A stretch of 64,000 nucleotides of DNA from Bradyrhizobium pachyrhizi (GTDB lineage: Bacteria > Pseudomonadota > Alphaproteobacteria > Rhizobiales > Xanthobacteraceae). Position numbers and translations under genes: made by a program. The notes below the pieces were generated by a model. That model was not told the DNA's origin and made no database searches. It worked only from the letters and a program-made list of their open reading frames with translations. The stretch covers positions 41,184-105,183 of the forward strand of contig NZ_LFIQ01000059.1 in the NCBI RefSeq assembly GCF_001189245.1. The letters run 5' to 3'. Below are positions 1-64,000 of the stretch, one piece after another. The stretch's first letter is position 1; each line of letters opens with the position of its first letter.

Positions 1-84
1 ATTCACATCGTAACTTTCGAGGCGTGCTCAGACTTCACTCACGTTACGGCCCGCTGGATTGCTCGGCCGCCAAGGCGACCTTTG

Positions 85-749
85 TCACGAGGCTTCGGTC
101 CGTCCGATTGCTCGTCCAAACCGCTCGTCAGCTACCAGATCAATCGACAATTCTCTGGGTGGATGCTTCCTCCACTGGTAATACGCGCCGTCGGGGCGCA
201 CCATACGGTCAAACATACGAATCTGGCGGTCATATTGGTCGTCGAACCCAGATTTCTCGACAGATGGGGAGCGAGGCGATCAATCTTCATACTAATGACG
301 CTCGCCTGGTCGAGTTCGCGACGGCTGCCGTCTGGCATCCAGAGACTGCCTGCATAGCCCGCCGACCCAACACCAGAGCGCCGACCGGCATGCCCTTGGC
401 GATCTGCAACAGAGCGGGATAGCCCCGCTCATGAGATCGGAGATCAATATCGCTGAATCCGACCTGCCGATCGCTACCGTGATTGTGAACGGCCAAATAG
501 ACAAGCCGCTCGCCGCGCGCGCGCGTAATCAACCGATGGATGAACTGGGGCGTTAGAGCACGGTGACCGATCATAGTCGATTCCGTCTTTAGCCAGATGC
601 ACTTCACGAACAGTGAGGAGCGGGATCGCGTCGAGTTCGGATAGACCCGCAAGCAAGATGGCTCCGTGCTCATCTCTATCCTCCTGATAGAGATGATGCC
701 AGAGTAACTCGTAGTCCGAACGGGCAATGTGGAGCCTGCACTTGGACAT
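85..749 (-). pseudogene. JAB-family deubiquitinase-like peptidase running into the start of an E1 (broken)
   Basis: The reading starts at the ATG at 749, which overlaps the stop of the upstream E2 gene (ATGA), and then moves through at least three frames. Frame one gives DRDEHGAILLAG, the JAB glutamate region. The frame changes near 570 to give ALTPQFIHRL and then YLAVHNHGSD...GFSDIDL, which is the HxH and SxxD zinc site of JAB/Mov34 peptidases. It changes again near 355 to give LWMPDGSRREL, and again near 245 to give YDRQIRMF, which matches the usual start of a ThiF/E1 adenylation domain. The E1 body is missing after that point. In intact relatives this protein would remove a ubiquitin-like tag and, through the E1 part, activate it. 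Three shifts within about 500 bp make it a pseudogene. The JAB identity is firm; the JAB-E1 fusion is inferred. Confidence 0.72.
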
Positions 750-1142
750 CACGATGATCTTTCCAAAAAATCCAAAACCTTGAGCACCTTCGCGCAAACT
801 TTTTGCTTGCCGTTCTGGGCCATGCTGTTGCGGTGGGAGATCTGCAAAGCCGACCTTCCTTCGAACGCGTGCCCCGCAGTGACCGGTCGGCGCAAAGCCT
901 TGACCGTCCGCGCGCCGGACGTCCCTACCGATGAACATGGGATAGATGTCGGCATAAGGATATTGCGCGGGGATATGAAACCCCACCCATGTCTTGTTCG
1001 GGACGAACCGGTCGCTCAACGCGACCGGTTCGACCGTTAGATATACGCCCCCCTGCCTATCGTCTCGCGTGTTGAGGGTGGCAGCGGGAAACTGCTTCCT
1101 CAGATCTTCGATGGCGGCAGAAAGAGTTGTCGTCCGGCGCAA
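749..1142 (-). pseudogene. prokaryotic E2-like protein (family E type), frameshifted
   Basis: The N-terminal part reads from a TTG at 1142 and contains an E2-like core with VGFHIPAQYPYADIYPMFI. The frame then slips by one base near 893. The second frame continues FEGRSALQISHRNS...VLKVLDFLERSS, the usual C-terminal end of the bacterial E2 family found beside multiubiquitin proteins, and stops at 749-751. That stop overlaps the ATG of the JAB gene, so the two were translationally coupled. The E2 would carry the activated ubiquitin-like protein. The only cysteine I see in the joined reading is near the end, so a normal catalytic cysteine is not obvious. Family assignment rests on remembered motif similarity and on its place between a Ubl gene and a JAB gene. 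Confidence 0.68.
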
Positions 1143-1549
1143 TCGCCGTGAACCGAAGATGTTCGCAGACGGACGATATCGTTGTCGCCAACGATACGGC
1201 TGGTGCCGTTGGGGAGCTCCTCCTGCAGCACAAAGTTGGGTTGGATCGCCACGCCTTGAGCGATTGCAGCGACCTTGATCTCTGTGCCGGTGGCGGAGTG
1301 GCCCTCGAGGCTCGCCGGCTGTTCATTGACGGTGATGGTGACGATATGCTCGGGCTTGCGCGCCACGAACACCATGTGATCGTGAAGCTCTACCCGCTCA
1401 TGGTCTTCGATGCGGCGATGGGTGCCATCGTCGAGGACGAGATCCAACAGATAGTGCTTGCCGCTTTCAACGTCCTGCTTGATCGCAGTGAGCTTGATCT
1501 GCTCGCCAGTTTCATGCGGACCCAGCAGCTTCACGGGGCGCTCGTTCAC
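1140..1549 (-). pseudogene. two-domain ubiquitin-like (multiubiquitin) protein, frameshifted end
   Basis: From a GTG at 1549 the reading holds two tandem ubiquitin-like repeats of about 60-65 residues. The first contains VNERPVKLLGPHETGEQIKL and the second VNEQPASLEGHSATGTEIKV; both share the VNExP...TGxxIK pattern of the multiubiquitin family. In-frame codons (HRHLIKVK) extend upstream to a TAA with no clear start, so the true N-terminus may be damaged. Near 1165 the frame changes and the second frame gives RFTAIAPDDNS, which resembles the normal end of this family, just before the E2 gene. This protein would be the tag attached by the E1/E2 pair and removed by the JAB enzyme. The repeat pair is clear; the frameshifts suggest that the locus no longer works. 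Confidence 0.72.
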
Positions 1550-1769
1550 TTTGACCTTGATCAGGTGCCTGTGCTGGGAACCTTCCGTCTGGACTTACCC
1601 CCTCGGATTTTGTCAACGCGCCCGCCGGAGCCAATGGTACAAATTTCCAGCCCTTTGCGGGCTGATCCGGCCCTGGACGCGGACGCTGCAGAAGCAGTGG
1701 AAGCGATCGTCCGCGCGGCGTACGAGCGGCTGAAGAAACCACTCAAGTAAGCCCAAGTAAGCCGCTCCG

Positions 1770-2069
1770 TCAGCATTTGAGCTGCCATTGACGGCTTTCA
1801 GCCGCCTGCAGACGCCTCTCCTCCACGACTTTGACGATGTCGGGAGTCACGTTCTCGTCCATCTCCTTGAGGAACTCCTGCAGCAGCGCGGCGTCGACGG
1901 GCGCAAGCTCCTGAAGCACTTCAGGTCTTTCATTGGTCTTGTCGTCTGCATCGCCAGCCATCGTGATCTCCCTGAAGTCCAAAACGGGCTCTTCCACCGT
2001 CGATAACGCTATTTCTTCTGGGTCGGTCGCAAGTTGCGGTCGAGAACCCTGCATGACCGGCATCGGCAA
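1770..2069 (-). CDS. small acidic hypothetical protein
   Basis: This 99-residue product starts three bases after the stop of the upstream gene and runs in the same direction, 220 bp ahead of the ubiquitin-like gene. It is acidic, with a probable helical C-terminal half (LLQEFLKEMDENVTPDIVKV). An internal ATG at MAGDADDK could be an alternative start. I do not recognise the family. Its position suggests it was co-transcribed with the ubiquitin-like operon, but a link in function is only a guess. It seems open and undamaged, unlike the genes downstream. Confidence 0.45.
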   Translation of the reverse strand: MPMPVMQGSRPQLATDPEEIALSTVEEPVLDFREITMAGDADDKTNERPEVLQELAPVDAALLQEFLKEMDENVTPDIVKVVEERRLQAAESRQWQLKC

Positions 2070-2072
2070 GTT

Positions 2073-2615
2073 TCAGGCCACCCATTCCGGCAGCGGTCTG
2101 GCCAGCCTTCTTGCGGTTGAAGCACCGTCGCGGCTGTGGAACAACCAGAGGGGCATTGGCTCGCGCAAGCTGGCCGTCGCGTCAATAACCGCTCGCGCCT
2201 CAACCCTTGCATTAGTCCACTGTTCCTCCGTCGAAAACTCCACCACCCATATGAATTGGGCGTATGGCAGGGTCATGATGTACTGGAGGAGCTTCGGATC
2301 AAATTCCGAGGCATGCTCTCGCGCGAAATGGCGATAAGAAGAGCCCGTGGTGATGAAGTAGCGGATGATGATGTCGTTGGTTGGCGGCAGACCAATAGCG
2401 GGGCCAAGCTTTAACAAGGCAGGAGCCAGCCGATCAACGGCGTCCGCCGGGTAGTAGACCTTCTCGGGAAGCGCCACGATAAAGGCGTCAATCGCCTCCG
2501 CCGCGTATGGACTTCCGCTCGACTTCGGTATGGACAGGCACGGCAGATGGTTGTCGTCGACAACAGCAAGGGTTTCGACTTCGTCCCAGGCATACCGGTC
2601 GGAAAAGACAATCAT
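2073..2615 (-). CDS. hypothetical protein, first gene of the ubiquitin-like operon
   Basis: This 180-residue soluble protein has no signal peptide or membrane segment and no motif I recognise. It has a proline- and hydrophobic-rich middle (ALLKLGPAIGLPPTNDIIIRYF) and a C-terminal part ending RRLARPLPEWVA. It lies three bases upstream of the next gene in the same direction, so it is probably the promoter-proximal member of the set that includes the Ubl, E2 and JAB genes. The ATG at 2615 has only a weak purine stretch upstream, so the start is uncertain. It may be an accessory factor or target of the pathway, or unrelated cargo. Confidence 0.5.
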   Translation of the reverse strand: MIVFSDRYAWDEVETLAVVDDNHLPCLSIPKSSGSPYAAEAIDAFIVALPEKVYYPADAVDRLAPALLKLGPAIGLPPTNDIIIRYFITTGSSYRHFAREHASEFDPKLLQYIMTLPYAQFIWVVEFSTEEQWTNARVEARAVIDATASLREPMPLWLFHSRDGASTARRLARPLPEWVA

Positions 2616-2731
2616 TCCGGGCCATCAACAACCTATGTAGATCCGATCGATGCTGCGCGAGAACGATGACATTTTTGCCTCAAGTTAAGTGCCGCGCGCC
2701 TCGCATGGGTGACAGTTAAAGCCACGCCACT

Positions 2732-3148
2732 TCATGCTGTACGTCGATTGGATCCCCCCTTCCCGCGACGTCGCCGCGGCCTCTGACGGCGACCGCGCGG
2801 CGGAACGAGTGAACTTGCCGCGTCCGTGTCCGCTGGCGCAGCGACTTCGCTGCGCGAGGTATTGATCGTTGATCGAGGCAGCACTCTTTGATCGGCAACG
2901 GCCTTTTCGAGCGCGGAGAGAAATTGCCGCCCGTCTTCCGTAATTTCCCAACCGAGAGCATCGCGAAAGACGAATTTCGCCGAAAAGATATTCAGATCCG
3001 GCGCATGCTCAGCCAACCGCTTCATGCGATCGGTCCAATCATGGCCGCTGTTCATCAGGATCTCCACGGCGCGCCGGACTTCGGCAACAGAGGCCCGCCC
3101 GGTGGGTTGACCGGCCAGCACTTTCAGGACGGTCAGCTGGAAGGACAC
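2732..3148 (-). CDS. hypothetical winged-helix-like protein
   Basis: The N-terminal 80 residues (VSFQLTVLKVLAGQPTGRAS, then RRAVEILMNSGHDWTDRM) look like a small winged-helix module of a kind I associate with conserved Bradyrhizobium hypothetical proteins. It ends in a strongly basic tail with many arginines. I prefer the GTG at 3148, which starts the conserved part and has a GGAG-type site upstream; a TTG at 3190 is another option. The basic tail could bind nucleic acid, or could be an out-of-frame extension after a small indel. No neighbour gives a functional hint. Confidence 0.5.
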   Translation of the reverse strand: MSFQLTVLKVLAGQPTGRASVAEVRRAVEILMNSGHDWTDRMKRLAEHAPDLNIFSAKFVFRDALGWEITEDGRQFLSALEKAVADQRVLPRSTINTSRSEVAAPADTDAASSLVPPRGRRQRPRRRRGKGGSNRRTA

Positions 3149-3750
3149 TTTCCGTGTCTCCGATGGGCTGTGTGTGCAGTTCCCCTGCAATGGATCAAGG
3201 TCAGGGGTGCATCGTCAACAACATGGCGCCGTTAACCTCAACTATATTGGCCAACCTCGAGCCCGGCTTCCTGGAATTTGACCTCGCCGCGACGCATCAA
3301 GCTCATGCGGACCAGTCTCGATCCCGGACGTCGCGTAGCAGAACAGACCTGCAGCCGCGGCGCCGCAGGACAGCATCGTCCATAACGGGCGAACTCAGCT
3401 TTGCGAACTCCTTCATACGCGACGGCATCACGCTTTGATCACCGGCTGGTGCATCGTTACTTCGGGCGAGGCGTGTGCGGCTTACACCTCTTGGCCTGTT
3501 GGGCACGAGCGTACAGTTCGTACCGTTCATTGCCGACCTTGCCATGCCCACACTGTAGCAGGCTGACAAAGCCTGGAACTGTGTGATGGAGATCGATGGC
3601 TCGAAAAGATCAAACTGTCACGCCGTATGCGAGACAGCCTGATGGCTGGAAGTCGTACGTCAAACGCCCGGCGCGCCAGTAACAAGACATCGTCAGACGC
3701 AGGTGCGAGAACACGCCTTGCAGGCAGAAGTTTCCCAGAGGTGAACTGGA
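3149..3750. other. no supported gene; one possible 28-residue ORF
   Basis: I see no supported gene here. A short plus-strand frame at 3597-3683 (MARKDQTV...KRPARQ) has a GGAGATCG sequence just upstream and is basic, but nothing else supports it. Confidence 0.3.
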
Positions 3751-3951
3751 TCAGCCAACCCTAAGATCCTCGGCTGACGTCTTGCCTGAACGTCCGGTCT
3801 TGAGTTGGTAACTGACCCGGGCTCCCTCTTCGAGGGTGGTGTAACCGGCCTTTTCGACGGCACTGATGTGCACGAAGACATCGGCACTTCCGTCCTCCGG
3901 CCTAATAAAGCCATAACCTTTGGTCGAATTGAACCACTTTACAATACCCAT
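3751..3951 (-). CDS. cspA: cold-shock domain protein
   Basis: This 66-residue single cold-shock domain protein binds single-stranded RNA and DNA in the cytoplasm and acts as an RNA chaperone. It begins MGIVKWFNSTKGYGF, which contains the RNP1-type motif KGYGFI, and continues with DVFVHISAVEKAG, which contains the RNP2-type motif. The length is normal for the family. I chose the ATG at 3951 because the conserved domain starts there; the longer open frame upstream is not protein-like. Related small Csp proteins are common and multicopy in rhizobia, so the exact paralogue is unknown. Confidence 0.93.
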   Translation of the reverse strand: MGIVKWFNSTKGYGFIRPEDGSADVFVHISAVEKAGYTTLEEGARVSYQLKTGRSGKTSAEDLRVG

Positions 3952-4172
3952 TGCCACGGCGGCATCTCCATAAGTGAACCGTTGTGATCTAGCGAAGAGT
4001 CTCGCAGCCATCAAGGTGGGCGGCAAAACGACGCTCGTCCGCCGCGGCAACTGCAACTTTCTTGCCCGATGAACAAAGTGCTGACTCTTTTGTGCGACGG
4101 CCGGCAGCAAGACCCTGACGTCGCAGATCTTCGCTTCAGGGGCGGGATCCGGATGGGCGTTCAGCCCGCGGC

Positions 4173-5801
4173 TCAATCATCGCGTGCCACATTGTTACAG
4201 GAGAGCTGCAGAGCCGACGACGTCGCATGCGCATCCGGTGCCGAGCTGGAGCGAATGCTGCGATCTCTCTTGCAGAACCAAACGACGGCAAACTCCTTTG
4301 CGCAACCCGGCGCAGGATCGGCAATCCGTGCCACCTCTGTACGAAACGTACATTCGCTCTTGCCATTACACGCTTCTGCGAGCGCATCCGTGGTGTTGCC
4401 GCGCGCTGACATCCAGCGGCAATTGCCGCCATACGTACCGGAAACGACCGAAATACCCGATTGCGTGATGGCATCTCCGGTCGCATTCCGCAGTGCATAC
4501 GCGGCCGCCGCACCAACAAGTGCGGCAAAGCCGACGGTTCCCAATCGCACCAGGAGCCTGCGCTGTTCCGCCGAGGCCGCCTGATAGGCGCCGCGAATTC
4601 GCCTGCGAGCCGGTACCTCAAAGCCGAAATGCAACAGGATCGCGGCGCACGTCGCCAGGGCGAAAGCAAGTGCGAGCGCACCGAGATGGCCAAGCAGTTG
4701 GCTCGCCGTTTCCCAACGCACCACCGGAAAACGCCGGAAGATGATGATGTGTATAAGGTAGAGGGCAAAGCTGGCCTCTCCCAGAAAGACAAGCCACTTC
4801 GCTGACAACAGCCGTCCTACAGTGCTGCTGGGCTGAGCCGCCGCGACAAGGATGAGCGCAACCGGCGCCGACAGGGCGATATTGTTGCGTGCAATATCGA
4901 ACAGGCTCATGGAAGCCCCAAATGGCGGCTTGTGGGCGGTAAACCAGAACACCCAGCCGATCGCGCCGACGCCAACAACCGTTGCGATGTCGAGCAGAGC
5001 GCGAGACGGCCTGAGATCCTGCGCCGACCACACTTCATGGAGCCTTGCCAAGCAACAGCCGAGAACGAACTCCCACACCCTGCAAAACGGCGAAAAGTAA
5101 ACGATCCAGAGGATCAGCGTGTTCTTCCAGTTCGGCAGAGCCGCTTCCGTTCCATAGGCATGAAGCGCAAACAGGTTGATGCGGCCCTGCAGCATGAGCA
5201 CCATAAGGTCGATGCCAAGCTCGATTGCGACGGCTCCAATGGCGTACAAAACCGCGGCGGGCACAGTTCTGATCCGCGCAAGCAGAGGGCAAACGAGCGG
5301 GAACACGAGATAGAAGAACCATTCGGTACTCACCGACCAGGAGACGATGCCGACCTCCTCGTACTGCCAGACGGGCGCTACACCGGCGATATTTGCGAAA
5401 AACCAGGTTTGAACCATCCCGAGTTGAAACGGGACGAGGTGCGCTGAGAATCCTTCGGCCGGCGCCTTGGTTCCGAGAAGCCATGGCCAGACCATCGGTC
5501 CGGTCAGCAACTCGACGAGAAAGAGAACAATGAATAGAGGATAGATTCGCGCTATGCGCGCCACGAGAAAGTCCGGGATCGCTTTCCGCGGGCTGCCCAC
5601 AATCGAGCTGCCATAATTATATTGAATGACAAAGCCACTCAGCGTGAAGAAGACCGACATTCCGAGCAGGCCGAGTGTCCCGACGCTGATGTCGAGTCCG
5701 AGGCTGGGTCCCTGCAGGAACAGGCCGCCGCCGTGAGACAATGCCACCGCTGCTGCCGCGACAAACCGGATACCGGTCAGCGCGGGTATCTGCTTAGCCA
5801 T
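4173..5801 (-). CDS. membrane acyltransferase 3 family protein with a SUEL-type lectin-like tail
   Basis: The 542-residue protein starts IPALTGIRFVAAAAVALSHGG, the usual opening of OafA/YrhL-type acyltransferases, with the conserved arginine and histidine. It carries about ten hydrophobic segments, including SVFFTLSGFVIQY. Such enzymes O-acylate surface polysaccharides or glycolipids from acyl donors at the inner membrane. After the last membrane helix (near residue 430) there is an extra soluble domain of about 100 residues with GTYGGNCRW, ACNGKSECTF and PGCAKEFAVVWFC. This cysteine pattern resembles the galactose/rhamnose-binding SUEL lectin fold. It probably faces the periplasm and may hold the sugar acceptor. 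The gene stands alone between a cold-shock gene and a long gap. Confidence 0.85.
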   Translation of the reverse strand: MAKQIPALTGIRFVAAAAVALSHGGGLFLQGPSLGLDISVGTLGLLGMSVFFTLSGFVIQYNYGSSIVGSPRKAIPDFLVARIARIYPLFIVLFLVELLTGPMVWPWLLGTKAPAEGFSAHLVPFQLGMVQTWFFANIAGVAPVWQYEEVGIVSWSVSTEWFFYLVFPLVCPLLARIRTVPAAVLYAIGAVAIELGIDLMVLMLQGRINLFALHAYGTEAALPNWKNTLILWIVYFSPFCRVWEFVLGCCLARLHEVWSAQDLRPSRALLDIATVVGVGAIGWVFWFTAHKPPFGASMSLFDIARNNIALSAPVALILVAAAQPSSTVGRLLSAKWLVFLGEASFALYLIHIIIFRRFPVVRWETASQLLGHLGALALAFALATCAAILLHFGFEVPARRRIRGAYQAASAEQRRLLVRLGTVGFAALVGAAAAYALRNATGDAITQSGISVVSGTYGGNCRWMSARGNTTDALAEACNGKSECTFRTEVARIADPAPGCAKEFAVVWFCKRDRSIRSSSAPDAHATSSALQLSCNNVARDD

Positions 5802-6562
5802 CGATGTCGTTCGTCATTTGCGAGGTAGGTACAGATCGTGGCGATCGATGGCACCAAAGGTGGCGGCTGGACAGACCGCTAAAGGCAGGAAGACTGATCG
5901 CATCGCGCGAGTGTGCCATGCGATCAGCCAAACTCCTGCGGTTGCTCAAATCCGAAATGAGAGCGCCCGCGCACCTTATTGGAAAGTCGGCTAGCGCTGA
6001 AACTCTGACTTCTGGTAGGGCTGCTCGGATCGAGGTCCATATTTGACCGGTTCTGGCCCAACACCTCCCCCCACCTGTTATACGTTGAACCGCGCCATTG
6101 TCTCACCGGAAGCCTTCCGGAACGGGTTGGCGCCAGCCAATTTGCTCCCTCTGCGAAGGGAGCTTGCGGCGCAAGTACCCGATGAAAGCCCGGCTCAGAG
6201 CAACACGCTGCCGTCACTGGCAGCCTCACAACGGATACATGCACCAGTTCAAGGCTGTCATCAGCCAGCCACCAGGAGGTTCAGGTGCAGCAGCGGAGCG
6301 CACAAGGTGCCTATCCTCGCGACACTCCTTGCGACGAGGTTCATCCTTAGGCCCCGGCCTAAGGCAGCCGAGAGCGAGATCGCTACCTGAACGCATCGCA
6401 AACGGAACGGGCAGCCAATCCGAGCCGCGCGTTCAATCTTTTTGACAGCGACGGCCAAGGAATCTCGCTGCGGATTGCTGCAGCAATTTACTATTCTTGT
6501 CCTGCACGACTGGCCGCGATTTCGCTTGGGTCTGGCGTGCCAGAGAAGGAAAGGAACATGTG
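5802..6562. other. intergenic region before the small peptide gene
   Basis: No frame here looks like a gene. The stretch must hold the promoter for the peptide gene at 6563. A TTGACA at 6442-6447 is present, but no good -10 box lies at the right distance, so I do not call a promoter. Confidence 0.35.
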
Positions 6563-6631
6563 ATGAAAAAGAAGATCGCTGAGATCAAGACCACGATCCG
6601 CACCACCACTCCGTACACGGGTACGCTCTAG
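6563..6631 (+). CDS. 22-residue basic peptide, possible precursor or signal peptide
   Basis: The frame starts MKKKIAEIK and ends TTPYTGTL before a TAG at 6629. A strong purine-rich ribosome site (AAGGAAAGGAA, 6546-6556) lies just upstream, which is much better than expected by chance. A perfect 11-bp terminator hairpin follows 55 bases after the stop, and a TPR-protein gene starts 21 bases after its T-run. The peptide has a charged N-terminal half that could be a leader and a hydroxyl-rich C-terminal half with threonines and one tyrosine. That layout fits a modified or secreted peptide (RiPP-like or pheromone), but I know no family with this sequence. The call rests on the RBS, the terminator and the neighbours. 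Confidence 0.5.
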   Translation: MKKKIAEIKTTIRTTTPYTGTL

Positions 6632-6686
6632 GTTGGCACGACGGATGCCTTGGATGCATCTACCTGATGAGAGCATAGCGGCATCG

Positions 6687-6715
6687 GAGGGTGGTCGTTT
6701 CGACCACCCTCTTTT
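6687..6715 (+). terminator. perfect 11-bp hairpin with T-run between peptide gene and TPR gene
   Basis: The arms GAGGGTGGTCG (6687-6697) and CGACCACCCTC (6701-6711) pair perfectly around a TTT loop and are followed by TTTT. This is a typical intrinsic terminator. It sits only 21 bases before the TPR start codon, so it should let the peptide be made in excess over the TPR protein, with partial read-through. Confidence 0.85.
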
Positions 6716-6736
6716 GTGACAGTTCGGGAGAGTAAA

Positions 6737-8977
6737 ATGGTTGATCTGATCCAGCAGCGCGTGCTTTCAGCCATATCAGCATCCGTCGAGCTCAGTCCGA
6801 TTACGATTTTGAAGACGGAAGCGGGCATGGCACCGGTGCCAACGATCAAATCGGCACTCGCGAGCTCCAATTCTAACTTCTCTATCACTGACGGCGACTG
6901 GCGGACCGGCGGCTATCTTGCCGGGCTGCAAGCGCTCATTGACTCCGAACTAAGGTGGGCCAAAGAAACTAGGCCCAAACTGGTTGAGGCGGCACAACAA
7001 TCCTTGAAGCGGCTATTCCCCCTCCTAAACAGCGACGCCTTTACCGTGCCGAAGGATCTCACGAATACCTCGAGCAAGGAGGAGCGTACCCGGTTCTATC
7101 ATCATGAATATCAAAACAAGCTCCTGGTCGGACTAGCCGAATTCCTGATCAACTGCGCCCAACAGCTCAACGAGCGTCACATTATCGTTATCGATCGGGC
7201 GGCGGCCCTGTCCGGCTCGGCCAAGAACCTGATCAAGCTGCTCGTCAGGCTGGACGACGATGCGCGGCTGTTTCGCTTCGTTCTGATCGATTATGAACAA
7301 CGCCTCTATTTCCCGGACGCCAGCGAGGTTCATTTCGGCAGATATAGCTCGCAAGAGCTGGGATCAACCTTTGATCCGGATCTCGCCGCGGAGAAGTATC
7401 GGCAGATCTATGAGGCAAGCGGCGGCAATCCGTTGATTGCGGAGGCTTTGAGCAAATGCGCAGCGGCAGGATTACCAGTCGTCGGCTATCTCGACCCGAC
7501 CGCGACCGTGGATCTCTATCTGGCCAGCCTCAACACCGGAGAACGGCATAGCCTTCTCAAATCTTACATTGAATCCGATTGCACCACGCCCGACCTGATC
7601 GCGCAGCGAAACTATGCAACCTTCGAGCCGGCGACCGCAGATCATCTGCACGAGCAGCTGCACCACGCATGCCTGGAGCGCTATCTAGCGGGCAAGGCGC
7701 CTCTCGTGATGATTCATGCGCTCTCGGTACGGGACAAGTACAAGCGTCTGGAGCTGCTTGCAGAACCAAGTCAGATCCTCCAGAGCATTGGCCTGTACGA
7801 TCTTTGGTTTGGCTATTTCGGGGAAATTTTCGCCGATCCTGTGCTTCGCACCTACGGCTCCGGGGATGGTAACGTGAATGCCGCCTTCATCAACGCGGCT
7901 TTTGTGCTGTACTCACTCGGCTGCGGGCGGGTGTCGGTTCCCTATCTGGACGAATTCTACAAAACCTTCCCAAAGAGCCGATACACGCCAACGGTTCTCT
8001 ATGCCCAATCAATGACGTATGGACGCTATCAGCAGCCGGTCAACCTCACGCTGGCCGAAGGATACGCGTTACGGAACCTGGAGACCATCGAGCGGGATTT
8101 CAGGGAGCACGACAAGTACGACTACATCAAGGTGTTCGCAGAGAACGCCTATGCTTACATCAAGGCCAAACAGCAGAAGTACGACGAAGCCCTCGCCCTT
8201 TGCGCGGAAGGCCTTGGCAAGATGCTCAAGGCGTATGGCGACGAGCGCTTCAAGCTTCATCAATCAATTCTGATCTACAACACTAGTCAGGTCTATGAAC
8301 TCATTGACGAACTTTCTCGGGCTGAGAAGCAGTTGCGTGAGGCAATTTCCTATGATCCCTACTATGGAGAGTATCACAACGACCTAGGAAATCTGCTTTC
8401 GAAAGTGGCTGGGAGGGAAGCTGAGGCTTTGGAGGCCTATGCGCGTGCCATTGAACTTTGCCCACCCTATTATGAGGCTCACCTGAACAGGGCCGCACTT
8501 CGCAACAGAATGGGAGATGCCGCAGGGGCGCTCGCCGATCTCGACAGGACACTTGTCATCAAGCCAAACGAATGGCGAGCTCTCTTCGAGAAGGGCAACA
8601 TCTTGTTGCGGCAAGATAGGCCGAACGCTGCTCTGGAGTCCTATCTGGCGGCGGCTGAGATCAATTCCAAAAACCCAGATCTGCAGAGCAATATCGGCCT
8701 TGCCTATTCCGAGCTTGGCAAGGCGAACGAGAGCATCGCGCACTATGTTCGAGCCCTTGAACTCAACCCACGGCATGCGCTCACCCACAACAATCTCGCC
8801 ATCGAGTACTTCAACGAGGGCCGGCCAGATATTTCACTGAACCACGCGACTGTGGCTGTCGAGATCGGGGGAGATCCAGACTACCTCCTCACCCGGGAGC
8901 AGATCGAGAAAAGCCTGCAAGCTGACCTGGCTTCGCGGCGGGACCGAGCTTCTGCATCTTCCACGAAGGCGACGTGA
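6737..8977 (+). CDS. large TPR-repeat protein with an unknown N-terminal region
   Basis: The 746-residue cytoplasmic protein has a GGGAG ribosome site six bases before the ATG at 6737. The first 450 residues are not a family I can name. They include RHIIVIDRAAALSG near residue 150, which looks like a Walker-B-type strand, but I see no Walker A loop. From about residue 500 to 730 there are successive tetratricopeptide repeats, for example AEALEAYARAIELCPPYYEA, AALADLDRTLVIKPNEWRA and ESIAHYVRALELNPRHALTH. Proteins with a degenerate NTPase-like front and a TPR tail often act as sensors or scaffolds, including peptide sensors. Its gene directly follows the small peptide gene and its terminator and precedes an MFS exporter, so a role in sensing, modifying or exporting that peptide is reasonable but unproven. 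Confidence 0.85.
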   Translation: MVDLIQQRVLSAISASVELSPITILKTEAGMAPVPTIKSALASSNSNFSITDGDWRTGGYLAGLQALIDSELRWAKETRPKLVEAAQQSLKRLFPLLNSDAFTVPKDLTNTSSKEERTRFYHHEYQNKLLVGLAEFLINCAQQLNERHIIVIDRAAALSGSAKNLIKLLVRLDDDARLFRFVLIDYEQRLYFPDASEVHFGRYSSQELGSTFDPDLAAEKYRQIYEASGGNPLIAEALSKCAAAGLPVVGYLDPTATVDLYLASLNTGERHSLLKSYIESDCTTPDLIAQRNYATFEPATADHLHEQLHHACLERYLAGKAPLVMIHALSVRDKYKRLELLAEPSQILQSIGLYDLWFGYFGEIFADPVLRTYGSGDGNVNAAFINAAFVLYSLGCGRVSVPYLDEFYKTFPKSRYTPTVLYAQSMTYGRYQQPVNLTLAEGYALRNLETIERDFREHDKYDYIKVFAENAYAYIKAKQQKYDEALALCAEGLGKMLKAYGDERFKLHQSILIYNTSQVYELIDELSRAEKQLREAISYDPYYGEYHNDLGNLLSKVAGREAEALEAYARAIELCPPYYEAHLNRAALRNRMGDAAGALADLDRTLVIKPNEWRALFEKGNILLRQDRPNAALESYLAAAEINSKNPDLQSNIGLAYSELGKANESIAHYVRALELNPRHALTHNNLAIEYFNEGRPDISLNHATVAVEIGGDPDYLLTREQIEKSLQADLASRRDRASASSTKAT

Positions 8978-9340
8978 GCTAGCGGCTCATAGCACTCTTG
9001 CCATCGAGCCCGAGCGGCGTGAGACAGGATCGCTAAGGAGATGGGTGCTGCACCTCCAAGCCCGGCGGGGTTTAGCGGATGCTGTTGCGGCAAGCGCCGC
9101 AACTCGGGCTGACCGGCAAAGCAAGCGCCTTGGCCGGCATAGTCGCGAATGGCCGAACGCCACATGAGGTAAAGGGAGGTATATAGGTAAATAAGATGCC
9201 TTTTGCCAAGCCGTCATATTGCGAGAACGTTCGTCGTGGCTTGCGGGCTCGTCGCACCGCTGTCGCGTCACAAAACCAGTGCCATCCACCTGTCCTTCCG
9301 CGTCAAGCGATCCGATGATCCTCGATGAGTTGAGTCAACA
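8978..9340. other. intergenic region, no gene seen
   Basis: A 40-codon plus-strand frame from 9196 has a GGAGG 16 bases upstream, too far for a confident call. Otherwise there is nothing protein-like. It could hold a separate promoter for the exporter gene. Confidence 0.3.
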
Positions 9341-10495
9341 ATGAGCGGGTCAAGCACACGGCAGTTCGTCTACCTCTCGCATTTGATCATTCAGATCGGC
9401 GGATGGGCGTTCCGTATCGGCATCCTGATCGGCCTTCTGCAATCCGGCATGAGCGCCGCGGGCCTCGGCATTGCGGTCACTTTTGCGCCGATCATGCTTG
9501 GCAGCCTCTTCCTGTCGCCGTTGGTCGACAGGGGCGATCCGATCTCCGCCATGATGATCGTCAATGCTGTTCGCATATGCGCGCTGCTCGCCATCTTCGG
9601 CAGCGACGGAGCCGATTCCTTTCAGAGCTATGCCGCAATGGCCGTCCTGAGCCTGGTCCAGCCCGTCTATTTGTCTGCAGAGGTTGCTTTCTTCCGTCGT
9701 ATTACATCGGAAGACGGCATGATCTCGGTGCTACGCAATATCGCCAATATCGACTGGCTCACCTATCTCTTGGGAGTGTTTGCAGGTGCCATGCTATCCG
9801 ATCAATTGCACTTGCCTGGCGTTTTGGCCTTCAACATATCGGCGATCATCCTGTCCTTGATTGTGCTCCTTGGCATCAAGCAGCAGTTCAGAAGGACGCC
9901 AGCCGTTCTTGAGGCGCGGCCTTCCGGAACCGTCCTGGACTTGGCACCCCTCTATCCCGCATTCTTGGCTGTTTTTCTGCTCAACCTCGGCGCCGGCATC
10001 ATCAATGTCTATCCTGCGATCCATGCCACAGCTGACGGGGTTCTCGACAAAAGCGTTCTGTTGACGATCGTCATGACGAACGGCGTTTTTGCCTTGCTGG
10101 GGGCCCTAGCCGTCAAGCCGATTTACGACCGGCTGGGCGCCTTGCCGACCATCGCCGGGGCTGCAATGCTGCTCGCGGCATGCCTTGCAATGATGTCACT
10201 CGATGCCAGCCTGACTTTGGTCATCGTGTCCAGCAGCGCAATGCTTGGTTTCGGCCAGATATTTGCGGCTGCCGCTCACGCGCACATGGTGTCCTCAGTG
10301 GCTCCGGATCGGGCCGGTCGCCTTTCTGGGTTATTTCAATGCTGCACCTATAGCGGCGTTGCGGGAAATGGCATTGCCTTGTCGCTTCTAGGTGATTGGC
10401 TTGCTCTCGGCACGATCGTTCTTTTATGTGCGGCGAGCGCATTTGTTGCCTTCGCCGTTGCGACCTTCGCGGTGGTCAGATCAAGGGATTCTTGA
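9341..10495 (+). CDS. MFS transporter, probable exporter
   Basis: The 384-residue product has about eleven or twelve hydrophobic segments and the general build of drug or siderophore exporters of the EntS-like MFS group. Examples are IGGWAFRIGILIGLLQSG at the N-terminus, LFLSPLVDRGDP as the cytoplasmic loop after helix 2, and a second half starting near residue 200 (LAPLYPAFLAVFLLNLGAG). It would move a small solute or peptide out across the inner membrane using the proton gradient. It lies on the same strand as the peptide and TPR genes and 40 bases before the DUF3088 gene. The cargo is unknown; the short peptide is one candidate. Confidence 0.85.
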   Translation: MSGSSTRQFVYLSHLIIQIGGWAFRIGILIGLLQSGMSAAGLGIAVTFAPIMLGSLFLSPLVDRGDPISAMMIVNAVRICALLAIFGSDGADSFQSYAAMAVLSLVQPVYLSAEVAFFRRITSEDGMISVLRNIANIDWLTYLLGVFAGAMLSDQLHLPGVLAFNISAIILSLIVLLGIKQQFRRTPAVLEARPSGTVLDLAPLYPAFLAVFLLNLGAGIINVYPAIHATADGVLDKSVLLTIVMTNGVFALLGALAVKPIYDRLGALPTIAGAAMLLAACLAMMSLDASLTLVIVSSSAMLGFGQIFAAAAHAHMVSSVAPDRAGRLSGLFQCCTYSGVAGNGIALSLLGDWLALGTIVLLCAASAFVAFAVATFAVVRSRDS

Positions 10496-10535
10496 GCTTC
10501 ATGTCCTGCCGATCGCTAGATCAAGGATCCACACC

Positions 10536-10901
10536 ATGCCTTGGGATCAGCTGTTCTTGTTAGAACGCCCTTTTGAGGAGCCGGCCTTGCCGGGACGGCA
10601 ATTCTATTGTTGGCAATGCTTGCTGTTGGACGGGTTGCTGTCGGCGTTTCCAAGCCGCGCTGCGAGGCTTGATGTTCGTCGGATTTCCTGGGCGAGACCA
10701 CGAGCCGCGCTCATCGAGAGGCTTGGGCAGGATCATCAATCCGCGCCCGTTCTGATTTTGGAGAAGGAAAGGCCTTTACCAGTGGATGCGAAGTACGCGA
10801 ATGGGCTCGCCTATGTCGACGATGTGTTTGCAATCCTTGATCTTCTGGCTGCGCGCCACGGATTTCCTGCGCCTTACCGTCGAACAGTCCGCAGCTGGTA
10901 G
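10536..10901 (+). CDS. DUF3088 family protein, thioredoxin-like
   Basis: This 121-residue soluble protein begins MPWDQLFLLERPFEEPALPG, followed by FYCWQCLLLDGLL with a CWQC motif. It continues LDVRRISWARPR, APVLILEKE and VDDVFAILDLLAARHGFP. This matches what I recall of the DUF3088 family, whose fold is thioredoxin- or glutaredoxin-like. CxxC in such a fold can support redox or thiol exchange, but the biochemical role of the family is not known to me. The ATG at 10536 is 40 bases after the exporter stop, so the two are probably co-transcribed, and the gene ends 14 bases before the end of the convergent LysR gene. Confidence 0.8.
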   Translation: MPWDQLFLLERPFEEPALPGRQFYCWQCLLLDGLLSAFPSRAARLDVRRISWARPRAALIERLGQDHQSAPVLILEKERPLPVDAKYANGLAYVDDVFAILDLLAARHGFPAPYRRTVRSW

Positions 10902-10915
10902 GTCCATGATGGTCA

Positions 10916-11887
10916 TCAACGACTTGACGCCAGCAGGGGCCGATCGGGAAGCTTCGATTGAGCGGCTTGCTTGACCTGCCGGGTTGGGGCTGCGAACGGC
11001 AACCGCTGATGATCCCGGTCCAGTATTTCTGACAGCGCCCAGCGCTCAAACTGTTTGACAGCCGCGCTATTGCGGGCTTGCCCGTTGACAAACATGTAGA
11101 TTGAGCGATTGACCGGCACGAAGCCGAATGGAGCTACGAGCTCTCCCTTCTCAAGGTTGCTTCTGACCAGAATTTGCGAGCATATGGCGGCTCCCAGCCC
11201 ACTTTTTGCCGCCTCCAAAGCCAAGGAAAATGTGTCAAACACGACCTTGCGCGATGCTTGTAAGCATATTGCAGCTGCGCTGGCCCATTCGCTCCAGGCG
11301 TCCAGCCTATCGGCCTCGTGCAACAGAGAGATAGACAGAATATCTTCCGGGCTTTTGATCGCCTCGAGCGTAGATGGCGCACAGACTGGGCCAATCATCT
11401 CATTTGAAGCGTGAGCCTCGCGGACGGGAAGCGGCCGCTTCAGTGGGCCGGCGACAAACAATACGTCCAACGCGCCAACAGCGAGCGCGTCAAGATCGGC
11501 TCCGGTTTCAAAAACAAGGTCAATGTCCGGATAGAGTTTGCGGAACCGACCGATACGGGGCAACAGGCCGTGCGACAAAAATGTGGTTGAGCATCCGACC
11601 ACCACAGAACGTCCTGCATGGCGCCTTCGTAGCTCGTAGCATCCCTTCTCGAGCATGGTGAACGCGTTTGCACAGTTGCGCTTGAGCTGTTCGCCGTCGG
11701 ATGTCAGTCGCACGCCCGAACTATGGCGCACGAATAGTCTCCTGCCGAACCAATCCTCAAGCAGGCGCATCTGGTAGCTTACCGCGCCGGTCGTCATATT
11801 CAGTCGCTCGGCTGCCCTGGAGAAGCTTGGAAACTCGCTGACCGCCTCAAACAGATGGAGGCTTTTCAGGATCGGTAGCTTGCGCAT
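10916..11887 (-). CDS. LysR-type transcriptional regulator, GcvA-like
   Basis: The 323-residue regulator starts with a helix-turn-helix domain: LKSLHLFEAVSEFPSFSRAAERL then GAVSYQMRLLEDWFGRRLF. The opening is typical of the GcvA/AmpR branch. The C-terminal half is the substrate-binding-like effector domain (VVVGCSTTFLSHGLLPRIG, then GLGAAICSQILV). It would bind DNA as a tetramer and respond to a small ligand. It converges on the DUF3088 gene, so it does not share a divergent promoter with the exporter operon. It may still control that operon or the S9 peptidase gene behind it. The length is normal and the frame intact. Confidence 0.92.
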   Translation of the reverse strand: MRKLPILKSLHLFEAVSEFPSFSRAAERLNMTTGAVSYQMRLLEDWFGRRLFVRHSSGVRLTSDGEQLKRNCANAFTMLEKGCYELRRRHAGRSVVVGCSTTFLSHGLLPRIGRFRKLYPDIDLVFETGADLDALAVGALDVLFVAGPLKRPLPVREAHASNEMIGPVCAPSTLEAIKSPEDILSISLLHEADRLDAWSEWASAAAICLQASRKVVFDTFSLALEAAKSGLGAAICSQILVRSNLEKGELVAPFGFVPVNRSIYMFVNGQARNSAAVKQFERWALSEILDRDHQRLPFAAPTRQVKQAAQSKLPDRPLLASSR

Positions 11888-12479
11888 CTTTCTTTCCTGC
11901 CTCTCACTGGGATAGCTGTTGTGGGGCCCTGCAGTGTGCGCCGATTTTCTGCAGCTTCGACAACCGCCGTCGCTGACTGCCGGGACCGCCCACGACTGAG
12001 ACTTCTTTCGGATCTGCCTGTCACGGCGAACTCAACGGCCTGGCTCCCTGCCCCAGCCGGTCGACCTATCGATCTGGCACATAACCACTTGAGATCCGGT
12101 ATCCCTGAGGCACAATTAGATTCCATATCATTCGATGCAGGGTCGATCGCTGCGCGATTTCTCCAGAAAGCCTGAACGGAGCTTGAGATTTAGAACGCCA
12201 ACTCATGGGTCAATTTGGCTCAGCAAAACGTCGACCCTTCATGGGCAGCGGCCTGGCCAGCCATATTGCATGACGAACTGGAAATTGCGGGCTTGCGTTC
12301 GAACACCTCCAGCGTATGTGGGAATTCGTCCAGTTCCCCTTGAAATCTGTGGCATCTTGTCCGTCGATTGCGTGGCTCTGTTAATCGCCTGGGATCTCGC
12401 CTCGATGATTCAGCTGACGGACGTGGTGACGTCGAAATCATGAATGGTGGAGCCCGGTTCATCAGCCCGTGCGGCGATT
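11888..12479. other. intergenic region, no gene seen
   Basis: About 590 bases between the LysR start and the S9 peptidase stop. No frame on either strand has protein-like composition or a good ribosome site. It should contain the LysR promoter. Confidence 0.35.
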
Positions 12480-14603
12480 TTATTCAGAACAAAGCCGCCT
12501 CGATGCATAGGTGTATTCAAGGGCCAGTCGACGCGCCATTTCGATGAGATTGGCCGACGCGCTGTGCCCCCCATCGATGTTCTCGTAGTAGAAGTAAGGC
12601 TGGCCCAGGGCGGCGAGCTTTGCTGCAGCCTTGCGGCCGTGCGCGGGATGCACACGGTCGTCCTTGGTGGAGGTAAGAATTAAAGGCGCCGGGTATGGCT
12701 TGCCCGGCACCAGTTTCTGATAAGGCGAGTAGCCTTCGATCCACGCGCGCTGGTCGGGAAAAGCGGGATCGCCGTACTCGCCGATCCAGGAGGCGCCGGC
12801 GCCCAATTTGGTGTATCGAAGCATGTCAAACAGCGGTACCTGAATGATCGCCGCGTTGAAGAGCTCGGGACGTTGGGTGATTGCGGTGCCAACGAGTAGC
12901 CCGCCCTGGCTGCCGCCAATGACTCCGAGCCGGCGCGGACTTGTGATCTTGCGGCGGATCAGGTCCTCGGCAACGGCGATGAAATCATCCCACGTCGTCT
13001 GCTTCGTTGCGCCTTGGGCCGCTTGATGCCATTGCGGGCCAAACTCGCCGCCCCCTCGCAGATTTGCAACGACATAGGCATTACCCTGTTCGAGCCAGAG
13101 CCGGCCCACAGGGCCTAGATAAGAGGGCAGAAGCGAAGCCTGGAACCCGCCATAGCCATAAAGAAGGGTCGGAATGGCGCCGTCAAATCTTGCGTTCTTC
13201 GGTAGCACCAAGGAATAGGGAATTGACGTGCGATCACGCGAAGTCGCTTCGAACTGCTCTACGACATGCTTGGACGCATCAAACGCAGTAGGTGTCGTCT
13301 TCAATTCCTCGAGTTTTTGAGTTTCGGCATCAAAATACCAGACTGACGTTGGCCTGAGATAGCTTGAGACGGCGAACATGGCCTGGTCCGCCTCGTCGGA
13401 AGCGGCTGTCACGCTGACATTGGTATGTTCCGGCAGCTGGATCGGCGTCGCCGACCAGGCTCCCTGATCGTACTTGTAAACGAACGCTTTGCTTTGAACG
13501 TTATCCAGGATCGTCAGGATCAACAGGTTCTTTGTGAAGCTTAGCCCGCTCAGGGCCTGACGAGGCCTAGGCTTGAAGACAAGCGAGGCTTTGGCGTTCA
13601 GTGGATCCTGTTTCCATTCGGTCAGGTCATACGAAATCAGCGATCCGGCACTGAAGCTGACATCACCCGAGGCCGTCCACTCCTCGTCAAGTTTCACAAG
13701 CAGGCGATGATTCACGAGGCCTACGATCTCCGCTTTCTTCGGCAGATTGAGTTTGACGACCCCATCGGGGCGGAAGAGCACGTACTCATGCTCGAAAAAC
13801 CCGATCGCGCGAATGGCCCCCGTCGCATGAACACGACCTTCACTGTCTCGAAGTACCAGGGGCATCGCCCGAACGTCGTTCGGCTCGCCGCGAAAGACCT
13901 CGCGCGCCTCGCTGAACGGCTGAGCGCGTTTGAGCTCCTTAACAACAAAGGGGTAGCCGGCCTGCGTCAAAGAGCCCTCGCCCCAGTCGCCTGCAACAAG
14001 GAGTGTGTCACGATCGACCCAGCTGACGCTCTGCTTGCTCTCTGGAAGATAAAAGCCGTTCGCAACGAAGCTCTTTGCCTCGCGGTCGAACTCGCGCATG
14101 GATGCGGCATCCTTGCCGCCGTCGGAAAGGCTGATCAGGCAGAGGCGCTCTTCAGGCGGAAGGCAGCTGGCGCCTTGAAAGATCCAGTTCTTGTTCTCGG
14201 CAACCGCCAAGGCGTCCACGTCAAGGATGGTTTCCCACCGTGGCTCTAGGCGACGATAGCTCTCAGGCGTGGTGCGCCGCCAGATGCCGCGCACATGATC
14301 CTCATCTTTCCAAAAATTCTCCAACCCGTGACGTCCCAGGGAGACATATGGAATTCGATCCTTGGCCTGCAAGATAGAGAGCGCCTGTTCGTAGAAGACC
14401 CGATAGCGGGGATCAGCCTGGAGTACCCCGAGTGTCTTCTCGTTCTCGGCACGGGCCCATGCCAATGCGCCCTTTCCTTCGATCTCCTCGAGCCAGAGAA
14501 ATGGATCGTCAGCCGGCACCGGAGCCGATCGCTCCTGTGAAAGCGCCGTGGGGGTGAAGCAGGCAATCGAAAGCAGCGCGGCGGAAAGGAATGATGTATT
14601 CAT
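12480..14603 (-). CDS. secreted prolyl oligopeptidase (S9 family)
   Basis: This is a 707-residue serine peptidase that cuts short peptides, typically after proline. The start at 14603 gives a signal peptide (MNTSFLSAALLSIACFTPTA) with a GGAGAAG site upstream; the longer frame is unlikely. After the propeller domain the catalytic domain carries GGSQGGLLVG (nucleophile serine), TKDDRVHP (aspartate) and NIDGGHSAS (histidine). The entry loop PTLLYGYGGF and RGGGEFGPQWH are typical of S9A enzymes. It should be periplasmic. It is the only peptidase near the small peptide gene, so processing of that peptide is possible, but it is separated from it by the LysR gene. It could equally be a general peptide scavenger. 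Confidence 0.93.
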   Translation of the reverse strand: MNTSFLSAALLSIACFTPTALSQERSAPVPADDPFLWLEEIEGKGALAWARAENEKTLGVLQADPRYRVFYEQALSILQAKDRIPYVSLGRHGLENFWKDEDHVRGIWRRTTPESYRRLEPRWETILDVDALAVAENKNWIFQGASCLPPEERLCLISLSDGGKDAASMREFDREAKSFVANGFYLPESKQSVSWVDRDTLLVAGDWGEGSLTQAGYPFVVKELKRAQPFSEAREVFRGEPNDVRAMPLVLRDSEGRVHATGAIRAIGFFEHEYVLFRPDGVVKLNLPKKAEIVGLVNHRLLVKLDEEWTASGDVSFSAGSLISYDLTEWKQDPLNAKASLVFKPRPRQALSGLSFTKNLLILTILDNVQSKAFVYKYDQGAWSATPIQLPEHTNVSVTAASDEADQAMFAVSSYLRPTSVWYFDAETQKLEELKTTPTAFDASKHVVEQFEATSRDRTSIPYSLVLPKNARFDGAIPTLLYGYGGFQASLLPSYLGPVGRLWLEQGNAYVVANLRGGGEFGPQWHQAAQGATKQTTWDDFIAVAEDLIRRKITSPRRLGVIGGSQGGLLVGTAITQRPELFNAAIIQVPLFDMLRYTKLGAGASWIGEYGDPAFPDQRAWIEGYSPYQKLVPGKPYPAPLILTSTKDDRVHPAHGRKAAAKLAALGQPYFYYENIDGGHSASANLIEMARRLALEYTYASRRLCSE

Positions 14604-15796
14604 GGACTTCTCCGGCTGAGGTCGAACGGCCGCGCTCGCAGGCCTGTCGAGGAGAAGCGTAAGCACGCAACCTATGACACAGCGCGGCTTATGCCATCTG
14701 GTGATCCATTCACTGCAAACTGCGTGCCGGCTAAAGAATTGCAAGTTTCAGCCGTTCAGGGCTGCACGACCATGTCCGGTTGCCGACATTGGTTGCGAAG
14801 CAGACACCAACGGCGCGTCGGCGGGATCGAATGTCAGACGCCGCCAGTATTTTCGATCTTCAGTGGTCAAGAAGGGGCACAACGATGCACCGCCCGCCAA
14901 TGCTATCTGCATATGAGTAGATTCGTCGCAGCTGGCGTTATCGGTCAGATTGATCGATGGCGGTCATCAAGATACGGAACAGCACGTTGATCGGCAGCCA
15001 GATCGCGATCAGGTCAAGGGCGGCGTACATGGTGATTTCCGATTCGTGACCGCAGGTATCTGTCGAGTTGGACGGGCTCCGCCTTTACCGAAACACGCAA
15101 AACGCACCGACCACCCCGTTCCTCGAGGGCAGAAGCAGCAGTTGCGGGCCTACGTAGCAACGCGTGTTGGGGCGCGCCTACAGTCAACAACAGGTTCAAG
15201 CGCCAGATCAGGTTCTATCTTGAGACAAGATGGCGCAACGAAGCTGTCATCAGCAGCCTTTTAGGGAGCTGGGGTCAGGCTCGAAAGATCCTGAATCGAC
15301 CGGCGGGACGAGCCCGTGGTCCTTCATCGAAGGCGTACCACGCGAAAGGACGTCATAGGCGCGAGATTTTCAATCGAGAATGCCCGCTGCTAGCCGGGCC
15401 ATGCGGGCTGGCTGAAGGCGAGTGCAAGCCTGGCTTCGAACTGTTCCGCAACAGCGCTGTTGCGGTCCATAGGCAAGCGCCCATTTCCGGCGCGGAACGA
15501 TCAACGGATAGCATCACGCCACCCCGTGGCGCCGCCACTCGCATCAGCGTCGTTTACAATTAGCAGCAAGAAGTTGGCTGTATCGCTCCCGTTCTGGTCA
15601 TGGACCAGTCGCATGCTGGCTTGACGCAGCTCATTAACGTCCCCGGTCATCACCCGGGCCTGCGCGGCCCGCAAGAACCGCGTCAGCGCCAAAGAGCTGG
15701 ATTATTGCTCTATCCTGCTACAGAGACGTGCAATCCGCCGTGCCATGCTTTTCGCCCGGTCACTCCTCGCCGGCACCGAGCTCTTGCCCGCGACGA
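14604..15796. other. long intergenic region; one possible 30-residue hydrophobic ORF
   Basis: Most of this 1.2 kb shows nothing protein-like. On the minus strand, 14938-15030 encodes a 30-residue hydrophobic frame (MYAALDLIAIWLPINVLF...) with GGAAA seven bases before the ATG. It would form one membrane helix. It may be a small membrane protein or the last part of a lost gene. Confidence 0.3.
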
Positions 15797-17620
15797 TTAT
15801 CGAGCGAAGCCTGTCGGCGCCGTCAGATCCCAGAGTCTGTCCTGCGTATGCTTCAGTGGGGCCGAAAGCGCCTCAAAGGCCGACTTCACGTCTGCGGAGG
15901 CAGCCTCCTTTAAAGCGGCATCCGCGGGGTCGATCTCGTTGTAGGCAGTGAGAGCCTCGGCATAGTTCCAGTACAGGGGCATTTGAGCCTCGTTGGTCCA
16001 GCCAAGACCGAGATAGTGGAACTGATCAGCCGGAACCGTGACGCGGCTTTTGTCCAGCTCCTGGACATAGTCCGCCGACCATTTGTGAATGGTGTAGGAT
16101 TTAAGCTTGTGCATCATCGACTGCCAGCGCTCAATGCGCTCGTCGAGCGGCATGTTGGCCGCCTTCGAAATAGCGCGTGCGATCTCTTCGGGGTGATTTG
16201 GATCCACCAGCAGCGCCTCATTGAAATCTTCAGCCGCGCCGGCAAACTTCGATAATACCAGAACGCCGGGATCCTTCGGGTCTTGTGCAGCAACATACTC
16301 TTTCGCTACCAGATTCATGCCGTCGCGCAACGGTGTCACGACGCCAACATGGGCAGCACGGTAAAGACGCGCGAGTGCAGCCTGGCTGAACGATTCGTTC
16401 TTGTAGTGGATCGGCCTCCATTCGTCTGTGCCATGCTGGTTATTGACGTGGTTGATCGCGTTCTCCACGTCGTCCTTGTATCTTTGATATTCTTCGACGT
16501 CAGCGCGTGATGACGGGGCGATCTGCAACAGCGAGATGCTGCGCGGCGGCTCGGTGGCCAAAACCTGATTAAATGCCTCGACCCGTTTGTCGATACCCTT
16601 CGTGTAGTCGAGCCGGTCTACGCCGATTGCAAGCTTGGCGCCCTCGAAGCTTTGCAACAGCGAGGAGATTCTTTCTTGCTCTGCGGGCGAGAGGTCCGCC
16701 GCAAGATAATCCGCGAACTGCTTGGGATCGATACCGATTGGGAACTTTTGAAGTCGCGTCTGGCCGCGCTCCGTCGTCACGACGCCATCCTTGCTCTCCA
16801 ACCCAAAATGGGTTCGCAGACAAGCCACGAAATTGTTCAGATCGAAGTTCGTCTGAAAGCCGAGCAGATCGTACTTCAGCATCGACTTCATCAGTTCAAG
16901 ATGATTGGGCACGCGCTCTATCATATCGGGCGTCGGCCACGGCGTATGGAGGAAAAAGCCGGTTGGCCGCTCAATGCCGAGCTCATCCAGAGTGGCCCCG
17001 AGGGGGAGCAAATGATAATCATGCACCCAAAATGCGTCCCTATCTCGTACGTCGAAGGCCGCACGCGCAATAAAGTCGTTGACCTCTCGATAGCTGGCAT
17101 AATCCTCTTGCGAGCCCGACATCCGGTCCGGCAGGGAGTGCAATGCTGGCCATAGCGTCGAATTCGAAAAACCTCGATAGTAGCCAGGATAGTTCGCGGC
17201 TGGCAGATCGAGCCTGGCGACATGGCCTGCACCAGTCTCGACGAGTGGCAGGGGTCGCTCGGTCCCGTCGCCGCGGTTCTCCGAAGAGCCCACCCAGACC
17301 GCGCCAGAACGTTCCACGACCGGCTCGAGGGCCGCGGCGAGTCCGCCGGTCTGGGGTTTATTGGGGTCGAAGGGTGCAATGCGGTTCGAAATGATGACAA
17401 GCTTCAAATCGGGTTGCTGGTTGAGCGCATCGAAGCGATCCTCCACCTCGTCGAACACATTCGGATCAGAAGGACCTCCAGCGGCTTGCTGCTCCAGCGG
17501 TATCTCATGCAGGTGCAGGTCAAAGGCCGCGTGGCCTATGGTCTCATCTTGCTGAGCGGCCTGTGATGTACCGCCGGGACCTGATGTTGCCGCGTCGAGA
17601 GTGTCATGGATTCGAACCAT
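15797..17620 (-). CDS. otsA: trehalose-6-phosphate synthase with N-terminal extension
   Basis: This GT20 enzyme joins UDP-glucose and glucose-6-phosphate to make trehalose-6-phosphate in osmotic and desiccation tolerance. Signature blocks are KLVIISNRIAPF, TGGLAAALEPV, FWVHDYHLLPLG, GVDRLDYTKGIDKR and VLSKFAGAAEDF. The ATG at 17620 has GGAG seven bases upstream. The product is 607 residues, about 100 longer than typical OtsA. The extra sequence is an N-terminal low-complexity segment (residues 1-70), with a little more at the C-terminus. No phosphatase gene (otsB) lies beside it. Nodule bacteria use this pathway for stress survival. Confidence 0.95.
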   Translation of the reverse strand: MVRIHDTLDAATSGPGGTSQAAQQDETIGHAAFDLHLHEIPLEQQAAGGPSDPNVFDEVEDRFDALNQQPDLKLVIISNRIAPFDPNKPQTGGLAAALEPVVERSGAVWVGSSENRGDGTERPLPLVETGAGHVARLDLPAANYPGYYRGFSNSTLWPALHSLPDRMSGSQEDYASYREVNDFIARAAFDVRDRDAFWVHDYHLLPLGATLDELGIERPTGFFLHTPWPTPDMIERVPNHLELMKSMLKYDLLGFQTNFDLNNFVACLRTHFGLESKDGVVTTERGQTRLQKFPIGIDPKQFADYLAADLSPAEQERISSLLQSFEGAKLAIGVDRLDYTKGIDKRVEAFNQVLATEPPRSISLLQIAPSSRADVEEYQRYKDDVENAINHVNNQHGTDEWRPIHYKNESFSQAALARLYRAAHVGVVTPLRDGMNLVAKEYVAAQDPKDPGVLVLSKFAGAAEDFNEALLVDPNHPEEIARAISKAANMPLDERIERWQSMMHKLKSYTIHKWSADYVQELDKSRVTVPADQFHYLGLGWTNEAQMPLYWNYAEALTAYNEIDPADAALKEAASADVKSAFEALSAPLKHTQDRLWDLTAPTGFAR

Positions 17621-18186
17621 TACGTAACTCCGTTTGACGATGTTTCCGATTGATGCAGTTCGCAGATCAGCCCCGAGATATCTCCACTTCGCCAGGTTGG
17701 CAGGCCCAGCTTTCGGGAAGCTGACCGGACACCAAGCTAAATAGCCGCATCGGTTCACCATCCCCGCGCGCGATTGTGGCGGATGAGGCGCTGGCATGTC
17801 GGATTTGAAGGCAAGACCCGGCCTTTTGCCTTCGCTGTGGGTTGGCCGGCCGACGTCGAAAGGCTGATTTCCTTTGCCTTGACTGAAAAGACTTTTGTGA
17901 ATGGCTTTTCGTTCCGAGGTGTCCCGATCGTCGCTCTCAGGGATTTCGAGGACTTTTTTGACGGCCAGATCCTGTTCAACGTGAGCCTGGGCAAGGTGGC
18001 AGCATGTCCAGAGGGATCTTCCAGAAGACCTTCCAGAGTCGCCGGTCAGCGGCCTCGGAGCTCGAAGCGTATCTGAACGAGCCCCTCAGACGATTGGAAT
18101 TCGCAAAGCGCCTTAAAATCCGGGCATCGATCGCAGACCGACACACGAGGTCAGCATCTCCTACCGCAGATACGAATTCGAAGTTG
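17621..18186. other. mostly non-coding; weak protein-like frame on the plus strand
   Basis: The plus-strand frame around 17774-18000 (RPFAFAVGWPADVERLIS, GVPIVALRDFEDFFDGQI) is more protein-like than its complement, but it has no convincing start and breaks down after about 75 codons. I do not recognise it. It may be the remnant of a gene cut by the rearrangement that also truncated AbiEii. Confidence 0.25.
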
Positions 18187-18658
18187 TTAACGTGATTTCG
18201 TCCGCGGATCGGGATTCGCCTTAGCGCCCTGCCGATGCTGGGCGGTTGTCCAGGACGGCTTGTTGGCTCGCGTTTCAATGTCCGCACAGCGCTGCATCAA
18301 CCCATCGAACTTGTCTGGTGTGTCGAGCAAAAGCCCGTCGTCCACCATGTGCTTGTAATCTTGCTCTAGGACGTCTCGCGTCTCCTCCCTCAGGGACGAG
18401 CTTCAATGCACCACCGACGGTTGCGCGATAGTCGATGACCAAGCCTGCGGCATCCTTATCCGAGAAAAACCAGGAGTTGTGCTCCGCGACAACCGCAGCA
18501 AGCTTCCGGTCTTTCAGCGCCTTCTCTGCAATTCCGGCATCGTCCAATCGGACAAGATCGTACCAGTGGCGAGCAAAACGCTCGCCTTTCAATTTGCCTT
18601 GAACGCAAAAAACATAGATCGCGGTAGCCTTTTCCCAGAAAGTACGCTCCGCTTTCAT
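18187..18658 (-). pseudogene. AbiEii-type nucleotidyltransferase toxin, C-terminal half only
   Basis: The reading from 18658 gives RTFWEKATAIYVFCVQGKLK, FARHWYDLVRLDDAGIAEKA and VIDYRATVGGALKLVPEG, the central and late part of AbiEii/AbiGii toxins of type IV toxin-antitoxin systems. Near 18395 the frame shifts by one, and the second frame continues VLEQDYKHMVDDGLLLDTPD and FDGLMQRCADIETRAN to a TAA at 18187, the normal family ending. The N-terminal nucleotidyltransferase core is missing: at 18658 the sequence switches abruptly to a different gene on the other strand. No antitoxin gene lies nearby. It is therefore a dead, truncated toxin. Confidence 0.75.
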
Positions 18659-18660
18659 GG

Positions 18661-18993
18661 TCTTCGGCGTGGCCGTTGGAAATTCGAGCGTCGCGAGATA
18701 TTGGGCGGCGTCGCAAACGACCTCGTGTATCTCGCTCGGCTCGCCCGTGGACCCGCGAGCAACGCCAGCAGGCCATCAAGACTGCCAACGCGATGCACGA
18801 GCAGCTGGATGACGCGATCAACCATTGCTACTTGTCAGAAATCGCCGTGGACCATCTGAAAGCCATCTTCGGCGAGCGAATTCCCAATCGTCCTGATCTC
18901 GTCAAAGCTCACGCCGCTGCGGCTGCGGCTGTCGTAGCTGCACCGGCCATCATCTCGCCGGCGCCGTCTGTGGGGCGGTCGACCAGTGGATGA
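18661..18993 (+). pseudogene. C-terminal remnant of a probable CD-NTase (CBASS cyclase)
   Basis: The last 60 codons (MHEQLDDAINHCYLSE, then HLKAIFGERIPNRPDLV) resemble the common C-terminal helix and FGxRxP ending of CD-NTase/SMODS nucleotide cyclases. Further upstream the signal passes into another frame (ILGGVANDLVYLA) and stops at about 18660, where AbiEii sequence begins on the other strand. The TGA at 18991 overlaps the GTG of the downstream E2-E1 gene at 18986, the coupling expected for a cyclase followed by Cap2. The catalytic part is absent. The assignment rests on ending similarity and context, so it is moderate. Confidence 0.45.
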
Positions 18994-20765
18994 GCAGGAG
19001 GGCCTCCGAGCAATCGATGCGGCGCTGAGACAGGAGGGCTTCAAGAAGAATTGGAGCCAGAGCGCGCATCCATACTACGTCGGCCGGATCGACCGGCATG
19101 GTCTGGAGGCCGAGGTGTCGATCGAGGTGCCTGACCTAGATTTCGTCGATCCCCCGGTCATCAAACTGCTCTCGCGCGGCAAAGCGGAAGGTAAGCGAAC
19201 GCCGCATTTGCTCAGGCCAGACGACATGATCTGCTATGTCGCAAGAAATGCCATGGTGTTCGATCGGTACGACCCCGGGGGGACCGTTCTGCAATGTCTG
19301 AAGCTGGCGGAGAAGGTTCTGGGCGATGGGCTTCGTGGCCGTTCCGATCTCGACTACGTCGACGAATTCAGCCAGTACTGGGCTGCCGGCCCTTTAATCC
19401 TGGTGGATCTGCCAGAGGGTTTTCAAGGCGAGGGTGAGATATTCTTTCGGGCTGTCACGGACGGCCAACGACAAGCTGGTGCTGGCGCAGAAGGAGGGCC
19501 TCGCCCCTTCCCTCAAGGCGCTTCATGCGGCTAATCGCGGCACCAAGGCTACTCCGGAAACTGCACCTTGCCGGATCGTGCGGGTAGCTTTCGATCTGGG
19601 CGCAGATGGGGGCGGAGTCCTGCCCCGCAATCTTCGAGCCCTGGCCGCATTCCTCGACCGGATTGGCGTCGCAAGCGAATTGGAGCCCGCGCTGGGGCTG
19701 GGCACCGGTCTGACGCGTTGGATCGCAATCTGCGCACCCAATGCCATCTGTCTCGCCGAGATCCAGATCCCCAAACGCTTTGATCGTCCCGAATTGATGA
19801 AATCCCGGAAGTCGGCTCTGCCGAAGATCCTGCTCGACCATACCGAGGATGTGTCGAACGCCATCTGGGCTCTCCAATCGATGAACGCTTTCTCTTCCAG
19901 CGCAATCTTGGCACTGAGCCGAGCCTCGCCGGAAAGAACATTATTCTGATCGGCTGCGGGACCATCGGTGGATTTCTCGGCCTACAATCTCGCGCAAAGC
20001 GGCGCCGGTTCGCTGGGAGGATGCCTCACCCTGATCGACTCCGATAGATTATCGCCGGCCAATCTCGGGCGGCATATTCTCGGGATCTCCTTTCTTGGCC
20101 GGAACAAAGCGGACGGTTGTGCCGAGTACATTCGCGGACAGCTTCCGCACCTCGCAATCGAAAGCCGTCCTCTGGACGCGACCGCGATCCTGGCGTCGTT
20201 GTCAGGCGACCTGATCATCGACGCAACGGGTGAAGAACCATTCTCCATTGCCTTGAATCATCATGCCCTCTCGCGGCGACCGAACTTTCCGCCGGTTCTT
20301 CACGCCTGGATCGTCGGCAACGGCGGTGTGACCCAGGCTTTGCTCTGCGATGGACCGGAGCACGGGTGCTTCAAGTGCCAAAAGCCCAAGCTTGCCAGCG
20401 AACCGCGCTATAGGGTCCTGCGTCCAGACTCCGGCAACGAGCTGCAACGCAATCCTGCCTGCGGAGACGGCCTCTCACCGTTCCCGGTCTCGGCATCGAT
20501 GTCGGCGGCAGCCCTGGCCCTTGACCTTGTTCTCGCATGGAACAGCGGCGATCTGAGGCATCGCTACCGAACCCGTGTGCTCGATCCGGATCGCAGCTTC
20601 CAGATCAAGGATATGAACCTCACGCCCGCTCCAGAGTACCCGGCTTGCCGAACGCGCAATCCTCGCGATCAGCAAATTGTTGAGGTAATTGCGCTGATTC
20701 CGGACCCTGAACGGATTCATACTCGCGATCGCGTATATTCTTTTGCCATACGGGTTTGCGTATAG
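18986..20765 (+). pseudogene. Cap2-like E2-E1 fusion of a type II CBASS, multiply frameshifted
   Basis: The first 150 codons form an E2-like domain with PHLLRPDDMICYVARN, where the cysteine is the probable thioester site. The frame then changes near 19440, and the next stretch (TANDKLVLAQKEGL, GLGTGLTRWIAICAP) is the linker. A further change near 19860 gives IILIGCGTIGGFLG, the ATP-binding glycine loop of an E1. Another just after 19970 gives AQSGAGSLGGCLTLIDSDRL, then GDLIIDATGEEPFS, HGCFKCQKP and NPACGDGLSPFPVSASM, the adenylation and catalytic-cysteine regions. In working CBASS, Cap2 conjugates the cyclase to targets and primes it. Three or more shifts make this a pseudogene. No JAB (Cap3) or effector gene is present. 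Confidence 0.75.
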
Positions 20766-20820
20766 AGCCTAAATATCCGAGATCGCGTATATTGACAAAA
20801 TATACGCGATAAAGTATATT
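20727..20820 (+). promoter_or_regulatory. hipBA promoter overlapped by a palindromic operator
   Basis: A near-consensus promoter has TTGACA at 20792-20797 and TATATT at 20815-20820 with a 17-base spacer. A perfect 12-bp inverted repeat (ATCGCGTATATT, five bases, then its complement) covers 20782-20810 and so includes the -35 box. A second half-site with the same GATCGCGTATATT core lies at 20727-20739, and a weaker one (AGTATATT) follows the spacer. This layout fits autorepression by HipB. Confidence 0.8.
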
Positions 20821-20837
20821 CTTACTGGAGGTTGGAT

Positions 20838-21092
20838 ATGACCCAGGATATTGCCCGCACGGAAAAGCAGCTGGGAGCCATATTACGCCGGGCTCGCAAA
20901 CAGGCCGGACTGACGCAGTCCGATCTGGGCAAGCGCATGCACCTGCGCCAGGGAACAGTTTCCCGCCTGGAGGGGGGCGCGCCTGCAATCCAGTTGCGCA
21001 CCCTGATGGAAACCCTGGCGGCCCTTGATCTCGAGTTGGTCATCCGCCCGCGCAGCAAGGCGAGCGCTGCCGACATTGAAAGCGTCTTCTGA
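20838..21092 (+). CDS. hipB: HipB-type antitoxin, XRE helix-turn-helix
   Basis: The 84-residue protein has an XRE helix-turn-helix: LGAILRRARKQAGLTQSDLG, then LRQGTVSRLEGG. The C-terminus contains LMETLAALDLELVIRPRS, a common HipB ending. A GGAGG site lies six bases before the ATG at 20838. Its stop overlaps the ATG of hipA by one base (TGATG), the usual coupling that keeps antitoxin in excess. HipB neutralises HipA and binds the palindrome just upstream to repress both genes. The frame is intact. Confidence 0.93.
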   Translation: MTQDIARTEKQLGAILRRARKQAGLTQSDLGKRMHLRQGTVSRLEGGAPAIQLRTLMETLAALDLELVIRPRSKASAADIESVF

Positions 21093-22417
21093 TGGCCCGT
21101 CCGAGAACAAACGCTCCCTTGCATGTGTTCGTCAACGGACGGTTGGTCGGCACGCTTCGGCGGGAGTCAAGCGGAGCAATCGATTTCCGGTACGATCCGC
21201 AATGGCTGGCCTGGAAAGCCACTTTTCCGATTTCTCTATCGCTGCCCCTTCGGGAGGACCGCTACATCGGCGCGCCGGTCATCAACGTATTCGACAATCT
21301 GCTCCCCGATAGCGAACAGATCCGCAGACGCGTGGCCGAACGTGTTGGGGCGACTGGAATCGATGCCTATAGCATGCTGACCGCGCTCGGGCATGATTGC
21401 GTTGGCGCGCTCCAGTTTCTGCCTGAAGGGATTGATCCAGGTCCGGCCGGGAAGGTCGATGGGAAACCGATCAGTAACGCCGATATTGGCAAGATCATCC
21501 AGAACCTCGCCGCCGCTCCGCTGGGGGTTGGCGAGGATGAGGAATTCAGAATTTCGATTGCGGGCGCGCAGGAGAAAACCGCCTTACTTCGCCGCGATGG
21601 CAAATGGTACAAGCCGGTCGGCACTGCCGCGACCACGCACATTCTTAAGCCGCAAATTGGCCAGCTGCCAAACGGCATAGACCTGTGCAACAGCGTTGAG
21701 AACGAATATTTCTGCCTGAAACTGCTGTCCGGCCTCGGCGTGCCAACTGCCAACGCGGAGATCGGTGACTTCGGGGGACGCCGAACGCTCATCATCGAGC
21801 GATTTGATCGCCGCTGGACAGGCGACGGGCGCTTGCTGCGCCTTCCCCAAGAAGATGTTTGCCAGTCTCTGTCGGTCCCGCCCTCGAGGAAATACCACTC
21901 GGAAGGCGGCCCGGGGATGAAAGAGATTCTGGAGCTACTCAAGGGCAGCGACGCGCCGGCCGAGGATCTGGCGACATTCATGCGCGCAGCCATCGCGTTC
22001 TGGCTTGTTGGAGCAACGGACGGTCACGCCAAGAACTTCAGTGTGTTTCTAAGCCCCGGCGGGCGCTTCCGCCTCGCTCCCCTGTATGACGTGCTCGCCG
22101 CCCAACCGAGCCTGGATGCAAAGCAGATTCAACCCAAGGCGTTCAAGCTCGCGATGTCTGTCGGCAAAAGCCGTCACTATAGAATGAGCGAAATTCAGCC
22201 TCGCCACTTCATCCAGACGGCCGAAATTTCCGGTGTCGGAGCTACCGTCGTCCGTGCAATTTTCGAGTCTCTGGTAGAAAGTTTCGAGCCGGCTTTCGCC
22301 CGGGTTCTTGAAAAGCTTCCGAAGAACTTTCCGTCGGAACTGACGGAGTCGATACGGATCGCTGCTCTGCACCGGATCACCAAGATCAAGGAAGCCAGGT
22401 CCGATGCAGCATCTTGA
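21092..22417 (+). CDS. hipA: HipA-type serine/threonine kinase toxin
   Basis: This full-length 441-residue HipA family kinase starts LHVFVNGRLVGTLRRE and has ISIAGAQEKTALL (the flexible P-loop whose serine is autophosphorylated in E. coli HipA), FWLVGATDGHAKNFS (catalytic loop aspartate) and LAPLYDVLAA (metal-binding aspartate). E. coli HipA phosphorylates glutamyl-tRNA synthetase and causes persistence; the target here is unknown. All key residues are present and the gene is unbroken, unlike the defence genes immediately upstream, so this toxin-antitoxin pair is probably active. It could stabilise the mobile region. Confidence 0.94.
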   Translation: MARPRTNAPLHVFVNGRLVGTLRRESSGAIDFRYDPQWLAWKATFPISLSLPLREDRYIGAPVINVFDNLLPDSEQIRRRVAERVGATGIDAYSMLTALGHDCVGALQFLPEGIDPGPAGKVDGKPISNADIGKIIQNLAAAPLGVGEDEEFRISIAGAQEKTALLRRDGKWYKPVGTAATTHILKPQIGQLPNGIDLCNSVENEYFCLKLLSGLGVPTANAEIGDFGGRRTLIIERFDRRWTGDGRLLRLPQEDVCQSLSVPPSRKYHSEGGPGMKEILELLKGSDAPAEDLATFMRAAIAFWLVGATDGHAKNFSVFLSPGGRFRLAPLYDVLAAQPSLDAKQIQPKAFKLAMSVGKSRHYRMSEIQPRHFIQTAEISGVGATVVRAIFESLVESFEPAFARVLEKLPKNFPSELTESIRIAALHRITKIKEARSDAAS

Positions 22418-22705
22418 TTCCGGCTGAGACCAATAAAGGGTGCCGCCGGCAGCAAGGGATCCTTGAGGTTCGACGCATGCGTTTTTGGAAAACATAAACA
22501 ACGCGCGCCTCATCTCACAGAGCCCCGATCTCAGTTCGAGATCAAAACGGCATTTCAGCTCCCACGAAATATTGGAAGGAACGCGATCTCGAAAGCACCC
22601 TCGGCGACGGGAGTCGTCCACATCGGAAAGGCGAACCCAACAGGATCAATTCGCCTTAGCCATCAATCTTGCACGCGATCACAGTCAACTCGATATTTCC
22701 GACGT
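22418..22705. other. intergenic region between convergent genes
   Basis: This 288-bp stretch lies between convergent hipA and the hydrolase gene. No gene or clear terminator hairpin was found. Confidence 0.3.
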
Positions 22706-23572
22706 CTATTTAAGGCTTCTACATCTAGTCCGGCGGAGGCCGACGGCCAAGAAGCGATCCAGCATGGCATTGACCTGGTCGGCAACCTCGATTGTGTTGA
22801 AATGTCCGGCGAGCATTGTCTTCGCTATTACCAGCTGTGGACAGATCTCCTGCAGACGATCCAGGTCGCGCGTCACGTTCACAAGCGGAACATCTGCGGA
22901 AATATAGGCCATGGGAATCCGGCAGGCTTCTGCTGCAGGGACGGGATCATAATTCAAGGTTGCGTTCCTTATCATCGAATAGGCCACATGCTGTGGCGTT
23001 TTTTCGCAAGACGGAAGCACATAGGTCTCGTAGATCATCTTTCGCCGGGTGGGATCGTCAAAATCGCAGCCCATCTCCCACGCGTTCGCCTTTGAGACCG
23101 CTAGATAGTCGGGTCCGCCAATGCCTTCCAGTAGCCTTGTAAGCTCGCGAGATTCGCGCAAGATCGGAGACGGCATGACGATTGTGTCGATCATGACCAC
23201 GCCTGAGGCCAGGTCAGGATAGCGGCCGCACAGTTCGAGCGCGATCCGGCCTCCCATGCTGTGGCCGATCACAACCGGCTTGAGCAATTCCAGCTGAGCG
23301 CATTGCCAAGCGATATCGTCAGCAAATCCTGCGATGGTGTACTCCTGCTCGGGTGCATCGCTGGCGCCGTGGCCGCGAATATTGACGGCCACGACACGAC
23401 GGCTTTGAGCAAAATGGGCGATCTGCGGCGTGAAGATGCCGTGGTCGCCGGTCCAGCCATTGATAAGGAGCAGCGGAGGGGTTTGCGGGGCTGCAGGTCC
23501 GACCTCAACATGTGCCAAACGTACGCCGTCGCGACACAACAAGACGGGCTGCAATGTGCCACAGGAAATCAC
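22706..23572 (-). CDS. alpha/beta hydrolase
   Basis: This 288-residue soluble hydrolase of the haloperoxidase/esterase group has the oxyanion region LLLINGWTGDHGIF, the nucleophile elbow VVIGHSMGGRIAL, a late aspartate around PMAYISADVP and the histidine in MLAGHFNTIEVAD. The sequence AVNIRGHGASDAPEQEYTI is typical of the family. The substrate cannot be deduced. It is transcribed in the same direction as the glycosyltransferase gene 249 bp upstream, so the two may act in one pathway, but the gap leaves this open. Length and residues are normal. Confidence 0.9.
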   Translation of the reverse strand: MISCGTLQPVLLCRDGVRLAHVEVGPAAPQTPPLLLINGWTGDHGIFTPQIAHFAQSRRVVAVNIRGHGASDAPEQEYTIAGFADDIAWQCAQLELLKPVVIGHSMGGRIALELCGRYPDLASGVVMIDTIVMPSPILRESRELTRLLEGIGGPDYLAVSKANAWEMGCDFDDPTRRKMIYETYVLPSCEKTPQHVAYSMIRNATLNYDPVPAAEACRIPMAYISADVPLVNVTRDLDRLQEICPQLVIAKTMLAGHFNTIEVADQVNAMLDRFLAVGLRRTRCRSLK

Positions 23573-23821
23573 GGTCTTTCCTCCTTAACTTGGTTGGCAT
23601 TCAAGCGAGCTGGACGAGATGTCCGGCCGAACGAACGACGCCAGAAGACGAGGCAACAGGGTGAAGGCGAACGAATTGGGATGAATGCGCACGGCTTTAT
23701 TTCTCGTGATCTGTGTCAGGGCTGGCGCCATCGCAGCTTTGAGCTATTTCGTCAGGGAGACAATGCATTCGACCGGGCACCCGCCCTCGAGATCGCCGGA
23801 TCGGGACCGGGATGCAGTTCG

Positions 23822-25081
23822 TCACGAGCGGCTTCGTCGCCGTCGTCCGATCGCGGCAAGGATCTCCATCTCCTGGACAAGAGGCGATGTATCGATATCG
23901 GCTTTGATAACTTCGCCGAGCTTTCGGGCTGCGACCTTGAATTGCGATCCTTCGATCAGCTGCTTTGTCGCTGTCGCTATCTCCGGTTCGGATGCTGTCG
24001 GTGGCAATCGAAGCCCTACGCCCTTTGCTTCGACCCTTGCAGCGTTCGCCGATTGGTCTCGTCCCATTGGCAGAATGAGTTGCGGCAAAGCATTGATGAT
24101 TGAACGGGTGACCGTCCCGTGGCCTCCCTGAGATATGACAAGAGAAACATCCTTCATAACGGTGTCGTGGGGCGCGCCGCAAACCAGATGGACGTTCTTC
24201 GGAGCATGAAAACCGGCTATGTCCAGATTCGGACCTGCGGTGAAAACAGCTTCGATATCCATGGCGCCGACGGCATTGATGACGCGTTGGAACAAGTCTC
24301 GCTGGCCCTGCGCTCCCGTGCTGCAGGCGATCAGCGCGCGGGGACGATCGAGTCCCGCGGACCAGGGAGCCTGCCACGACCTGGACCAGTCCGGCACATC
24401 GAGCAAGGGTCCGATATAGCGGAAGCTGCCCGGAAGAGCGTCTGCCTTGAAATCGAAGGCCTGGCTGATTGCCAACAGAACTCGATCAGCCTGGTCGAAC
24501 AGGTCCATGGCGTCTGGAAGAACAGGCAGGCCGAAATCGACGCGGGCTCTATTGAGGACAGGAAGGGACGCGTTCATCGCCGCAGCGAGCGCAGCAGAGG
24601 CTGCCTCGACCTCGGCGCGCTCCTTTGGCGTTTTCGGTTGCCCCAGCCCGGAAGTCGCAGGCGGCATTCCGGGAAGAATCCGAATGCTGACGTGCGGCGA
24701 GAGAAACGCGAAAGGCACGCCAGATGCCTGCGCCCCGACCGCCGCGCCAAACAGGAGGTCGAGACCGAGGACCGCATCTGTTGACACGCGGGCAATCTCG
24801 TCGCGAATATCGGCCGCATAGGCAGAGCAAGGCTCAAACACGACCCTGCGCATGCGATCTCGCAAGTCCGAGACATCCGTTGGGTCCGCGGCCTCCCCCT
24901 TCGGGCCGCGGCGCCATGTCACGAATTCGAAATCACCGGCCTCGACTTCTGACCGCATGGCCGGATCGGCGATCACCCGGACATGATGACCGTGCCGGCG
25001 CAATCGTCGAGCCGCTGTAAGCAGCGGACTGAGATTTCCCAACGTGCCCCACGAGGCGAAGAGAAAATTGTAGGATGTCAC
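23822..25081 (-). CDS. UGT/MGT-type glycosyltransferase (GT1 family)
   Basis: The 419-residue enzyme starts with the Rossmann half typical of GT1 enzymes (YNFLFASWGTLGNLSPLLTA) and ends with the nucleotide-sugar signature LVISQGGHGTVTRSIINALP followed by LILPMGRDQSANAARVE. Such enzymes glycosylate small molecules or lipids using UDP- or dTDP-sugars. I chose the GTG at 25081 because AAGGAG lies six bases upstream and the conserved N-terminal strand starts there; an ATG eight codons earlier lacks such a site. The hydrolase gene downstream may be co-transcribed. The acceptor is unknown. Confidence 0.88.
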   Translation of the reverse strand: MTSYNFLFASWGTLGNLSPLLTAARRLRRHGHHVRVIADPAMRSEVEAGDFEFVTWRRGPKGEAADPTDVSDLRDRMRRVVFEPCSAYAADIRDEIARVSTDAVLGLDLLFGAAVGAQASGVPFAFLSPHVSIRILPGMPPATSGLGQPKTPKERAEVEAASAALAAAMNASLPVLNRARVDFGLPVLPDAMDLFDQADRVLLAISQAFDFKADALPGSFRYIGPLLDVPDWSRSWQAPWSAGLDRPRALIACSTGAQGQRDLFQRVINAVGAMDIEAVFTAGPNLDIAGFHAPKNVHLVCGAPHDTVMKDVSLVISQGGHGTVTRSIINALPQLILPMGRDQSANAARVEAKGVGLRLPPTASEPEIATATKQLIEGSQFKVAARKLGEVIKADIDTSPLVQEMEILAAIGRRRRSRS

Positions 25082-25795
25082 AGCCACTCCTTTGCAGTCG
25101 CGCATTAGAAAATTCGCACTCTCGTCATGCGACGCTACTCGAATTCGCGCGTGCGCCCCTGGGACGCTGCATGCGAGCAGTCCGGCAGGCGGGAGACGGA
25201 AGCGTATTACCCGCATGACAGAAGCGCGCCGGGCTTCCAACGCGCTGGAGCGATGTGGCGCGATTCTTCGAAGAGAACGCGACCGACGCATCGAGATGGT
25301 GCCCTCACGCCTAGTGCGCCGAAGTACAGGATCTCTTGAAGAGAAGCGTGAAGCTCGTGACTTGTCGATGATTCATTGACGCCGCGTGTCGTTTCGTCAT
25401 GGCCTCAAACCTACAAGCTCACGCCACGTGAGATGCAAGTTGTTTTTGGCAGTCTCGCAGACCTCATTTTAGTCTGCCGCCGGCGAAGTGCGCCTCCGCG
25501 CACTCCTGACTTTCGAGGAAGAGAAACGAGCTGCCTAATGCTACTTGTTCCGCCATCTGATCCGCCTGTCGCGACCCGCCGGGATCTACAACCTCGCCGC
25601 GCAAGGTCACAACCCGCAATCCGCTGCGTACGTCACATCCCGACAGAAGACATGCATGGCCGCCAGCATGCCCCTGGAACGTCGCCACCGAATTGTCAGA
25701 TTTCCGACATTGCCGGCTTCAACCGACGTGGCTCTGATCTGACAGCACCGTAGTCCGCATCTGACGTGTTTTGACGCGACGCGATGGCCACGATC
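25082..25795. other. intergenic region, no gene supported
   Basis: About 700 bases upstream of the glycosyltransferase and behind the chitinase gene. Open frames exist on both strands, but none has a good start site, a recognisable motif or normal composition. Confidence 0.35.
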
Positions 25796-27025
25796 CTATT
25801 CGGATGTTCGCCCGGGAGGGACGTGGAGAGCCGCGAGTAGCGAACCGTCGTCGGCAAACAGGTCCCAGATCATGATCCCGGCAAGTTTACGCTCGCGCGC
25901 GTACTTCGCCTTGCGTGCGATGGAGAGCGGATCGTCGTAGCTGATCCATATGCGCCGTTTGGCGTCATAGAGCCACGGTACCTGGGCCTCCTCGCTCCAA
26001 TACCGGCGAAAGCCCTGCTCTTGCGGTCGCCGGGCAACAAGCTCTCGATAATCGATGCCGTCGCTCCCTCCCCACTCCCCGCTCTCCGCCGCCCCCTTTT
26101 GAAAGAGCCCGCTGTGCTCCTGCGGAATGTCGGCAACAGCCCGGCCATAGAAGGCTACTCCGAGCGTGATCCTGCCCGGCGGCACACCGGCCCGGATCAA
26201 GGCATTCACACTTGCGTCGACATTCAGATCGGGATCCGGATCGCCTGCGCTGGCGAACAGCGGAGCATTGAAGCCGGCAAAGGCCGAGCCCGCGTGATAG
26301 TCATAGGCCATCAGATGGATCCGGTCGACCAGCCGGGCCAGAGCGGCCGCCTCTAGATTGACAATCTTGTCGGGCGCGGCCGAAACGGCAATGGTGAGCT
26401 CCAGCTCCCTGCGCCCCTGTGCGGAAAAGGCGGTGAGCTTGCGGCGGAGTTCGGCGATCAGGAGCGTGAAATTTGTACGGTCCTCGGGGCGTGCGAGATT
26501 TCCTGCGCGTCCTCCCGAGACGGGAAACTCCCAATCGACGTCCACACCATCGAACAGAGCAGGATACGGCCGAAAGAACGCCTCGATGACAGATTGCGCG
26601 AAGCGCGCGCGCGAGAGCGGCGTGGCAGCGGCGGCCGAGAAATATTTCGATCCGCTCCATCCGCCCAGTGAAATCAGGATCCGAAGCTCCGGACTATTCC
26701 GCTTCAATTCGGCGAGCTGTGCGAAATTGCCGCCGAACGGATTCGAGGGCGAGGCTCCGTCGCAGGCTCCTGCGTCGGCGCAGCGATCCGCAAGTTCGGC
26801 CAGTCCGTCCGCAGAAACGGTACCGAACGCATACATCAAATGGGTCAGCTCGCGAGCCGGGATCGTCTTGATGCTTGGACCGCCTGGCCGGGCCTTCCAC
26901 GGGGCGACATAGCCGGCGACCACGGGGCTTCTGGCCGGCGCGGTTCGCCCCCGCTGCATCTGCGCGTATCCGCACAGGAGGGTAGACAATCCGGCAGCGG
27001 CGAACGTTCGGCGACTAACGGCCAC
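25796..27025 (-). CDS. GH18 chitinase-like glycoside hydrolase
   Basis: This GH18 enzyme hydrolyses beta-1,4-GlcNAc chains such as chitin. It has the conserved SLGGWSGS block, the catalytic FDGVDVDWEF (DxxDxDxE) motif, MAYDYHAGS with the substrate-positioning tyrosine, and a late IMIWDLFADDGSL block. The first residues (VSRRTFAAAGLSTLLCGYAQ) carry a twin-arginine-like signal, so it is probably exported, perhaps as a lipoprotein given the LLCG. I chose the GTG at 27025 for the signal; a TTG at 27070 would add fifteen residues. In rhizobia such enzymes could trim lipochitin signals or fungal chitin; neither is shown here. Confidence 0.88.
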   Translation of the reverse strand: MAVSRRTFAAAGLSTLLCGYAQMQRGRTAPARSPVVAGYVAPWKARPGGPSIKTIPARELTHLMYAFGTVSADGLAELADRCADAGACDGASPSNPFGGNFAQLAELKRNSPELRILISLGGWSGSKYFSAAAATPLSRARFAQSVIEAFFRPYPALFDGVDVDWEFPVSGGRAGNLARPEDRTNFTLLIAELRRKLTAFSAQGRRELELTIAVSAAPDKIVNLEAAALARLVDRIHLMAYDYHAGSAFAGFNAPLFASAGDPDPDLNVDASVNALIRAGVPPGRITLGVAFYGRAVADIPQEHSGLFQKGAAESGEWGGSDGIDYRELVARRPQEQGFRRYWSEEAQVPWLYDAKRRIWISYDDPLSIARKAKYARERKLAGIMIWDLFADDGSLLAALHVPPGRTSE

Positions 27026-27169
27026 GACGCACGACCTTAAGTTCTCTGTCGGACTGCCCCTTCGTACCAACCGACATCTCGATCACCTCTATGATATCGC
27101 CCCTCGCAACCGCGCACCTACTAACCTCGCACCGACCTGGTCCGCAGCGTTAGCCGATCAGCAAAGAGC

Positions 27170-27953
27170 TCAGGAGATGTCGTCCTTATCTTTGCCCTTG
27201 CGCCGGAGCAAGTCACGATAGCCACCCCGCATGAGACGCAGTCCCATCTGGACCAGACGAATGGTCCGGCTACGCAGATCGTGTGTCTTCCAGCCTCGAC
27301 CCGGAATGCGGTTCATTCCAAACAGGCCTTGCGCGATCTCACGATAGCTGTTCCCTTCCAGCCATCCGTCCACGCCACGCAGAGCGAAGCTATGACGGTG
27401 CCGGCTCGCAATCGATTGAGCAAGAGGGGGCGGTCCGACCGGGCGCTGTTCGAGCGCTAGCCACAATCGATGAGCTGCGCGCAAACGGATGTCGAAGTTG
27501 CGATCTAGCGGCAGGTCGAGGGCAACCAACGAGCCGCTGGGTACGAGTTCTCTCAGCCAAAGACGATGCCTTACTCCGCCGAGTGGCACGATAGCATGCC
27601 ATCCATCTGGAGCCTCACGAAGGTCGTGGCCCACCAGATTGCCGAAATCAAGTTCATAGGTTTTGGAATCTGTCGAGCAGGTCGCCTGGCGGACGGTTAG
27701 GACGGTCGACAGTGCCTCAGGTGCCCAGAAAACAGCTTGGTCGACGAACGCCTTCTGTGGATCAGCCGGGAAACGTCAGTCCCCACTTCCTTCGGAAGGC
27801 GTCCGTCGCGCTGGATTGTTTGCTGCTGACCAGAGTCCTGTAGTCTTTTTGATACTCGCGATCGCGGCGTAGCCACTCCCAGGCTATGTCAACCGCTTCG
27901 GCCGTCTTGATCTCATGGTACGAGTTCTCTGATCTCCAGTCCGCACCTAGCAT
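27170..27953 (-). CDS. fseA: FseA-like ICE excision activator made by +1 frameshifting (copy A)
   Basis: The first frame (ATG at 27953) gives a DUF6499-type domain: LGADWRSENSYHEIKTAEA, then WLRRDREYQ and FRRKWGLTFPG, ending at a TGA (27762). Read +1 after the CCC at 27768-27770, the protein continues ADPQKAFVDQAVFWAPEALS and runs without a break into a DUF2285 domain (DGWHAIVPLGG, LPLDRNFDIRLRAAHRLWLA, GNSYREIAQGLFG). This is the layout of msi172/msi171 of the Mesorhizobium ICE, whose product FseA activates excision and is made by low-level +1 frameshifting. FseA turns on the excisionase gene. Both parts are intact, so the gene may be active. A degraded QseM-like stub lies upstream. Confidence 0.82.
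27762..27773 (-). promoter_or_regulatory. programmed +1 frameshift site, TTT CCC GGC TGA
   Basis: On the minus strand the zero frame reads TTT CCC GGC TGA. Skipping one base after CCC gives GCT GAT CCA, which opens the whole C-terminal domain. A proline CCC codon with a following G can re-pair in the +1 frame (CCG), and the stop two codons later would slow the ribosome. Both are features of known +1 sites. Confidence 0.7.
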
Positions 27954-28547
27954 CGCAACTTTTTCCCTGCACAATTAAATGCACACAAAGGAAACTGCAA
28001 CCTTGTGACGATTTATGGTTGTGCTCTCGCTGTGATCCAGTGTTTGGCGCATTCGCGCGATGAAACGATCGACTTTTTCGATTGGAACGGACTCTGATCT
28101 GTTGCAGACGCTTTCATCTTCACTCTTCGGCGGCCCCCTGCGTAGCCGATCACGCCAGCCGGCGCGTCCTGCCCAGCGATCATACTGTTGCTACTGTTAC
28201 GAGACTCTATGCTGGCGAATTGGGCTTCCCCTACCTGGCTTTGACGGCGACTTGACCCCTCGTTGCTATCCGAACGCCTGATCAACCGAAGATGGCGCGA
28301 TAAAGATAAACCGAACCGTCGCGCAACCGCAGAGCCTCCAGACCGCGGAAAGGATTGCAAGATCAGCGTCGCTCGAGCGGGCATCTTGTGATCGTCTGGC
28401 TTAATCCGAGTTCTTTCCGCACGGCGGCGGCGAGACCCAGCAATTTGAGTTCAAGTCAAGCTACCAAGGCTCTTGATTGATCGAGATGACAGGGGCGTGT
28501 CACCTTCATTGACGAACGTCGGCAGGTCAGGCGCACAAGGAAGCGGC
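27954..28547. other. intergenic region between fseA copy A and the phosphonate cluster
   Basis: Apart from the short QseM-like stub there is no supported gene. A fragment LRDGSVYLYRAIFG reads on the minus strand near 28300 before a stop and looks protein-derived, but I cannot place it. Confidence 0.3.
28084..28190 (-). pseudogene. possible QseM-like C-terminal stub
   Basis: The minus strand reads YDRWAGRAGWRDRLRRGPPK followed by SEDES, which resembles the end of the intact QseM-like protein at 57402 (WMARHGYRHLLRRGWPKSE). Upstream the frame is broken by stops. It lies just upstream of the FseA-like gene, the same relative order as in the other two modules. The similarity is short, so the call is weak. 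Confidence 0.35.
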
Positions 28548-29486
28548 ATGCAAGAACAAGCACCATCTGTCCTCGCCAAAGGCTCTGCTCAATCCGCGGA
28601 TTGCTCATTTGCCGAATTGATGCGCGCCCAGGTCTGCTGCAGCAGCGAACTCTCATTCCTCATGGAAGCGCATGACGGCCTCTCCGCCGCGATCGCTGAG
28701 CGCGCAGGTTTCAAGGGCCTGTGGGCATCTGGTCTGTCGATAGCCTCCTCTCTCGGCTACCGCGACGCCAACGAGGCATCATGGAATCAGCTTGTCGACG
28801 TCGTCGAGCGGATTGTGGAGACCAGCCAACTTCCGGTTCTGGTCGACGGAGATGGCGGCTTCGGCAACTTCAATAACGCTCGCCTGGTGGCGCGCAAACT
28901 CCGTCAGCGTGGCGCTGCGGGTGTCGCGCTGGAAGACAGCTGTTTTCCGAAGACGAATTCATTTGTTGGTGATCGGCATCCCCTCGCCGACATCGATGAA
29001 TTCTCGGGCCGCTTGCGCGCCGTAAAGGACACGGTCGCGGACGATCTCATCCTCGTGGCCCGCATCGAGGCATTAATCGCCGGGCAAGGAATGGACGACG
29101 CAATTTCGCGCGCACACGCTTACGCCGATGCCGGGGCCGATGCGATCCTGATTCATTCGCGCAGGACCGCAGCCGACGAAATCCTCGCGTTCATGCGCGC
29201 CTGGCAAAACAGGCTGCCGGTGGTGATTGTTCCAACGAAATACTATCGGACGCCGGTCTCCGCCTATCGCAAAGCCCGGATTTCTACAGTGATCTGGGCC
29301 AACCACTCCGTGCGAGCAGCAATAGCGGCAATGCGGCAGGTCTGCGGTCGCATCTTCGCTGAGGAAAGCCCTGTGAGCATTGAGCCCAATATCGCAACGC
29401 TCGACGAGCTCTTCGAACTGTTCAAGTACAACGAACTCGCCGAGGCGGAAGCGCGATATCTGCATTCTAGAGACACCCGGCAATAG
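28548..29486 (+). CDS. pepM: phosphoenolpyruvate mutase
   Basis: This 312-residue enzyme of the PEP mutase/isocitrate lyase superfamily would convert phosphoenolpyruvate to phosphonopyruvate, the first step of nearly all phosphonate biosynthesis. Visible active-site features are GLWASGLSIASSLGYRDANE, VDGDGGFGNFNNA (metal-binding aspartates) and LEDSCFPKTNSF. The last block matches the EDKxFPKxNS signature of true mutases, keeping the asparagine but with serine in place of the first lysine. The ATG at 28548 has GGAAG upstream; an earlier in-frame start is less likely. The genes that follow code for a nucleotidyltransferase, a CDP-alcohol transferase and aminotransferases, so the end product is probably a phosphonolipid. 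Confidence 0.9.
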   Translation: MQEQAPSVLAKGSAQSADCSFAELMRAQVCCSSELSFLMEAHDGLSAAIAERAGFKGLWASGLSIASSLGYRDANEASWNQLVDVVERIVETSQLPVLVDGDGGFGNFNNARLVARKLRQRGAAGVALEDSCFPKTNSFVGDRHPLADIDEFSGRLRAVKDTVADDLILVARIEALIAGQGMDDAISRAHAYADAGADAILIHSRRTAADEILAFMRAWQNRLPVVIVPTKYYRTPVSAYRKARISTVIWANHSVRAAIAAMRQVCGRIFAEESPVSIEPNIATLDELFELFKYNELAEAEARYLHSRDTRQ

Positions 29487-29949
29487 CCTCATTCCCGCAT
29501 TCGTGTACATGCTCCGGCCGCCATGCAACCATCTGCTCCACGACAGCATTCCGCTTCACTTTCCGGCGAGGTGCTTTTTAACAGTACTCGTGCTGGAAAC
29601 AGCACCAAACGGCACGAAAGTTCTTACCAGGCTGACCACTGCACCGCTGCGATGCCCCGCGCCGATCCCCTCACCTGGCGGAACAACCTACTGAGATCTA
29701 CGAGCGCACTGAACCGGCCGATAGGGACGATATTTCGTCCCTGTTGAATGCGGGGTCCTCTGAAAGATCTCCCTAGGCGTCACGCCGCACTCGCGAGTTC
29801 CTGCAGTATCTTAATCGACGGAGAGCGCTCATGGCCGGGTTTGCCAGCGTCCATTGTCGTCTCTAGCTCGGACGGCCCGGATATTGCGTGTCGAATTCGC
29901 GACGGCTTGGAACAAAGACGAGATATCCCCCGACAATGAAGCGGCTCAA
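29487..29949. other. gap inside the phosphonate cluster
   Basis: 463 bases with no supported gene. It is long for an operon spacer, so the nucleotidyltransferase gene may have its own promoter. No phosphonopyruvate decarboxylase fragment is recognisable. Confidence 0.3.
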
Positions 29950-30741
29950 ATGGCTATCAATGCACCCAAGAAAGCCGTGATCCTCGCCGCCGGCGTCGGC
30001 TCTCGCCTTCGACCGCTGACGGATCTACGGCCGAAGCCCTTGGTCGAGGTCAACGGCATGCCGATCCTCCACAATGCTCTGCGCAACTTGGAAGCCGTTG
30101 GCGTCGAAGAGGTGACGCTCGTGGTCGGTTACCGCAAGGATGCTATTCAATACGCGTGCGGTCGCCGCTTCGGTACGCTTGGGATCAACTATGTGGATTC
30201 GCAGGCCTTCGACCGTACCGGCAGCGCCTATTCGCTCTGGCTCGCGCGCGACGCGCTGCTTTCCGGGGACTGCTTTCTCCTCGAGGGCGACGTCTTCTTC
30301 GAGGAGGATGCGCTACGTTATCTGCTGCTCAGCCAGGCGAGCAACGTGGCTGCAATCGCTCCCTTCGATGAATTGATGGAAGGGTCGGCAGTTCTGTTGT
30401 CGGATAGCGGCCTCATCTCGGAGTTCCGCATGAAGCAAAGCGGGGCGAACCTGGCCACGAATGGGCCAAGGCTTTTCAAGACAATGAACCTGTTACGATT
30501 TTCGGCACCGACTCTCCAGGCGACGATCGTTCCAGCGCTGGACGAGATCATCGGGTCCGGAGTGACCCAGGCCTACACAGAGGAGCTTCTTTCTTATCTT
30601 GTTGAACTGCGTGGCCTGCAGCTGGCAACGGCGCGATGCGATCACCTCAGGTGGTATGAAATCGACACTCCTGAAGATCTGCACATCGCAGAGCGCATTT
30701 TCAGAGGAGCGCAGCGCCAAAGCACGACTCGAAGACGGTGA
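29950..30741 (+). CDS. NTP transferase, probable phosphonate cytidylyltransferase (PntC-like)
   Basis: This 263-residue nucleotidyltransferase has the front motif AVILAAGVGSRLRPLTDLRP with the KPL lysine. It then has DRTGSAYSLWLARDALLSGD and FLLEGDVFFEEDAL, a pattern shared by LicC-type choline-phosphate and PntC-type aminoethylphosphonate cytidylyltransferases. It would activate a phosphonate as its CMP ester. I use the ATG at 29950, where the conserved strand begins; the ribosome site is weak. The next gene starts six bases after its stop and is a CDP-alcohol transferase, which is what a CMP-phosphonate would feed. The substrate (aminoethylphosphonate, phosphonoalanine or another) is inferred only. 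Confidence 0.8.
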   Translation: MAINAPKKAVILAAGVGSRLRPLTDLRPKPLVEVNGMPILHNALRNLEAVGVEEVTLVVGYRKDAIQYACGRRFGTLGINYVDSQAFDRTGSAYSLWLARDALLSGDCFLLEGDVFFEEDALRYLLLSQASNVAAIAPFDELMEGSAVLLSDSGLISEFRMKQSGANLATNGPRLFKTMNLLRFSAPTLQATIVPALDEIIGSGVTQAYTEELLSYLVELRGLQLATARCDHLRWYEIDTPEDLHIAERIFRGAQRQSTTRRR

Positions 30742-30747
30742 AGTCCA

Positions 30748-31356
30748 ATGCTCAAATATCTCTGGGATCCAGCGAATGCCATAACAACCGGGGGCCTTCT
30801 TTTTTCGTCCGCCAGTCTGTTTCTTGCTCTTTCAGGTCGTCTTGAGCTGTCGATAGCCGCAGCCCTTTGGGCCGTCCTATGCGATCACCTGGACGGGATC
30901 GTGGCAGCTCGCACAAGGCATCGCCATCCAGATGTTGCAAAGATGGGAAAGAGCCTCGACGGGTTCGCTGACATTATTTACGGAGCCGTTTTGCCCGCCG
31001 CAATTGTAATCCAGCTCAGCCGCTCCTCCATTCTTGCCTTGATAACTGCAACCGCCTTGCTCACAGCAGGGGCAATCAGGCTCAGCTACTTTGTGAACTT
31101 CGGCAAGTCAGCCGATGGGCGTTTCCTGGGGGTTCCGCTATCGTATGATGTTCCGATAATGGCAGCTGTTTTTGTTGTTCGACCGCTGTTTCCAAGTGAC
31201 CTATTCGTAACTCTAACGCTCAGCATCTTTCTCGTACTTGCCGGACTGCATGTTTCATCTATCCGGGTGCCATCGCCGAGCCCGGCCATGTATGCCGCGA
31301 TCACCGTCTTCGCCATAGTCGCTTCGACCGTCCTCGCATTGAGGCCTTTCGATTAG
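30748..31356 (+). CDS. CDP-alcohol phosphatidyltransferase family enzyme
   Basis: This 202-residue membrane enzyme contains the complete family motif DGxxAR-G-DxxxD, seen as HLDGIVAARTRHR, then GKSLDGFADIIYG. About six hydrophobic helices follow. Family members displace CMP from a CDP-alcohol and join two alcohols through a phosphodiester. Here, next to PEP mutase and a cytidylyltransferase, it would move a phosphonate head group from CMP to diacylglycerol or another lipid alcohol. It starts six bases after the upstream gene, so the two are co-transcribed. It is close in size to ordinary phospholipid synthases, so an unrelated lipid role cannot be excluded. Confidence 0.85.
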   Translation: MLKYLWDPANAITTGGLLFSSASLFLALSGRLELSIAAALWAVLCDHLDGIVAARTRHRHPDVAKMGKSLDGFADIIYGAVLPAAIVIQLSRSSILALITATALLTAGAIRLSYFVNFGKSADGRFLGVPLSYDVPIMAAVFVVRPLFPSDLFVTLTLSIFLVLAGLHVSSIRVPSPSPAMYAAITVFAIVASTVLALRPFD

Positions 31357-31416
31357 ACCGGTCCGAGCACGAGGCATAGAGACGCAAGCTTCGCAGAACC
31401 AAGGAGCGCCTTAACT

Positions 31417-31509
31417 ATGCGCATCGTCGCAGTTCACGAGACTCCGGCGGATAAAATGGCGAAGTTGCTGACCGCGCTCGCCGCACGATCGCCGATGGCA
31501 CGGCGGTAG
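31417..31509 (+). pseudogene. possible N-terminal stub of an enolase-superfamily gene
   Basis: A 30-codon frame starts MRIVAVHETP, identical in style to the first residues of many mandelate racemase/muconate lactonizing enzymes, and has AAGGAG upstream of its ATG. The sequence then diverges (DKMAKLLTALAARS) and stops at 31507. Nothing else of the enzyme is present. It may be a deletion remnant or a chance match. Confidence 0.25.
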
Positions 31510-31567
31510 CCAGCTCGCTCACGGGGCGAATCAAGTCTCGGCAGCTTCTTATTCGTTATGGGCAAAG

Positions 31568-32485
31568 ATGGATTCGACGGCACAATTTGCATATCTCAAC
31601 GGCCAAATCGTTCGCTGGAACGATGCCAAGGTGCATGTATTCGCACCGGTGGCAAAGTATGGCATAGGTATTTTCGAAGGAATACGCGGCTATTGGAATG
31701 AAGAGGCGCAGCAAATGTACCTCTTTCGTCTCGCAGAGCACCTTGATCGGTTTGCGTTCTCGCAAAAGGCGATGCGGTTCGATCAGGGGCCATCGCGGGA
31801 AGAGTTGACAAAGGCCGTCGTTGGCTTGTGTCGCGCAAATGCGTTTCGTGCAACCGTGCATATCCGGATGATGGCTTTCATCGACGGACCTGGCGAGATA
31901 GGAGCAACGGGACCCATAGGAACCGCGATCACGGCGCTCCCACGGCAGTCCGCGCAGCAATCCATCAAAGGCGCTTCTGCTCAGATTAGCTCCTGGATGC
32001 GCATGCCCGACAATGTGATGCCCGCGCGCATCAAGTGCAACGCAAACTATCATAACGCTCGATTGGCAACCATGCAGGCCCAGCGGGACGGTTACGATGT
32101 CGCTTTCCTGCTCAATTCAAGAGGAAAGCTGGCCGAGGCCCCAGCGATGTGCATCTTCATCGTCCGCGAGGGTCAACTGGTTACGCCGAGCGGGACCAAC
32201 GACATTTTGGAGTCGATTACGCGCCAGACCGTCATCGAATTGGCAGGCAGATACCTCGGGCTAAAGACGGCCGAGCGCGATGTCGATCGGACTGAACTGA
32301 TTCTCGCCGAGGAAGTGTTCCACTGCGGCACCGGCGCTGAAATTGTGCCGGTGACGTCTGTAGACCGTATACCTGTGGGGAACGGTCGACCTGGAGCGGT
32401 AACGCAACAGCTGATCGAGATTTACCGGGCCGTTGTTAGCGGCAAAGATGGCGCGTATCCCTCATGGCGGACTCCGGTCTTTTGA
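31568..32485 (+). CDS. branched-chain-aminotransferase-like PLP enzyme (class IV), copy 1
   Basis: This 305-residue fold-type IV aminotransferase has FAPVAKYGIGIFEGIRGYWN, the catalytic lysine block ARIKCNANYHNARLATMQAQ, and the late FHCGTGAEIVPVTSVD block, all typical of IlvE. It would use PLP to exchange amino groups between an amino acid and a 2-oxo acid. In this cluster the 2-oxo acid could be phosphonopyruvate, giving phosphonoalanine, since no decarboxylase is present; ordinary branched-chain amino acid metabolism is the alternative. It shares close to the whole chain layout with the copy at 32927, which points the other way. Confidence 0.88.
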   Translation: MDSTAQFAYLNGQIVRWNDAKVHVFAPVAKYGIGIFEGIRGYWNEEAQQMYLFRLAEHLDRFAFSQKAMRFDQGPSREELTKAVVGLCRANAFRATVHIRMMAFIDGPGEIGATGPIGTAITALPRQSAQQSIKGASAQISSWMRMPDNVMPARIKCNANYHNARLATMQAQRDGYDVAFLLNSRGKLAEAPAMCIFIVREGQLVTPSGTNDILESITRQTVIELAGRYLGLKTAERDVDRTELILAEEVFHCGTGAEIVPVTSVDRIPVGNGRPGAVTQQLIEIYRAVVSGKDGAYPSWRTPVF

Positions 32486-32926
32486 TCACGTATTCAGACG
32501 AGCCCTAAACGGCCCGGAAAGATCCCTTGAACGGCGGTCGATGTTTGGGCACGAGGGTATTGAGATTGCAAGCCTCTGAGAATTTGAACAAGCCCCGGAA
32601 TGTCGAACTTTGACGTAGCGGGTTGGGAATGTGAGGGACGAGCGCCGATAGCGATCTCGGTCAACGCTTTGGAACAAGGTGACGATGTTGGGCACGCGTT
32701 ATGTTTGTGCTCGTCGCAGCCGTCCAGACGAGACAGAGCTCTCCGCCGTCTCACATTTGTCAGAAGTTTCCAGCGGCACGCTTGCAGCGATGCGATCGAC
32801 ACTTCGGTCGATCTCAAGCCGCACTGTGACGAAGCGTTTTGTTTAGCCCAAATCGAGCTCTGATAAGTGACAGCGCCCTTGGGCGGTCGGCGTCTTGCGC
32901 GTACAGGCACGACGGATGGCGCCATA
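32486..32926. other. region between convergent aminotransferase genes
   Basis: 441 bases, no supported gene and no clear shared terminator hairpin. Confidence 0.3.
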
Positions 32927-33847
32927 TTAAACATCCACGGGCGTGAGCCAATTGAGCCAGAGATTTGTGCGCCCGTGGACAAGATCGAAGTAGGCTGCTT
33001 GTAATGCTCTCACCACAGGCCCGGCCTTCCCGTCGCCCACTGGGAGGCGGTCGATGCCGAGAATCGGCGTCACTTCCGCTCCCGTCCCCACCAGGAAGGC
33101 CTCATCGGCCGCATAAAGTTCGGAGCGGTTAACAACCCGCTGCTCCATCGGCAGGCCGAGGCTTTCGCGCGCGAGCTTGAGGATGGTATCGCGGGTGATA
33201 CTTTCAAGCACGTCTTCGCAGAGCGGCGGCGTCACCACTACGCCATTGCGGACGATGAAAGGCGTTGACGTGGGGGCCTCGGCCAAATTGCCCTGCTCGT
33301 TTAGCAGCAGGGCCTGCTGGTAGCCGTCTGCAAGGGCCTGCATGTGAGCCAATCGCGAGTTGTGGTAGTTGGCGTTAGCCTTGATGCGGGCTGGCATGGC
33401 CCGGTCGGGAATCCGCACCCAAGAGCTCACCTGGGCCTGGACACCGTCGATCACCGCACTGGGTACCGGCCGAGCCAGCGCCGTGATAGCGGTGCCGATC
33501 GGCCCCGTCACTGTCATGTCTCCCTGACCGTCCAGGTAACTCATGATCCGGATGTGGGTGCTCTCGCGGTACCCGCAGGCCTTGAGCAGATCTGCGGTCT
33601 GCTTTGTCAGCTCCTCGGCCGTGAAGGGGGTGTCGAAGCGTACAGCCTTGTGACTGTAGGCCAGGCGCCGCAGGTGGTCCTCCATCCGGAACAGGAGGAG
33701 ACGGCCCTGCTGCTCGCTCCAGTAGGCCCGCACCCCCTCAAAAACTCCGAGGCCGTATTTCGCAGCCGGGCTGAAGATATGCATTGTGGCCTCCGGCCAG
33801 GACACGATCCTTCCGTTCAGCGATGCGTATGGCGCAGGCAGGCTCAT
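32927..33847 (-). CDS. branched-chain-aminotransferase-like PLP enzyme (class IV), copy 2
   Basis: This 306-residue relative of the gene at 31568 has FSPAAKYGLGVFEGVRAYWS, the lysine block ARIKANANYHNSRLAHMQAL and FLVGTGAEVTPILGIDRLPV. It is intact. It converges with copy 1 and diverges from the class I/II aminotransferase at 34221, so it has its own promoter in the 33848-34220 gap. The pair looks like divergent paralogues rather than a recent duplication, because many core positions differ. Its base composition is more GC-rich than that of copy 1, which suggests a different history. The substrate is unknown. Confidence 0.88.
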   Translation of the reverse strand: MSLPAPYASLNGRIVSWPEATMHIFSPAAKYGLGVFEGVRAYWSEQQGRLLLFRMEDHLRRLAYSHKAVRFDTPFTAEELTKQTADLLKACGYRESTHIRIMSYLDGQGDMTVTGPIGTAITALARPVPSAVIDGVQAQVSSWVRIPDRAMPARIKANANYHNSRLAHMQALADGYQQALLLNEQGNLAEAPTSTPFIVRNGVVVTPPLCEDVLESITRDTILKLARESLGLPMEQRVVNRSELYAADEAFLVGTGAEVTPILGIDRLPVGDGKAGPVVRALQAAYFDLVHGRTNLWLNWLTPVDV

Positions 33848-34220
33848 GTTCTCTCCTAAGGAATATTGATAGATCGGCCGAGGAAGCCGGCCTCGATCCG
33901 CGTTGCCGGTTTATTTGCCGCGGGCAGAAAAATCCTCGATGGGACGATCTCGCTCTTGAGCCACGCTTCCCGCGCGCTGGAGCGCCGCGACGTCGATGGC
34001 GCGAGCACGGCGTGGGGTATCGAAATCGAACTCGTGCTGGCTTGGCGCGTCCCATCCGAGGCGCCGGCGGCGGTTCACGCGCCTTTTGGGGCATGGCTCC
34101 CGAATTTCCGACCCCATTCGTCTTTGTGCTGCCGCCATGCCTGCCGTTCCCCTGTCTACTCCCAGATTATAGGGGCCTTCCAAAAGGTCTAGTGATATAG
34201 ATCATTATCAGCTAGGCTGA
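33848..34220. other. divergent promoter region
   Basis: 373 bases between two divergent aminotransferase genes. It should contain both promoters. I see no gene; the AT-rich part near 34180-34215 is the likeliest place for the rightward promoter. Confidence 0.35.
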
Positions 34221-35378
34221 ATGTCCGAATTTCATCGAAACCCTGGAGTCCGCATGACTGTCGTCGCCGATCTCAGCCGCAACCTTCCGCCACCCGTTCC
34301 AGAAACCAATCAAGCGTTCCGGACGGTGCTGACCGACCTTCTCGTTGAGACGGACTTCACGGCCCTGACGCGCACCCATCGTTTCATGGGGACAGAAAGA
34401 GATCGCATCCAAGGCGGCCAATGGCTGGCTCGCCGCTTAGGCAAGGCGCCATCTGAGGAGCGGGTTGTGCTCACCAACGGCACGCTCAGCGCAATGAACA
34501 TGATTTATCCCGCGATCATGCGCCCCGGCGAGAACCTGCTTACCGAGCCACTTACCTATCCCGCGGTCCCCGCCATCGCCCGGCAGTATGGATTCCGCAC
34601 CGCATCCGTGGCCTGCGACGTGGACGGTATGATCCCCGCCGCACTTGACGAGGCCTGCCGCCGGCTGAGCCCCAAAGCCTTGTATTGCTTGGCCACCCTG
34701 CAGAATCCAACGACGGTCGTCATGCCGCTCTCCCGCCGGCAAGAGATCATCGAGATCGCTCGACGCTATCGCGTTGCGATCGTGGAGGACGACATCTACA
34801 GCGCTTTGCCTGCCGACGCGCCGCCGCCGATGAGTGCGCTCGCGCCGGACATCAGCTGGTATATCCTGGGACTCGGCAAGAGCTTCACCGTGGGCCTGCG
34901 GTTCGCCTATGTGGCAGCCCCTTCGGGCACTGAGGCCAAGCGGGCCTTTTGGCCTGGGGTACGCTCCACCTTCTGGATGGCGGCACCGATCACGGCTGCA
35001 GTGGTCTCACACTGGATGGAAAGCGGCATGGCTAGTCGGCTGCTCGAGGCAGTCCGCGCGGAGGCGGCCGGGCGCCACACCATGGCCATCTCTGCACTTG
35101 CTGGCCTCGACTTCGCCTCTCCGCCTGGCGCGATCCACGGGTGGCTGAAGCTGCCAAGGGGGCAGCGCGAGGCATTCCACGCTCAGATCAAGGCCCGCGG
35201 CGTGCTCGCCGGCGACGCGGGCCCTTTTGTCACTGACGGCGGTCCGGTGCCCGACGCTGCGCGGGTCTGCTTCGGGTCTCCGGAAACGCGTGATGAGCTT
35301 GCCGTCGGTCTTAAGGCAATCGCCGAGACCACACTCGAGCTTGGCTCGCACCCAAGCCTTATGGGCGAACGCAAATGA
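34221..35378 (+). CDS. PLP aminotransferase class I/II, MocR-like catalytic domain without DNA-binding part
   Basis: This 385-residue fold-type I aminotransferase has ERVVLTNGTLSAMNMIYPA, ALYCLATLQNPTTVVMPLSR, VAIVEDDIYSALPADAPPP (PLP-binding aspartate and tyrosine) and ILGLGKSFTVGLRFAYVAAP with the catalytic lysine. It resembles the aminotransferase half of MocR-type regulators but has no N-terminal winged helix. A GntR regulator gene follows on the same strand 72 bases later, so the two functions are encoded separately here. It would be another candidate for transaminating phosphonopyruvate. ATG 34221 or ATG 34254 may be the start. Confidence 0.87.
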   Translation: MSEFHRNPGVRMTVVADLSRNLPPPVPETNQAFRTVLTDLLVETDFTALTRTHRFMGTERDRIQGGQWLARRLGKAPSEERVVLTNGTLSAMNMIYPAIMRPGENLLTEPLTYPAVPAIARQYGFRTASVACDVDGMIPAALDEACRRLSPKALYCLATLQNPTTVVMPLSRRQEIIEIARRYRVAIVEDDIYSALPADAPPPMSALAPDISWYILGLGKSFTVGLRFAYVAAPSGTEAKRAFWPGVRSTFWMAAPITAAVVSHWMESGMASRLLEAVRAEAAGRHTMAISALAGLDFASPPGAIHGWLKLPRGQREAFHAQIKARGVLAGDAGPFVTDGGPVPDAARVCFGSPETRDELAVGLKAIAETTLELGSHPSLMGERK

Positions 35379-35450
35379 TCGAGCGAATCGTGCCAATCGA
35401 GGGGCGTTGCCTGGTAAATTCGGCGTTATCTGGGAGGACCACATCAGCAC

Positions 35451-36194
35451 ATGGTGAAACGGACGGTGGAAGGAATCAGCATGTGGCGGCGGATCGTGGA
35501 TTCCATAGTCGACGACATCAACCGCGGCGCCCTGGCGCCGGGAGGGCGGCTGCCTTCAGCGCCGGCGATCGCAACCAGATTTGGCGTCAATCGCCTGACC
35601 GTGCTGCGCGCTCTGTCGCACCTCGAAAACGAGGGCGTCGTCAGCATGGAGCAGGGCCGCGGGACATTCGTTTCCCACGCCCCAATCAACTATCACTTCG
35701 AGAACAGGAAGTACTTCGAGGAAAACATTCTTGAGAACCGAAAGAAGCCATCCCGCAAGCTGATTTCGATCGAGCAAGCCGACGCCTCGGCTGCGGTGTG
35801 CGCTGCACTTGGGCTCCGTGATCGTGAGCGTGTGGTCGTAGTGACAACCTTGAGTGAGGCTGATGGTGTGCCGATCAGCTATGGACCAAGCTACTTCCCC
35901 GAGAGGTTGCTCCCCAACATCGGTCGGGCTTTCGAAAAGGCGGCGCGGGGCGCCGATGCCGTCTTGTCCACGTCGGCGGTGCTGAAGAAGCTTGGCGTGA
36001 CCGACTACCACCGCAAATCTGTTCGCATGCGATCGCGACCGCCGACGACCATTGAGGTCGAGCGGCTGAAGATCCCAACGACGGAGCACGTGCTGCAGAC
36101 CGACGTCATAAATGTCGACGCCGAAGAGCGTCTGATTTCTTTCGGTCAGACCGCCTATGCCGCCAGCCGGGTGGAATTCGTGTTCGGTAGCTGA
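35451..36194 (+). CDS. GntR/UTRA transcriptional regulator, PhnF-like
   Basis: The 247-residue regulator has a GntR winged helix (MWRRIVDSIVDDINRGALAP, then FGVNRLTVLRALSHLENEGV with GRGTFVSH) and a UTRA effector domain (SEADGVPISYGPSYFP, VLQTDVINVDAEERLISFGQ). PhnF, the regulator of phosphonate use, belongs to this subfamily, which suits the phosphonate setting. An ATG at 35481 has a much better ribosome site (GGAAGGA, six bases upstream) than the ATG at 35451, so the true start may be there. The ligand and operator are not known; it probably controls the aminotransferase upstream or the cluster. Confidence 0.88.
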   Translation: MVKRTVEGISMWRRIVDSIVDDINRGALAPGGRLPSAPAIATRFGVNRLTVLRALSHLENEGVVSMEQGRGTFVSHAPINYHFENRKYFEENILENRKKPSRKLISIEQADASAAVCAALGLRDRERVVVVTTLSEADGVPISYGPSYFPERLLPNIGRAFEKAARGADAVLSTSAVLKKLGVTDYHRKSVRMRSRPPTTIEVERLKIPTTEHVLQTDVINVDAEERLISFGQTAYAASRVEFVFGS

Positions 36195-36671
36195 CGGCTG
36201 AGCCGGCAGGGCCGTTCCGCCCGGATTTCGTCTCGCACAGATCAAGCCGGCTGATCCGGCGCCTCCACGACGACCAGAGGCCCGAAACTCAAATCCTGAT
36301 GGTCCAAAGTTTGCTCACAAGCCGACTCTCGTTTGTTCTGAGAAAACGCAGTGGCTTTGCGGGAAAATTACCCGCAGGTGCCTCCCCCGGACGAAATTTC
36401 CCTCTCGCCAGAGTGCTTCCTTTCTTTATGGACGATTCGTTTAGACTGTTGGTGAGGTCAAATAGGACTACTCCCAGCGCGCTGGCATCGTCGGCGGCGG
36501 CGAACAAAACTTCAGTCGTTGCTGCTGCTACTGCTACTGCTGCTGGCCCTGCCGAAGATCGGCACATGAATGCCGGCATCACCATGGTGCCGATATTGCC
36601 ATCATAAGATGCGCGGTTCACTGGGTAGCAGGCTCGGAAGCGCGACTTCGGGTATACCAATCCAATACCGG
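36195..36671. other. intergenic region with a GCT/ACT trinucleotide stretch
   Basis: No supported gene. A short impure run of GCT and ACT triplets lies at about 36519-36546. Confidence 0.35.
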
Positions 36672-37895
36672 TCACGGTCCCCTGGGACCGGGCTCTTCCG
36701 GATCCACCTGATCGGGAAGGACAGGCTCTTCGCCGAACGGACGGTTGATGATGCCGAGCGCTTCGGTAGCGGCATACACGCGGTTGCGCGAGTAACCGGT
36801 ACGTTCTTCCAGAATTCCTGCCTCGTCCAGTTGAGCGATCGCTTGGTGGACCTGCGGAGGACTGATGTCCAGAAGTTCGCCGAGCCTTTTGGCCGTCACG
36901 ACCGGATAGTTGTGAAGCTCCTCGAGCGCGCGCGCGGCCGCGGATCCCTTGCGGAATTTGCGGCGCCTCCTCCACAAATCGGATAATTCGGACAACGCCT
37001 CACGCGTCCGAATGAGTTCTTCGACCGTGCCGGTTACGGCGTCAGCCATGAAGGTGATGATCGGCTGCCAATCCAACCGCTGTTGGGCATCCTTGAGCGA
37101 AGCATAGTATGTATCCTTTTTGCTCTCGATATAGGGAGAGAGGTACAACGGGACGTGCTTCTCGGCCGCCATCATCAGTGGAAGGAGGAGACGGCCGACG
37201 CGGCCGTTGCCGTCGCGGAAGGGATGCACCGCCTCGAAATGAGTGTGCGCAATCGCCATGCGCGTGATGAATCCTTGAGTCATCTGCTGCATTCCCTCGT
37301 TCCGCAGAAAGTCAACGGTTTGAGCGAGGCAGTCGTGAACCTCCGTAGGAGGCGGAGGGTTCAAGGTCGAATATGCAATGTCCTTGTTTCCGCCAATCCA
37401 CACTACGCGCGTGCGGAGGTCGCCGGGAACGTCCTTGTAGTCCGGATCGTCCTTCATCACGGCTCGGTGGAGATCCTTGATCAGATCCATCGTGAAGACG
37501 CCGTACCCGTCCTTCGCCGCAAGCGGAATGAATCCATCGAGCGCCACGGCGTAGTTTCTCACCTGACGCGCTTCGTCCCTGGCGCCATCGTCGCCCGTCT
37601 CCTCAACGAAGAGAAGTTCGTCGAGAGTGCTCTGCGTACCCTCGATCCAAGAGGAACTGACCGCCTCGCGTCTGGTCAGCACGCGGCTGACGATGTAGAG
37701 GTCCTTCATCTGGGCGGCGATGGCATCGACCTTGCCGAATGCCGCTTGAGCGGCCTCCAAGGCTTTTGTGGCCCCAGGGGCGAAGATACCGCCCTCCGGA
37801 GGTGCCGGCGGCACGATTCCGTAGTGGGAATCGTACGGCGGCGGCAGCCGCTTTAGGGTCTCCCGGATCGTATGGCTGAGATCGCTGCGCTTCAT
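36672..37895 (-). CDS. Fic family protein (probable AMPylase) with built-in inhibitory motif and C-terminal winged helix
   Basis: This 407-residue Fic enzyme would transfer AMP from ATP to hydroxyl groups of target proteins. The catalytic motif is complete: HPFRDGNGRVGRLLLPL. An inhibitory helix motif of the S/TxxxE type, SSSWIEGTQST, lies before the Fic core near residue 80, as in class II Fic proteins that keep themselves inactive. The last 80 residues form a winged-helix module (VVTAKRLGELLDISPPQVHQ, then AIAQLDEAGILEERTGYSRN). This is a common stand-alone chromosomal Fic type of about 370-410 residues. No antitoxin gene is needed or present. Confidence 0.92.
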   Translation of the reverse strand: MKRSDLSHTIRETLKRLPPPYDSHYGIVPPAPPEGGIFAPGATKALEAAQAAFGKVDAIAAQMKDLYIVSRVLTRREAVSSSWIEGTQSTLDELLFVEETGDDGARDEARQVRNYAVALDGFIPLAAKDGYGVFTMDLIKDLHRAVMKDDPDYKDVPGDLRTRVVWIGGNKDIAYSTLNPPPPTEVHDCLAQTVDFLRNEGMQQMTQGFITRMAIAHTHFEAVHPFRDGNGRVGRLLLPLMMAAEKHVPLYLSPYIESKKDTYYASLKDAQQRLDWQPIITFMADAVTGTVEELIRTREALSELSDLWRRRRKFRKGSAAARALEELHNYPVVTAKRLGELLDISPPQVHQAIAQLDEAGILEERTGYSRNRVYAATEALGIINRPFGEEPVLPDQVDPEEPGPRGP

Positions 37896-38418
37896 AAAAA
37901 CCCAACCTGACGGACAATTTCCTATCTATAATTAGGGTTTCCGCAAAAAGCCATAACATGACGCGATCTCAGGGTTGCCAAGATAGGCTTTCGAATTCGG
38001 CCCAAAATTCGCTCGACTCCCATGTTCTCTATATGTTCCTGTTGGCGACAGGCCGAATAGACCCGCGAGCTGGGCGCATGCCACCCTAAGCAGATGGACA
38101 AATTGGACAAGTTGGCCACGGAGACCGCGATCCGGGGACGCGTGCCCGCATCCGCCGCCGATTGGCCCCGCCGACAAGATACCTCCCGAATAGCAGGACG
38201 CCAGGCCGGCCGTCGACCCGATCCAAAAGCGCCGCGTCTATTCGAAGGCAAGCGGCCTTCTCCTCGCCAAGATGCGGTAGCGGCACCAAAATGAGCCGTG
38301 GTTTCAGGGGAAAACGGCCGCGCGACGAAGCCTTCATGTGGATAGCAGACGCGCGCTGTCTCGCAACCGCAGCCAGATGATGTTCAATCCGCATCCTATT
38401 AATCGACAGGCGTAAATC
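37896..38418. other. divergent promoter region between fic and the DUF2130 gene
   Basis: 523 bases with no supported gene; minus-strand open frames here continue the complement of the DUF2130 gene and are not real. Confidence 0.35.
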
Positions 38419-39726
38419 ATGAGTTTCAAAGCGGCCCCGACTGGCGCCACGCACGAGCCCACCTTGCATTGCCCCAACTGCAATCATGAGATCCGCCTGA
38501 CTGAATCTCTCGCAGCCCCCCTTCTCGCAGAGACCCGTCAGCGCTTTCAGGCGCAACTGGCCGCCAAGGATGCGGAGGTCACCAGGAAGATCGACCTCTT
38601 GCGCGCCGAGCGCGAGCAGCTGGCCAAAGACCGTGAGCAGATCGAGGACCAGGTCGCCAAGCGCCTGGCGGCGGCGCGGGGCCAACTGGTGGCAACGGAG
38701 TCCAAGAAGGCACGTGAGGCCGCGGCGGCCGAACTGCAGGCCAAGGATGCCGAAGCCAGGGAACTTCGGGCGATGTTGGAGGCCAACAATGCCAAGCTCG
38801 CCGAGGCCCAGCGGGTGCAGGCCGAACTGTTGCGAAAGGAGCGTGCGCTGGAGACCGAGAAGCGTGAACTCGACCTGACGATCGAGAAACGCGTGCAGGC
38901 CTCCGTCGGCGAGATCCAGATCAAGGCGAGGCAAGAGGCGGACGAGGCCGCGCGTTTGCGCGTGGCAGAGAAGGATCAGACGATCGAGTCGATGACGCGT
39001 ACAATCGAGGAGCTGAAGCGCAAGGCAGAGCAAGGCTCCCAGCAGGCCCAGGGCGAGGTTCTTGAGCTCGAGCTCGAAGAATTGCTTCGCGGGCGTTTTC
39101 CGACCGACGTGATCGAGCCGATCGGCAAAGGTGAACTCGGCGCCGACGTCATGCAGCAGGTGAACGGCACAATCGGTCAGCCCGCCGGCATCATCCTTTG
39201 GGAATCCAAGCGGACCAAGGCATGGAGCGATGGCTGGCTTGCGAAGCTACGCGACGACCAGCGCCGTTGTGGCGCAGACGTAGCGCTCATCATCTCGCAG
39301 GCGCTGCCGAAGCACGTAGAGCAGTTCGATCTAATCGACGGGGTATGGGTTGCCCACCCCCGCTGCGCTGTTGCTGTGGCAGTTGCGCTCCGCCAGGGAC
39401 TTATCGACGTCACAAACTCCCGCCTGGTGCAGCAGGGCCAGCAAACCAAGATGGAGCAGGTCTACCACTATTTGACCGGGATAAAATTCCGCCAACGCGT
39501 CGACGCCGTCGTCGAGAAGTTCACCGACATGCGCGAGGACCTCGATAAGGAACGCAAGTTCATCAGTCGGCAGTGGGCAAAGCGCGAGACGCAGATCCTG
39601 TCCGTCATTGAATCAACGGTCGGCATGGTGGGCGACCTTCAGGCGATCGCCGGCAAGGCTATGCCGGAAATACCGAGCCTTGAGACGCCGTTGCTGGAGG
39701 TTCAGGCTGACCGCGCTGTCGGATGA
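38419..39726 (+). CDS. DUF2130 coiled-coil protein
   Basis: This 435-residue protein starts with a zinc-ribbon-like HCPNCNHEIRLTESLAAPLL, followed by about 190 residues of charged coiled coil. It ends with the DUF2130 domain (GEVLELELEELLRGRFPTDV, GIILWESKRTKAWSDGWLAK, LIDGVWVAHPRCAVAVA). The ESKRTKxW block looks like the catalytic E-x-K of a PD-(D/E)xK nuclease fold, so a DNA-handling role is possible. Family members are widespread, often in variable regions, and their function is not established to my knowledge. The gene is intact and stands alone. Confidence 0.88.
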   Translation: MSFKAAPTGATHEPTLHCPNCNHEIRLTESLAAPLLAETRQRFQAQLAAKDAEVTRKIDLLRAEREQLAKDREQIEDQVAKRLAAARGQLVATESKKAREAAAAELQAKDAEARELRAMLEANNAKLAEAQRVQAELLRKERALETEKRELDLTIEKRVQASVGEIQIKARQEADEAARLRVAEKDQTIESMTRTIEELKRKAEQGSQQAQGEVLELELEELLRGRFPTDVIEPIGKGELGADVMQQVNGTIGQPAGIILWESKRTKAWSDGWLAKLRDDQRRCGADVALIISQALPKHVEQFDLIDGVWVAHPRCAVAVAVALRQGLIDVTNSRLVQQGQQTKMEQVYHYLTGIKFRQRVDAVVEKFTDMREDLDKERKFISRQWAKRETQILSVIESTVGMVGDLQAIAGKAMPEIPSLETPLLEVQADRAVG

Positions 39727-40129
39727 TTAGGCGAGCCTGCAATATTGGTCTGCGGGCCAAATCGCGATCATTGCGTTCTAAGCTCAGTTTTGTAGCCTAC
39801 CTGCTCTGATGGATTTTTCTCATACCAATCATCTTCAACCCAAACATCGTCAGCCGCTTGGTTCTCCAACCCACCGCAGAATGCGTGAGATCGGAGGTAA
39901 AGAACTCACGGCCGCCAGGAATCCTTGTCATGTCGGATAATTGGTGCGCGCCCACAAACTGAGGACCAGCATTCTTAAAGCAGAGCGGCGTGATGGATCA
40001 CCGTGGCTCGACGTTTGACAATGCGGGTGCGGCAGCAACCTTCCGGAGCTTTTTTGAAGGTTGTTGCACCTACGTAAAAATAGAGAAAAATAGGCAAATT
40101 AGTTCAAGTGATCACCGCACATGGTGCTC
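39727..40129. other. intergenic region with an inverted repeat
   Basis: No supported gene. A 12-base inverted repeat with one mismatch (GCAGCAACCTTC at 40032, partner GAAGGTTGTTGC ending near 40067) spans a T-rich loop. It could form a hairpin on either strand. It might be a termination structure for DUF2130 or a small mobile-repeat remnant. Confidence 0.4.
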
Positions 40130-40157
40130 AAAAAGGGCCACTCTGAAGGAGTGGCCC
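40130..40157 (-). terminator. intrinsic terminator of the porin gene
   Basis: On the minus strand the arms GGGCCACTC and GAGTGGCCC pair perfectly around a five-base loop (40135-40157) and are followed by TTTTT. This lies 114 bases after the porin stop codon. Confidence 0.85.
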
Positions 40158-40270
40158 AGGTCAGAGAGGGAAATGTACCGCAAGAGGCTCCGGGGTCAGG
40201 CCGCAGCCTGGTTGATCGGCGCGCCGGGCTTTACGACAGAATTCCCTTTCTCCTATTGTCTGACGGGACT

Positions 40271-41845
40271 TCACCAATTGCGCTGAACGCGTAGAAGCCC
40301 GACCAGCGCGCTCTGGTTCTTGAGCTCATACACAGTAGCTGGCTTGCCGACACCTGCGACTGCCGGCGCCCTAATTGTGCCAGAGTACTTCTGATCGAGA
40401 AAAGTGGCGTCGAGCTCAGCCGAGAACGTCAGGTTCGTGACAGGCGACCAGCGCGTGATTGTACCGACGCCTGCGATGTTGAAATCGGGATTGCAGACAC
40501 CGGTCAGGCCAAGTGCAGCCATGCCAGAGCTGCCGCAGATCTGCGCCTTGGCTGCGTCTGTGTAGCGGACAGCGGCCCACCCGCCGTAAAAGCCAGTGTT
40601 CCAGTACGGATTCCAGTTGTGGGTATAACCTCCGTTGAAGCCATACGTCGTGGTCAGCTGAAGAGCTGTACCCGTTGCTGCCGTCGTTCCGGAGTAGATG
40701 GCATCCGCGATGCCTGCGAGGCCCATGCTCTGATACGCGTCAGCTCTCGCAGAATTGCCGTACATCGCCCACGAGGCTGGAATGTTTTCATTGATACCAA
40801 AGTTGATTGCGCCTTTGGCATAGGCAGCTTGCAAGTTGATGGTATCACCGACGCCGGTCGGAATATTCTTGATCGACAAGGCCAGCTGACCAGCCCATCC
40901 CCACTTATCGGAGGCGTGTCCAGACGTTTCGTCGGCACCGTAGTAGGCAGCGTGATTATTGTGTGCTGCGACCGAAGCCTGGAAGAGACCCCAGGCCTGG
41001 TCAAGACGCGTCATGCCGACGACATCTGGCGCCCGGGTGCCAGCGAAACTCGGCGAGCCATAAACGCCTGTCACAACGCCCGCAGCCGATGCATAACTCG
41101 TGTTCCAGATGTTCCTCTGATAGTAGGCAGTCGGGTCCTGCATCGAAACCGTCGCCATCAAGCCCTGACCAAAGTCGGCGGTATAGGTAAACTGGTTGAC
41201 GCCTGTATTATTTCCGCCGCTGCCCGCAAGGCCGTCGAAGTTGCCGGCTGGATATTGCACCCAAGGCGAGCTGTACTGCGAGACTGCCTTTCCTATGGTG
41301 AATCCAGCAAATTGAATGAACGCGAAATAGACGCCGACCGAACCATAGCCAACATTGCCAACGGCCGCATTGGCCGGCGCCGCAGTACCGCCGAGGGACT
41401 GGTAGACCGTAGAGCCGTTTCCAGCACCAGTGTAGCTGCCCGATGCCCAGTTGAGAGTCGTTTCGAAGAAGGTGCGGACCAAGCCGTAGTCAGTCGCTGT
41501 GCGCGTATCGATGGTGAAGTCGATGCGGGCACGACCGGTATAAGTACCGCTCAGCCGATTATTGGCACCGGCGGGACCCGAGACAGGTGTCATCACAAAG
41601 CTCGAGCTGTTCAGCACCGTGTCGGCGCGGGTGAAGCTACCGAGTTTGATGCAGGTATCAGAGCCGGGCACGTAGTAGAATCCGGAACCGTATAGCGAGC
41701 ATGCCTTCACATACTGGATCTCTTTGGCCTTTACGGGAATATCGGCAGCCTGTGCCGCACTCAACGCAATTAGGCCAGCCGTTGAACCGAGTACAGCCCG
41801 TTCGATCGTTCGATGTAAGGCTGAGCGCGCATCGGAAAATGTCAT
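40271..41845 (-). CDS. outer-membrane porin (rhizobial porin family)
   Basis: This 524-residue porin has a signal peptide ending AALSAAQAADI-like (LIALSAAQAADIPVKAKEIQ). It is followed by the hallmark VKACSLYGSGFYYVPGSDTC and IKLGSFTRADTVL of Bradyrhizobium and Rhizobium porins. The rest alternates short beta strands and glycine- and asparagine-rich turns and ends LVGLLRVQRNW with the aromatic last residue needed for outer-membrane insertion. It forms a passive channel for small solutes. The gene is monocistronic, with a perfect terminator downstream and about 950 bases of upstream non-coding DNA. Paralogues are normally numerous in these genomes. Confidence 0.95.
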   Translation of the reverse strand: MTFSDARSALHRTIERAVLGSTAGLIALSAAQAADIPVKAKEIQYVKACSLYGSGFYYVPGSDTCIKLGSFTRADTVLNSSSFVMTPVSGPAGANNRLSGTYTGRARIDFTIDTRTATDYGLVRTFFETTLNWASGSYTGAGNGSTVYQSLGGTAAPANAAVGNVGYGSVGVYFAFIQFAGFTIGKAVSQYSSPWVQYPAGNFDGLAGSGGNNTGVNQFTYTADFGQGLMATVSMQDPTAYYQRNIWNTSYASAAGVVTGVYGSPSFAGTRAPDVVGMTRLDQAWGLFQASVAAHNNHAAYYGADETSGHASDKWGWAGQLALSIKNIPTGVGDTINLQAAYAKGAINFGINENIPASWAMYGNSARADAYQSMGLAGIADAIYSGTTAATGTALQLTTTYGFNGGYTHNWNPYWNTGFYGGWAAVRYTDAAKAQICGSSGMAALGLTGVCNPDFNIAGVGTITRWSPVTNLTFSAELDATFLDQKYSGTIRAPAVAGVGKPATVYELKNQSALVGLLRVQRNW

Positions 41846-42791
41846 TGTCCCTGTCCTTTGTTAGACCCCGTCGGACCCACGGGTAGCACTGCAAAATAAT
41901 CGTTTGACGGCCACTCATCGAATAGTGCGATCGTTACGGTCGTGTTTGATGATGGATGACGCATGAAAGTCGACCTCATCCGACCGGGCGCCTCTATTTA
42001 AGAAATTGGCCGCGTTACGAATGGTCGCGGGTGGAACGCGACACAAGCAACGTCAGAAATCCGTTACAATCCAATTCAGAGCGAAGCACGCCTAGCCAGC
42101 TGACGTGCCGCATTGCTGCGCCAATGCATCGCGATGCTCGAAGTTACAAGGCGCGCAAACGCAAGCGCTGTCTGTCACCGGCTTCCAATACGCCCCTGGC
42201 ATGCCGGCTACCAGCACCGCAGGATTCCAGTAAGCGGTTGCATGGACCGACGAACGCGCAAATGCCTCAAATTGCGGCAACCAAGTGTGGTCTGACATTT
42301 GGGCTCAGTCGCGTCCCCAGCGAAATCAAACAACGAAAGGCAACAATTCGCGCGCCGTCAACTACCAACGCTGGCATTTGATCGAAGTGACAAGACCGTG
42401 TCACCCAAGGGGCGGTCAACATTGCGCCCTCTCCCTTTTATGGAACAGACCATCAGCTGGCACGCGCTGTATCCAGATAACGTCCCGGCTTCTCATCCTC
42501 GCGGCAGCTGTGCTGCTGGCCCCCAGGCATCAACCATGCAGGGCTTCGATGACAAATTCGTTCGACTGCACCTCACATCGCAAACGACGTCGCCCTCGTG
42601 ACGCTTGGCGGCGGAAGTTCAAAGAGAGCGAGGAATTGTTGTTTTCCGGAGGCGGCCGCTTTGCCATCGCCGCTCTCTTCACAAGATTTGGACAGGAATT
42701 CGGGGGCGCGAGCAACGTCCCGACGATGGCGTGTCGGCCATCGGAGAATTCATGAAAGCAGCCACAACGTTTCAGTTTGGCGAACATTGCC
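41846..42791. other. long region upstream of the porin, no supported gene
   Basis: About 950 bases. Open frames exist but none has both a start site and protein-like content. It should hold the porin promoter near 41850-41960. Confidence 0.35.
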
Positions 42792-43613
42792 ATGGCAACA
42801 ACCTTTCCCAATTTTGAAACGCCATGGTCGGAGTTCGCCGGCGAGGGAAGGAATTATGATCTTTATCGGCCAGGCTATCCCGGCGAGGTCGCAAAGGTCA
42901 TCGTGGATCACACTCTTCACCGTCGCCTGGACAGCGATATTGTGGATGTGGGAAGTGGCACAGGAATTTTTACAAGGGTACTTGCCGCAGCGGCCCAAGG
43001 TCGGCGCTCCATTATCGGCATCGAGCCGAACGCCGACATGATTCAAGTTGCTATTCAATCAACGCCTCGCGAACTGAACGTCAAATTCCGCAATTCACCA
43101 GCCGAGCGGTTACCTTTTCCGGACGGATGAGTCTCGGCCGTCGCGACGGCGACAGCGGCCCATCGCTTTGACAGGCACGCGTTCTACAATGAAGTTGCGC
43201 GCATATTGCGTCCGGGCGGGCTCTTGGCGCTTGTCCACAATCGGCATCGGTACTCGGACAGTCCCGCACTTTCAGAATATCACGATTTCGTTGAACAGTG
43301 CATTCCGGAGTACCGCAGGGGTACTTTCACCACAGCAGCTGGGACGTACTCAACGATTGATTTCTACAGCGAGCTCGACACCGATCTCAGATTCCAGGAC
43401 GTGACGGTACGGCAATGGGAATGGGATTTTGATACGCCCCTTCCACATTTCCTCGCACTGAGTTTCTCTTCCAGCCTCATTCAACGATCGGCTGTGATGG
43501 TCGGTCAACAAGCCGTCACCAAAAAGCTGACCGAACTATTTGAGCACTACGCGCAGGACGGTCTGCTGCGTCAACCGCACGTTACCGAGGTGACTTTTGC
43601 GACAAGGCGGTAA
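42792..43613 (+). pseudogene. SAM-dependent methyltransferase with an in-frame TGA
   Basis: The first 113 codons include the class I methyltransferase motifs: IVDVGSGTGIFTRVLAAAAQ (SAM loop) and IIGIEPNADMIQVA. They stop at a TGA (43128-43130) just after ERLPFPDG. In the same frame, directly after the stop, the protein continues VSAVATATAAHRFDRHAFYN, RILRPGGLLALVHNRHRY and on to the normal end at 43613. Intact relatives carry a serine or similar residue where the TGA stands. The gene is therefore one nonsense change away from intact. No sign of selenocysteine decoding was seen. The substrate is unknown. Confidence 0.78.
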
Positions 43614-43909
43614 CCCGGTTGTTCGGCTGAGCAATAGCTCGGGATTGGCAATGTCGACGCTGTTTGGCGCTCTCGAGCTGAGATACGGACCCCCTTCGTC
43701 GGATAGGCCGGTATTCAGCGACCATTTTGTCCGCCCAACGCTAGCCAGCCTTTCTCCAGCCTCTTGACGAAGCAGAAGTCGGAACACGGCGATCCTGCCC
43801 GGCGCTTGACCGCAGTGCGCTCGAACGCATTGCCTAGCAGATGCGCCAGGGCGACGCTTAGGTGATGCGGCCGCCCTCGCGTTGATGAGCGAAGCCGTCG
43901 AGGTCGGGC
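43614..43909. other. intergenic region, no gene
   Basis: 296 bases between convergent broken genes; nothing recognised. Confidence 0.3.
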
Positions 43910-44769
43910 TCAGAGCCTGCTTTCTGATTTGAGCCGTTCCTGCCGGCTCTGGTGGTGAGCGGCGATTGCATCCTTCCGCCTGCGACTTTCGGCAACCATC
44001 GCCTCATAGAATGCAACAGCATCCGGATCAAAGTCGCGGCTCGGACGTGGCTCGGCGACAAAATTCCGATGCTTGTCGGTTCCACGAACCAGGGTCGCAC
44101 TATCTTTAAACCCACTGGTCTGGCTGACATGCGCGGCCACATATCTAATGGTAATCCCTAGACGGCGCGTGTCGGAGAAGTTCGGCTTTGAACCGTGAAT
44201 GAGCATCGTGTGATGAAGGGATATTTGGCCGGGCCGAAGCTCGAGATCGACGGCGTCAGCTTCGTCGACCTTGACCTCGACATCCTGCCCACGACTGAGC
44301 AGATTGTTTTTGTCGTCGGTGTCTCTGTGCGGCAATTGCCCCTGGTGATGGCTGCCCGGAATGACGCGCATGCACCCGTTGTTGCGATTACTCGGCGTTA
44401 GTGCGATCCAAGCCGTCACAACGCTTGGCTCCGAAAGCCCCCAATACGTCCCATCCTGATGCCAGCTTACAAAGCTCGGATCGCGTGGCTTCTTATCAAA
44501 GTGACCGGTTGCCATGCCATGATGTCCAGCCCAAGAACGTCTTCGACCGCATCCAGAATATTCGAGTTCCTCATAAGATCATTGAGCCACATCATCAAAA
44601 GATGGGGCTTTATCTTTGATCGCGCCCGTAGATTTGGCTCCCGACTTTCGAGGTCTTCCATGCGTGCCAAGAACTCACTGGCCTCCTCAGCCGAAAGAGC
44701 GTCAACCGGACACACGAACCCTTGGGAACGATATTGTTCAACCTGCGCTTCACTCAATATTTTAGGCAT
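43910..44769 (-). pseudogene. phytanoyl-CoA dioxygenase (PhyH) family, one frameshift
   Basis: From the ATG at 44769 (AGGAGAG upstream) the first frame reads PKILSEAQVEQYRSQGFVCP and HLLMMWLNDLMRNSNILDAV, the usual start of bacterial PhyH oxygenases. Near 44505 the frame slips by one base. The second frame continues KPRDPSFVSWHQDGTYWGLS (the HxD iron ligands), NNGCMRVIPGSHHQGQLPHR and LHHTMLIHGSKPNFSDTRRL (the distal histidine and arginine). All Fe(II) and 2-oxoglutarate ligands are thus present in the DNA. Some relatives oxidise phosphonates (PhnY type), which would suit this region, but many others act elsewhere. As it stands the protein would be truncated after about 95 residues. Confidence 0.78.
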
Positions 44770-45011
44770 TTTTCTCTCCTGGGTAGGTCGCTTCACGTCG
44801 ATTGACGTGAGAAGGAATGAGGCGGTCAGCAGAACTGGTGCGCCGATGTAGGTTTGCTTCAAACTCTGTAAGTCGCGACGAACGACGCGGCGTATGCCTC
44901 CCGTTAAAGATGCTTGGACTCGCTGCGAAGATGTCCGTTATGTTGAAGAGGACGGCGGATGATCGAAAAGCCCAGAAGTCCTGGGTCTATCTTGCGGGCA
45001 AGTAAGCGAGC

Positions 45012-46286
45012 TTAGGTGTTGAGCAATTTGCGGGTCTGCTCGGCCATCGAGGCGAGCGCCGCCTTTGGTTGCGTCCGATGCACAAGCACCTGTCTCATCA
45101 GCTCAGTCATCATGTCGGTGATCTTGACCGCGTTGTCGCTCGAGAACGAGACCTGATCTGTGGTGATTGCCAATTGATCAAGGATCCCCCTGTGATAGGG
45201 ATTGATAGCGAGGTACTGGTTCCGGAATGCCGGATCCTTAAGCGCCATCAGGTTGACGGGCAGATAGCCAGTCTGCCGGGCAAGGATCATCTGGCCGTCC
45301 AGCCCGGCAGCGAAGCGCAAGAATGCCCACAGCGCCTTCTGCCGCTCCCAGTCCTTGGTAAACATCATGAAGCCATGGGCAGCGCCGACCAGCCGGCCCC
45401 CGGCGGCGGGAACTGGCAGCTGGCCGACCTTCAGCTCGAACCGCCCGTTGGCTGCCTTGGCGACAGATGTGATACCGCTTGCCGAACGAATGAGGATGCC
45501 GCAGGTGCCGGCGTTGAACGCTTGGCGCGCCTGTTCGCGCGTCATATTGACAGTGCTCGCCTCTCCGAAGCGCCACACGGCCTCCAACGCTCTTAAGCCT
45601 TCAGCTGTATCAAAGGCGATTTCGCTCAAATCGGACTTCAACATTCGTCCGCCAAACGTGGCGATGAGATTCTGAAACATCCAGGCGTTGGAGGCGTCGT
45701 ATTCGACGAAGCCACCACTAATTGTTCGGTCGAGGGCTGCGACCTTCATGCCGAGCGCGATGATGTCCTCCCAGGTCGAAGGCGGGATGGGCGAGGCGTA
45801 CCCAACCCGGTTCAGGAGGTCCATGTTGTAGTAAACGACGGGAACCGTCGTGCCGAATGGCATGGCGCGGACGCCTCCACCGGCAGATACGGCCTCCATG
45901 AGCGCGCTTGACAGGCCGAGCTCGGCGAAGGCCGCGCTTCCGCCAGCAACGGAATCAAGAGGCTGGGCGTAGCCGCGCCGCGCGAGCAATGGCGCGTAGG
46001 TCAGTGACTGCCATGTGCCGTCAGGAAGATCGCTGATCAAACCGTCCCGCAGCGTGGTCTGGAGCAAGGGATCCCAGTTTTCGCCTTTGGCTACGAACTC
46101 TATAACGATCTCGGGATTGGCAGAGGTAAACCGGCTGCCGAGTTCACCGAGCATTTTCTGATAGGTGCCGATTGGGGTGCTGATCTTCAATGTCAGCTTA
46201 GAGGTGGCGGCGCGCGACGAGCGCAAAACCCCGATGCCGATTGCGGTCGTGCCGGCAACAAGAATATCTCTGCGTGTCAAAGCCAT
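45012..46286 (-). CDS. ABC importer periplasmic binding protein, UgpB-like
   Basis: This 424-residue family 1 solute-binding protein has a twin-arginine-type signal (MALTRRDILVAGTTAIGIGV) and the typical body: LGSRFTSANPEIVIEFVAKG, PFGTTVPVVYYNMDLLNRVG, and FVEYDASNAWMFQNLIATFG. It binds a polar solute in the periplasm and hands it to the two permeases encoded upstream in the same operon. UgpB-like proteins bind glycerol-3-phosphate, other phospho-compounds or sugars. Next to an aminotransferase and a phosphonopyruvate-hydrolase-like gene, a phosphonate such as phosphonoalanine is a reasonable but unproven ligand. It lies 15 bases after the permease gene. Confidence 0.9.
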   Translation of the reverse strand: MALTRRDILVAGTTAIGIGVLRSSRAATSKLTLKISTPIGTYQKMLGELGSRFTSANPEIVIEFVAKGENWDPLLQTTLRDGLISDLPDGTWQSLTYAPLLARRGYAQPLDSVAGGSAAFAELGLSSALMEAVSAGGGVRAMPFGTTVPVVYYNMDLLNRVGYASPIPPSTWEDIIALGMKVAALDRTISGGFVEYDASNAWMFQNLIATFGGRMLKSDLSEIAFDTAEGLRALEAVWRFGEASTVNMTREQARQAFNAGTCGILIRSASGITSVAKAANGRFELKVGQLPVPAAGGRLVGAAHGFMMFTKDWERQKALWAFLRFAAGLDGQMILARQTGYLPVNLMALKDPAFRNQYLAINPYHRGILDQLAITTDQVSFSSDNAVKITDMMTELMRQVLVHRTQPKAALASMAEQTRKLLNT

Positions 46287-46301
46287 AAGGATCTCCCAGC
46301 G

Positions 46302-47150
46302 CTACTTCACCGCTCCTCCGGTCATCCCTTCAACAAACCATTTCTGTGCGGCAAGGAAGGCGATGACGAGGGGCAACACGACGAGCGTAGAGGCGGCCAT
46401 GAGGGGCCCATAGTCGTTGCCAGCCTCTTCGTTCTTGAACGCCATGATGCCGAGCGGGGGCGGCATCAGGGACTGGTCGCGCACCGCAATGAGCGGCCAG
46501 AACAGATCGTTCCAATGGCTGACAACCGAGAAGATGGAGAAGGCGATGACGGCCGGCAGCGCCATCGGCAGCATGATCCTCCAGACGATGGCGAGCTCAG
46601 AAAGTCCGTCGAGCCGCGCGGCATGCACGACGTCATCTGGAATGGTCTTGAAGAACTGCCGAAACAGAAAGATACCAAAGGGCGAGACAATATAAGGAAA
46701 GATCAGCGCCGCGTAGGTATTGAGGATGCCGAGCTGATGACCCAGAGCAAAGAGCGGTAGCGCTAGCACTTGGTGCGGTAGCAGCAGTCCCACCAACACC
46801 AGGCCGAAGAGAAGGCCGCGTCCAGGAAAGCGAAGTTTCGCCAGCGCATAGGCACAAGGCGCGCAAACGAGGATTTGCGACAGCAGAATCATTGCACAGA
46901 CGAGGACACCATTGCCCATATAGCGCAGCAGTGATGTCTCGCTCAGCGCTTTGGTATAGTTCTCGCCAGCATATAATTGAGCGGGCCAGAGGGAGAAGGA
47001 CGCCCGAAAGATCTCCCCCGGCGGCTTGATCGACAGCGAGACCATCCACACGAAGGGCAAGAGAATGAGCGTTCCGGTCATGAGCAGCACCGCGTGTCGA
47101 ACGAGGGCTGCTGACAGCGACAAGCGGTTCGAGGAAATAGCGCCGTTCAT
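46302..47150 (-). CDS. ABC importer permease, UgpE/MalG-like
   Basis: This 282-residue inner-membrane permease has six hydrophobic helices. The cytoplasmic EAA loop that contacts the ATPase is visible as ARLDGLSELAIVWRIMLPMA. It ends KWFVEGMTGGAVK, which is typical of MalG-type subunits. Its ATG overlaps the stop of the partner permease gene by ATGA, so the two are made together in equal amounts. The gene is intact. Confidence 0.92.
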   Translation of the reverse strand: MNGAISSNRLSLSAALVRHAVLLMTGTLILLPFVWMVSLSIKPPGEIFRASFSLWPAQLYAGENYTKALSETSLLRYMGNGVLVCAMILLSQILVCAPCAYALAKLRFPGRGLLFGLVLVGLLLPHQVLALPLFALGHQLGILNTYAALIFPYIVSPFGIFLFRQFFKTIPDDVVHAARLDGLSELAIVWRIMLPMALPAVIAFSIFSVVSHWNDLFWPLIAVRDQSLMPPPLGIMAFKNEEAGNDYGPLMAASTLVVLPLVIAFLAAQKWFVEGMTGGAVK

Positions 47151-48112
47151 TGGTAGTGCACCTTAGTGTCCATGAAGCGGACCTGAACGAGGGTAAGCGT
47201 CACCACGATGGCGAGAAATACGACCGCGACGGCAGCGCCATATCCCGTGCGCAGATACTCGAAGCTCTCGCGGTAGAGCGTGTAGAGCAGAACTTCGGAG
47301 GCGTGGCTCGGCCCGCCTTGAGTTAGCACCTTTACTGTGTCAAAGGCCTCGAATGCCCGTAACGCCACGACGATGACAACGAACATCGTGACCGGTCCAA
47401 GCATCGGCAGGGTGACAGTGCGCAACCGATCAATCCAAAGGTCGGCGCCGTCGACATCGGCGGCATTGTATAGCTCCTGCGGGATGCGCTTCAGGCCCGC
47501 GAGAAACAACACCATTGCGTAACCGAGATTCTGCCAGATGCCGATCACGGCGAGGATTGGAAGAGCCATATTCTCATCACGCAGCCAGTTGGCGGTCGGC
47601 AATCCGATCGCGGCAAGCGCCTGGTTGACGAGACCAATTGTTGGATGCAGCAGCGCTTCCCAGGCGATCGCCATCGCGGTGAGCGTCGCCATGAAGGGCA
47701 AGAAATGGACGGCGCGATAGAAGCCGCGGCAGGACCGTCCGCTTTCGATGACGAGCGCGATCAGAAGACCGAGGATGACGGTTCCGGGCACGACGATCAA
47801 GGCGTAGACGACGGTATTGACGAGCGAGGCCCTGAAACCCGCGTCCGCGAAGACCTCGCGGAAGTTCGAAAGGCCGACAAAAGAAAGAGAGTTCGCCCCA
47901 AACCGCCAGTCGGTCAACGCGATGACGAAGACGGCAGCAACCGGCAGGAAGAACAGGACAAGCAGAAAGAATACTGCGGGCCCAGCCAGCGCCAAGGCCG
48001 CCAGCGCTTCCGCAAGGGCGCGCCTGCGAGCCAGCGGAATGGCTTGCAACGGCACTTCGATCGGCATGGATCGCTTGTCCGAAGCCTCGGATAGAGCAAG
48101 AGGTCCACTCAT
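47147..48112 (-). CDS. ABC importer permease, UgpA/MalF-like
   Basis: This is a 321-residue permease with a 45-residue cytoplasmic N-terminus and six helices (AVFFLLVLFFLPVAAVFVIA first). The EAA loop reads NAADVDGADLWIDRLRTVTL. I chose the ATG at 48112 because GGGAGG lies just upstream and the ATG overlaps the TGA of the ATPase gene; a start ten codons earlier would be possible. It forms the translocation channel with the MalG-like subunit. Confidence 0.92.
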   Translation of the reverse strand: MSGPLALSEASDKRSMPIEVPLQAIPLARRRALAEALAALALAGPAVFFLLVLFFLPVAAVFVIALTDWRFGANSLSFVGLSNFREVFADAGFRASLVNTVVYALIVVPGTVILGLLIALVIESGRSCRGFYRAVHFLPFMATLTAMAIAWEALLHPTIGLVNQALAAIGLPTANWLRDENMALPILAVIGIWQNLGYAMVLFLAGLKRIPQELYNAADVDGADLWIDRLRTVTLPMLGPVTMFVVIVVALRAFEAFDTVKVLTQGGPSHASEVLLYTLYRESFEYLRTGYGAAVAVVFLAIVVTLTLVQVRFMDTKVHYQ

Positions 48113-49308
48113 CCCACGACCTCCCGCAACGGGGTGACGCAACCCTTAGGAGAATCCCCTTCCCGCCGTAACCGTCGCCCGTCCCGCGTGAACAGAAGAA
48201 TGCGGTCCGCTCTCGCGCCAACATGCAAGGTCTGGCCGGGCACAATATGGGGCGCCCGCTCGGCAAGCAGCCTTGCGATCAACGGCTGGTCGATGCCGGC
48301 CAGGTCAAGATGAACGAAGAGATCTGACCCCATATGCTCGATCATTCGCACCGAACCCGTCAACGTCCCCTGCCCGCCGCGGTCAGCGAGATAAAACGCC
48401 TCCGGACGAATGCCGAGCGAGAGCGGCGTACCTGTGAGTGCATCGGCTTCGATCGTGAGCGTTGAGCCGGCCACGTCGATGAGGCCGCGTTCGCGCACCA
48501 CGCCGTCGAACATGTTGATCTTGGGTGAACCGATGAATTCGGCGACCCGCCGATAGTCGGGATCTGCATAGATATCTTGCGGCGGAGCAATCTGCGGCAA
48601 CTCGCCGTCGAGCATTACCGCTACCCGGTCCGACAGGGTCATAGCTTCGGCCTGGTCATGCGTGACATAGACGAAGGTGACCCCGAGCCGCTGGTGCAGT
48701 TCCTTGATCTCGGCGCGCATCTGCACGCGCAGTTTGGCGTCGAGGTTCGATAGCGGCTCGTCCATCAGGAAGACAGCCGGATGGCGCACCATCGCCCGAC
48801 CGACCGCGACACGCTGGCGCTGGCCACCCGAGAGCTGCCCCGGTTTGCGCGACAACAGATGACCTATGCCGAGGGACTTGGCGGTACGGGAGACTTCGAC
48901 ATCGATGTCCGCAGTGATCTGCGCGAGTCTTGGCAGCAGACGACCGAGAACAGGAAGCCTCTGTAAGGCTGAGAGCCGGCGCATTCGCAACGGCAAGGCC
49001 ATGTTCGACGCAACGTTCATGTGGGGATAGAGCGCATAGGACTGGAACACCATCGCGATATCCCGCCGCTTTGGCCGCAGTCCGTCCACAACAAGATCGC
49101 CGATCCGGACCGAGCCGGCGTCCTGCACCTCAAGTCCCGCGAGGATTCGTAGCAGCGTTGATTTCCCACAGCCCGACGGCCCCAGCAGCGTCAGGAACTC
49201 ACCGTCGGCTATCGACAGTGAAACGCTGCGCAGGACAGGAGTCTGGCCGTAGTCCTTCCTAATGCTTTCGATCGAAACCGATGCCACGGCGTATGTCCTC
49301 ACTGGCAT
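48109..49308 (-). CDS. ABC importer ATPase, UgpC/MalK-like
   Basis: This 399-residue ATPase energises the importer. It has the Walker A LLGPSGCGKSTLLRILAG, the Q-loop MVFQSYALYPHMNV, the signature LSGGQRQRVAVGRAMVR, the Walker B VFLMDEPLSNLD and the H-loop YVTHDQAEAMT, followed by a TOBE-type regulatory domain (LSLGIRPEAFYLADRGGQGT). About 25 extra residues are inserted between the Q-loop and the signature (QRLPVLGRLLPRLAQITADI), which is unusual. I use the ATG at 49308, where the conserved part starts close by. It is the first gene of the operon, diverging from the aminotransferase gene at 49853. Confidence 0.92.
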   Translation of the reverse strand: MPVRTYAVASVSIESIRKDYGQTPVLRSVSLSIADGEFLTLLGPSGCGKSTLLRILAGLEVQDAGSVRIGDLVVDGLRPKRRDIAMVFQSYALYPHMNVASNMALPLRMRRLSALQRLPVLGRLLPRLAQITADIDVEVSRTAKSLGIGHLLSRKPGQLSGGQRQRVAVGRAMVRHPAVFLMDEPLSNLDAKLRVQMRAEIKELHQRLGVTFVYVTHDQAEAMTLSDRVAVMLDGELPQIAPPQDIYADPDYRRVAEFIGSPKINMFDGVVRERGLIDVAGSTLTIEADALTGTPLSLGIRPEAFYLADRGGQGTLTGSVRMIEHMGSDLFVHLDLAGIDQPLIARLLAERAPHIVPGQTLHVGARADRILLFTRDGRRLRREGDSPKGCVTPLREVVG

Positions 49309-49852
49309 GAAACTCTTCGCGCAAGCGCGACGAGGAGATCGTCTATCCCCTTCAAACGTAGGCTGAGCTTCAAGACCCATCGTGCTACAGCTGGATGACA
49401 CCGATCGAATAATTCGATGCAAAGCCAAGCTATTTGCGATGGCGCGAGGGTCTCCAGAGCTCCAAGCGAACGCTCAAGACTTGGCGGCCCGCTTAGAGAT
49501 CGCTCGGGAAACAGAACCTGCCGCGCGCTCCACCGAGCCTCAGCGCCGATCGCGTGTGGGACCAGCGCAGTTTGGCCACCGAACCCGACGCGCCGCGTCT
49601 CGCCGGTTCCCCCTGCTCGTTTTCTCCTGGCTGGAGGATTCCACGTGCCGCGCCGCTTCAATAGAGACCGACCAGCCTTGCACGTCTTCTGCCGGATGAC
49701 GCGCGCCTGCGGCCGTCGCCCTGGCGGCACCATGCGAGGCATCGCAACTTGCGATCATTTCGTTCAACAAACGCGATCGTCAGTTTGTTGGCCGCTTCGG
49801 GAGCGAGTAGAAGCCGTCGAGAATTCGTGTCGAAATCCGCAGGTGCTCCATT
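49309..49852. other. divergent control region between importer and phosphonate-degradation genes
   Basis: 544 bases with no supported gene. It must contain promoters for both operons and is the place where a regulator such as the LysR at 55281 might act. Confidence 0.35.
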
Positions 49853-51052
49853 TTGTCTCTCATTGCAGAACGGCTCAGACTTGTCCGCCCCTCTGAAACC
49901 AAGGCCATGACGGCGCGCGCGGCCGAGCTGCGCGACCGGGGTTTCGATGTGATCACGCTCAGTCAGGGTGAGCCGGATTTCGAGACGCCGACCGCGATCC
50001 GCGACGCGGCGATCCAGGCAATCCACGACGGAAAGACGAAATACACCCCGGTTGCCGGCATCAAGCCGCTGCGCGAGGCGATCCAGAAGAGCCTGGACCG
50101 CGATCACGAGCTCGCTTACGGGATCGACCAGATCACGGTTGGTTGTGGTGCCAAGCAGGTCATTTTCAACGCTCTCTTCGCCAGCCTCGATGCAGGCGAC
50201 GAGGTGGTGATCCCGACGCCGTGCTGGGTCTCCTATCCCGATATGGTGGCGCTCGCCGGCGGCAAGCCGGTCCTGGTCGACTGCGATCAATGCCATGGAT
50301 TCAAGCTGCGTCCTGAGGCATTGGAAGCGGCGATCACGCCTCGCACGAAGTGGCTGATGCTGAACTCGCCCTCCAATCCGACCGGAGCGGTTTACAGCCG
50401 AAGCGAGCTGCTGGCGCTCGCCGCCGTGCTGCGCCGCCATGCCCATGTCCACGTGCTGTCTGACGATATCTATGAAAAACTCACCTACAACGTCGACTTC
50501 GCCACAATGGCAGCCATAGCACCGGACCTCTACGACCGCACATTGACGGTCAACGGTGTATCCAAGGCCGACGCAATGACCGGCTGGCGCGTCGGTTATG
50601 GCGCAGGGCCTCTGCCACTGATCAAGGCCATGAACCTGATCCAAGGCCAGACCTCTTCACACACCAGCTCGATCTCGCAATATGCCGCGATCGAGGCGCT
50701 GTCCGGCGGGCGGAAGCATATCGATGAATTTGCAGGCGCCTTCCTGCAGCGTCGCGATCTTGTGGTCGCCAAGCTCAACCAGGCCAAGGGACTTTCGTGC
50801 CGAGTGCCGGACGGCGCCTTCTACGTTTTCCCTTCCTGCGCAGGCGTTATCGGCAAGCGCACACCGGATCGCAAGCTGATCGAAACCGACACCGATTTCG
50901 CGATGTATTTGCTCGATGCGTTCGCCGTGGCCGTCGTACCCGGCAGCGGCTTCATGGCTTCGCCGTACATCCGTATTTCCTACGCTTCGTCGCTCGCGGA
51001 CCTCACCCGCGCCTGCGACCGCATCATCGCTGCCTGCGCCACCCTGTCCTGA
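49853..51052 (+). CDS. PLP aminotransferase class I, possible phosphonoalanine transaminase
   Basis: This 399-residue aspartate-aminotransferase-like enzyme has ITLSQGEPDFETPTAIRDAA, KWLMLNSPSNPTGAVYSRSE and the lysine block VNGVSKADAMTGWRVGYGAG, ending with the substrate arginine in SPYIRISYASS. It starts with a TTG at 49853, with no better codon upstream. The next gene, ten bases on, resembles phosphonopyruvate hydrolase. This pair has the composition of the palB-palA genes of Variovorax, in which phosphonoalanine is transaminated to phosphonopyruvate and then cleaved. Ordinary aspartate or aromatic aminotransferase activity is the alternative. Confidence 0.87.
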   Translation: MSLIAERLRLVRPSETKAMTARAAELRDRGFDVITLSQGEPDFETPTAIRDAAIQAIHDGKTKYTPVAGIKPLREAIQKSLDRDHELAYGIDQITVGCGAKQVIFNALFASLDAGDEVVIPTPCWVSYPDMVALAGGKPVLVDCDQCHGFKLRPEALEAAITPRTKWLMLNSPSNPTGAVYSRSELLALAAVLRRHAHVHVLSDDIYEKLTYNVDFATMAAIAPDLYDRTLTVNGVSKADAMTGWRVGYGAGPLPLIKAMNLIQGQTSSHTSSISQYAAIEALSGGRKHIDEFAGAFLQRRDLVVAKLNQAKGLSCRVPDGAFYVFPSCAGVIGKRTPDRKLIETDTDFAMYLLDAFAVAVVPGSGFMASPYIRISYASSLADLTRACDRIIAACATLS

Positions 51053-51062
51053 AGGATCTCCC

Positions 51063-51935
51063 GTGTTTCCTGCCAAGCGCCTGCGCACCTGCATGGCCGA
51101 GACTGGCCTCGTCCACGTCATGGCCGCGCATAGCCCGCTTTCTGCAGTTCTCGCAGAAGAAGCCGGATTTGATGGCCTATGGGCCTCCGGATTCGAGCTG
51201 TCGGCACTTTACGGCCTGCCGGACATGAGCCTGATCTCGATGACGCAGCATCTCGACATGCTGCGGGCGATCGCGGGACGCACGAGATTGCCAATTGTCG
51301 CCGACATCGATACGGGCTACGGCAATGCGATCAACGTGATCCATGCGATCGGCGAGTACGAACGCGCCGGCGCTAGCGCCGTTGTCATCGAGGACAAGAC
51401 TTTTCCGAAGGTGACGAGCCTTGTTGCCGATGGACGTCAGGAATTGTTGCGGATTGAAGAGTTCCAAGGGAAAACCGAGGCCGCCGTTACGGCAAGACGG
51501 GACCCGGACTTTCTCATCATTGCCCGCACTGAAGCCTTAATTGCAGGACTCGGCGAAGCTGAAGCTCTGCGTAGAGCGCAAGCCTATGTAGAGGCTGGCG
51601 CCGACATGATCCTGATCCATTCGAAAAAGAAAGATACTTCTGAGATCGAAAGCTTTTCGCGCGCCTGGACCGGATCGGTGCCGCTGGTCATTGTGCCGAA
51701 TGCCTACCCGGATCTCGATGCGAAGCGCGTCAAAGCGCTCGGCAATATCCGCATGATGATCTACGGCAACTACGGCATCCGAGCTGCGGCAACTTGCATG
51801 CAGGAGACATTCCGCCGGATTATCGTCGACGGCGGAGTCCAGAACGTCCATAAGGACATTCTGCCAGTGGACGAGATTTTCAGACTTCAGAAGATACACG
51901 AGGTTAGGGCGGCTGAAGCTCGCTTCCTTCGCTGA
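51063..51935 (+). CDS. phosphonopyruvate-hydrolase-like enzyme (PEP mutase superfamily)
   Basis: This is a 290-residue enzyme, the length I recall for phosphonopyruvate hydrolase. It has FDGLWASGFELSALYGLPDM, ADIDTGYGNAIN (metal aspartates) and IEDKTFPKVTSLVADG. In this gating loop true mutases carry asparagine where this protein has threonine, a difference reported between mutase and hydrolase. It would cleave phosphonopyruvate to pyruvate and phosphate. The start is the GTG at 51063 with AAGGA upstream; ATG 51093 is less well placed. It forms an operon with the aminotransferase, and a truncated copy of its 3' part lies at 54427. Confidence 0.82.
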   Translation: MFPAKRLRTCMAETGLVHVMAAHSPLSAVLAEEAGFDGLWASGFELSALYGLPDMSLISMTQHLDMLRAIAGRTRLPIVADIDTGYGNAINVIHAIGEYERAGASAVVIEDKTFPKVTSLVADGRQELLRIEEFQGKTEAAVTARRDPDFLIIARTEALIAGLGEAEALRRAQAYVEAGADMILIHSKKKDTSEIESFSRAWTGSVPLVIVPNAYPDLDAKRVKALGNIRMMIYGNYGIRAAATCMQETFRRIIVDGGVQNVHKDILPVDEIFRLQKIHEVRAAEARFLR

Positions 51936-52360
51936 ACGCTTCGCGGCGCGCCATGCGGGGCGCAAGCTGAGCGCCCGAAGCATACCCTCATTTGGATTTT
52001 CGGCATTGCCCCTTGCGCCAAGGAAGAAGGATGGAAGACCTGACACACACCGCCGGATTGCCTCACCTGGCAAGAGGACTCAGGTCGCGGCGCCGTGGTG
52101 AAAGGAGAATCGAGATAACGAACGATCGTACGGGCGATAAAGAGCCGAAGCGCAACAAACTCCGGCCAGAATTCCCAATTCCGACTCGAGTCCGCAACTA
52201 CTCACGCGCGACACCTCTGTGCGCTCGGCATGTCGTCGGCGATCTTTTGTCAATGGGGACCACCAAAGATGTACAAGCTCGCACTCTATCACTGCAAGTG
52301 CATTTCACCATAATGACCTCAGATTGCCTGACACTCAGACCAGCCTAGGGAGCAAGAATA
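51936..52360. other. intergenic region, no gene
   Basis: 425 bases, no supported gene. Confidence 0.35.
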
Positions 52361-53430
52361 TTGGCCGATTATTTTGAGATCGATTTTCTGGACGTTGAAG
52401 CGAAAAGCAGCGGCGACGCGATTTGCGTCCGCTATGAGTTGAACGGTCAGACTTTCATTCATGTCGTTGATGGCGGCTATCAATCAACTGGAGAGAAAGT
52501 CGTCAACTTCATAAACAAGTACTATGGCAATCCGAAACGAATCGACCACGTCGTCGCAACACACAACGACGGCGATCACGCCGGAGGTTTGCAGCGGGTT
52601 CTGGAAGATTTTGAAGTCGGCGCGCTTTGGATGTTGCGACCATGGACCTATGCGGCGGAACTTCTCCCCCGGTTCAAGCGCTATAAAACAGTCGAAGGAC
52701 TGGAGAAAGCGCTAAGGGAAGCGTACTCAAATCTAGCGGCCCTCAAAGATATTGCTCTTCGCAGGAAGATTAAAATCTGCGAGCCCTTTCAGGGAGCTAT
52801 GGTTGGCGCTTTTCAGGTCATGGCCCCGACACGCTCACGCTATCTAGACCTCGTTGTTTCGTCAGAGAAGACGCCGGAGGAAAAGGGTCTCCTCGAAACC
52901 GCGCGCGACGCTGTTGTGCGTGTAATGAAAGAAGCCGCTGCGCTTGTTAAGGCGGCTTGGGGCGACGAATATTTTCCCGCAGGTGAGACAAGCAACGAAA
53001 ACGAGATGAGCGTTGTCCAATATGCTTACCTAAACAAGAGCAAAATCTTACTGACCGCAGATACCGGGCGCGGCGGCCTTCAGGAGGTCATCGATTACGC
53101 GCCCTTGGCGGACTGGTATTGCCTGGCATCAATCGGTTTCAAGTTCCGCACCATGGCGGTCGCCACAACGTTACGACCGAATTGCTAGACAAGATCCTGG
53201 GTGAAAGGAAAGCGGTGCAGGACGGCAAAACGACCTTCAGCGCAATTATTAGCTCGGCCAAGGCCGATGAGGACCATCCCCGCAAATCCGTTGTCCGAGC
53301 TATGCATCATCGTGGAGCCCACGTCATCTCAACCGAGGGCTCGAACAAACGAACTTCGGTGAACGCACCAGACCGGGACGATTATAGCCCTGCCGAGTGC
53401 CTGCCATATCCAGAGGAACAGGAAGACTGA
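52361..53430 (+). pseudogene. ComEC-like MBL-fold hydrolase, one frameshift
   Basis: From a TTG at 52361 (AGGGAG upstream) the frame reads IDFLDVEAKSSGDAICVRYE and HVVATHNDGDHAGGLQRVLE, the HxDxDH metal motif of ComEC/Rec2-type MBL hydrolases, and later ILLTADTGRGGLQEVIDY. At about 53120 the frame slips by one base and continues INRFQVPHHGGRHNVT, the second metal site, through to 53430. Both metal sites are thus encoded but in different frames. A membrane-protein gene starts two bases after its stop. Such MBL and membrane pairs occur in variable, defence-rich regions, but I cannot name this system. Confidence 0.72.
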
Positions 53431-53432
53431 GA

Positions 53433-54231
53433 TTGGTAACGATCACAGATCTGTTCGACAATTATGCCCGGCAGGCCAGGTTATTTCCCGGCCTGCTGAT
53501 GGTTTTCCCGCCATTGATGACTGTCTTAGCTTGGTTCCCGCAGCTCCTTCTTTCCAATGTTGGAACGGCTCTTCTTACGATCGCGGTATCTTGCGGGCTA
53601 CTTTACGCACTAGGATCGTGGGCACGCACCCGTGGCAAGAACATCGAGGTGGGCCTACTTAAACAGTGGGATGGATGGCCGACGACCCTCAAGCTTCGAC
53701 ATGCGGGTCCTTTAGATCCTCTAACATTGATGCGATATCATGACTTTCTGAGGCGGAGCGTTCCCCATTGGCAGGCACCTACGCCTGACGACGAAAAGGC
53801 AAATCCGGCGAAGGCTGATGGTGCCTATGACTCTGCGGTGATCTGGCTAAAGGAAAGGACCCGCAAGGGCTTTCCACTCATAGATAAGGAAAATGCCCAA
53901 TACGGATTCCGGCGTAATCTTCTCGGTATGCGCCCGATTGGTATTATCGGTCTGCGGCCTCGCTGCCGGCGCTTCCATTCTTGCGATCTATGCGCAGACG
54001 ACTCAATTCACGACAGCCGCAATCTGGGCTGCCTCCTCAGCGCAAAGACCTGAAGTCTGGGCCGCGACCAGCATAGATTTCGTGGCGCTCATGGCGTGGC
54101 TTGGTGTGGTCAACGAACAATGGGTGCGGCAGGCGGCCGACCAATATGCGGATGCATTACTTGCAGCTTGTGACCAACTCACCGCAAGGAGCCAGGCCGC
54201 GTCCCACAATCACGCCGTCTCCTGTCCTTAG
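53433..54231 (+). pseudogene. membrane protein paired with the MBL hydrolase, frameshifted
   Basis: A TTG at 53433 with GGAAGA upstream starts a protein with two adjacent N-terminal helices (LLMVFPPLMTVLAWFPQLLL and LLTIAVSCGLLYAL), then a soluble stretch with LLKQWDGWPTTLKLRH. Near 53930 the frame slips by one base. The second frame has two more helices (LVLSVCGLAAGASILAIYAQ and a second around VALMAWLGVVNEQWV) and ends at 54231. I do not recognise the family. Its tight spacing after the MBL gene suggests a two-gene unit with a membrane effector. Confidence 0.6.
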
Positions 54232-54426
54232 GGAAGCAGCGACCTCATGCGTTGGCTTGTCCCGTGCTCGCCTCGAACTATTCAGCGAGGAACGGACTGC
54301 TCTTGTATCTAAACCGCTCCATGGCTTCTCAAACGGGCTCCAGTCTGGCCTTCGAGACCAACTTGTTGCGCCAAAGTCTGCAATAAATGGCGGGTCTCGA
54401 TCCGCAGGGCCTGCTCGGGCCCCCGC

Positions 54427-54940
54427 CTTGTTGCCGATGGACGTCAGGAATTGTTGCGGATTGAGGAATTCCAAGGGAAGATCGAGGCGGCCGTTGTGAA
54501 ACGGGACCCGGACTTTCTCATGATTGCCGGCACCGAAGCCGTGATAGCAGGACTCGACGAACCAGAAGCACTGCGTCGGCGCGCAAGCCTATGTAGAGGC
54601 TAGCGCGGACATGATACTGATCCATTCGAAAAAACGGATCTTTGCGAGGTCGCAAGCTTTGCACGTGCTTGGACGGAATCGACGCCGCTGGTCATCGTGC
54701 CGACGCCTACCTGGATTTTAACGCCGAGCGGCTCAAGGCGCTGCGCAACGTCCAAATGAATGAAATACGGTAACTACCGCATCCGGGCTTTTGCCACTGC
54801 CGTACAGGAGACCCTCCGCCGGATCGTAGCAGACGGCGGGGTCCAATACGTGGGCAAGGACACTCTACCGCTCGAGGAAATCTTCAAACTTCAAAGGATG
54901 GATGAGGTCAAGGTAGCCGGAGCTTGCTTCCCCCGCTGAC
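54427..54940 (+). pseudogene. truncated second copy of the phosphonopyruvate-hydrolase-like gene
   Basis: The sequence from about 54427 closely matches the 3' 60 percent of the gene at 51063, starting in the middle of LVADGRQELLRIEEFQGK. It continues DPDFLMIAGTEAVIAGLDEP, then runs through several indels to LPLEEIFKLQRMDEV near the end. The 5' part, with the metal-binding aspartates, is absent. It arose by a partial duplication whose left edge lies at 54426. It cannot make an active enzyme. Confidence 0.85.
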
Positions 54941-55280
54941 CTCTTCGCAACGAACAAGACGTTGAAACTATACCTATAGCGCTCGACACCCGCTCAGACG
55001 CCATCCTCACGCCGTTAGGAAAGTCTGAGCAGCGGCCTATCACTCTAGCAAGTCGCGCACGTCCGACGCGAGGACGGTGATCGCACCGCGCGAATTAGTA
55101 CCTAGAAAAATTGCGCGCCAAACCGTACGAAACGCACCAAAATTGCGGATTTTGCGCGCGAAACCCGCTTGATAAGCGGCAATCCTGACGTACGCATCGA
55201 ATAATGTGATACAGCATCCATGCTTGGCAACGGCCTGCCGCGGCAAGTAGCCAACAGTCCAAGAGCTACCGGAGCAGAAG
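54941..55280. other. intergenic region upstream of lysR
   Basis: 340 bases, no supported gene. Contains the LysR promoter. Confidence 0.35.
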
Positions 55281-56189
55281 ATGGCTGCCGAATACGATGA
55301 GGTGCCCCTCAACGCGGTCCGTGCATTTGTGACCATTGCGAGAGAAGGAAGCGTAACGCGTGCGGCCAACGCATTGGGAATAACCCAGAGCTCGGTCAGC
55401 CGCTATTTGGCTGTGTTGCAGGAGTATCTCGGCACAGATCTCGTGGAACGGCGAGGCCGACGAAGTGAATTGACTCAATTTGGACGGCTGTTCGCGAATA
55501 CCGTTTCCGAACCCCTTGATACAGTGTGTTTCACCGCCAAGAGAATGCGACGCCGGAACCGATCGGACGCCAACCGGATTGTGGTGCGCACGTCGCTTTC
55601 GACTTTCGCTTATTCCTTCCTCATTCCTAATCTCCAGGCGTTCTCGGCGGAGATGGACGGCGTGATCGTGGACGTGATCAGTTCATTGTCTCCGCCGACA
55701 TCTTCCGACAATTTCGACATCTTGATTACCCGAGATCTTTCCGTCATTGAACCGGCCGACGATTGGGAAATCTACAATGAGACCCTCGTATGCGTCGGCT
55801 CTCCAGGTCACGTCGCGGGGAAAACGCTGTCGATTGCGCGTTCAATGCCACTTCTGAACATCACATCGCGGCCTGACATAATGCCCACATGGCTGAGGGC
55901 GATGAACCTGACCGCAAGAGATATAAAGTCGGGGGCACGATACGATCACAATTACCTTGCCCTGCCGGCCGTCATGACCGGAAAATGCCTCCTGGTTGCG
56001 CCTGAAATCATTGTCGGTGATCTCGTGCGCGCGGGAGCACTGCACGTGATACCAGGATCCCGCGCGCCAAGCGGTATGCAATATCGGGCCTATGCGGTCG
56101 ATCGCAGTGACAATCCCGAAATCGCTCGCGCCTTCTGCCGCTGGGTCGCTCGGCTCTGTAAAAAGGCAGCAATTGCGGAAGCCGCCTAA
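55281..56189 (+). CDS. LysR-type transcriptional regulator
   Basis: The 302-residue regulator has the helix-turn-helix domain VPLNAVRAFVTIAREGSVTR and LGITQSSVSRYLAVLQEYLG, followed by the effector domain (NFDILITRDLSVIEPADDWE, AVMTGKCLLVAPEIIV). A GGAG site precedes the ATG at 55281. It follows the remnant of the hydrolase copy. The known phosphonoalanine genes of Variovorax include a LysR regulator, so a role in controlling the aminotransferase-hydrolase operon is possible; it is separated from it by 3.3 kb of decayed DNA. The gene is intact. Confidence 0.92.
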   Translation: MAAEYDEVPLNAVRAFVTIAREGSVTRAANALGITQSSVSRYLAVLQEYLGTDLVERRGRRSELTQFGRLFANTVSEPLDTVCFTAKRMRRRNRSDANRIVVRTSLSTFAYSFLIPNLQAFSAEMDGVIVDVISSLSPPTSSDNFDILITRDLSVIEPADDWEIYNETLVCVGSPGHVAGKTLSIARSMPLLNITSRPDIMPTWLRAMNLTARDIKSGARYDHNYLALPAVMTGKCLLVAPEIIVGDLVRAGALHVIPGSRAPSGMQYRAYAVDRSDNPEIARAFCRWVARLCKKAAIAEAA

Positions 56190-56447
56190 CATCCCATCAG
56201 GCGATACCACAAATCATATGAATAGGCACGGACACCGCAGCTCAACGTGGCCGAAGCTGATCGTTCGAGGGCGAATGGTTCCATCCAGCCGGCCTCTTTA
56301 CTTTACATTGCTCGATAGCCCTTCCGCGGTCGCGAAATCGAGCCGAAGTAATGCCCAAAGGAAACCGCGCGCAATGATGCCTCACGAGCTTACCTGCGAG
56401 GCGGCATTGTCGGGGCCGCGGCTGCAACGAACCGATCAGCCAAGAGC

Positions 56448-57234
56448 TTAGGACTTATCGTACTTGCCTTTGCGCTTGTGACGGAGCAATGCGCGATAAC
56501 CGCCACGGATGAGACGCAGCCCCTTCTTGACCAGGCGAATGATCCGGCTGCGAACATCGCTTGTTTTCCATCCTCGATCGGGAATGCGATGCGCGCCGAA
56601 CAGGCCTGCCGCGATTTCGCGATAGCTGTTTCCTTGCAGCCATCCATCTGCGGCACGCAGTGCAAGGATAAGCCGATGCTTGGTCTGGATCGGCAGAGCA
56701 CGTGGGGAAGGGCCGAGGGGGCGCTGTTCGAGCGCTCGCCAAAAGCGCTGTGCCGCCTGCGAACGAATGTCGAAATCGCGGTCGAGCGGGAGATCGACGA
56801 CAATCACTGAGCGTCTCGATGGCAGTTCTCTCAGCCAGAGGCGGTGCTTCGCGCCTCCGAGCGGCACGATGGCATGCCATCCATCTGGCGCCCGACGAAG
56901 CTCGCTGCCCGTTAGTTTGCCGAGATCCAACTTGTACCGTCTGGACGACCTCAAACCGATAGCTGGGTGGACGGGCAACACGGTCGACAACGCTTCGGGC
57001 GCCCAGAAAATGGCCTGTTTGTCGAACGCCGTTCGCGGATCTGGGGCGAAACGAAAGCCCCCACTTCCTTCGGAAGCGGTCCGTCGTCGCGTCGGATCGT
57101 TCGCTGCTGGTCAGGACCTGATAATCTCTTTCATACTCGAGGTCGCGACGCAGACATTCCCAGGCAATGTCCTCCGTTTCTACCGTCTTGGCGTCAGGAT
57201 ACGCTTGCTTTGATCTCCAGTCAGCGGCTGCCAT
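56448..57234 (-). CDS. fseA: FseA-like ICE activator, copy B, with frameshift site but no zero-frame stop
   Basis: The first frame starts at the ATG at 57234 (GGGGAAGAAAAG upstream) and gives the DUF6499 part: ADWRSKQAYPDAKTVETEDI, then RFRRKWGLSFRP. Reading +1 after the CCC at 57043-57045 continues DPRTAFDKQAIFWAPEALST and runs into an intact DUF2285 part (DGWHAIVPLGGAKHRLWLRE, LPLDRDFDIRSQAAQRFWRA, GNSYREIAAGLFGAHRIPDR), ending at 56448. Unlike copy A, the zero frame has no stop here and stays open almost to the end, giving a different, probably meaningless tail. If frameshifting works, a full FseA is made. The intact QseM-like gene lies 168 bases upstream. Confidence 0.75.
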
Positions 57235-57401
57235 CGTACTTTTCTTCCCCGCACGTTCATGCAAGGAATTGCAGCCCCACGATTGTGACGATTTCTGGTT
57301 GTGCCAATGCAATTGTTCAATATTGATCTGATCCGTCGATGGAACGATCAATTTTTGCGATCAGAGCTCGATCGAAATCACGTCCGCTTCAAGTGCGTCG
57401 C

Positions 57402-57677
57402 CTATTCACTCTTCGGCCAACCGCGTCGCAGGAGATGACGATAGCCGTGACGCGCCATCCATTTGGCGCGAGCCAAGTGAGTGTCGAAAGCACGACGCGC
57501 GCGATCCTGCTCAAGGACCGGATCAACACCGAGCACAATGCGCGCGACTTCGCGCCAATCTGCATTATCCGCCTGTGCATCGAGAAGGCGCAGATAGGTA
57601 ACGACGTGCTGCTCATCATATGGCGTAAGCTCAGGCGCGCTGGGCGCCACATCTGCGATCTTAGGATCGGCCGACAC
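57402..57677 (-). CDS. qseM: QseM-like antiactivator, DUF2285-type small protein
   Basis: This 91-residue protein reads LTPYDEQHVVTYLRLLDAQA, ADWREVARIVLGVDPVLEQD and WMARHGYRHLLRRGWPKSE, matching the small DUF2285-like antiactivator family. In the Mesorhizobium symbiosis ICE, QseM binds FseA and TraR and blocks excision and transfer in most cells. It starts with a GTG at 57677 with AGGAGTTCC upstream. It lies upstream of fseA copy B on the same strand, and two degraded relatives lie at 58061 and 59918. The frame is intact, so it is the best candidate for a working antiactivator. Confidence 0.72.
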   Translation of the reverse strand: MSADPKIADVAPSAPELTPYDEQHVVTYLRLLDAQADNADWREVARIVLGVDPVLEQDRARRAFDTHLARAKWMARHGYRHLLRRGWPKSE

Positions 57678-57772
57678 TGCCTGGAACTCCTAGCAAACTG
57701 AAAAACTCTAAAGAAATCTGAGCGACGGTAGCTCGCTTCACGGCATCTTGGTACCGGATTGATTGCCGCAGC

Positions 57773-58042
57773 CTACAAAATGTTTCCCCGCAGAAACATC
57801 AATTGGAGGCGGCCATCGGATATCTGGGGCCTCGTTCCGTCGCTTGTCTCGATTTCGCTCGTTCCGAACTGCGCCGGTGTCGATTTGACCGCGTCCATAA
57901 TCGCTTGGAGCGCGATGAGCAGATTTGCGTCCTGCAAGCCCTTGCTCGCTCGTTGCCCAAGTAGAAATCGACGTGTGTGGTTTGGCTGACGCACCTGTTG
58001 CCTCAATGATGGCTGCTCGGTTCGGTCGGTTGGCGAGAACAT
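57773..58042 (-). CDS. possible small hypothetical protein between QseM-like genes
   Basis: A minus-strand frame of about 89 codons has a protein-like stretch RFLLGQRASKGLQDANLLIA followed by LQAIMDAVKSTPAQFGTSEI. I do not recognise it. Another frame in the same direction is also open here, so the choice is uncertain. It could be a cargo gene inserted between the two QseM-like copies. Confidence 0.3.
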   Translation of the reverse strand: MFSPTDRTEQPSLRQQVRQPNHTRRFLLGQRASKGLQDANLLIALQAIMDAVKSTPAQFGTSEIETSDGTRPQISDGRLQLMFLRGNIL

Positions 58043-58060
58043 TGTTCTCGATTTCGGACT

Positions 58061-58301
58061 CCACGTGAGAAAGTTTGCTGTTTGGTCGCGCCGCCCTGAA
58101 GAAAGCCGCGGAAATTCCGGTTAGCCATGCATTTTGCGGCCGCCAAATGGATGACGAACGGTTCGCGAGCGCGCACTGGCCGAGATCTGGATCGATATGC
58201 AGCACGTTTCGATCAACCTCTTTCCAGTCGGCGTCGGCGGCTTCCGGATCGAGAAGTCGCCGGCAGGTCACCAGATGCGACGCGCCACGGCGCAACGGCA
58301 C
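58061..58301 (-). pseudogene. degenerate QseM-like copy beside qseC
   Basis: The reading aligns over its full length with the intact QseM-like protein: HLVTCRRLLDPEAADADWKE, then NVLHIDPDLGQCALAN, but most later positions have changed and the normal end is lost. It is divergent from the QseC-like gene at 58465 with about 160 bases between them, the arrangement of qseM and qseC in the Mesorhizobium ICE. It is colinear without frameshift, so some function is not excluded. Confidence 0.55.
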
Positions 58302-58412
58302 TGAACTATCGAACCAGGATCAGCGACGGTTCAGTGGTGGGGTCCGGACGATTCTTATGCGCGCGCAGCAGAGCGACGCAGTTCCGGTTCACAACGAGCG
58401 TGAGACGTCATT

Positions 58413-58444
58413 TTGTCAAGTATATCGAGGTGCAGTATATCGAG
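58413..58444 (+). promoter_or_regulatory. promoter and paired operator of qseC copy 1
   Basis: TTGTCA (58413-58418) and TATATC (58436-58441) are separated by 17 bases. Two direct repeats AGTATATCGAG lie at 58419-58429 and 58434-58444, one in the spacer and one over the -10 box, which fits binding of the helix-turn-helix protein encoded just downstream. The distance from the -10 box to the ATG is only 23 bases and no ribosome site is seen, so the leader is very short. Confidence 0.65.
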
Positions 58445-58464
58445 CAAGCGGCATCCTTTCCCGC

Positions 58465-58689
58465 ATGGACTTGCGGGAGATATTCGCCACCAACTTGCGC
58501 CGTCTGCGCAATGCGAAAGGATGGTCCCAAGACGAGCTTGCCTTCGAGGCCAAGATAAGCCGGGGCTATTTAAGCCTGCTCGAAAAGGGCGAGCACTACG
58601 TCAGTATCAAAATCATAGGTCAACTTGCCGAGAAGCTCGAGGTTGAGCCTGCTGAGTTCCTCAAACGGCCCGCAAAGAGCGGCCGCTAG
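58465..58689 (+). CDS. qseC: QseC-like XRE regulator, copy 1
   Basis: The 74-residue helix-turn-helix protein reads MDLREIFATNLRRLRNAKGW, SQDELAFEAKISRGYLSLLE and LAEKLEVEPAEFLKRP. It is a minimal XRE domain of the size and type of QseC, which in the Mesorhizobium ICE represses or activates the qseM promoter and makes the excision decision bistable. It lies divergent from a QseM-like remnant. The ATG at 58465 has no Shine-Dalgarno sequence, and the predicted transcript start is very close, so translation may be nearly leaderless. It is very close in sequence to copy 2. Confidence 0.78.
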   Translation: MDLREIFATNLRRLRNAKGWSQDELAFEAKISRGYLSLLEKGEHYVSIKIIGQLAEKLEVEPAEFLKRPAKSGR

Positions 58690-59066
58690 GTAGGCACAGC
58701 CCAATACACGTCTTACCCTAATCCATTTTCTGGTCTCTTCCGTAACCTTTGAAAGCTGCTCTAAGAGATTTCCAGCGGTCCCCGCGATGGTTCTGATCGA
58801 ACGTGCTCGGGTCACTACGGTCAACCGCCAATGGAGAGCTTGACGCCTATGGTCAGTGTTGTCGAGGTCGCGCGCCGACATGATATTCACTCTATCCTGC
58901 GAGCCGCCGTTCATATGGTCACAACGGGATCCCTCAGGTTCCTGCTTTCCTGGCCCGAACTGCTCTGCTTGGAGACCCCGAACCGGTGAATTTGGCCATG
59001 GCATTCCGATGCTAGCCCGCATCCAAACTGGCCGAAACTTCAGCACGACGAGGATTGGTGAGGAGC
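58690..59066. other. region between the two ICE control modules
   Basis: No gene seen. The first bases after the qseC stop resemble those after qseC copy 2, which supports a tandem duplication. Confidence 0.35.
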
Positions 59067-59708
59067 TCAGGAAGCGTCGTACTTCTCGTTGCCCTTGCGA
59101 CGGAGCAATACGCGATAGCCGCCCCGGATGAGACGCAGCCCCCTTCCGGATCAGGCGGATGATCCGGCTGCGTAGATTCGGTCCGATGGCGCGATGTTCG
59201 AACGCCAATCAAAATCTGCGTGCTGCCTGCACACGAATGTCGAAATAGCGCTCGAGAGGCAGGTCCACGGCAACCAATGAGCCGCCGGGGGGAAGATCTT
59301 TTAGCCAAAGGCGATGCTTCGCTCCTCCGAGCGGCACGATGGCATGCCATCCGTCTTGCGTCGCATGACGAAGCTCGCTGCCCGCCAGCTTGCTGAAATT
59401 CAAGTCGTACCCTTTGGACGCCATCGAACAGACGGCGGCGTGGACGGGCAACACGGTCGACAGCGCCCTCAGGCGCCCAGAAAATGGCTTGCTTGTCGAA
59501 CGTCTTTTGCGGATCAGCTGGAAAACGTCAGCCCCCACTTCCGTCGGAAGTGATCCGACGTCGCGCTGGATTGTTCGCTGCGGACCAAGGCCCCAAAATC
59601 TTGTGGATACTCGCGATCCCGGCGTAGCCACTCCCAAGCTATGTCCGCTGCTTCAGCTTTCCTGATCTCATAGTATGTGCTCTCTGATCTCCAGTCGGCA
59701 CTTGGCAT
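59067..59708 (-). pseudogene. FseA-like ICE activator, copy C, degenerate
   Basis: The first part from the ATG at 59708 is intact (MPSADWRSESTYYEIRKAEA, then FRRKWGLTFSS) and ends in a TGA at 59514, as in copy A. Here, however, the slip codon CCC has become TCC. In the +1 frame the protein continues ADPQKTFDKQAIFWAPEG but meets an extra G near 59468. The DUF2285 part then resumes (DGWHAIVPLGGAKHRLWLKD), loses about 60 codons after RVQAARRF, and meets another extra G before the normal ending LLRRKGNEKYDAS at 59067. It is a pseudogene of the copy B type. Confidence 0.8.
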
Positions 59709-59917
59709 CGTACTTTTTCCTGCATGTTCTTGATGCACACACAGCATTTGGTTACAGTCCATATCGTTCGGAGAGATCAGCAGCAGCCTCGCCATCCAAT
59801 TAGCGTCTGCTTCCTTTGCGCCTCACGGAAGAGATGGCCGCGTGCGCTTTGGCGGACAAAGTCGTGCGTGCTCGCTCATCGATGATTGCCTTCGCGGCCC
59901 AGCCGGCTGGTGTGAAC

Positions 59918-60124
59918 TTAGTTCTCAATTTCGAAATCTAAGTGGCCAATTTTTCCTATTTGGTCGCGGCGCCGCGAAGCAAGTCGCGTTAATCTCGGGA
60001 GGCCATCCATTTTACCCCGCATTACGAACGGTTCACGAGCTGACGCGCGATCAGGATCGATGTAGAGCACGATCCGAGCAACCTCTTTCCCTTGGCTTCC
60101 GCGCCAGGACCGCCAATACGTCAC
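59918..60124 (-). pseudogene. degenerate QseM-like copy of the second module
   Basis: The reading KEVARIVLYIDPDRASAREP aligns with the intact QseM (WREVARIVLGVDPVLEQDRA) and continues colinearly but weakly to about 59960. The N-terminal part is missing or out of frame. It lies upstream of fseA copy C and divergent from qseC copy 2, so it completes the second, degraded control module. Confidence 0.55.
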
Positions 60125-60258
60125 CAGATGCCGCTCGCCATAGGCGCTGAACTAGCCAGAGCAGGATCAGCGACGATCAAGTGGTGGGGTCCGGATAACC
60201 TTACGCATGCGCACCAGATTGGAGCAGTTTCCGTTCACAACGTGCATGAGATGGCATT

Positions 60259-60290
60259 TTGTCAAGTATATCGAGGTGTCGTATATTGAG
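60259..60290 (+). promoter_or_regulatory. promoter and paired operator of qseC copy 2
   Basis: TTGTCA (60259-60264) and TATATT (60282-60287) are 17 bases apart. Repeats AGTATATCGAG (60265-60275) and CGTATATTGAG (60280-60290) lie at the same positions as in copy 1, with three changes in the second repeat. The sequence between the -10 box and the ATG is the same as in copy 1. Confidence 0.65.
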
Positions 60291-60310
60291 CAAGCGGCAT
60301 CCTTTCCCGC

Positions 60311-60535
60311 ATGGACTTGCGGGAAATATTCGCCACCAATTTGCGCCGCCTGCGCAATGCGAGGAGATGGTCGCAAGACGAGCTTGCCTTCAAGGCCAAG
60401 ATAAGCCGGGGCTATTTGAGCCAGCTTGAAAAGGGCGCGTACTACGTCAGCATAAAGATAATAGGTCGTCTTGCCGACAAGCTCGAGGTTGAGCCTGACG
60501 AGTTCCTGAAGCGGCCCTCTAAGAGAGGCCACTAG
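60311..60535 (+). CDS. qseC: QseC-like XRE regulator, copy 2
   Basis: This 74-residue paralogue of the gene at 58465 has the helix-turn-helix block SQDELAFKAKISRGYLSQLE and the same ending LEVEPDEFLKRPSKRGH. It differs at only about ten positions, several in the second half of the domain. It is intact although its module partners (fseA copy C and the QseM-like remnant) are dead. It could still bind the operators of both modules and so interfere with, or back up, copy 1. Like copy 1 it has no visible ribosome site. Confidence 0.78.
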   Translation: MDLREIFATNLRRLRNARRWSQDELAFKAKISRGYLSQLEKGAYYVSIKIIGRLADKLEVEPDEFLKRPSKRGH

Positions 60536-60574
60536 GCAGGCATAGCCCCAATGCACGTCTTACACCCAATTTTT

Positions 60575-60757
60575 TCAGGTCTCTTCCATCGAGGGACGAC
60601 CGAAGTCCGTATAGAGCTTGCCGAACTCCCCAGAAAGGTCGCCCATCGCCGCATTCGCCAAGTCTCGGATCACCCGTAGCGGGTGGTCAACGCGAACTCG
60701 AGCCTCCAGGTCCACATAACTGAAAAGCGAGCGGGACCGTTCGTCACTCCCCCGCAT
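60575..60757 (-). pseudogene. IS5-type transposase, N-terminal fragment
   Basis: The 60-codon frame reads MRGSDERSRSLFSYVDLEAR, then VDHPLRVIRDLANAA and EFGKLYTDFGRPSMEET. This matches the first 60 residues of a common rhizobial IS5-family transposase (SYVDLEARVRxDHPLRxIR). The frame stops there and the catalytic DDE part is missing. I see no inverted repeats with confidence. It marks old transposon activity at the edge of the second control module. Confidence 0.8.
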
Positions 60758-61427
60758 CGCGCCCCCCGGTTAAATCCTGGTCCTAAAGAATCACGATACG
60801 AAACGCTCCGCTACTTCTTCGACAGCCTGTTAGGAGAAGCTTGGCACCAGATACGCTACTTGGTCGGCCACCAGTTCGCGCGCTTGCGAGGAGTGTTGTA
60901 GGCGTCCTAGCTTGTCCTCAAACCCATCGCATTCCATGCTTGACGGACGAATGATCTGTATGTCACGTGCAGAACACGCGTTCCACTTTCGTCCAAAAAG
61001 TAGAACGATCTAAGCCGCTTTCTCCGGCAGCATTGTCCCCTTTCCATCGCGCTAAGGAGAAGCAAGCTAAGGATCAAAATCCCGAGCAAACGACCAAATG
61101 ATCATCGACAGCGAGCCCCTACTGATGGCGCGCGAGCATGCCAGCCTGGAGCGCGGCCCTCATCGGTGAGATCATGCAGAGCAGGCGCCACGATCTGCAG
61201 GCGCGGCGAGACGTAGCCCACCGAGAACGCCCCAATGCCAAGCTCCGCTGCGACAGGCAGCTTTTGCCGCCAGCCACCGCCACTAACGTACGCTCGCGCG
61301 GTTATTGGAAAAGAAGAGGCGCGGTCCAGCTCACGCTGGCCGCCGGCCAGCCTGCGTTTTTGGATAACAAGCGGCCGCCTTTACGGCAACTACGTTCCGA
61401 TTCCACGTATCCGTAGGCAGCTCTAGT
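60758..61427. other. intergenic region, no gene
   Basis: 670 bases. Protein-like scraps appear on the minus strand near 61150-61250 (ELGIGAFSVGYVSPRLQIVA) but without a start or a recognised family. Probably the remains of a lost gene. Confidence 0.3.
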
Positions 61428-62345
61428 CTAGTAGACATTCGCGTTCTGCTGTTTGGTGGCCTTGACGCGCGTTACGCTGCGCCGACCGTCGACGCTGACG
61501 GGCACATCACCATCGATCGTGGCGCGACGAACGATGCGAGGCTGATCGCCATAATCATAGATCGCATAATGTTGCGTGGCTCGGTTATCCCAAATTGCTA
61601 CATCGCCCCCCTTCCAGTTCCAGCGCACAGTGTTTTCGGGCGCGGCGATATAAGACTGCAACATGGCAAACACCTGCTGGCCCGCATATTTTGGGATACC
61701 AACAAAGCGCTGCACGATGTCGCTGAGCAACAGGGTGCGCTCACCGGTCTCGGGGTGTATGCGCACGACGGGGTGCTCGGTCTCAAAGATCGTTCTGGTA
61801 AGGACGTCGTTAAACTCCTTTCTATCGACTTCCCTGGCGCGAGGCACTAGGCCTTCGAAGTCGTAAGCGTTGGTGTGAACGGCCCAGAGCTCGTCAGCAA
61901 GCCGTTGCAGCGGCGGCGGCAGGTCGAGATAAGCGGTCGCGGCGTTCGACCAGACCGTGTCGCCGCCGAATGGCGGGATCACAACGCCTCGGAGCACACA
62001 AATCTTGGGATAAGCATGAAGGAAGGTCAAATCAGCGTGCCACATATCGGCCCGGCTCCCGCCGCGGGTGGCGTCAAGCTCGAGGATCGACACACCCCGT
62101 ATCGGATGCGGCGATAGCTTTCCTAAACGACGAGCAAAGTGCTCCTGCTTGGCATCATCGAGATGACCCTGGTCCCGGAAGAAGATGACCTTGTGCTCAA
62201 GCAGTAATCCTTTTATCGCAACGATCGTTTGATCCGGCAGATCGCCGGACAGCCTGATATTTCTGATTTCAGCGCCGATACGCACTGCGCATTTGACGAC
62301 GTCTGCGCGCGGAATGATGTTATCGATCAAAGCCATTTCACTCAT
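61428..62345 (-). CDS. TauD/TfdA-family Fe(II)/2-oxoglutarate dioxygenase
   Basis: This 305-residue oxygenase has the first iron ligands in ADMWHADLTFLHAYPKI (HxD), the distal histidine and 2-oxoglutarate arginine in RATQHYAIYDYGDQPRIVRR, and the early block GLLLEHKVIFFRDQGHLDDA typical of TauD/TfdA. Such enzymes hydroxylate sulfonates, phenoxyacetates or related acids to start their breakdown. I chose the ATG at 62345 with GGAG ten bases upstream; an earlier start at 62399 would add an unlikely tail. The substrate is unknown. It lies downstream of a MATE exporter gene on the same strand, but the 570-bp gap makes an operon unlikely. Confidence 0.9.
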   Translation of the reverse strand: MSEMALIDNIIPRADVVKCAVRIGAEIRNIRLSGDLPDQTIVAIKGLLLEHKVIFFRDQGHLDDAKQEHFARRLGKLSPHPIRGVSILELDATRGGSRADMWHADLTFLHAYPKICVLRGVVIPPFGGDTVWSNAATAYLDLPPPLQRLADELWAVHTNAYDFEGLVPRAREVDRKEFNDVLTRTIFETEHPVVRIHPETGERTLLLSDIVQRFVGIPKYAGQQVFAMLQSYIAAPENTVRWNWKGGDVAIWDNRATQHYAIYDYGDQPRIVRRATIDGDVPVSVDGRRSVTRVKATKQQNANVY

Positions 62346-62919
62346 GATGGCATTCTCCAAGTTTGCGGTTTCTTTGACAGAGGCAGGTAACAGCGCCAAC
62401 TTTCATGGATATGCCTCGTCTTATCGAATGATGCCCAGCAAGTACCATGCCAGCTGCGAAAATCCGGCACTCTCGTCTCGCGGTGTGTGCCTTATAGTAG
62501 CCAGGGTTCTACCCAGTGAGTGGTCCATGAGACCAACTTTTGGTATCTGATTTCGATGAATTATTGCCGGCGAAGCCGAGATTTCATCGGGCACCACTCG
62601 ATGATGCTGAATGCAAGTTTCGCCTGACGCGAGCTGCCAAAGCACCGACGCCCTAAGTCTACACAGCACCGCGCTGACGATCGCCGTGATTCCAGATGTA
62701 ACCTCGCTTGATTGGAGCGGGCCCAACGAGATCTGGCGAATTGATACATGTGAGAAGGTTGTCTTGATCTCGTGGATGAGACTACCCAATAACATCGCTG
62801 CCTTTCGGAATGGACGGCTCGCTTCGTTATGAAAGGCAGGGTAAGCGCCTAAGTGAGATCGCTTAAGGAATGGCAATCTTAACTCTACTAAGCGGAGCTG
62901 CAGTGAGTAGCTTATGCGG
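62346..62919. other. intergenic region, no gene
   Basis: About 570 bases between the MATE stop and the dioxygenase start. Open frames on both strands lack start sites and motifs. Contains the dioxygenase promoter. Confidence 0.35.
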
Positions 62920-64000
62920 TCAGGTGTCACGAGCCAGCCTGATTGCTAGCAGCTGGAAACGTACAACCAGGAGCGCCGCGTAGACGGCTTTCCCAATCGA
63001 TAAGCCAATCCAGATACCAATGGCGCCAAGACCAATCTTCAAGCTGAGCACGTAGCTGAGGGAGAATCCGATCAGCCAGTAAGCGATGCCGGCAAACAGA
63101 AGTGGCACCCGCGTGTCCTTCAGTCCGCCCAGGCTACCCGCCGCAATGCTCTGCGCGGCATCAGTGATGAAGAAGCCCGCTCCGACCAAAAGAAGCTTTG
63201 CAGCAAGTCCGATTGTCGCGTCGGCATTGACCGCCGATTTGCCTAGGAACAACTCGGCTATCTCAAATCGCGTCGCTATCACCGCAAGCGTCAGCATTGC
63301 AGTGATCACGACACCGAACAGGATCGCGACCAGACCTGCCCGCTGGATGCCGGGACCGTCGTTGCGGCCGACCGCATGGCCAACGCGAGCGGCTGCCGCT
63401 ATGCTGATGCCGAAAGGGATCATAAACAAGATAGTGGAGACCTGAACCGCGATCTGATGGGCAGCGAGTACGTTGGTGCTCATCAAGCCCGCTAGGAGCG
63501 TGGCGGCCGACAGTAGCCCGTACCCCATCAAAGAGGCTATTGAGATCGGCATCCCAATCACGATCAGCTGCCGCATCAACTCCCAATCGAAGCGCCAGAG
63601 ATGTGCAAGCACATGGTAGTCACGGAAACGGCGATGCATTGCGGCGAAACATAAACCGGCCAAGAGCGTCGCACAGTTCACCAGGGTAGTCGCAAGGCCA
63701 GCCCCGAACAGCTCCAGTCGCGGCAGCCCGAACTTCCCATAGACCAAGAGATAAACCAGCAGTGCGTTGACAGGGATAGCCGCGAGCGTGATCCACAAAG
63801 CCGGCTGCGGCCGATTGACCGCGCACATGAAACTGCGAATGGCCAGAAACGACAACGCCGGAGCCACGCCCCAGGCTAGTCCAAACAGATACTGCTGGGC
63901 GAGCCGCGCCGCGTCGGGCGCCTGGCCAAAAGCGAGCAGGGTTTGCTCTCCGTGCAGCACAAACGCGATGATCGGCAACGATAGCATCAGCGCCGCCCAC
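62920..64000 (-). CDS. MATE family efflux transporter, 5' end outside the window
   Basis: The gene runs off the right edge; about 360 codons of the C-terminal part are visible. It has many long hydrophobic helices and MATE features: ALSFLAIRSFMCAVNRPQPA, LIVIGMPISIASLMGYGLLS, VLAAHQIAVQVSTILFMIPF and GISIAAAARVGHAVGRNDGP. MATE proteins export drugs or metabolites in exchange for Na+ or H+. The predicted ATG at 63987 is internal, because the frame stays open to the window end and the first membrane helices are missing. Confidence 0.9.
   Translation of the reverse strand, partial: WAALMLSLPIIAFVLHGEQTLLAFGQAPDAARLAQQYLFGLAWGVAPALSFLAIRSFMCAVNRPQPALWITLAAIPVNALLVYLLVYGKFGLPRLELFGAGLATTLVNCATLLAGLCFAAMHRRFRDYHVLAHLWRFDWELMRQLIVIGMPISIASLMGYGLLSAATLLAGLMSTNVLAAHQIAVQVSTILFMIPFGISIAAAARVGHAVGRNDGPGIQRAGLVAILFGVVITAMLTLAVIATRFEIAELFLGKSAVNADATIGLAAKLLLVGAGFFITDAAQSIAAGSLGGLKDTRVPLLFAGIAYWLIGFSLSYVLSLKIGLGAIGIWIGLSIGKAVYAALLVVRFQLLAIRLARDT

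Follow-up and report, generated by a model that had tools for sequence, protein, structure and literature searches.

Reading frames and domains of copy A

The window, which is the whole 64 kb stretch of DNA analysed, contains a gene that is, as read from its sequence, a member of the FseA family needing a +1 shift for its expression. This gene, named copy A, is apparently functional and is more probably than otherwise the protein that activates transfer of a symbiosis element in Bradyrhizobium, working like FseA of Mesorhizobium. The window is positions 41184–105183 of contig C103 in an 8.7 Mb draft genome composed of 124 contigs. Copy A is composed of two parts in two frames.

27170–27953, minus strand: copy A, whole gene, from the ATG at 27953 to a final stop that ends at 27170
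27762–27953, minus strand: zero-frame part of copy A, Msi172-like, with DUF6499 (PF20109, AWEWLRRD), closed by TGA at 27764–27762
27170–27769, minus strand: +1-frame part of copy A, Msi171-like, with the middle region and DUF2285 (PF10074), 199 codons open

The junction reads TGG GGA CTG ACG TTT CCC GGC TGA TCC on the minus strand, with TTT at 27773–27771, CCC at 27770–27768, GGC at 27767–27765 and the zero-frame TGA at 27764–27762. The zero-frame part alone (27953–27765) matches the Pfam profile PF20109 (E 6.8e-21) and the +1 part alone matches PF10074 (E 6e-28). At the sequence level the two halves are linked solely by a +1 skip, and with one base skipped they form a single continuous protein of 260 aa in which both PF20109 and PF10074 exceed their curated cut-offs. 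The AWEWLRRD motif of the N-terminal DUF6499 corresponds to the AWEFLRRN-like motif of the FseA family. The first-pass annotation had described an FseA-like gene at 27170–27953 whose zero frame ends two codons after CCC, in CCC GGC TGA, and in which a one-base skip opens a continuous DUF2285 frame, and the reading frames, both domain matches and the fused protein bear out this description.

Other fseA copies and qseM genes

DUF6499 occurs at five places in the whole genome: copies A, B and C in the window, a copy on C14 and another, broken, on C61. The further copies in the window and the qseM-like sequences near them are as follows.

28119–28178, minus strand: qseM-like C-terminus remnant upstream of copy A, 20 aa with 60% identity to the QseM of copy B (E 0.010)
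56448–57234, minus strand: second fseA gene of the window (copy B), complete apart from the +1 shift; its fused reading matches both PF20109 and PF10074, and UUU C is kept
57405–57677, minus strand: intact qseM-like gene adjoining copy B, DUF2285 only (PF10074, E 7e-12)
58075–58280, minus strand: broken qseM-like remnant, two short tblastn pieces (E 3.7e-9)
59063–59708 (about), minus strand: copy C of fseA, with more frame breaks 3' of the shift site
60035–60151, minus strand: remains of a broken qseM-like gene 5' of copy C (tblastn E 2.95e-6)

Copy B encodes AGA at the position of the zero-frame TGA of copy A, and AGA or GGA replaces this TGA throughout copy B and its subclade (L026, L048, L082, L083, L086). 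The junction stop of the zero frame is gone from these genes and the unshifted frame continues, which in copy B gives a 298-aa ORF from an upstream TTG. The fseA copies on C61 and C71 are broken, as are several qseM-like genes. The window also features two direct repeats, one of approximately 0.7 kb and 77% identity (58003–58741 and 59879–60587) that contains broken qseM-like sequence and one of approximately 0.5 kb and 78% identity (51418–51944 and 54425–54948).

The intact qseM antiactivator that adjoins fseA in the R7A-type cassette is present beside copy B and is represented by the remnant beside copy A, where the match is weak alone and is backed by its position and alignment. Since the adjacent qseM has decayed, any antiactivation of copy A would have to be supplied by a qseM elsewhere, such as that next to copy B. 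FseA itself is not defined by having qseM as a neighbour.

Distribution of the two-frame gene

A protein scan identified 77 relatives, 69 of them in Bradyrhizobium, and a contig of B. macuxiense BR 10355 also carries fseA. Merging of identical junctions gave 103 junction rows, and removal of the spurious zero-frame rows L131, L147 and L190 left 100, with 98 distinct junctions. The pattern gave no junction row for 49 loci, of which the 33 from the class and phylum samples were inspected, along with L172, and then re-examined by profile; the other 16 are mostly Bradyrhizobium. The class and phylum sample is independent of the slip-site pattern. Its draws contain at least 48 DUF6499 loci, 47 of them with the DUF6499 profile, and six of these 47 are without a paired DUF2285. 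Among the paired loci listed, 35/41 need a +1 shift (three of the 35 being Bradyrhizobium), 6/41 are single-frame and none needs the other shift. Relatives encoded in one continuous frame, which the first-pass annotation had named as evidence against frameshifting, therefore exist as the minority of six among the 41 paired loci listed. Because the same split recurs in the class and phylum samples and within the genus, and because both parts are under purifying selection, the split of copy A is neither a chance occurrence nor a sequencing error.

Selection on copy A

The dN/dS of the zero-frame part of copy A is 0.27 against L017 and 0.38 against L018, its nearest relatives, and that of the +1 part is 0.19 and 0.21 respectively. 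With L018 as outgroup, the changes in the +1 part on the copy A branch itself are 14 nonsynonymous against 27 synonymous (a further 19 and 12 are ambiguous), and in the short zero-frame part there are four of each (a further five and one are ambiguous). Copy A violates 0/16 and 1/30 of the strongly conserved columns. By these substitution patterns, copy A is under purifying selection. It is unlikely that copy A is a decaying, functionless leftover of a lost ICE, as might be read from the broken copy C, the broken copies on C61 and C71, the several broken qseM-like genes, the remnant state of its own qseM and a window without an ICE core; against this stand the selection on the branch of copy A, its nearly unviolated conserved columns and the similar neighbours, namely GH18 or PEP-mutase genes, found beside fseA in several other genomes.

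Phylogenetic position and gene neighbourhood

A tree of 93 proteins, in which the joins among long, distant branches are unsafe, places copy A in a Bradyrhizobium clade of 50 rows (support 100/99). Within the six-row subclade of copy A (100/97) there is no qseM match at E 1e-3, copy A keeping the 20-aa remnant, and the other 44 clade rows have a qseM match that is partial in three. An rdfS gene on the same strand within 2.5 kb is found in 0/40 clade rows whose downstream sequence is long enough (the other 10 are cut off too early). The sister rows L108, L061–L065 and L180 do have rdfS beside them, as does almost every member of the C14 group. The nodA gene of the source genome is located on C96. 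A clade member lies 77–238 kb from nodA in 8/8 large-contig genomes, all of which were picked for carrying the clade; in a genome of 9 Mb, the 240 kb on each side of nodA together make up about 5%. The genes of G005 and G002 are outside the tree, have junctions that duplicate others and best match clade rows, at 98% and 93% over the longer part.

The GH18 gene lies about 100 bases downstream of copy A, and PEP-mutase genes are near fseA in L080, L087, L111 and L020. Regulation of nearby genes such as GH18, rather than of rdfS, is an improbable role for copy A. The GH18 gene occupies the position that rdfS has in other cassettes, GH18 sequence is also found near fseA in L017, L018 and L019, and the clade is without an adjoining rdfS, but sites resembling the FseA box are at chance level in the window (7 found against 5.4 expected) and the spacer 5' of the GH18 gene did not align with L017.

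Several other genes of the window were given predicted functions. The run at 28473–32485 encodes PEP mutase, nucleotidyltransferase, CDP-alcohol phosphatidyltransferase and class IV aminotransferase domains; it suggests a phosphonate or phosphonolipid pathway, and other Bradyrhizobium loci also have parts of it close to fseA. The class IV aminotransferase genes at 31568–32485 and 32927–33847 are related to each other and lie on opposite strands. At 20832–22417, a small ORF that is helix-turn-helix-like by eye overlaps a gene with a HipA domain, resembling a hipBA pair, and the gene at 36672–37895 encodes a Fic-domain protein with a Fic_N domain.

The predicted frameshift and its probable slip site

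Junctions were aligned gap-free from the conserved Trp-Gly (WG-x-x-TTT), giving 98 distinct stretches of 120 bases. Two elements of the junction are conserved.

27770–27773, minus strand: proposed slip site UUU C (tRNA-Phe UUU to UUC), TTT in 95/98 distinct sites
27781–27785, minus strand: SD-like UGGGG, 7 bases 5' of UUU, TGGGG in 50/50 clade rows

Among the 62 copy-A-like stretches, variation in the codons just 5' of TTT is greatest at the third base of the zero frame, variation in the codons 3' of TTT is greatest at the third base of the +1 frame, and TTT itself is invariant in 61. This pattern bears on the possibility that the two frames encode two separate proteins with no frameshifting, for which there is little likelihood. 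The Azorhizobium homologues rihF1b and rihF1a are stated to be separate proteins in an excerpt of PMC9601964, and an ORF of 154 aa that begins with GTG at 27634 spans DUF2285; however, coding constraint in the +1 frame begins at the base after UUU, approximately 45 codons before this GTG, and FseA of R7A is described as a single frameshifted protein in the available text of PMC10359603.

A single frameshifted product is thus the preferred reading, and the slip probably takes place one codon earlier than CCC, with tRNA-Phe moving from UUU to UUC after the SD-like UGGGG. The base after the TTT position is C in 64, T in 33 and A in one of the 98 distinct junctions (C or T in 97/98), the codon there is CGC in 59, TCC in 28 and CCC in three, and TGA is found three codons past TTT in 79. 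Elsewhere in the fseA genes TTT is the minority codon for Phe (21/127 in the zero-frame part, 218/595 in the +1 part), and it accounts for 155/451 Phe codons of the long ORFs of the window. TTT-C is present at the junction of 34/35 +1-type loci among the class and phylum loci listed, L181 having TGT-C; the sites of L163, L186, L188 and L197 were read directly from the junction sequences. An in-frame TTT-C is found in only L196 of the six one-frame class and phylum loci listed, with the junction of L198 being unreadable.

Skipping a base at UUU (to UUC) or at CCC (to CCG) gives the identical polypeptide FPADP in copy A, so neither copy A alone nor the mass of its junction peptide can separate the two slip codons. 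The clade separates them, as a slip at TTT gives A (22) or P (28) as the first +1 residue across its 50 rows. The 11 class and phylum rows give no separation between TTT and the next codon, and the first-residue argument therefore rests on Bradyrhizobium. The slip at CCC that the first-pass annotation had proposed, with CCC followed by G and good re-pairing possible in principle, is very improbable, given that CCC follows UUU in so few sites, that the conserved element is UUU then C or U, and that, across the 50 clade rows, slipping at this position would put R, S, C or P there.

Junction conservation likewise disfavours a slip at GGC. The zero-frame UGA is absent from copy B of the window and from most of the distant homologues shown, and on these comparisons it is dispensable for the family junction. 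RNA folding around the site gave a z of -1.5, with 14/200 shuffles folding as well, and no clear extra signal. No earlier statement of UUU as the slip codon of FseA was found in the literature searched, which left out the 2015 PNAS report.

Comparison with known systems

Copy A resembles FseA (Msi172-Msi171) of ICEMlSymR7A from Mesorhizobium japonicum in that DUF6499 and DUF2285 are encoded in different frames, with a +1 shift to connect them. The available text of PMC10359603 notes for FseA a UGGGGG that encodes WGL, and copy A has its SD-like UGGGG at the same WGL. The R7A fseA gene (traI2-msi172-msi171) is in another operon than rdfS-traF-msi107 according to an excerpt of PMC5882170; the fseA of copy A is also apart from the rdfS operon, and both have a context that bears nod genes. 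Unlike the described part of the R7A system, copy A has no adjoining traI, its qseM is decayed and three copies, one of them broken, are present in one window.

The qseM-fseA-rdfS cassettes of other proteobacterial elements, for example that on C14, share with copy A a two-frame fseA with UUU-C. In the C14-type cassette an FseA box precedes rdfS, whose start is approximately 0.8 kb downstream of the DUF6499 motif, whereas neither rdfS nor a box adjoins fseA in the copy A clade. The Yersinia protein RovC, the namesake of PF10074, has this domain family in common with copy A by Pfam; the sequence match of copy A to the solved RovC reaches only E 0.43.

The motif UUU_CGN is a reported +1 motif of influenza PA-X (PMC3498833, in part) and of plant amalgaviruses, for which a slip of tRNA-Phe from UUU to UUC has been proposed (PMC5052127, in part). 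Copy A is similar in having UUU then C and in the proposed movement of tRNA-Phe, and it differs in that the viral genes are unrelated and are read by eukaryotic ribosomes. The codon after UUU is CCC in copy A, not CGN, and CGC in 59/98 of the homologous sites. The influenza PA-X and amalgavirus sites are not known to have an SD-like element. Bacterial RF2 (prfB), as presented in an excerpt of PMC5009743, shares with copy A an internal Shine-Dalgarno stimulator and a +1 slip near UGA. Unlike copy A, RF2 slips at CUU directly before its UGA; in copy A the UGA follows two codons later, and relatives often lack it.

FseA box, rdfS and transfer genes

The 64 kb contain no match to rdfS, traF, rlxS, trb, traI or traR, and a tRNA scan identified no tRNA gene in the window or in L014. 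The window thus holds regulator copies and no ICE core. The rdfS, relaxase and trb genes of the source genome are on C14, C71, C47 and C59, with two rlxS-trb clusters (C47, C59), traI and traR genes on C47 and broken traI/traR pieces on C61. Gene names repA, msi107, traG, trbB, trbE and trbI are presumed from ORF order by eye. The first-pass annotation had suggested that the region belongs to or derives from an ICE and that rdfS be sought outside the window; rdfS was found on C14 and C71, and the ICE proposal stands as far as the linkage of the clade to nod genes in relatives and the R7A-like transfer genes of the genome are concerned, and does not extend to an ICE core in the window.

The sequence GCCGAA-N16-TTCGGC, located 5' of rdfS on C14, is very likely the FseA box, since the available text of PMC10359603 describes this box as a pair of inverted hexamers with 16 bp between them. 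A strict form precedes 27/57 distinct rdfS upstream stretches and is absent from the window. The source genome has the pattern in two places. The C14 box follows an intact qseM-like gene and fseA and precedes rdfS and traF, and the C71 box follows a broken fseA and precedes intact rdfS and traF; the intact fseA on C14 could serve both. A looser form of the box has 16 occurrences in 12 of 16 genomes, most of which were picked for the clade, and the reversed control pattern has none over the same genomes. All 16 places are followed by rdfS; three have no adjoining fseA match (G004, G108 and one of the two in G010) and five have fragments only. The C14-like fseA of L211 (G056, near C1:1769690), which adjoins its box, has a junction read in one frame; it is contained in one tblastn piece with an open frame of 281 aa and is possibly a one-frame fusion among two-frame relatives.

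G108, a single contig, has two DUF6499 genes found, both of the copy A clade, and its sole box is approximately 0.62 Mb from both. This box precedes rdfS, traF, rlxS, traG and trbB, has no adjoining fseA match and has repA nearby in two pieces. G004 resembles G108 (0.48–0.52 Mb), except that it carries a third DUF6499 gene, which is distant and in one frame, and further DUF6499 genes are present in several other genomes as well. The layout of G108 suggests that FseA of the clade acts in trans on the rdfS operon. A gene directly before such a box in G103 is 57–60% identical to copy A against 39–48% to the C14 copy, which suggests that relatives of copy A read the same box. An excerpt of PMC9174649 gives sizes of 0.33 to 0.77 Mb for symICEs of Bradyrhizobium, and the distances between the clade genes and the box could therefore fit one element. 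Copy A, nodA and the FseA boxes are on separate contigs of the draft, and their membership in a single element is so far an inference.

Proposed role and significance

Under the proposed mechanism, tRNA-Phe would slip from UUU to UUC after a pause at the SD-like sequence, a minority of ribosomes would complete full-length FseA and the rest would stop at UGA. FseA would then bind the FseA box 5' of a distant rdfS operon and so start excision and transfer. Candidate targets in the source genome are the boxes on C71, where the neighbouring fseA is broken, and on C14. Action of the clade FseA in trans on a distant rdfS is put forward as a hypothesis.

A broader and more doubtful proposal, to which we give well under even weight, is that the symbiosis elements of Bradyrhizobium have a split switch, with a frameshift-gated FseA retained close to the nod genes and its one target, an FseA box with the rdfS operon, reached in trans over a distance of hundreds of kilobases. 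The lineage of copy A would have shed its adjoining antiactivator and that of copy B its zero-frame stop, and the slip would be the tRNA-Phe UUU-Y slip of influenza PA-X, reached independently. If this were true, the ribosomes on copy B would mostly make the long alternate product, which is about the same length as FseA.

The FseA family is already known, and copy A adds a Bradyrhizobium member. No paper featuring both DUF2285 and Bradyrhizobium was found in the literature searched, and the Bradyrhizobium symICE papers searched contain neither fseA nor rdfS. What is added to the family is a better-supported slip codon than CCC and a clade located in the Bradyrhizobium symbiosis region, at a distance from the site on which it likely acts. 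Two-frame genes of this sort will be split or overlooked by annotation pipelines. Symbiosis elements move nodulation genes between Bradyrhizobium strains and their on-switch is unnamed in the literature searched; the present analysis points to probable activator genes, to their probable targets and to a single exact codon for the shift.
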